Virus record (IMG/VR): IMGVR_UViG_3300009163_000200
Location: 1 to 22,626 of that record
Length of the DNA: 22,626 nucleotides
Strand: one strand, 5' to 3'
From: a virus
Shown: positions 1 to 22,626 of the stretch, one piece after another
Layout of the letters: each line of letters opens with the position of its first letter
Position numbering within the stretch: the stretch's first letter is position 1
Program-made: the position numbers and the translations under genes
The notes under the pieces: model-generated
Told to the model about the DNA's origin: nothing
The model's database searches: none
The model's input: the letters and a program-made list of their open reading frames with translations, nothing else

Positions 1-3000
1 CCCTCTTAACCTGGAAGACGACCCAATCTTGCGCCGCTGGTGTGCCTGCGATGGTGATGGCTGATGTTGCCGAGGTCACATACAGCGTGTTCGTCGTTCC
101 GCCGGTATCGGCGATTTGCTGGGCGGTTCCGACTGCAGCATCGCCCGCGTCCTGATCGGATATCGCGACCGCTTCTAGTGCCCACACGACACCGAAATTC
201 GTCGCCGTTGCCGCATGGCTCCACGTAAACGTTGCCGTTACCGTGCCGAGGTTCCAGCTCTTTGGCATCCTCACCGCAAACTGCGCGAACTCCTGCGTCG
301 TGGTGTCGAAGTCCAGCGTAGACAGCATAATTTTATTGGTGGTCGTCTCAGCCGTTCCGGCAGCTGCACCGTTGGTGGTGCGAGCCGTCATGGCTGCGGC
401 GGGGACGTAGATGGTCTCCGTGCCGACTTTCTTGACCAACGTCCCTTCAACGGCCAGCTCTCCCGCAGCCGAGCGCGAAAGCGTCGTGTCGGTGGCGTGG
501 CCGAGCTCGACCGACCCCACGCCGAGCGCGGTCGATGTCGATGCGGTGATGCCAGACACAGGTAAGCTTGTGCCGTTGGTCAGCGTGATCGAAGACGGTG
601 TGCCGCCCGCCCCGTTGAAGGTCACGAATGCGCCGGCCGATCCGACTGCGATTGCCAGGGCGGTTCCGACACCCGTCCCGAGCCCGGTGATGCCGCTGAT
701 TGGAAGGCCGGTGCCATTCGTCAACGTGATCGACGATGGCGTACCGACAGCGCCGTTGAACGTGACAAACGCGCCGGCAGACCCGACGTTGACTGCGAGA
801 GCCGTGGCAACGCCCGTGCCGAGGCCGGAAACACCCGTGCTGATCGGCAATCCTGTCGTGTTGGTCAGCGTGCCGCTGGAGGGCGTGCCAAGCGCGCCGC
901 CGGGGACGACATAGTCCGTTCCTGCGGTTGCAGCAGACGCGACGCCCGAGGCCGCTTTAACAAGGCCCGTCAGCGTGGCCCGCTTCAATAGCTTGCCGGT
1001 GGTTGAGCTGAACAGCGCCAACTCGCTGTCCACCGAAGCCGCCGGGCCGACGACATCACCCGAGCCCGCGCCGTCCGTTCCCTTGTCGCCGGTCGCGAAG
1101 AACATCACCGCAACGATCGCAGCGTTTGCTATGGTGCCGGCGCCGCCAACGTAGGTCACAGGAAACGTATCGTAGGCGCCAACGTCCGTCAGTGCGCCGG
1201 TGATCCGGTACTCGAGAAAATTTGTTCCCGGTGCCGACACGTCAACAATGCGGACAATGCCCTTGTTGCTGGCCGTGGTTCCGTCGTCCCATGTCGCAAT
1301 ATAGGCAGACTGGCTCGCGCTCTGCTGGTTGCTTTCCGATATGTTGAGTTGCGTCGCGCTGGCTGGCGTCGCGTTATTGACGAGCAACTTGCCGGTGCCG
1401 GGATCGCCGCTAGTTGCTGTGTTCCACTGGTAGTCTAGGCCCGTGTTCGGACCCGTGGCGCCGGTGGCACCCGTACTGCCGGTTGATCCTGTCGAACCCG
1501 TCGCGCCGGCGTCGCCCTTGTCGCCCTTGATTGCAGGCGACAGCTTCAGGCCGTCAAGATTGGTGAAGCTTCCGGTATGCCGAACATACGTGACGGGGAT
1601 CGTGCCCCACGTTCCGTTGTCGGTGATCGATCCCGACACGTCGAGCACCAGCACCTTGGTCGGGTCGCCGCCCTTCTGGAATCGCAGTCGGGTCTTGATG
1701 GTGGAGGTTGGATCGTCCCAAGACTGGATCTCAGATGCTAGGCCGTTGGCGCTGGCATCGGTCTCCGAGATGTAAACCGACGTGATCGAGGCGAACGTGC
1801 CGGAGTTGAACGCCACCTTGCCGGTGCCGGGATCAGCCGCCGACGTGCTCGAATTGTAGGTGAATGACAGCCCCGCGTCTGCGCCATCAACTCCGGCCGT
1901 ACCCGTGGAACCTGTTGCTCCGGTCGCACCCTGCGGACCCTGCAACGCCGTCAGTTCGATCAGCGTAACGCGGGCGTATTTTTCGACGCCCGCGCTGAAC
2001 CCGGTCGCGACGCCCAGACCGGTGGTCGCTGCCGTGGTCTGCACCTGGCCTTTCAGCTCGAGCACTTTGGACGAGGCCAGCGTGAAGGTTCCGACCAGCG
2101 TTATATTTTGGTTGTCTTGTCCCACCGACGAAACAACGCAGGAATTGCCCGCAAGCAACACCGTCGTCCCGTCCGTGCTTTCAAAAAACAACTGTGTTTC
2201 GTTGGTGCTGGAGAACGTGGCTTCGCAGACGGCAAGATAGGTTGCGGCCCCAAGCGTGATTTGGTTGCTGGCAAGGCTGGCGCTGGTCAGCGTATTGCTC
2301 ACCGACGTGTTGAGCGTGCGGACAAATTTAGATCCGCTCGTTGCTGTGCCGCCAGCTGTGCCGTTAGCTTTCTGGTCCTCAAAGACTGCGACCTTGATTG
2401 CGGACGAGCTGGGTGCAGACATGCCAGACTGAACAACCCAGGCTGACGCCTTGAACGCATAAAACGCGCTGTCCGAAACACTGTAGGCTAGCCATCCGCA
2501 ATTCGTTGTCGGGCTATACCTTATCCAGCTGCCCTGACCGTCCGCCTCGGCAATGTCCTGCGTCGTGAACCCGAGCGCGAGCCAAGTTCCCGTAGGCGTG
2601 CCGTCAACGATGTAGCGAGCACCCGGCGTAGGCGATGCCGGCGCCGCCGTCTCGCGTGAGGTGATCGTTATCAGGCGCGTTCCGATGGGCCTGGTTTCCA
2701 GGTCAAGTGACCAGTTCGCACCGTCCGAGACGACCCATACGCTGTGACCGCGACCTGTCAGCGCGTAGCCGCTTGAGGTCGCGTTGCCCGGCAATTTAAT
2801 GGTTTGCCCGCCCTGCGTGGCGATCTTGACCTGATTTGCGGTTCCGTTGTGGCGGACGCCGATGCGGGCACCGTCGCCCGCCGTCACAGCGCTCGGGATA
2901 GTCACCGTGAATGCGCCGCCGGTCGGATCGGCCTGAATCAGCTTGCCGTAGCTGGTTGTTGTAAGCACGGTATCGGTGGCGAGCGAGGAAACCGGGGTTT

Positions 3001-3340
3001 CCCATTCCGTCATGCCGCCGCCGAGCGAGGCCGAAGAGATCGCGCCCGTGATGCCGTCGTGCGTGGCAATCGTCGCGTCAGAGGCGTCGGTGACGACGAT
3101 TTTATAGCTTGCGGTTCCGGTCCAGATCAAAACCTTGGTCGACCCGTCAGACGTGGGATACCCGCCGCTATCGCAGGTCACGGTTGAGCCGAGCGAGACC
3201 GTCAACGCGCTGTCGGCGTAGACCGTCTTTGGCGTGCTGGTGCCGGAATTGTAGAACTTGAGCTTGGCCCCCGACACGGGATCGCCGTTCGCATCCGTGA
3301 CGCGGAAGCCGGGATCGAAGACTGTGGTTGAATCCAGCAT
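1..3340 (-). CDS. Modular tail fibre/appendage protein, collagen-like and DUF2793 segments (3' end outside window)
   Basis: An open frame runs from an ATG at 3340 to the window edge without a stop (1,113 codons visible). The start follows a GAGGAGAAAGG ribosome-binding region. Visible order: an N-terminal beta-rich anchor-like domain (about residues 1-100, starting MLDSTTVFDPGFRV); a DUF2793-like module (about 218-305) with the typical ASPTPGARYIVDG and GSWIRYSP stretches; a collagen-like Gly-X-Y run (about 468-490); a beta-rich module; a second collagen-like run (about 606-630); a second copy of that module; then GTPSS/LTNGTGLP repeats of about 47 residues (LTN codons at 868, 724 and 583). 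Such mixtures are typical of phage tail fibres that bind the host surface. It follows the ejection module in transcription order. The receptor-binding tip is probably outside the window. Fibre identity is strong; the receptor is unknown. Confidence 0.85.
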   Translation of the reverse strand, partial: MLDSTTVFDPGFRVTDANGDPVSGAKLKFYNSGTSTPKTVYADSALTVSLGSTVTCDSGGYPTSDGSTKVLIWTGTASYKIVVTDASDATIATHDGITGAISSASLGGGMTEWETPVSSLATDTVLTTTSYGKLIQADPTGGAFTVTIPSAVTAGDGARIGVRHNGTANQVKIATQGGQTIKLPGNATSSGYALTGRGHSVWVVSDGANWSLDLETRPIGTRLITITSRETAAPASPTPGARYIVDGTPTGTWLALGFTTQDIAEADGQGSWIRYSPTTNCGWLAYSVSDSAFYAFKASAWVVQSGMSAPSSSAIKVAVFEDQKANGTAGGTATSGSKFVRTLNTSVSNTLTSASLASNQITLGAATYLAVCEATFSSTNETQLFFESTDGTTVLLAGNSCVVSSVGQDNQNITLVGTFTLASSKVLELKGQVQTTAATTGLGVATGFSAGVEKYARVTLIELTALQGPQGATGATGSTGTAGVDGADAGLSFTYNSSTSAADPGTGKVAFNSGTFASITSVYISETDASANGLASEIQSWDDPTSTIKTRLRFQKGGDPTKVLVLDVSGSITDNGTWGTIPVTYVRHTGSFTNLDGLKLSPAIKGDKGDAGATGSTGSTGSTGATGATGPNTGLDYQWNTATSGDPGTGKLLVNNATPASATQLNISESNQQSASQSAYIATWDDGTTASNKGIVRIVDVSAPGTNFLEYRITGALTDVGAYDTFPVTYVGGAGTIANAAIVAVMFFATGDKGTDGAGSGDVVGPAASVDSELALFSSTTGKLLKRATLTGLVKAASGVASAATAGTDYVVPGGALGTPSSGTLTNTTGLPISTGVSGLGTGVATALAVNVGSAGAFVTFNGAVGTPSSITLTNGTGLPISGITGLGTGVGTALAIAVGSAGAFVTFNGAGGTPSSITLTNGTSLPVSGITASTSTALGVGSVELGHATDTTLSRSAAGELAVEGTLVKKVGTETIYVPAAAMTARTTNGAAAGTAETTTNKIMLSTLDFDTTTQEFAQFAVRMPKSWNLGTVTATFTWSHAATATNFGVVWALEAVAISDQDAGDAAVGTAQQIADTGGTTNTLYVTSATSAITIAGTPAAQDWVVFQVKR
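557..868 (-). repeat. In-gene tandem repeats of the tail fibre (141-144 bp period)
   Basis: Three successive units each carry a LTNxTxLPxS core followed by a GLGTGVxTALAxxVGSAGAFVTFNG stretch, truncated in the last unit. The LTN codons begin at 868, 724 and 583, giving periods of 144 and 141 bp. The period is a multiple of three, so the array encodes a 47-48 residue protein repeat of the kind that builds fibre shafts. It is not a CRISPR array: the units abut without spacers and the frame stays open throughout. Confidence 0.75.
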
Positions 3341-3401
3341 AAACTTGCCTTTCTCCTCGTGGAGATTAGGGTCGAGAGAGGACACAGAGGGAGAACGGAG
3401 C

Positions 3402-3614
3402 ATGCGCTACGCACTGGCGGCAGGGATCATGATGGCCTGCCTTGGGACGGCGAACGCGGGATCGGTGAAGCCGGCGAAGGTGCCGATCCAGTCTCAGATT
3501 ACAAAGGCGGCCTTCTGCGGGATTCCGCCCATCGCGCCGATCGGCTGCAGGATCGGCCCGTGTCAGTGCGACGCGTCGGGCCGCGTCTGCCAGTGGACGT
3601 TCATTTGCGGCTAG
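3402..3614 (+). CDS. Small exported Cys-rich protein, antisense to the late genes
   Basis: This 70 aa plus-strand protein starts at an ATG preceded by an AG-rich ribosome-binding region (GGAG at 3397-3400). Residues 1-19 form a classic signal peptide: Arg2, a hydrophobic core, then ANA before Gly20, a good signal peptidase I site. The mature 51 residues hold six cysteines (39, 49, 54, 56, 63, 69), which suggests disulfides in the periplasm or outside the cell. An in-frame ATG at 3258 would give 118 aa but would destroy the signal peptide. The gene lies in the only sizeable minus-strand gap of this part of the late region, and its TAG overlaps the TAG of the convergent gene within a CTAG palindrome (3611-3614). 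I see no convincing promoter. It may be a moron-type gene expressed separately; its function is unknown. Confidence 0.7.
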   Translation: MRYALAAGIMMACLGTANAGSVKPAKVPIQSQITKAAFCGIPPIAPIGCRIGPCQCDASGRVCQWTFICG

Positions 3615-4249
3615 TCCTTGTCCGCATAGGATTTCAGCGCCGCCGGAAGCGTCTGCACCGGTGACATCTGGCGCCGCTGCTCTGGCGTCAGACCGCGGCG
3701 ATATTCGACGTTGAACGCGCGCTGCTCGCGCGGGTCCTTGAGGTAATCCGGCGCATTGAACCGGCGGCGTCCCTCGTAGTTGTCGAGGGCGTGCTGCGTC
3801 TCGTGGAGACCCGTAGAGAGACGGTTGTCGGGCGAGAGCAGAGGGTCGATCCACACCCGATTGCCTTCCGTCACCATCCCGTCGACATCCTCACGCCGGG
3901 CAAGATCGGGATCGACGGTCACGCGCGAGCGCGCCATGAAATCGGGGTAGCGCTGCTCAAGCTCTGGGTGAGTGTAGGTCTGGCCGTAAGGGCGCGTGAT
4001 CGCCCGCCCCTGAACCGGCATCAGGGCGTTGCGCTGCTCCGCATAGCCGCTATCGTCGATCTCGAACGACCAGCCTGTCGGGTCCTGAAACCATCCCTCT
4101 GACCACGGGTCTTGGCCGTTCTTCTGCAGCGCCTTGGCACGCTCCAACGCGGCGAGGTCGGCGCCCTGTGCTTTCTCGCCTCCGAACAACGCAAGCTGTT
4201 GGTCGTAAGGCGTCGGCGCGCGTCGTTGCGCCAGAGCGTTGCGCGACAT
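3611..4249 (-). CDS. Putative zincin-type metallopeptidase of the ejection module
   Basis: This 212 aa protein carries HETQH at residues 149-153 (GLHETQHALDNYEG), the HExxH zinc-protease signature. Glu175 in DPREQRAFNVE, 22 residues after the second His, is a plausible third zinc ligand; the same spacing style occurs in phage polyvalent-protein peptidase domains (HEIQH followed by GEVEARN). The N-terminal half lacks a recognisable domain but contains RNAL motifs at residues 3-6 and 73-76. The start ATG overlaps the previous stop by one base (TGATG), so translation is probably coupled. It is the last gene of the module before the tail fibre. It might act on the cell envelope or process virion proteins. 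The zincin call rests on the motif and its context; the substrate is unknown. Confidence 0.75.
   Translation of the reverse strand: MSRNALAQRRAPTPYDQQLALFGGEKAQGADLAALERAKALQKNGQDPWSEGWFQDPTGWSFEIDDSGYAEQRNALMPVQGRAITRPYGQTYTHPELEQRYPDFMARSRVTVDPDLARREDVDGMVTEGNRVWIDPLLSPDNRLSTGLHETQHALDNYEGRRRFNAPDYLKDPREQRAFNVEYRRGLTPEQRRQMSPVQTLPAALKSYADKD
4016..4037. repeat. 22-base exact repeat, copy 1 (other copy at 9125-9146)
   Basis: The same 22 bases, beginning CGGCATCAGGGCG, occur here inside the metallopeptidase gene and at 9125-9146 at the start of the 534 aa gene. In both places the minus strand encodes the peptide QRNALMP in the same frame. Identical codon choice over the whole motif suggests recent copying, or strong constraint. 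Confidence 0.8.
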
Positions 4250-4773
4250 CAGCGACGCTGCGGTGGGTTCATATACAGATTGTCGTATCCGTGCTCGTAT
4301 TGGTATCGATCCTGCCCGAAACGGTCACGACCGTCAGATCCGATGTCCCAACTGTCCGGGTCTCGCATCAGAGGACGCGGCTTTCCGCTCGGTCCCATCA
4401 TCGGGTTCTGACTGGTCGGAGGATCGTTGAATGCGCGGTCATATGGCGTGCGCACGCCATACTGGCGAGCCATCATTCGAATGTCAGCGATACCGGCATC
4501 GGTCGCGCCTTGCGGCGACTGCGCCAACTCTCGAAGATATTGCTCGATTTCGAACGTATTGTTCGAGCGCAGAGCACGCTGCCCTCTGGCATCACCGCCG
4601 AACCCGACCCGTTGCATGCGCGGCGCCAGCGCATTGCGATTGTCCATCAAGTCTTGCGGCTGATACTGGTCGGGCGGACCCATCTCGTCCGTCGCGCCCT
4701 CCGGCGGGATCTCGGACGGGTCATCGTCCTCGTACATCTTGGGGACAAGCGCGTTGCGAAAGGGCATTCTCAT
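4249..4773 (-). CDS. Hypothetical acidic/Pro-rich module protein with two RNAL motifs
   Basis: This 174 aa protein belongs to no family I recognise. It begins MRMPFRNALVPKM, has a second motif at residues 46-49 (DNRNALAPRM), an acidic Pro-rich linker between them, a short helical stretch (about 73-105) and a disordered-looking, Tyr/Arg/Pro-rich C-terminus. The start ATG overlaps the upstream stop by four bases (ATGA), and a GGGGGAAGA sequence lies just before it. Its position between the 926 aa protein and the metallopeptidase, and the shared motif, suggest an internal virion or assembly-accessory role. It could equally be a linker or chaperone for its neighbours. Confidence 0.75.
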   Translation of the reverse strand: MRMPFRNALVPKMYEDDDPSEIPPEGATDEMGPPDQYQPQDLMDNRNALAPRMQRVGFGGDARGQRALRSNNTFEIEQYLRELAQSPQGATDAGIADIRMMARQYGVRTPYDRAFNDPPTSQNPMMGPSGKPRPLMRDPDSWDIGSDGRDRFGQDRYQYEHGYDNLYMNPPQRR

Positions 4774-7550
4774 GTCTTCCCCCTGTTATCTTCGTTCAGC
4801 ATGCGCTTGACCTCTTTAGCGGCGTCCTCGCTTATCCCGGACTGAGCCCCGAGAATGCGCACGAGGGCATTGATGTGGGCTCGGCGATCCGCTGGCGTCC
4901 GCGTCACCGGCACACGGGTGAGCCAGCGCTGGAAGGCCGGGCTGGCCATGGTACGAGCGGCGCCAGCCTGTCCAACGGCGTAGACGATGGCCGAAGGCGC
5001 ATGAAGGTAGGTGATCAGCCCCATGAGCGCATTGTTACCGCTGGCGACACGCCGAGCGACATCGGCCACCGACTGATCAGGCCGAGCCAGCGGCACGTAT
5101 CTTTCAAGATAGCCGCCGACGCGCGCCAACTGATCCAAGCGCGCGAAGACCGGCCGCATCTCGCCTTGGCTCATCATCGCGCGCACTTCCGGCGGCATGC
5201 CACGGTAGGACGCGAGGAAGCCTTCGAGCCCGCCCTGTGCCATCTCTGTCAGAATGGCGCCGGAAGCCCTGACAACGTCTCCCTTTTCACGTGCAACACG
5301 GAAATATGCGTCGAGGAGGTTGATGTTGCCGCGATCCCCGCCGCGCGCGGCGTCGGTCAGCAGCTTGACGGCCTGCTCTGGTGTGGTCTTTTCACCAAAC
5401 ACCTTCGACAGCGGCGCGCGAATATCGGTCATGAAGTCGCGATAGCTGTCCCGCAACACGGTGCGCTGTGCGGCTGCGAGCTCGCCACCCGGAACGCGGG
5501 CGACGGCTTGATCGACGTCACGCCCCAATGCATCGTACAACCGAGAGAGGAACGCCGCGCGCGCGCGCTGTGATGCACCCTCGCCTTGCGTCAGGCCACC
5601 GATCGGCTTCTGTTTGGCATCAGACAGGGCTTGGCCTATCGCTGTGCGGATCTGGTCGAGACCTTCGATGCCGAGCTGTGTTGCTCCGCGCGGTCGCATA
5701 TCAGAGATTGCGCGAATGCGTTCGGCTACACCAGGGCCGGCCAGACTATCGACGATCCGTAGAATATCTGCGCTAACGCGACCCGTTTCATCAAAGACGG
5801 CGCCGGATCTATATCCTGGCAGCAAACCTTGCTTGCGATAATCCGTTGCGACCGAATCCAAGAGACGCGCAGTCTCAGTCATTCCGGCATCGCTTGGGCG
5901 GCCAAGCGGGTTCATCTGCATCGGCGGCGTATTCGCGCGCGCTGCTGAATATCCAGCATCGAACTCGGTGTTATAGCTCTCACGGCTGTTGCCGCCGACG
6001 CGCTGCGGGATGGCCTGCGCCTGTCGCCTTTCCAGATCCGCACGATAGGTCTGATCAGCGGCATACTGTGCCCGATCGGTCTCGGAGCGAGCGCGATTGC
6101 GGGCTTGCGCTTCAAAGGCAATCCGGCGCGTCGGGTCGTTGACGTTGGCCAAATGCTCGGCATCGGCGACACGCTGGGCACGCTGGCGAGCCTCATCCCG
6201 CGCATTCGACATGCGAAGTTGATAGTTATCCTGTGCCTCGCTCGAAACCCGTTCAGCCTCGGCCTGCTGTGCGCGGGTGAGGTTTGCATGCCGGTAGGCA
6301 TTAGCCTGCTGTTGGGCGTTCTCCGCATCGGCCAAGGCTCGCTCGGCTTTGCCGAACGGGGCATACTCCTGTTCAAGCTGTGCGCGCGTGCGGGCGAGTG
6401 CTTGGCGCTGCGGTAGCGTGGCGTTGTAGGTCTGTTCGGCCGCTGCCTGCTGGGCTGCTTCCTGCGGTGACGTGAATTGCTTGCCGACAGGGCGAGGGCG
6501 CGGCACTTCAGGAAGGTTTTTTTCTGCCTCACTGAGCTGCTGCATACGCGCCTGAAGCGATTGATGCTTCTCGGCGTTGCCCGTCAAAAACTGTTCGGCC
6601 GCGGCACGGCTTGCGCCGGCGTCCTGCACAGCGCGTTCCATCTGCGGCGGCAAGATCACGTCTTCGAGCATCACCTGCCGAGGAACCGGCGTCGGCAGGC
6701 GTGGCGGGCTCTGCATCGCCGCATCGACGTCGGCCTCGGTAATCGCACGCCGCTGCGGGTTCCAAGGTTCCGGCTGAACGCGCGGCACCGGCGGGGCATT
6801 GCGTGGCGCGTTCGGTCCTGGGCCGACACCTGAAATGTCTTGCAGATCGAACCTGGTCATATTGTCGATTTCATCAGCCGTGCGCGAGCGGTCGACGATG
6901 GACCGGCGCAAATCGCCCTTCACCTCGTTTCCGATCTCGTTGACCGAACGCGCGGCCCCGGTGGGCGCTAGGGTGTCCTGCACCCCGCGCTCTACGCCTT
7001 GAATGGACAACTGAGCCCGGTTACGCAGCGGACCACCGAACAGTCCGCCCATCACCGTCTCGGCGCCCGGCATGTTGTCGACCAGAGCCGGCGCAAAAGC
7101 CGGAACACCAGCGTCCTCGAACTCCGACGCGCGGGAGAGCGCATTCTGCCTGCGAGCGGATACGGCCGGCGTGTAGGGCACCGGCTTAGGCATGAAATTG
7201 GTGCCGGTGATGCCCATGCCGGCAATCCCGAGCGCGTCGCCGGGGCTGATGGTGCCCGTCTCGGCCGATTTCTTGAATGCGCTGAACGGCTGATAGATAA
7301 AGCCGGGAACAGCCAAGCTCAGGCTGTTCGTGTTCGGGTCGCGCGCAATCGGCAGGACCGTCCCACGCTCAAGCCCTTGGTCGTCGAGCACTGTCCCGTC
7401 GTCGAGCTTGTCGCCGGGTCCATAGACCTTCTTTTGCCCGCCGATCACGCCACGCCGCACCAGCTCGTCCACGACCGGCTTATGCTCGGCCGGCACCGCG
7501 TTGCGGCGGTGCAATTCGGCGTACACGTCTATGGTGGATTGGTCGGCCAT
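4770..7550 (-). CDS. Large internal virion/DNA-ejection-like protein (926 aa)
   Basis: This is the largest complete gene of the window. Its N-terminus (IDVYAELHRRNAVPAEHKPVVDELVRRGVI) is helical, followed by a Gly/Pro region, a long Ala/Gln/Arg/Glu-rich segment with coiled-coil character (about residues 310-560), and a helical C-terminal part with a weakly hydrophobic stretch (ALMGLITYLHAPSAIVYAVG). No catalytic motif was found. Size, helix-rich composition and position after the tail genes match the largest ejection proteins of P22- and T7-type phages (gp16 analogues), which leave the virion with the DNA; there is no clear sequence match to them. The start ATG overlaps the preceding stop by one base. 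RNAV (16-19) and QNAL (135-138) variants of the module motif are present. Confidence 0.75.
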   Translation of the reverse strand: MADQSTIDVYAELHRRNAVPAEHKPVVDELVRRGVIGGQKKVYGPGDKLDDGTVLDDQGLERGTVLPIARDPNTNSLSLAVPGFIYQPFSAFKKSAETGTISPGDALGIAGMGITGTNFMPKPVPYTPAVSARRQNALSRASEFEDAGVPAFAPALVDNMPGAETVMGGLFGGPLRNRAQLSIQGVERGVQDTLAPTGAARSVNEIGNEVKGDLRRSIVDRSRTADEIDNMTRFDLQDISGVGPGPNAPRNAPPVPRVQPEPWNPQRRAITEADVDAAMQSPPRLPTPVPRQVMLEDVILPPQMERAVQDAGASRAAAEQFLTGNAEKHQSLQARMQQLSEAEKNLPEVPRPRPVGKQFTSPQEAAQQAAAEQTYNATLPQRQALARTRAQLEQEYAPFGKAERALADAENAQQQANAYRHANLTRAQQAEAERVSSEAQDNYQLRMSNARDEARQRAQRVADAEHLANVNDPTRRIAFEAQARNRARSETDRAQYAADQTYRADLERRQAQAIPQRVGGNSRESYNTEFDAGYSAARANTPPMQMNPLGRPSDAGMTETARLLDSVATDYRKQGLLPGYRSGAVFDETGRVSADILRIVDSLAGPGVAERIRAISDMRPRGATQLGIEGLDQIRTAIGQALSDAKQKPIGGLTQGEGASQRARAAFLSRLYDALGRDVDQAVARVPGGELAAAQRTVLRDSYRDFMTDIRAPLSKVFGEKTTPEQAVKLLTDAARGGDRGNINLLDAYFRVAREKGDVVRASGAILTEMAQGGLEGFLASYRGMPPEVRAMMSQGEMRPVFARLDQLARVGGYLERYVPLARPDQSVADVARRVASGNNALMGLITYLHAPSAIVYAVGQAGAARTMASPAFQRWLTRVPVTRTPADRRAHINALVRILGAQSGISEDAAKEVKRMLNEDNRGKT

Positions 7551-9154
7551 CAGCGCCCGCCTTGCAGACGACGCAACAATTCATCGGTGGGGACTTTCGA
7601 AAGGTCGGGAGCTGGCGGTTTGCCTGCATCGGACCCAGCCGGACCACCAACAGACGTTCCGTCCGGGTTTTTGACGCCCATCGTTGCCATGGCCCTCGAG
7701 AACGCCTTGTCGTAGTCCTCGCCGCCGCGCACGGCCGACAAAAGAGCCCCGTAGAACTCTTTCATCCGCGCAGATTTTGCCTTGATGCGCCACTCGGTAT
7801 CCCACGGCTGCGGTCCGTAAGAATCAATAAAATTTTTCATCTCGGCGACGGCGACTTGCTTGCCAGACAGCGCGTAAGCAATGCCTAAGGCTGCCTGCTT
7901 CAAGTCGGCAAAAGATTGACCTGTCTCGCCGACGTTGGCCTGCCCAGCGATAGAACGTGTGAAGTAATCCCCGACCCCACCCGGGGTGACGGCTCCAGCA
8001 ATCCCAGGCTCAAGCAATTTTTTCGTTGCCTGATCGATCTTCTGCATATTCATCAAAACTTGGGCTTGGGTCTCCTTGTCGCCCTTGTAGTTTCGGTCCG
8101 TCTTGGGCAATTCCCGGCCATCTGGACCATAGTAATAGCCAGCACGCGGAGTACCGAGCGCCGCGCTCCACAGTTGCTGATCCTGGCGGAGACGCATCAA
8201 CCGCTGTTGTTGTTCTGGCGTTGCCTTGTCATAGGCACGCTGGCCTTGCGCTTCGCGCGTAGCCGGAACATCGACCCTTCTATTTCGGCCGGCATCAGTA
8301 ACGATCCCAGGAACTTCTGGAGAGGTGACGCCCGTAGGACCGAACATGCGCGCGGCGGCTTGATCGGTCTGTGACGGCTCTGGACGCCATGGGGCCGGTG
8401 CAGCCTGCGCCATCCGAACGCCCGCAGGCCCCTGCGGGCGGCCTTCGTCGAGACGCATTGAACGGTCAATGTCGTCGCGCGGGCCGCCGAGGTTCATTCT
8501 CTGTGGCGTCTTGCCCTGCTGCGGTGCAATCTGCCACGTCTCTCCAGTCGGCTCTGCGTAAGGTGATGCCGGACGCTGGCCACTGGTGACGATATTGCCT
8601 TCATCGTCGAGGCCAGCACCCTGCAACGGATCGGCGACAGGTGCCGCTTGAGGTGCCGCAGGCTGCGGCGCCGTCAGAGCAGTGGCGCGGCTGTTGTAAA
8701 AGTTCGTATGCGCTTTGTTGAGGCCGATCTGCGATTGCTTATAATCGTCGTCTAGCTTGTTCTTCGCCTTTCCAGCCTCGGCCATCAGGAGTCGAGGTCC
8801 AATCGCCGGATCACGATACATGGGAGGAAGGCTGTTGAAGTCGGGGTGATGCGAAAGCGCGACTTGGTAAATCTGTGCCCGCTTCGCAGGGTCTTGCTCT
8901 GCATCAGCGGCCGTGGCGATATTGCCGACATCCTCTATCGTCCGCTTGCGCTTGGTGTACTCATGCTCGTCGATCTGCATCCCGAGCTTGCGCTGGTTCA
9001 TGCGCTCCGACGCCAGCGCGCGGTCCCCCTCGAACTGGGATTGCATGCCCTGTCGATAGGTCTGCAGGCCCTGCATCAGAGGGTTGGTGAAGTTGCCGAC
9101 GTCGGCGGCCGGGCCGAGTTCCATCGGCATCAGGGCGTTGCGCTGCATGGCCAT
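7550..9154 (-). CDS. Putative internal virion (ejection) protein, 534 aa
   Basis: The protein begins MAMQRNALMPMELG, with the module motif at residues 5-8. Residues 15-160 look helical and Gln/Arg-rich, 165-300 are Pro/Gln-rich and probably flexible, and the C-terminal 150 residues form a conserved-looking helical domain around YALSGKQVAVAEMKNF and KAKSARMKEFYGALL. No enzyme motif is visible. It lies three bases downstream of the 247 aa ejection-like gene and overlaps the next gene by one base (TGATG). An internal ATG at 9148 would remove only two residues. The position is that of the middle-sized ejection protein in P22-like gene orders (gp20-like); the assignment rests on position and composition, not on homology. 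Confidence 0.75.
   Translation of the reverse strand: MAMQRNALMPMELGPAADVGNFTNPLMQGLQTYRQGMQSQFEGDRALASERMNQRKLGMQIDEHEYTKRKRTIEDVGNIATAADAEQDPAKRAQIYQVALSHHPDFNSLPPMYRDPAIGPRLLMAEAGKAKNKLDDDYKQSQIGLNKAHTNFYNSRATALTAPQPAAPQAAPVADPLQGAGLDDEGNIVTSGQRPASPYAEPTGETWQIAPQQGKTPQRMNLGGPRDDIDRSMRLDEGRPQGPAGVRMAQAAPAPWRPEPSQTDQAAARMFGPTGVTSPEVPGIVTDAGRNRRVDVPATREAQGQRAYDKATPEQQQRLMRLRQDQQLWSAALGTPRAGYYYGPDGRELPKTDRNYKGDKETQAQVLMNMQKIDQATKKLLEPGIAGAVTPGGVGDYFTRSIAGQANVGETGQSFADLKQAALGIAYALSGKQVAVAEMKNFIDSYGPQPWDTEWRIKAKSARMKEFYGALLSAVRGGEDYDKAFSRAMATMGVKNPDGTSVGGPAGSDAGKPPAPDLSKVPTDELLRRLQGGR
9125..9146. repeat. 22-base exact repeat, copy 2 (other copy at 4016-4037)
   Basis: This copy encodes residues 4-10 of the 534 aa internal-virion-like protein. 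It is about 5.1 kb from the copy in the metallopeptidase gene and in the same orientation and frame. The bases flanking the 22 differ between the copies. Confidence 0.8.
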
Positions 9155-9157
9155 GGA

Positions 9158-9901
9158 TCAACCCCACGTCGTCGTTGTGTTCCATCCGCTCTGACCGGAT
9201 GGGCGGAACAGGGCATTACGCATGTTGCCGAACGTAGTCTGACCCCCAGCCCCCGGCGCAAACCCGGACATGGCCGCGCTACCAACGAAGCCAAGCCCCT
9301 TCAGTATGTTGTTCATCCCGCCCTGTTGCGCCTGATAAATGTTCTGTTGGCGCTGCTGTTCAATGCCGGCGAGCTGGTTGTTCTGGCCGATGTAGCTCCC
9401 GCCGATGGCTTCGCCTTGGCCGATGGCGTTCTGTGCCCGCTGTTGGCCGAATTGCGCGCCTTGCTGGCCGAGGCCCATCAGCCGGTTGCGGTAGTCAGCC
9501 ACTTGGCTCCCGTAGATGTCGCTTCCAACCCGTCCAACCGCAGCACCAGCCGTGCCGCTGTTCCCCATACCCTGGCCGTTGTAGCGGCGGTACGTATCGC
9601 GGACAGCTCGCGCGGTGGCGTCGTCCTGACCCTGCCGGAACGGGTCAGCATTGAAGTTGCTCAGCGCGTTCTGGTAGCCCTGCGCCCCGTTGGCGCCGAT
9701 GCTGTCGGCATACTGGCTGTAGGCCTGTTTTCCCGGCTGCTCATAGCCGGACAGAATGCTATCGGACTGGCCGTAGCCCTTCGTAGCATTGTCTCGATAG
9801 GAGTTATACCCGCTGTTGGTGTAGGCACTGGCAGCCTCGGCGCCCGCGTTGGCCGCTTTCTTGCCGGATGAACCGCCAAACAGATCGCCGAAAAAACCCA
9901 T
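9158..9901 (-). CDS. Gly/Gln-rich putative DNA-ejection protein (gp7-like position)
   Basis: This 247 aa protein has a short amphipathic N-terminus (MGFFGDLFGG), a Gly/Ala/Ser/Gln-rich low-complexity body with many YxxY-type residues, a Gln-rich helical segment (about 145-195) and a mildly hydrophobic Gly/Ala segment (about 200-215). The module motif RNAL sits near the C-terminus (228-231), whereas most neighbours have it near the N-terminus. Small Gly-rich proteins with this style of N-terminus directly after the tail genes are typical of the smallest ejection protein of P22-like phages. It begins two bases after the stop of the 45 aa gene (TGAGATG) and ends three bases before the next start. 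The family call is by resemblance only. Confidence 0.75.
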   Translation of the reverse strand: MGFFGDLFGGSSGKKAANAGAEAASAYTNSGYNSYRDNATKGYGQSDSILSGYEQPGKQAYSQYADSIGANGAQGYQNALSNFNADPFRQGQDDATARAVRDTYRRYNGQGMGNSGTAGAAVGRVGSDIYGSQVADYRNRLMGLGQQGAQFGQQRAQNAIGQGEAIGGSYIGQNNQLAGIEQQRQQNIYQAQQGGMNNILKGLGFVGSAAMSGFAPGAGGQTTFGNMRNALFRPSGQSGWNTTTTWG

Positions 9902-9902
9902 C

Positions 9903-10040
9903 TCAGGCCCCCATGTAATCGCGCACGGCGGAAAAGAACCGCACCCATGCTGTGTCGGTCAGCGGCGTATCAACGCGAGGTATTGACTGTCCTGCCTTGG
10001 TCGCGATCCGCGTTAAAACACGGTACAGTTCGGGGTTCAT
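9903..10040 (-). CDS. Small conserved-looking phage protein, 45 aa
   Basis: A 45 aa protein (starting MNPELYRVLTRIATKAGQ) opens at an ATG that overlaps the stop of the gp10-like tail gene by four bases (ATGA). It ends just before the start of the 247 aa ejection-like gene. A longer reading from 10115 would run deep inside the tail gene and is not favoured. The protein is a single likely helix followed by a loop and a WVRFFSAVRDYMG tail. The tight coupling on both sides is the main evidence that it is real. Its function is unknown; a small tail or ejection accessory is possible. Confidence 0.7.
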   Translation of the reverse strand: MNPELYRVLTRIATKAGQSIPRVDTPLTDTAWVRFFSAVRDYMGA

Positions 10041-11437
10041 GCCCTGAGCTTCTGTGCATCCATGTGCGCACTCAGAAACCCACGCGCGACCGCAGCCGAC
10101 GACCGCACGCGCCATGTCACGCCCTGAACGCCGTAGACGCCCCAGCGGCGCAGAACGATGCGTTTGACCCGCTCGCCACGGTGCCCCATTGAGATCCAGC
10201 GTTCAGTCCCGAACGTGGCGCCGCCATCCCGTGATCCCTGCACCATGATTTGCGGCTCTGTCGTGCTGTCGTCGCCGGGAACGATTCCTTGGCCGGTAAT
10301 CACGTCAAGGTGCAGCGCATTGACCTGCAGACGCTCGGGTGCGGCGTGATTGGGCGGTGTGATGCTCTCGCAGATCAGCGGCTCGCCGGCTTCGTCGGCG
10401 TAGTCGCGATGCATCTGATAAAGGATGCCGGTGGAAGCATCGCCCGCGATCGTCTTGCCGGCGAACTGGACAACGTAGCTGCAGCGCCAGCGGCTATATC
10501 CATAGCTTTCACGGTTGTGCCAAAGTCCGGTTGCGATGTCGTAGACCCACGTTTCATTGGTGCCAGACAGGCAATAGAACGTGTGGCCGTCCTGCGCCCA
10601 TGAAGTTGCCGTCAGTTCCGATTTGGTCGTCTCGTCAGCCACGAACCTGTCAACGGCGTGGTTGCTGATGACCTTGCCGCTGTAGCCTTCCATGAGACGC
10701 ACAGTCCCATCCTGCGCGACCCATGCCAGAGTACGGTCAACGGTGGCAACAGAAGCGGCAGACAGGCACCCGATGCGGGCCGTTTGCACCCGACTGAACG
10801 GGAATGTCCCCCCGCTGTTCTGCCACCACTCCGTTGATTCCGTGCCGAAGAACACGACTTCTGATTCACGGACTGCGACGCGCATTGTGGCGTCTGGGCT
10901 GCTTTCGGCTGAAGCAAAGTCGAGCGGATCAAATGCGGTAAAATCGTCCGCGTCCGAGATGTGGAAGACCGATCCATAGCCTGGCAGAATGCCATAGCCA
11001 TCCAGCACAGCAAGCGACGATGACGGCGGAAGATCGGTGTCGGCGTTTGGTGTCAGCGTGGCATCAACTACAACCCAAAACAGGCCGTCCGAGCTAATGC
11101 CTATCTGTGTCGGGTTGGCCCGGTTGCGGCCCATAGTCACCAGCCCATCGGTCGGAATACCGCCGATCAGAGTTGATGCTCCGCTTGCATCGACCCGAAA
11201 CAGCAGCCGCCCGGCGACGACATACAGCCAGTTGTCGGTTGCCAGCATGGCGCGGACACCGCCGCCCCCGGTCAGCGTCGAAAAACTCGCCAGCCCAGGC
11301 ACCGGATAGAGCACCGTTAATGCCTTCCCCTCTTGACCGGACTGCTCAATCATGAGGTTCGTCAGACGCGCAGAGCCAGCGGTCGAGAACCGTCCTGGAT
11401 TGGATTGGGTGCCGAGCGTGATCGGGAGAATGGCCAT
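10037..11437 (-). CDS. P22 gp10-like packaged-DNA stabilisation/tail hub protein
   Basis: This 466 aa protein matches in length and style the P22 gp10 family (packaged DNA stabilisation protein), which plugs the portal after packaging and forms the tail hub. Characteristic features are the N-terminal repertoire of beta strands (TNLMIEQSGQEGKALTVLYPVPGL), repeated beta-propeller-like units such as DNWLYVVAGRLLFRV and DGLFWVVVD, the phrase FFGTESTEWWQNSGGTFPFSR, and the C-terminal WISMGHRGERVKRIVLRRWG. It starts at an ATG overlapping the previous stop by one base (TGATG) and ends overlapping the 45 aa gene. With the 115 aa gene upstream it forms the connector-tail segment of the operon. Confidence 0.88.
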   Translation of the reverse strand: MAILPITLGTQSNPGRFSTAGSARLTNLMIEQSGQEGKALTVLYPVPGLASFSTLTGGGGVRAMLATDNWLYVVAGRLLFRVDASGASTLIGGIPTDGLVTMGRNRANPTQIGISSDGLFWVVVDATLTPNADTDLPPSSSLAVLDGYGILPGYGSVFHISDADDFTAFDPLDFASAESSPDATMRVAVRESEVVFFGTESTEWWQNSGGTFPFSRVQTARIGCLSAASVATVDRTLAWVAQDGTVRLMEGYSGKVISNHAVDRFVADETTKSELTATSWAQDGHTFYCLSGTNETWVYDIATGLWHNRESYGYSRWRCSYVVQFAGKTIAGDASTGILYQMHRDYADEAGEPLICESITPPNHAAPERLQVNALHLDVITGQGIVPGDDSTTEPQIMVQGSRDGGATFGTERWISMGHRGERVKRIVLRRWGVYGVQGVTWRVRSSAAVARGFLSAHMDAQKLRA

Positions 11438-11784
11438 CAGTAGTCCGAAAACGAGGTTTGCTCACCCGTCGTCGGCTTTGCAATCCGACGACGAATGCGC
11501 TTGCGCGCGGCCTCAAGCTCTACATCTACCGGCACTTGGCGCGGTTTTCCGAAAGCTTCAGATACCGATATGGACATAAAGCTGACGACCGCTGGAAAGA
11601 CCGCTAGAGGGATGGCGTTAGCATCCCACCAGCACAACCCATCGTCGCGCAGTTCCTCCAGTGCCTCGGCGTAGCTGGCAGCAATGAAGGCGTGGTCGGT
11701 CGCCGACGGGGTTTCGTTGGCGTTAATCAGGGCCAAGTCCAGCATGACAGCCGCCGTCAGATCGACGATCGTGCGCGCCGTCAT
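11437..11784 (-). CDS. Head-tail adaptor-like protein (gp4-like position)
   Basis: This 115 aa helical protein lies directly before the gp10-like gene, where P22-like phages encode the tail accessory factor gp4 that extends the portal ring. Residues 1-50 form predicted helices (VDLTAAVMLDLALINANE and FIAASYAEALEELRDDG), followed by CWWDANAIPLAVFPAVVSFMSISVSEAFG and a very basic helix (EAARKRIRRRI). The pattern of an N-terminal four-helix body with a charged tail is common in connector proteins. A GAGGGATAA ribosome-binding site precedes the ATG. The gp4 call rests on size, fold pattern and gene order; sequence identity with P22 gp4 is not evident. Confidence 0.7.
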   Translation of the reverse strand: MTARTIVDLTAAVMLDLALINANETPSATDHAFIAASYAEALEELRDDGLCWWDANAIPLAVFPAVVSFMSISVSEAFGKPRQVPVDVELEAARKRIRRRIAKPTTGEQTSFSDY

Positions 11785-11787
11785 GGC

Positions 11788-12075
11788 TTATCCCTCGCGC
11801 TTCTTGCGGTCGATGTCGGTCAGGATAGCCTTGTTGGTCTCGGCCATGCGCTCAAGCATGTTCTGTTCCACGACCCGTTTCATCTCGTCGCCGGGCACGA
11901 TCGCCTTTGGCTTGTCGCCATCCTTCGGCTTGTCCTTGGCGTCAGCAGCCTCGAACTGAGGATTGAATCGGAGCTTCTCGATTGCAAACGCGTCGGTGAC
12001 GTCCAGCGTCTCGCCGGGCTTGAAGGCGAGGCCAAAAACCTCAGTGTATTCACGGCCGATGTATTTGATCTTCAT
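11788..12075 (-). CDS. Small head/connector-region protein, 95 aa
   Basis: The first 40 residues look like a small beta domain (MKIKYIGREYTEVFGLAFKPGETLDVTDAFAIEKL) of a type often found at the start of small phage head-completion proteins. A Lys/Asp-rich linker (KDKPKDGDKPK) and a C-terminal helix follow. An AGGAG sequence lies six bases before the ATG. The gene lies between the candidate decoration gene and the gp4-like gene, and is preceded by a perfect GC-rich hairpin. I cannot name the family; a head-completion or adaptor function is inferred from position. Confidence 0.75.
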   Translation of the reverse strand: MKIKYIGREYTEVFGLAFKPGETLDVTDAFAIEKLRFNPQFEAADAKDKPKDGDKPKAIVPGDEMKRVVEQNMLERMAETNKAILTDIDRKKREG

Positions 12076-12092
12076 GGGATCTCCTGGAAAGT

Positions 12093-12115
12093 GGGGCGGG
12101 TGATGAGCCCGCCCC
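12093..12115 (-). terminator. GC-rich hairpin after the capsid/decoration genes (weak terminator or attenuator)
   Basis: GGGGCGGG (12093-12100) and CCCGCCCC (12108-12115) form a perfect eight-base-pair stem with a seven-base loop. On the minus-strand transcript the hairpin is followed by ACTTTCC, a poor U-tract, and it begins eight bases after the stop of the 154 aa gene. The location, after the most highly needed structural genes, suits partial termination or protection of the upstream mRNA from 3' decay. The weak U-tract makes full termination unlikely. Confidence 0.5.
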
Positions 12116-12123
12116 GTGCGTCA

Positions 12124-12588
12124 TCACGCGGCGACGAGCGCCGTGGTCGAGAAGTCGGGATCGACAAAATAGCGGACGCTGAAGTACAGCGTACCGGCCG
12201 CACCAGTTGCGGCCACTGCGTTCACATAGGCACGCAGCTGCGTGCGAGTCGTAAACTTGTAAAGGTGGCTTCCCTGTGCGACAGCAGCCGACAGCGTACC
12301 AGCTTGGCTCACGGTCGACGCAGAGAAGATCCGCGTATTTGACCCGCTGTCGCCTACGTTCCAGGTGATCGTCGGCGAAACGTTGGTATCTAGGTCGGTG
12401 CTCGACAATGTCGAGCCCAATAGTACAGCGCCGGCCGGAATATACAAAAGTCCGACACTGTCGTTGGTATTGTCGATCATCGCCGTTGTAATGGCGATGA
12501 TTGCGACGTCCTCAATCACCTGCCGCGCCCATCCAGCACCAATGGAGGTGCCTGATAGAGCGGACTTTGACGTTTCGTATGCAGCCAT
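12124..12588 (-). CDS. Candidate capsid decoration protein, 154 aa
   Basis: This 154 aa protein directly follows the major capsid gene. It is rich in Ala, Ser, Thr and Val and almost wholly beta-stranded, with stretches such as VGLLYIPAGAVLLGSTLSS, SPTITWNVGDS and GTLYFSVRYFVDPDFS. Small beta proteins with this position and composition are usually head decoration or stabilisation proteins. A GAGGGA ribosome-binding sequence precedes the ATG, and the gene ends in a double stop (TGATGA). A GC-rich hairpin lies immediately downstream. There is no family motif I can name, so decoration is inferred. Confidence 0.75.
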   Translation of the reverse strand: MAAYETSKSALSGTSIGAGWARQVIEDVAIIAITTAMIDNTNDSVGLLYIPAGAVLLGSTLSSTDLDTNVSPTITWNVGDSGSNTRIFSASTVSQAGTLSAAVAQGSHLYKFTTRTQLRAYVNAVAATGAAGTLYFSVRYFVDPDFSTTALVAA

Positions 12589-12606
12589 AGTTAGTTGTCC
12601 CTCTTA

Positions 12607-13722
12607 TCACGCAGCAGAGAAGTAGCAGGTGACGATGCCGAGATCCTTGTTAGTCCCGGAGCCGTTGTTCCAACGCAGCTTGTCGAGGCCCATTGCGAAC
12701 TCGATGCCGACGCCGTCAACGAAGCCGTAGTCGTCCTCATTCTTCTTGGTCGGTATGGCGGCCTGCTTGTTGACGTAGCCGAGCGCCTGCGTTCCGCACA
12801 GGAAGTTGACACCCACGTCAATGGAAGAAGCGCCGACGCCCGCAAGATGCGTGTTGGTGTTGCGGCCGGTGCCCGTGCGGTTCGTGTAGAACTCGGGGAT
12901 CTCGCGGAAGATGATGCCGTCGTAGATCAGGTCGCCGTCCTGAAAGATCGGGTTGCTGTCCATGCCGCCACCCTCACGAGCGCGGGCGTCACGGTTAGCG
13001 CTGACCATCGTCGTATCCGCTTTTAGGTCGCGGAAGCAGAGCGGATGGCAGAACATGACATAAAATTCGCGGCCCTGGGCACCCGTCTTAAACGGACGAA
13101 TATGAGGGTCGGCCTGCCGCGCGATGAACTTCGCGAGCGAGCCATTGGCAGCCGTCAGCTTGTCGTTGGTGCTGTCGACGTTGCCGAGCGCGGTCAGATG
13201 CGTCGCCGAATAGTTGGCGATCGCATTGCCGAACAACACGCGGTCGGAGTTGTTCACGACCCACGTGTTACGGGTGCCGGCGCTGGCGTCGGCGAAGTTC
13301 GTTCCGTCGCTCATCTTGTGGAAGGCGTCGATGACCAGGAACTTGATCAGCTCCGACGACCACTCCTTGAGGCGCGGGCGAGCCTGCGCCATGAAATCGA
13401 CGGCCGAGCGCTTCTTCTGGTTCTTGGTCGCGGCGACGGCGTGCCGGCGGAACTTCCAAGTGAGATCCTGATAGTACTGGTCAAGCATCTCTTCCTGACC
13501 AGACAGGAGGGTGTCGCCTTCGACGCCACCGCCCTTAAGACGAGCCAGCAGCGGGATGCGGATCGTGACGCCGTCCGTCTGCAGGTCGTTGACGACGTGG
13601 ATGATGTCCATTTCCGACGTGCCCATATACGGTTTAAAACCGCTGTCGCGCACGTATTCGTTGATGAAGTCTTTCCGCCACTTGGTCAGATCCAAGCCGG
13701 AAAGCGTCGCGGTGTTTGCCAT
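12607..13722 (-). CDS. Major capsid protein, N4-gp56 family
   Basis: This 371 aa protein matches the N4-gp56-type major capsid family in length and sequence pattern: N-terminal LTKWRKDFINEYVRDSGF, then the beta segment VTIRIPLLARLKGGGVEGD, the LLSGQEEMLDQYYQDL stretch, and the middle motif FYVMFCHPLCFRDLKAD. Residues 240-300 (DGIIFREIPEFYT) and 310-345 (NFLCGTQALGYVNKQAA) follow the family order. It builds the icosahedral shell. It lies after the scaffold gene by 52 bases and before the candidate decoration gene. The ribosome-binding sequence before the ATG is weak, which is surprising for a highly expressed capsid gene. Confidence 0.92.
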   Translation of the reverse strand: MANTATLSGLDLTKWRKDFINEYVRDSGFKPYMGTSEMDIIHVVNDLQTDGVTIRIPLLARLKGGGVEGDTLLSGQEEMLDQYYQDLTWKFRRHAVAATKNQKKRSAVDFMAQARPRLKEWSSELIKFLVIDAFHKMSDGTNFADASAGTRNTWVVNNSDRVLFGNAIANYSATHLTALGNVDSTNDKLTAANGSLAKFIARQADPHIRPFKTGAQGREFYVMFCHPLCFRDLKADTTMVSANRDARAREGGGMDSNPIFQDGDLIYDGIIFREIPEFYTNRTGTGRNTNTHLAGVGASSIDVGVNFLCGTQALGYVNKQAAIPTKKNEDDYGFVDGVGIEFAMGLDKLRWNNGSGTNKDLGIVTCYFSAA

Positions 13723-13774
13723 GGTGATTGTTCTCGATCGTGACGGTTTTCAGGATCGAGGCGGACGCGGTACG

Positions 13775-14605
13775 CTAGGCTCGGCGGTAAGCGCCGGCCA
13801 TGATCGCCTCATCGGAGAGATGTGCGGTCTGCGATCCGCCGGCCGACGTCTGATCGGCAAGCGTTCCGGGGAACCGCGTCGGCTGCACAGTGGTGCCGTC
13901 CAGCTTGATCTTTCCGGCCTTGAGATCGGCGAGGATTTTCGCGGTTGCCCGCTCCTCGACCTGCTTCTCGTAGGCGTCAGTATCAGGCCCGATCTTGGCC
14001 AAAGACTTCTGGCGCTTGCCCCACTCCACCAGAGCGCCCCACGGATCGGGGAACCGGTTGAAGTAGGACGGATCGCCAGCATTTCGAGCCATCTCCAGAG
14101 CCTCGTTGACGATCGCGTCACCGTGGGCACGGCGGGCATTCGACTCCGAGATGTGGAGCAACCGATCTTCCATCCTGGCTTGCACGCGGTTCACGTGGAA
14201 CTGCGTAAAGCCCTCGGGATCGGTGTAGGGATCGGGCGGCTGGATGGGTGCCGGCTGTACGGCCGGTGGACGCGACTGAGACAAGAGGGCCTGCACCTGT
14301 TTTTCATAGACAGATGCGCGCGCCTCGGCCTCGGCGCGCAAGCGAGCCTCTTCCTGACGCTTGGTGCGCTCGGATTGCAGCTCTTTGAGTGGCACATGAC
14401 GCGTTGCGACCTCGGGCTCGGGCTGCACTTCCGGCTGCGGCGTTGGCGCCTTGGCCTCGGGTGCTGCTTCCTGCTTCGCGGCGAACCGTCCGGCCTCGTC
14501 GCGCACCGGCGTCTGCCCATCCGTTGCCGGTTGAGCGTCGGTCGGTGCCGTATCCGAGGCGTAAACGTCGTCGAGTTGCAGGTCTTCGGTCACGGTGTCT
14601 GCCAT
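13775..14605 (-). CDS. Scaffolding protein
   Basis: This 276 aa protein is acidic, Pro/Ala/Gln-rich and without predicted globular parts at its N-terminus (EVQPEPEVATRHVPLKEL), followed by a charged coiled-coil segment (about residues 75-110: ERTKRQEEARLRAEAEARA) and a helical C-terminal half. Such composition directly upstream of a major capsid gene is typical of internal scaffolds that guide procapsid assembly. An in-frame TTG at 14614 would add three residues but has no suitably spaced ribosome-binding site, so the ATG at 14605 is preferred; its own site is also weak. Confidence 0.85.
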   Translation of the reverse strand: MADTVTEDLQLDDVYASDTAPTDAQPATDGQTPVRDEAGRFAAKQEAAPEAKAPTPQPEVQPEPEVATRHVPLKELQSERTKRQEEARLRAEAEARASVYEKQVQALLSQSRPPAVQPAPIQPPDPYTDPEGFTQFHVNRVQARMEDRLLHISESNARRAHGDAIVNEALEMARNAGDPSYFNRFPDPWGALVEWGKRQKSLAKIGPDTDAYEKQVEERATAKILADLKAGKIKLDGTTVQPTRFPGTLADQTSAGGSQTAHLSDEAIMAGAYRRA

Positions 14606-14737
14606 GTGGGTCAATCCGCTTTGACGTAGCTGGTCACGAAAGCATCAGATGCGGTCTGATGAGCCGGTGTCGTGAGAATGACGGTCTCACGGGCCGAAAC
14701 GCCGCTTAGGCCGGCGGGTCCACGCACGTCACGCTAC
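14606..14737 (-). other. Gap before the scaffold gene with two perfect hairpins and a possible 38 aa ORF
   Basis: Two perfect inverted repeats occur in 132 bases: CATCAGA/TCTGATG at 14643-14661 with a five-base loop, and CGTGAGA/TCTCACG at 14671-14691 with a seven-base loop. Such a pair suggests a structured leader or attenuator in the late transcript. A GTG-started minus-strand frame at 14727-14611 would give 38 aa (containing ARETVILTTPAHQTASDAF), but it has no good ribosome-binding site. I favour an RNA structure over a gene, without excluding both. Confidence 0.45.
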
Positions 14738-14995
14738 TCACGCGGCTTTGTTACGAGCGAAGACAGACGACATCATTTCACCGTCGCCCGCTTCGCTGTC
14801 TGCTTCCTCCGGCGCGGTATCTTCGGCCGGCTCCAACATGGTTTCGAGCGCGGTATAGACCCGCTGCATGTCCCCACGGCGAATGTGGAACTCATCGAGC
14901 ACGTCCATCGCCTCGGTCACGCTCATTCTGGGCTCGGCCGGTTCCATCTCCATCTCCATCTTCGGCTCGGCTGGCATGGACTGCGTGTCGGCCAT
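14738..14995 (-). CDS. Small acidic head-region protein, 85 aa
   Basis: This 85 aa protein is strongly acidic and Met-rich (KMEMEMEPAEPRM), with one predicted helix (about residues 24-55, VTEAMDVLDEFHIRRGDMQRVYTALETML) and a disordered acidic C-terminus. It starts three bases after the portal stop and ends before a structured 132-base gap. It does not match a family I can name. Small acidic proteins between portal and scaffold may be scaffold partners or assembly chaperones; this is inference from position and charge. Confidence 0.7.
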   Translation of the reverse strand: MADTQSMPAEPKMEMEMEPAEPRMSVTEAMDVLDEFHIRRGDMQRVYTALETMLEPAEDTAPEEADSEAGDGEMMSSVFARNKAA

Positions 14996-14998
14996 GGA

Positions 14999-17095
14999 TC
15001 ATGATCCTAGCTGGGGCGCGCTCGGCTCGAAAGCCGATGCGTCGATGGGCATTCCGCCGTCTGGAGACATCATCGTCTCGTCCATGGGCGGTTGCGTCGG
15101 ATCTTGCTGCATGCCACCGGGCGGTGGGGCGCCTTGCGGTGGCTGCTGGCCATCCATGCCGGGCGGCGGTGGCGGCTGCTGTTGCCCCATCATCTCGGTC
15201 TGCTGCTCGATGGTCGGCTGGCCGTACTGCAAGGGGAACATCGACAGAGCGTTGAGGCCGTTCATCAGGCCTGCACCGGGATCGGCCGGAGCCGGACCCA
15301 TCGGACGGCCGAACTCGTCGGTCTGTTGCTGTTGCGGCGTCATGGCGCCGGATAGCTTGGCGATGGTGTCGGCGCGCTTGTTCTCGATGGCCGCGATCTT
15401 CTCGTCGATCTGAGCCGCCTTGAGCATGGCTTCGAGCTGCCCCATGCGCTCCTGCATCGCGACCATTTGAGGTGGCGGGGCGGAGGCATCATCGAGCATC
15501 TTGAGCAGAGCTTCCTTGTCGGGAACGTTGCTCAGCTCGATCATGATCTTGCCCATGGGGCCGGCTGCGGCCTCGCCGAGCTGCGACATCGTCTGAAGCA
15601 GCTCCTCTTTCATCACGACCGTGTCGGGGCCTTCGTCCATGATGATGTCGACGTCGATCTCGGCCACAAAATTCTGAGGGACGAGCTGGCCCGTTTCCGG
15701 ATCCGTCTTGATGGCGTTGACGCCGACGTACTGCATGGACCGCTTGTCGTCCGTGACCCTGATCCAGCGTTCGCCCGTCCAGGCTTGACGAATGCGTGCC
15801 CACATGGCGCGATAGCACCGGAGCTTCCAATCTCGCATGCGTTCGAACACGGGGCTCAGCTCGGTCATCCCGCTGTCGCGCTGTGCCAGGATCGCGCGGC
15901 CGGACTGGTCGGCAACGCCCCCGCCTCTTCCGATCAAGCCCGGATTGGGACCGAGGTTTTCGAGCGCGGTCTGCGCTTCCACCAGCAACTCGGCCTGACC
16001 TTTGACCTGGTCCGACTGGTCAATCATGCCGATGTCTTTGCCCCATTCGCCGTTGTGCTCGATCACGCCATCGGGGCGCGTGAGTTGCTGGCGGAGCTTG
16101 TCGACGTCCTCGACCACGCCGGTTCGGACGTGGATCTGGCGGACGTTGATCATGTGCAGGAATTTGGACCGGCGGTGGTTGATCTCGTCCTGCATCGATT
16201 TCAGGTTGCGGATGATGCCGTACCTGTCACCCTTCTCGTCGACGTAAGAGGACCAGCCGACATAAGGCGTATCCGGGCGCCCCTTCTCATCCACGTAAGG
16301 GCTGGGGCCGCTGTCCAGGTCGATGTCTCCCGAGAAAAAGCAGTAAGTCCAGCCGTCGCGGGTCCGCTCCCAGAACTCCAGCACACGCACGCGCTCATGC
16401 TCAAAGTCGGCCCATTGCTCGTTTTGATCGACATCGGCGCGCAACAGTGACGTCTCGCCGGTATCGTTATCGATCATTGCCCGCAGCTCGGCTTCTTTGC
16501 CGGGCCACTGCTCGATTGCTTCCTCGATGTCCATCCACAGATGCACGCCCATGAAGCGCGCGTCGGAGAAGTCGGCCTTGATCGAGCGCGGATCGTAGAA
16601 GAACCGCGACACGTCAACTTGGCGGATCTTGACCTCGCGCGCCTCGACACCGATCCAGACGACGCCGCAGTTGGACACCATGCCGTCATGGGCGACGTCG
16701 GACGCGGATTTTTCCCAACGGTTGACGTCGCAGACGAACCGAACGGCCGCCGTCGCCGCATCGGCATCCTGGTCGTGCTTCGGCGTGCGCGGGTACGCCT
16801 TCGGATCGCGCCGCATACGCTGCTCGACACCGACGAGAAAGTCTATCTTTCGCGCAACGCGGTTGTCGGTGATGACCGGCTGTTTCCGCTTCTTGAGCGT
16901 AGCAACCTGCTCTTCCGTCCACTGCTTCGCGTGGTAGTAGCGGCGGTGCTCCTGGCTTTCCTTAAGCTCGCGGTCTTTGTTGCTCTCGAACGCTCGGAAC
17001 TTCCGGCGCTTGGCCCCGAGGTCGTACTTAGGCTTTGCGGGCCCGGGTGCAGCGGTGGTCTGAGGGGGCTGGGGAAGCGTCAAGCCGTTCTCCAC
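14999..17095 (-). CDS. Portal protein, P22 gp1-like
   Basis: This 698 aa protein has the size and pattern of P22-type portals: an N-terminal RELKESQEHRRYYHAKQWTEEQ helix region, RKQPVITDNRVARKIDFLVGVEQ, the clip/wing segment including VDVSRFFYDPRS, and a long helical stem region leading to MRDWKLRCYRAMWARIRQAW. The last 100 residues are Gln/Pro/Met-rich and probably disordered. It forms the dodecameric DNA channel at one head vertex. The start is GTG at 17095, chosen because GAGGAGGG lies seven bases upstream. Its first 16 bases overlap the end of the terminase gene, the usual coupling for these two genes. Confidence 0.92.
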   Translation of the reverse strand: MENGLTLPQPPQTTAAPGPAKPKYDLGAKRRKFRAFESNKDRELKESQEHRRYYHAKQWTEEQVATLKKRKQPVITDNRVARKIDFLVGVEQRMRRDPKAYPRTPKHDQDADAATAAVRFVCDVNRWEKSASDVAHDGMVSNCGVVWIGVEAREVKIRQVDVSRFFYDPRSIKADFSDARFMGVHLWMDIEEAIEQWPGKEAELRAMIDNDTGETSLLRADVDQNEQWADFEHERVRVLEFWERTRDGWTYCFFSGDIDLDSGPSPYVDEKGRPDTPYVGWSSYVDEKGDRYGIIRNLKSMQDEINHRRSKFLHMINVRQIHVRTGVVEDVDKLRQQLTRPDGVIEHNGEWGKDIGMIDQSDQVKGQAELLVEAQTALENLGPNPGLIGRGGGVADQSGRAILAQRDSGMTELSPVFERMRDWKLRCYRAMWARIRQAWTGERWIRVTDDKRSMQYVGVNAIKTDPETGQLVPQNFVAEIDVDIIMDEGPDTVVMKEELLQTMSQLGEAAAGPMGKIMIELSNVPDKEALLKMLDDASAPPPQMVAMQERMGQLEAMLKAAQIDEKIAAIENKRADTIAKLSGAMTPQQQQTDEFGRPMGPAPADPGAGLMNGLNALSMFPLQYGQPTIEQQTEMMGQQQPPPPPGMDGQQPPQGAPPPGGMQQDPTQPPMDETMMSPDGGMPIDASAFEPSAPQLGS

Positions 17096-18558
17096 GATTC
17101 GCCCTCCTCTCGTGTGCTGCGATAGTCGGACGTCGCGCGACGCGGCTCAAACTTGGGCACGGATGCGGAAACCATTTCGTCCAGCATGCGGCCGATCAGT
17201 CCCAAGGCGTCGACTTGGTCGTCGTGTTTGCCGGCGGGGAACACCAGTAGCTCTGACGTGAATGCGTCGAGCCATGCGGCCTTGCGGGGCAGATAGACCT
17301 TGCCCATGGCCGTGCGGGCCTGGATCGAGCGCGACCGCGTCGGCTTGTCCGCGGCCGACGCCACCTGCTCACGGCGGCAATAGACGCGGTCCTCACGCAT
17401 GCGCTTATCGAGAAACGGCCCGATCGACTTGATGATCTGCCCTTGCTCCTCGATCCACATCAGCGGCTTGTGCGTCCTGATGAGATTGAGCAGCTCGGAA
17501 ATCCACACGTCGGATGCGGACTGAGCGCGCCACACGTCGAGTATGTAAATATTGTCGTCGGGATCGACGCCGGCCACCAGATGCACCGTGTAATCCCCGT
17601 CGCCTTCTGTGACTGCGTAGTCTGACGTTCCATAGATGCGCAGATGGCGGGGCTTGTCGTCATAGTAGCGGAACCAATCGCGCTTGTAGTATGCGCCCTC
17701 GTCCGGCGCGGGCCGCTGCTGATAGAGTGCTGCCCAATCTCGCGTCGGCAGCACCGATCTAATGCGCTCCAATGTCGACAGCGGGTAGAAGTCCGGCCAG
17801 AGCGCGTGACCATCGCGACCGATCGCGGGCAGCTCAAGGATGTCCCACTTATCGCCGCCTCGGCCTTGCTCCTCCAGCAACTTGCCGGTCAGGTCGTCTT
17901 CATGCCACCGCGTCTGGATGACGATGACGCGTCCACCAGGGGCCAACCGCGTGTAAGCCGTCGATGTGTACCAGTCCCATATCTTCTGGCGCTGCACTTC
18001 GCTGTCGGCTTCCTCGCGGTCTTTCAACGGATCGTCAATCAATAGAATGTCCGCGCCACGGCCGGTGATGGCCGTGCCCACGCCTGCCGCGACGTAGGTG
18101 CCGCCGTCCGCCGTGTTCCACCGGTTGGCCGCGCGGCTATCGTCAGACAATGCGACGTCGAACAGACGCCCATATTCTGGCGCGGCAACGATGTTGCGCA
18201 CCTGCCGTCCAAAATCTGTCGCGAGGTCGGAATTGTAGCTTGCTGCGATCACGCTCTTGCCAGGGTTGCGGCCGAGGAACCACGCGGGAAAACGCCGTGA
18301 AGCCAGTTCTGATTTGCCGTGTCGAGGCGGCATGTTGATCATCAGCCGATCGATTTCGCCGCGCTCCAGAGCTTCAAGCTTCTCGGCGATAAGCACATGA
18401 TGCGCTGCCGGCTTGTATTGGGGCAGCGTGAACTCAGTGAAGGGGATCAGGCTTTCGGTAGCCCGCTTCCTGCGAAGCAATTCCGTCAGCATCGCCTTCC
18501 GCGTGAAGGGCTGCGACGAGTTCGGCGGTGTCGAGGTCTGATACGCTGCGCTTATCAT
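17080..18558 (-). CDS. terL: Terminase large subunit
   Basis: This 492 aa protein is the packaging motor and headful or cos nuclease. Visible ATPase elements are Walker A PPRHGKSE (77-84), Walker B ILLIDDP (171-177) and the coupling segment TRWHEDDL (217-224). The nuclease domain starts with TSDYAVTEGDGDYT (311-324; Asp313 is the likely first metal ligand) and ends with HDDQVDALG (445-453; Asp450 a likely ligand). Length is normal and all core motifs are present. The ATG at 18558 overlaps the small subunit by 125 bases; a later ATG at 18492 would still overlap by 59 bases and lose 22 residues ahead of the first conserved block. Confidence 0.95.
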   Translation of the reverse strand: MISAAYQTSTPPNSSQPFTRKAMLTELLRRKRATESLIPFTEFTLPQYKPAAHHVLIAEKLEALERGEIDRLMINMPPRHGKSELASRRFPAWFLGRNPGKSVIAASYNSDLATDFGRQVRNIVAAPEYGRLFDVALSDDSRAANRWNTADGGTYVAAGVGTAITGRGADILLIDDPLKDREEADSEVQRQKIWDWYTSTAYTRLAPGGRVIVIQTRWHEDDLTGKLLEEQGRGGDKWDILELPAIGRDGHALWPDFYPLSTLERIRSVLPTRDWAALYQQRPAPDEGAYYKRDWFRYYDDKPRHLRIYGTSDYAVTEGDGDYTVHLVAGVDPDDNIYILDVWRAQSASDVWISELLNLIRTHKPLMWIEEQGQIIKSIGPFLDKRMREDRVYCRREQVASAADKPTRSRSIQARTAMGKVYLPRKAAWLDAFTSELLVFPAGKHDDQVDALGLIGRMLDEMVSASVPKFEPRRATSDYRSTREEGESWRTA

Positions 18559-18790
18559 TGATCTTCACGGTTGAAGAGGCGAGGCGCGGGTGCATGTAGG
18601 GTGCGGCGTCACGAGCAACGGCAACGGCTTCATCGATCTTTTGAGCGTCCCATGCCATCCGCATCGCAGTCAGCATCACCTCGAGAGGAGTGATGCCATC
18701 GGCAGACGCCTTCTTAACAATCTCCTGTGTGCGCTTGGTTTGGCTGCCAGCCTTGCGGCCTGCACCTTCGCGCTTACCGCCACGCGCCAA
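18434..18790 (-). CDS. terS: Terminase small subunit-like protein
   Basis: This 118 aa protein has the N-terminal basic motif GGKREGAGRKAGS (residues 4-16) found in many phage small-terminase-like proteins, followed by helices and a conserved-style AAPYMHPRLASSTVK segment (62-76). It should bind the packaging site and hand DNA to the large subunit. The start is TTG at 18790, because AAAGGA lies eight bases upstream and the motif then begins right after Met. A longer reading from TTG 18838 would translate the candidate promoter and is rejected. It overlaps the large-subunit gene by 125 bases. Confidence 0.85.
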   Translation of the reverse strand: MARGGKREGAGRKAGSQTKRTQEIVKKASADGITPLEVMLTAMRMAWDAQKIDEAVAVARDAAPYMHPRLASSTVKINDKRSVSDLDTAELVAALHAEGDADGIASQEAGYRKPDPLH

Positions 18791-18876
18791 TTTTGATTTC
18801 CTTTGATAGATTTCTAGAAATATATTCCACACAATCAAGTGTCAGGCCGGGTATACGCGACACTTTGCGGAATAAT
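18791..18876 (-). promoter_or_regulatory. Candidate late promoter and operator upstream of the terminase genes
   Basis: This A+T-rich 86-base gap is unlike its surroundings. On the minus strand, CTGACA (18845-18840) and TATATT (18824-18819) lie 15 bases apart, short of the ideal 17; TTGATT (18838-18833) and TAGAAA (18816-18811) with 16 bases between them are an alternative. Two inverted repeats overlap it: AAGTGTC/GACACTT (18837-18843 and 18859-18865, seven-base arms) and the 12-base palindrome ATTTCTAGAAAT (18810-18821). The repeats could be operator sites for a phage repressor or activator. Promoter identity is tentative. Confidence 0.45.
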
Positions 18877-19164
18877 TTACCCTTTATCCATGTAATCGCC
18901 CGCTTCCCATGGCCGATCACTCTCCTTGCGGATGGTGGCCTTGGGGGTCTCGATGGCGGACGGCTTGGCTGTGTACGTGACGCTGTCGGTTGGGTCAAAG
19001 CGCTTCTCGTACCACTGACCGTCTGGGCCGCATTTGGTGTCGTCGTTACGGACGATGTGGCACTCGATGCCGTCACCAGTCACGACGTCGATGGCCTTGC
19101 GGCAATACCAAGCGCCGGCTTTGGCCGCGTGTGCGCAGTTCTTGCAGAGATTAGGCGTAGTCAC
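18877..19164 (-). CDS. Small Cys-rich protein, possible zinc-binding fold
   Basis: This 95 aa protein has cysteines at positions 7, 10, 21, 35 and 45 in the arrangement LCKNCAHA ... WYCRK ... IECHI ... KCGPDGQWYEKRF. The CxxC start and the CGPDG-WYE motif are recurrent in small phage proteins thought to bind zinc. The C-terminal half is polar and probably disordered. The start is GTG at 19164, overlapping the upstream gene by 14 bases, with GGAG about ten bases before it. It lies just upstream of the candidate terminase promoter. Its function is unknown. Confidence 0.75.
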   Translation of the reverse strand: MTTPNLCKNCAHAAKAGAWYCRKAIDVVTGDGIECHIVRNDDTKCGPDGQWYEKRFDPTDSVTYTAKPSAIETPKATIRKESDRPWEAGDYMDKG

Positions 19165-19522
19165 GGCGGAACTGCTCCAATCCGTACTTGTTGGGGCGGC
19201 GCACGTGGATTTGCTGCCGGATGATCTCGCCTGAGGATAGCGTGATGACGAACGTCACGGTGCCGTCTGCGTAGGAGGTGGCACCGGATAGCGTGATGGT
19301 GATGATAGGCGTCGCCGTGCTAACCGATGCCGTGACGCTCTGCTGTGTGCTGGTAACGCTGCTGATCGTCTCGCCACTGTCGAGATATGCCGTCATGTCG
19401 ATGGTGACGACCTTAGTCTCGCCTTCGTCGAGCAGAATCAGGGGATCGCTTGTATCGTCTGTTCTGACGTTGCGGAGCACCCTGATACCGTTCGGCGTGT
19501 AGGCGATCAGCAGCCGTGCCAT
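19151..19522 (-). CDS. Beta-rich hypothetical protein, 123 aa
   Basis: This protein is Thr/Ser/Val/Ile-rich with regular beta strands (for instance ETKVVTIDMTAYLDSGE, TASVSTATPIITITLSG and GTVTFVITLSSGE), suggesting an Ig-like sandwich. Proteins of this style in phages are often minor head or tail fibre adaptor parts, but this one lies upstream of the terminase genes rather than in the tail cluster. The ATG follows the TAA of the four-helix membrane protein gene with no gap. I cannot assign a family; a virion surface role is a guess. Confidence 0.75.
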   Translation of the reverse strand: MARLLIAYTPNGIRVLRNVRTDDTSDPLILLDEGETKVVTIDMTAYLDSGETISSVTSTQQSVTASVSTATPIITITLSGATSYADGTVTFVITLSSGEIIRQQIHVRRPNKYGLEQFRRDYA

Positions 19523-20518
19523 TTACTGCGCCACCTTGGCGATGCCCCATCCGTTATTGGTGCGGACAGAGTGGGCTGTGTAGTTGTTGACGATGGTGTG
19601 GTCGGTGCCGTCCCAAGCCTTGCGGAGACGAGCGGCGAGGCTGGCGAACTTGAAGCTGAACCAGGGCTTGCGGGGCTTGCCTTCGTACTCTTCCGACTTC
19701 ACGAGGATACCGGCAATGGTGAGGAGCGCGGACATCATCAGCCAGAGCATGACAGATTGGCCGATCTCAAGGTCTTCATCGCTCATGCTGGTGAGCTTCT
19801 TAAGGGCGGAGAAGTCCATGCGTCCGGCGTTGGCAAGGGAGGGGCCGTTTGTGCGGGTCTTGCGGGCATCGGCCAGCTTGTCGTTGAGGGATTTGATCTC
19901 CTCATCCAGCACCATGCGGCGCGCGGCCATAGCCTTATCGGCAGTAGCTTGGCGGTAGCCGTTGCAGAACTCAGTGAGCTTCTTGCCCTTGATGTCGACG
20001 GTGCAACCATCGGTTGCTTCAAAGCGGCGATCGGCCTTTGCGGCGTCGATCTTGGCTTGAATGCTGCCGATCGGGCCAACGTCGGTTTTCCAGGCGGCTT
20101 CGTTCTGCTTAGTGAGGAGCTGACCGGCGATGCGGTTGACTTCCTGCTCTGCAGTCTCGGACTTCACGAACGCAGTCCGCTGGATGGTGGACAGGTTGCC
20201 CTGGTTCTGGCTGGCAATGGTCAGCTGGCTATTGCCCTCCCATGCGGCGCAGAAGCCGATGACGAGAAGCCAACCAACGAGGGCCACGGGACGGCGCTCG
20301 AACCAGGACTTGCAGAGCTTCTTTGCTCCTGACACGTGAAATCCGACGACGGCGAGGCCGAGCAAGATGTAAATCGCCATGGTTGGCGTGTCTTTGGCCT
20401 TGTCGCCTGCGTAGTAGACGACAGCGATGGCGCTAGCGGCCATGACGCCTCGGAGGAACCACTGCTCTGGCTTGTCGAAGGCGCGGCCGATGCCGGCGAG
20501 TGATGTTTTTAGGCTCAT
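19523..20518 (-). CDS. Four-helix membrane protein with a long external coiled coil
   Basis: This 331 aa protein starts at the ATG at 20518, which has a perfect AAGGAG seven bases upstream; a longer frame from 20665 adds 49 low-quality residues and is rejected. Three hydrophobic segments lie near the N-terminus (about 22-38, 47-64 and 76-93) and one at 254-273. The charged region between (95-253) has coiled-coil character and two cysteines (172 and 185, DGCTVDIKGKKLTEFC) that could pair. The positive-inside rule supports this region outside the inner membrane and the basic C-terminus (about 275-310) in the cytoplasm. The family is not recognised. A role in exclusion or envelope modification is possible. 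Confidence 0.75.
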   Translation of the reverse strand: MSLKTSLAGIGRAFDKPEQWFLRGVMAASAIAVVYYAGDKAKDTPTMAIYILLGLAVVGFHVSGAKKLCKSWFERRPVALVGWLLVIGFCAAWEGNSQLTIASQNQGNLSTIQRTAFVKSETAEQEVNRIAGQLLTKQNEAAWKTDVGPIGSIQAKIDAAKADRRFEATDGCTVDIKGKKLTEFCNGYRQATADKAMAARRMVLDEEIKSLNDKLADARKTRTNGPSLANAGRMDFSALKKLTSMSDEDLEIGQSVMLWLMMSALLTIAGILVKSEEYEGKPRKPWFSFKFASLAARLRKAWDGTDHTIVNNYTAHSVRTNNGWGIAKVAQ

Positions 20519-20555
20519 AGGGTGTCTCCTTATGGGGGCGGATCGGAGACGCGGA

Positions 20556-20741
20556 CTAATGGACGGACAGGGTTGGAGGATCGAGGTCGGCGATGATCTG
20601 CTCGAACGCTGCGGCCTCATCCCAGGCTTGGGCGAAGATCTCGCGGACCTGCGATGAGGCTTCAAGGTACGGGATACCGGCGGCTCGGATGAGAGCGGCG
20701 GCGGCTTCGATCAGGGGGATAGGGTCGATGTCGTCGGTCAC
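20556..20741 (-). CDS. Small helical protein, 61 aa, GTG start coupled by overlap
   Basis: This 61 aa protein (starting MTDDIDPIPLIEAAAAL) is acidic and helical, with no motif. The GTG start at 20741 shares bases with the TGA of the 27 aa membrane peptide (GTGA), so translation is probably coupled. A TTG-started version from 20873 would be 105 aa, but it runs through both upstream peptides in another frame and lacks a ribosome-binding site. It ends 37 bases before the start of the four-helix membrane protein gene. Its function is unknown. Confidence 0.55.
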   Translation of the reverse strand: MTDDIDPIPLIEAAAALIRAAGIPYLEASSQVREIFAQAWDEAAAFEQIIADLDPPTLSVH

Positions 20742-20821
20742 GGGATGAGGTGCATTCCAATTATCAGGAATATCGCCATAGCGAAGGCCATCAGGGCGCC
20801 AGAGACGTAAATGCCGGTCAT
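20738..20821 (-). CDS. Single-helix membrane micropeptide, 27 aa
   Basis: A 27 aa frame starts at an ATG that overlaps the previous stop (ATGA) and ends in a TGA that overlaps the next GTG start. Nearly all of it is one hydrophobic helix (ALMAFAMAIFLIIGM). The stop-start overlaps on both sides, and the fit of a membrane helix, support a real micropeptide. Its short length makes chance possible. It could be a membrane-active or regulatory peptide; there is no homology evidence. Confidence 0.5.
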   Translation of the reverse strand: MTGIYVSGALMAFAMAIFLIIGMHLIP

Positions 20822-20994
20822 AAGCGGGAAATCCGATCGGTTGCTTCGTGAGCGGCGGAAATGACGAACACAACTAGGACCAGAAGCAGGAACAGGCGGG
20901 CGGCGGTCACGAGAGCAGCTTGAGCTTCAATCGCTAGATCAGCCATAGGATCGTCAATCAGGTCGTTGGGGATCAGCGGGAAAACGTCAGCCAT
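20818..20994 (-). CDS. Small single-pass membrane protein, 58 aa
   Basis: The 58 aa frame (MADVFPLIPNDLIDDP...) has an acidic N-terminal part, one transmembrane helix (RLFLLLVLVVFVISA, about residues 33-47) and a short polar tail. Its stop overlaps the ATG of the 27 aa peptide (ATGA). The sequence before its ATG lacks a strong ribosome-binding site. It is the first gene after the 20995-21303 gap. A lysis-related role such as a small holin is possible, but one helix and no neighbouring lysozyme make that uncertain. Confidence 0.55.
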   Translation of the reverse strand: MADVFPLIPNDLIDDPMADLAIEAQAALVTAARLFLLLVLVVFVISAAHEATDRISRL

Positions 20995-21075
20995 CAATCT
21001 GCCGTCATCGGGTGCGATAGTCTCACGGTCGGCGCCAGTTGACTGAGAGTTTCCGGCTCTGGTCTCGTGTCGGCG

Positions 21076-21104
21076 AGTACAAGCGGCGCGGATCGTTGCG
21101 TCAG
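21076..21104 (-). promoter_or_regulatory. Weak promoter candidate for the membrane-peptide genes
   Basis: On the minus strand CTGACG (21104-21099) and TGTACT (21081-21076) are separated by 17 bases, each matching the sigma-70-type boxes at four of six positions. It lies just after the terminator-like hairpin and about 80 bases before the first ATG. In GC-rich DNA such matches occur by chance, so confidence is low. Confidence 0.25.
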
Positions 21105-21130
21105 TACCGGGCCGCCGTGAGATTCAAACA

Positions 21131-21160
21131 GGCCCCGCGCTCGTTCAGCGTTGCGGGGCC
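21131..21160. terminator. Bidirectional-looking intrinsic terminator
   Basis: GGCCCCGC (21131-21138) and GCGGGGCC (21153-21160) make a perfect eight-base-pair stem around a 14-base loop, which has a further GCT/AGC pairing. On the plus strand it is followed by GTTAGTTTTC and on the minus strand by TGTTTG. It lies about 145 bases downstream of the NusG-like gene stop, where the early transcript would end. The U-tracts are imperfect, so termination may be partial or conditional. Confidence 0.6.
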
Positions 21161-21303
21161 GTTAGTTTTCTGGGCGCAACCTGGATGTCGCGGGAAATGC
21201 TTGGTTCCCCAGGGTAGCCTCAAGCTCGGCTTCCACGCAGACCGCCGGCTGGAATGTTGGCTATCATCCTACCTATGCGCCGTAACCTTATTCGCGCCGT
21301 TCG

Positions 21304-21825
21304 TCAACTGCCTGGATGCAGGCGGGCGAGATCGGATTCCTTTATCTTTATCTCGTGGCTTTTGCCGAACATGCTCACGCGGACGAGATACCAGCCCGAG
21401 CGGATGACCTCGACGACGGTGGCGGCGAGGTCCACATCACGTCCCCGCTTGACGCTGACGGCATCACCAGGGGCAAATGCGTGCTTCCTCTGCGTCTTGG
21501 CCGTGCGAATGTAGAGGCGACGCAGCTCGGAACGGTCTACCGGACCAATGCAGCGGCCGACGTGGGTCGCCTCGATGATCGACTGCGCATCCTCTCGTAG
21601 CCCGATGATGTCGCCCATGTCGTTCCTCACCGGCTCAAACTTGCCTCCGATGCGCGTAGGCTTGGCGTCGGCGGCGATATAGCCACGGGCGGTGGGCTCA
21701 TACCCCTTGCCGTTAGCGCGGCGCTGGCGAGGCACGTAGGCCTTGTGTCCGGCCTGCCTGATTTCCTTTGCGGCCTTCTGCTCGCGCTGCGGTGGCGTCC
21801 AGTAGAGGTTCAGCGTTGCCGTCAT
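21304..21825 (-). CDS. Phage-encoded NusG-like (NGN-KOW) transcription factor
   Basis: This 173 aa protein resembles NusG and its paralogues. Residues 5-35 (LNLYWTPPQREQKAAKEIRQAGHKAYVPR) match the start of an NGN domain, in which a Trp- or Tyr-bearing strand is followed by a helix and a YxPR strand; TARGYIAA (46-53) occupies the place of the PGYVF strand. Residues 116-169 (FAPGDAVSVKRGRDVDLAATVVEV...) match a KOW domain. Such proteins ride on RNA polymerase and control pausing, termination or antitermination. The ATG at 21825 has GGAG nine bases upstream and is preferred over the ATG at 21840. The gene overlaps the 74 aa gene by 113 bases. It likely regulates late transcription; this role is inferred. 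Confidence 0.75.
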   Translation of the reverse strand: MTATLNLYWTPPQREQKAAKEIRQAGHKAYVPRQRRANGKGYEPTARGYIAADAKPTRIGGKFEPVRNDMGDIIGLREDAQSIIEATHVGRCIGPVDRSELRRLYIRTAKTQRKHAFAPGDAVSVKRGRDVDLAATVVEVIRSGWYLVRVSMFGKSHEIKIKESDLARLHPGS

Positions 21826-21937
21826 TGTGCAGGGCTCCATCGAGCAACGCGATCACAAGGTCTGGATCTATCGGGCAGTCTTTTCGTTCCATCCTGCGCC
21901 AGAACTCGGCGCGTTCGCGGGCCTCGGCTCGGGTCAT
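21713..21937 (-). CDS. Small hypothetical protein, 74 aa, overlapping the NusG-like gene
   Basis: The first 45 residues (MTRAEARERAEFWRRMERKDCPIDPDLVIALLDGAL) look like real protein: a charged helix and a short domain. The ATG overlaps the previous stop (ATGA) and has GAGG ten bases upstream. The last 37 codons lie inside the NusG-like gene in another frame and are Ala/Arg/Gly-rich, so they may be mere read-through to the next stop. No known family. Confidence 0.55.
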   Translation of the reverse strand: MTRAEARERAEFWRRMERKDCPIDPDLVIALLDGALHNDGNAEPLLDATAARAEGRKGNQAGRTQGLRASPAPR

Positions 21938-22080
21938 GGGATTTCAACCTCGTAGCAATCGCCGCAAAATCTGTACCGATACCAGCCAAGCCAAACCCAA
22001 TGCTCGGCCGTACAGATCGGGATGAGTGCAAACCTCCATTTCCAGCCGTCGCCCGTGAGTTTTCGACGCTCAAACTTCAT
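21934..22080 (-). CDS. Small Trp/Cys-rich protein, 48 aa
   Basis: This 48 aa frame begins MKFERRKLTGDGWKWRFALIP and contains CTAEHWVWLGWYRYRFCGDCYEVE, with three cysteines and many aromatics. An AAGGGGGAAGGG run lies directly before its ATG. Its start overlaps the end of the 55 aa gene and its stop overlaps the next ATG (ATGA), so it sits tightly in the chain. The Cys/aromatic pattern suggests a compact metal-binding or partner-binding fold. Its function is unknown. Confidence 0.65.
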   Translation of the reverse strand: MKFERRKLTGDGWKWRFALIPICTAEHWVWLGWYRYRFCGDCYEVEIP

Positions 22081-22244
22081 CCCTTCCCCCTTGCCTTGGC
22101 TGCGTTCTCTCGGAGTTGCTTCTCGTGTCTGTCTGCCTTGTGTCTTTTTCCTGCGGCGAGCGCGGGAAGAATGCGGGGCGGACGCTTCATCAACGTTTTT
22201 CCGTCCTTGCCGAGCTTGAGGCCCTTCACGGGGATGCTGGTCAC
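22077..22244 (-). CDS. Small very basic protein, 55 aa
   Basis: The 55 aa product (starting MTSIPVKGLKLGKDGKTL) is rich in Lys and Arg, with the C-terminal half RHKADRHEKQLRENAAKARG probably a basic helix. The GTG start shares bases with the TGA of the 112 aa gene (GTGA), and its stop overlaps the ATG of the 48 aa gene. A nucleic acid-binding role would suit the charge. No family is recognised. Confidence 0.6.
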   Translation of the reverse strand: MTSIPVKGLKLGKDGKTLMKRPPRILPALAAGKRHKADRHEKQLRENAAKARGKG

Positions 22245-22579
22245 GACTTGCTCCAGTGTTCGAGCCGATATTCCAGCCAGTCCGTGACGCGGCCCTTCAC
22301 GTCGTCAAAACCGTCATCGTCGTATTTGGCGTTCATGATGCTTCGCCAAATGTAGTCGACAACACGCTCTGAAAATTGCCTGCGCTGCGTTTCTGGTTCA
22401 AGCTTAAGGGGGCCGCCGGCGCTAGATGGCTTAAGCTCTGCTATCAATGCAGCAACCTGCGCCTGAGCCGTTGCCAGATCGCCTTGGATGAGGCGCAACT
22501 GACCTAGAGCTAGATCGCGCTCCTGCTCGGCCGCATCGATCATCTCGCGCGCGGTGATTGTAAGCGGGTCTCGGCTCAC
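22241..22579 (-). CDS. Hypothetical coiled-coil protein, 112 aa
   Basis: The GTG at 22579 is preferred over the ATG at 22609 because GGAGG lies seven bases upstream and the GTG overlaps the stop of the previous gene (GTGA). Residues 10-48 form a heptad-like helix (REMIDAAEQERDLALGQLRLIQGDLATAQAQVAALIAEL), followed by a Pro/Gly linker and a C-terminal domain (FSERVVDYIWRSIMNAKYDDDGFDDVKGRV). It looks like a small oligomeric accessory protein of the early region. Its function is unknown. Confidence 0.65.
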   Translation of the reverse strand: MSRDPLTITAREMIDAAEQERDLALGQLRLIQGDLATAQAQVAALIAELKPSSAGGPLKLEPETQRRQFSERVVDYIWRSIMNAKYDDDGFDDVKGRVTDWLEYRLEHWSKS

Positions 22580-22626
22580 GACTGCGCCTCCATCTTCCAG
22601 GGCCGGCATTCAAAACCGACGACGAC
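22576..22626 (-). CDS. 3' end of an unknown gene (5' part outside window)
   Basis: Seventeen codons enter from the right edge and end in TGA, reading VVVGFECRPWKMEAQS. The stop overlaps the GTG of the next gene. Too little is visible to name it; the coupled overlap and open frame are the evidence. Confidence 0.5.
   Translation of the reverse strand, partial: VVVGFECRPWKMEAQS

Follow-up and report, generated by a model that had tools for sequence, protein, structure and literature searches.

The window analysed here is a 22.6 kb virus record (22,626 nucleotides, taken whole) whose recognisable genes all lie on the minus strand. They encode a terminase, a P22-type portal (phrog_156), a scaffold-position protein, a major head protein and connector proteins, followed by the head closure gene Hc3, five module genes that run from position 9901 down to 3611, and a gene in the tailspike position. 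The Hc3 gene served as the anchor for locating syntenic modules in other genomes. The features of this part of the window are:

10037..11437, minus strand: Hc3 head closure protein, P22 gp10-like (phrog_578, E 3.9e-91)
9158..9901, minus strand: 247 aa gp7-like ejection protein, assigned through homology to a protein of L060
7550..9154, minus strand: 534 aa gp20-like ejection protein, assigned by position and by alignment with L018-L020 and others
4770..7550, minus strand: 926 aa protein in the gp16-like position, a probable large ejection protein by synteny
4249..4773, minus strand: 174 aa orphan protein without a family match, carrying two candidate tags
3611..4249, minus strand: 212 aa polyvalent-type protein with LPD23 and zincin-like (HETQH) regions, carrying two candidate tags
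2-3403: tailspike-position gene with relatives, which the module precedes

Lying between the Hc3 (gp10) gene and the tailspike, the five genes occupy the place of a P22-like ejection module, and the presence of gp7-like and gp20-like proteins agrees with this assignment, indirectly, through the phrog matches of relatives; on their own the module proteins of the window had no phrog match. The 247 aa protein is 31% identical to the L060 protein, which matches phrog_598 (DNA ejection), and a homologue is encoded in MW202785; a genome scan with this family gave no confirmed match. A gp20-position relative in L032 matches phrog_2534, annotated as ‘released from the phage upon host infection’. The 926 aa protein shares 26% identity with a 749 aa protein of L018, and a family search with it gave no match. 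In the 212 aa protein, residues 22-68 match LPD23 (Pfam E 7.7e-9; 35.6 bits against a cut-off of 27), an HETQH sequence is present, and a match to M78 is weak and under the cut-off, so that an LPD/zincin/ART-type domain is found in a phage head-tail neighbourhood, as in polyvalent proteins. The AlphaFold model of this protein has a mean pLDDT of 38.6 and was uninformative. Foldseek and PDB sequence searches returned no usable match. The same module genes recur on an IMG/VR contig (L002), together with an Hc3 identical to that of the window; the INPHARED set held no phage record with a similar module at the DNA level.

The original prediction was that the five module proteins share an RNAL(x)P peptide, and every RNAL, RNAV and QNAL site it listed is present in the translations. 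The QNAL of the 247 aa protein and the two bare NAL of the 926 aa protein had escaped it, and are included in the following list (all minus strand):

9662..9673, minus strand: QNAL, residues 77-80 of the 247 aa protein
9209..9220, minus strand: RNAL(FRP), residues 228-231 of the 247 aa protein, absent from the L003 homologue
9131..9142, minus strand: RNAL(MP), residues 5-8 of the 534 aa protein
7494..7505, minus strand: RNAV, residues 16-19 of the 926 aa protein, a doubtful member
7137..7148, minus strand: QNAL, residues 135-138 of the 926 aa protein
5025..5033, minus strand: NAL, residues 840-842 of the 926 aa protein, which may be ordinary
4863..4871, minus strand: NAL, residues 894-896 of the 926 aa protein, which may be ordinary
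4747..4758, minus strand: RNAL(VP), residues 6-9 of the 174 aa protein
4627..4638, minus strand: RNAL(APR), residues 46-49 of the 174 aa protein
4232..4243, minus strand: RNAL, residues 3-6 of the 212 aa protein, aligned with NLLMP in orthologues
4022..4033, minus strand: RNAL(MP), residues 73-76 of the 212 aa protein, where it separates LPD23 from the zincin region

RNAL occurs six times in the window, against about 0.07 expected from composition shuffles, and more than two copies appeared in none of 20,000 shuffles. When any 4-mer was allowed in the shuffled proteins as a look-elsewhere control, 2 of 1,000 shuffles had one 4-mer shared by four proteins, and none reached a count of six. The shorter NAL is found 10 times in the window's module, where 0.72 are expected. 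[RQK]NAL is absent from all other proteins of the window, among which Hc3 (VNALHL) and the portal (LNALSM) each have a single bare NAL. RNALxP itself proved too narrow a definition; the conserved core is NAL, and the preceding arginine and the following xP are partial preferences. The RNAV of the 926 aa protein (residue 16) does not contain this core and was not counted as a tag. The codons of NAL vary, with 35 different 9-mers among the 144 NAL of the window and its relatives, which points to selection on the peptide rather than on the DNA and rules out a DNA-level element.

To place the window among related phages, modules were gathered by synteny, from Hc3 to the tailspike, and tripeptides were ranked against the expectation from within-protein composition. 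Gene starts and module limits were set by simple rules, with some limits on the tailspike side set by hand; errors of this kind should dilute the signal more than create it. Kinship among the genomes was treated by draws of one protein per family, and not by a tree. In the discovery set (29 modules, 150 proteins) NAL ranked first among all tripeptides, with 144 occurrences against 28.5 expected, and it kept this rank in 20 of 20 one-per-family draws (about 40 against 8); other proteins of the same loci held 40 against 33.5. Since the NAL core was picked after viewing this set, two later sets matter, on which the motif was tested once it had been fixed. Eleven isolates gave 34 NAL against 13.0 (controls, 11 against 10.8), and 20 prophage modules, located solely through the Hc3 family, gave 58 against 21.5, again rank 1 (controls, 15 against 14.7); with one protein per family, the two validation sets gave 25.6 against 10.1 and 15.9 against 7.0. 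Enrichment over a shuffled null in homologous modules, one of two checks attached to the original prediction, is thus present.

Taken together, the 60 modules contain 236 NAL where 62.9 are expected (219 against 61.5 once the window and L003 are removed), and each permutation of the letters N, A and L occurs 51-84 times; in the other proteins of the same loci there is no excess, with 66 NAL and 53-64 of each permutation. Every position of the core counts, as no other NxL, xAL or NAx tripeptide approaches the enrichment of NAL. Longer forms are sharper still: the modules hold 51 NAL[ML] and 21 NAL[ML]x?[PR], the controls one and none, respectively. When the most enriched tripeptide was taken genome by genome, it was NAL in 11 modules and NLL in 3, and the top tripeptides of the controls did not converge. 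NAL is not universal: 27 of the 60 modules are clearly tagged, and 21, P22 included, show no excess. Acetobacter phage phiAX1, a cultured phage, is one of the tagged ones, with 12 NAL against 1.45 expected. The modules of P22, VSN-002, Pam5, BA3 and phiGT1 are among those without NAL excess, so that NAL is not required for packaging generally. Two further tripeptides, TPE (41 against 7.5) and LMR (31 against 7.7), are also strongly enriched in the module proteins of the discovery set, LMR partly through NALMR and TPE perhaps as helix starts. A degenerate DNA scan of IMG/VR for RNALMPxR returned six matches, none in a recognisable ejection module.

Core ejection proteins hold more than half of the NALs, some of which may be structural; accessory proteins alone contain 70 against 15.0 expected, an enrichment as high as that of the core families. 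Of 144 sites, 31 lie no more than 30 residues from a chain end, against 23.9 expected, and the sites are N-terminal, C-terminal and internal, a distribution that departs from the N-terminal position of CTS signals of the T4/P1 type. The excess peaks (5.3x) in low-helix contexts, and in the AlphaFold model of the 534 aa protein (pLDDT 57.1) the tag falls in a predicted low-confidence coil (residues 1-17) ahead of a long helix (20-85). In enzymes of the modules the tag sits outside the catalytic fold: a VanY peptidase (L031) carries four NAL and a tail lysozyme (L032) three NAL in a C-terminal tail outside the domain, and a second tail lysozyme (L028), whose domain is 52% identical to that of L032, carries its tag on an N-terminal extension, so that one enzyme family is tagged at opposite ends. 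A Phage_lysozyme protein (L115) contains ENALMPGG, VNALLPG and a C-terminal VNALMPD, a small protein of 109 aa (L060) starts with MSDVNALMR and ends with PNALMRR, and the ART-PolyVal-type proteins of L003 and L059 have N-terminal tags; from its location, a NAL inside an ART-like repeat of the L059 protein (residue 190) is probably fold-derived. Two proteins of 115 aa (L049:17535-17882 and L055:11410-11757) end in PNHLAPRF and PNALTPRF, which may represent a further variant of the tag and recall the PLxRFG name of Pseudomonas phage proteins. The P22-like module of Vibrio phage VvAW1 (L068, 19-10941) encodes a 3,640 aa protein annotated as DarB-like antirestriction protein, and the neighbour of this protein in the gp20 position starts with MANALG and holds four NAL.

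The second check attached to the original prediction, retention of the motif in orthologues, gave a mixed outcome. In the relative L003, Hc3 is 96% and the tailspike 89% identical to those of the window, and the homologue of the 534 aa protein keeps the same N terminus, MAMQRNALMPMELGPAAD, with its tag, and diverges over the remainder; the C-terminal tag of the 247 aa protein is lost. The other module genes of L003 are replaced, and the slot before its tailspike is filled by an unrelated 432 aa protein that starts with MADRNALFLDP and has an ART-PolyVal match (E 0.0015) under Pfam's cut-off. In L018, L019 and L020 the homologue of the 247 aa protein is 47-54% identical, and the module proteins of these phages contain 19 NLL against 1.1 expected, many of them as NLLM, and 2 NAL against 2.4. 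The LPD23-zincin orthologues of L019 and L020 start with MADNLLMP where the window's protein starts with MSRNALAQ, so that here the tag is changed into NLLMP rather than kept. A scan for starts resembling M[x]DNLLMP gave six matches, three in the modules of this clade and three apparently by chance. Directly ahead of the tailspike, a contig of L018 (L123:7680-7718) carries a 12-codon frame, MPDNLLMPEGSG, that holds little beyond an NLLMP tag; it could be chance, the remnant of a cargo gene or a stand-alone tag peptide.

These differences amount to dialects. The flanks of the core agree between proteins of one genome, with 88 same pairs against 43 expected at position +1 (P 2e-4) and 66 against 46 at position -1 (P 0.003); residues after other AL pairs show no within-genome agreement (control ratio 0.96). 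L003 and the window have a common dialect with unrelated capsids and scaffolds, L003 having its Hc3, tailspike and member of the 247 aa family in common with the window. Conversely, the head type of L019 is that of the window (capsid 87%, portal 80% and scaffold 53% identical), but its dialect is NLL, as in L018 and L020, whose head is different. Across these five phages, the dialect tracks the block of Hc3, gp7-like, gp20-like and tail genes, and not the type of capsid, scaffold and portal. The head modules are swapped as blocks, as seen for positions 12124-18558 of the window against L003 and L019.

We consider that NAL is probably (at roughly 60%) a short linear sorting tag, by which internal proteins would be collected in the assembling head. 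Under this reading the gp7-, gp20- and gp16-like conduit proteins and the accessory cargo (zincins, ADP-ribosyltransferases and peptidoglycan hydrolases) would each carry at least one tag in a flexible tail or linker; during procapsid assembly the tags would dock in a common groove, bringing otherwise unrelated proteins into the head, from which they would be ejected together with the DNA. The groove may lie on a core ejection protein (gp7-like or gp20-like) or on the tail-side block, an assignment made because the dialect follows that block and not the capsid, scaffold or portal; the receptor may accordingly be an ejection protein, and not scaffold or coat. Gene-family co-occurrence yielded no family of the set significantly associated with tagged modules that might point to the receptor. 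The suggestion of a sorting or docking tag, made in the original prediction, is favoured by the enrichment in both related and independent modules and by the placement outside the domains of unrelated enzymes, at either end within a single enzyme family.

The alternative that a sorting tag is read by the scaffolding protein or the coat, as in the P22 recruitment model, differs from the preferred reading in the receptor only, and as to function the two readings are not mutually exclusive. Which protein reads the tag is a separate matter from whether it acts in assembly or after ejection. Entry of gp7, gp16 and gp20 into the P22 head depends on scaffold (PMC8402733), and the inner end of the P22 scaffold column has been proposed as a docking site (PMC12005531); the scaffold requirement would sit badly with an ejection protein as the sole receptor, although both may be reconciled if scaffold imports a complex in which an ejection protein has bound the tag. 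Against a scaffold or coat reader, the five phages combine one dialect with unrelated capsids and scaffolds (the window and L003) and one head type with two dialects (the window and L019), which leaves this a doubtful, if conceivable, alternative. We regard as unlikely that the motif acts after ejection, docking enzymes and conduit proteins together in the trans-envelope channel. The same partners would carry tags in that case, the gp20-like N termini ahead of the long helix could be channel contacts, and the dialect does track the ejection/tail block; however, from their domain class (described in PMC5512222), the cytoplasm and not the conduit is the expected place of action of ART-PolyVal and LPD23-zincin proteins, and N-terminal fragments of P22 gp7 and gp20 suffice for head entry (PMC8402733).

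Proteolytic processing at the motif, by the HETQH protein of the module or by a host protease, is improbable. A zincin-like protein is indeed encoded in the window's module, and host OpdA trims 20 residues from the N terminus of P22 gp7 (record note), but any HExxH occurs in only 4 of the 27 tagged modules, which speaks against the HETQH protein that had been proposed as the processing enzyme, and cleavage at tags that lie a few residues from termini, or in several tandem copies, would have little effect. Finally, it is hardly credible that there is no tag and that NAL arises as a by-product from proteins rich in helix and in Ala, Asn and Leu, and from the homology among those of the modules. 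Tripeptides that resemble helix starts, TPE for one, are likewise enriched, and in the gp7-like and gp20-like families certain NALs fall at conserved positions; for single sites this reading could hold. But shuffles and letter permutations exclude composition, the enrichment peaks where helix is low, and it survives one-per-family sampling and is as strong in accessory as in core proteins, which largely rules out such an artefact as the source of the overall enrichment.

The T4 CTS is N-terminal and is removed by the prohead protease. As cited in two articles, a short peptide of this kind on internal, ejected proteins suffices to send foreign proteins into the head (PMC9024508, PMC8402733). 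The likeness to NAL is that of a short peptide on proteins of the virion interior, a location that for the tagged proteins described here is predicted; the NAL tags differ in being also C-terminal or internal and often multiple, and no sequence relation is claimed. In P1, the first 30 residues of DarB, a large ejected effector, carry a reporter into heads, and the authors reported that the Dar proteins have no N-terminal consensus (PMC9024508), whereas a consensus across neighbouring module proteins is present here. In function, the T4 CTS and the P1 DarB signal appear to be the closest known systems, and membership in either is not claimed. P22 gp7, gp16 and gp20 have the same gene position after Hc3, but these three proteins are themselves without NAL. 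Polyvalent proteins are a domain class predicted to be packaged and injected, as set out in the available text of Iyer et al. 2017 (PMC5512222); LPD23, zincin-like and ART-PolyVal domains belonging to it are encoded by the window and its relatives, and that text describes the domains without giving a sorting peptide common to them. In Pseudomonas phages such as H66, the PLxRFG proteins are likewise named, in their records, after a short motif, and related large structural proteins have a region that matches the LPD23-zincin protein of L019; in this comparison NCBIfam gave no match for the window or the related proteins tested. Literature searches, with most subscription journals outside their scope, turned up no description of a motif of this kind in phages.

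Returning to the sorting-tag reading, we tentatively extend it to a peptide address code, in which each lineage would keep its own dialect (NAL, NALM, QNAL or NLLM) and a receptor in the ejection block, an enzyme that gains a tagged tail would become injected cargo, and lineages without NAL, such as P22, would use other tags. The need for scaffold is known in P22, and a recognition sequence for the packaging of ejection proteins in short-tailed phages is not. As the three-residue core can be read from sequence, sorting becomes testable by point mutation; the core also predicts which unannotated proteins are injected, and researchers could use it as a tag with which proteins are loaded into phage heads. 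Many short-tailed phages appear to mark the proteins carried in their heads, unrelated enzymes included, with an Asn-Ala-Leu core, and from its sequence pattern this common peptide suggests a sorting label for proteins that would be packed and then injected.
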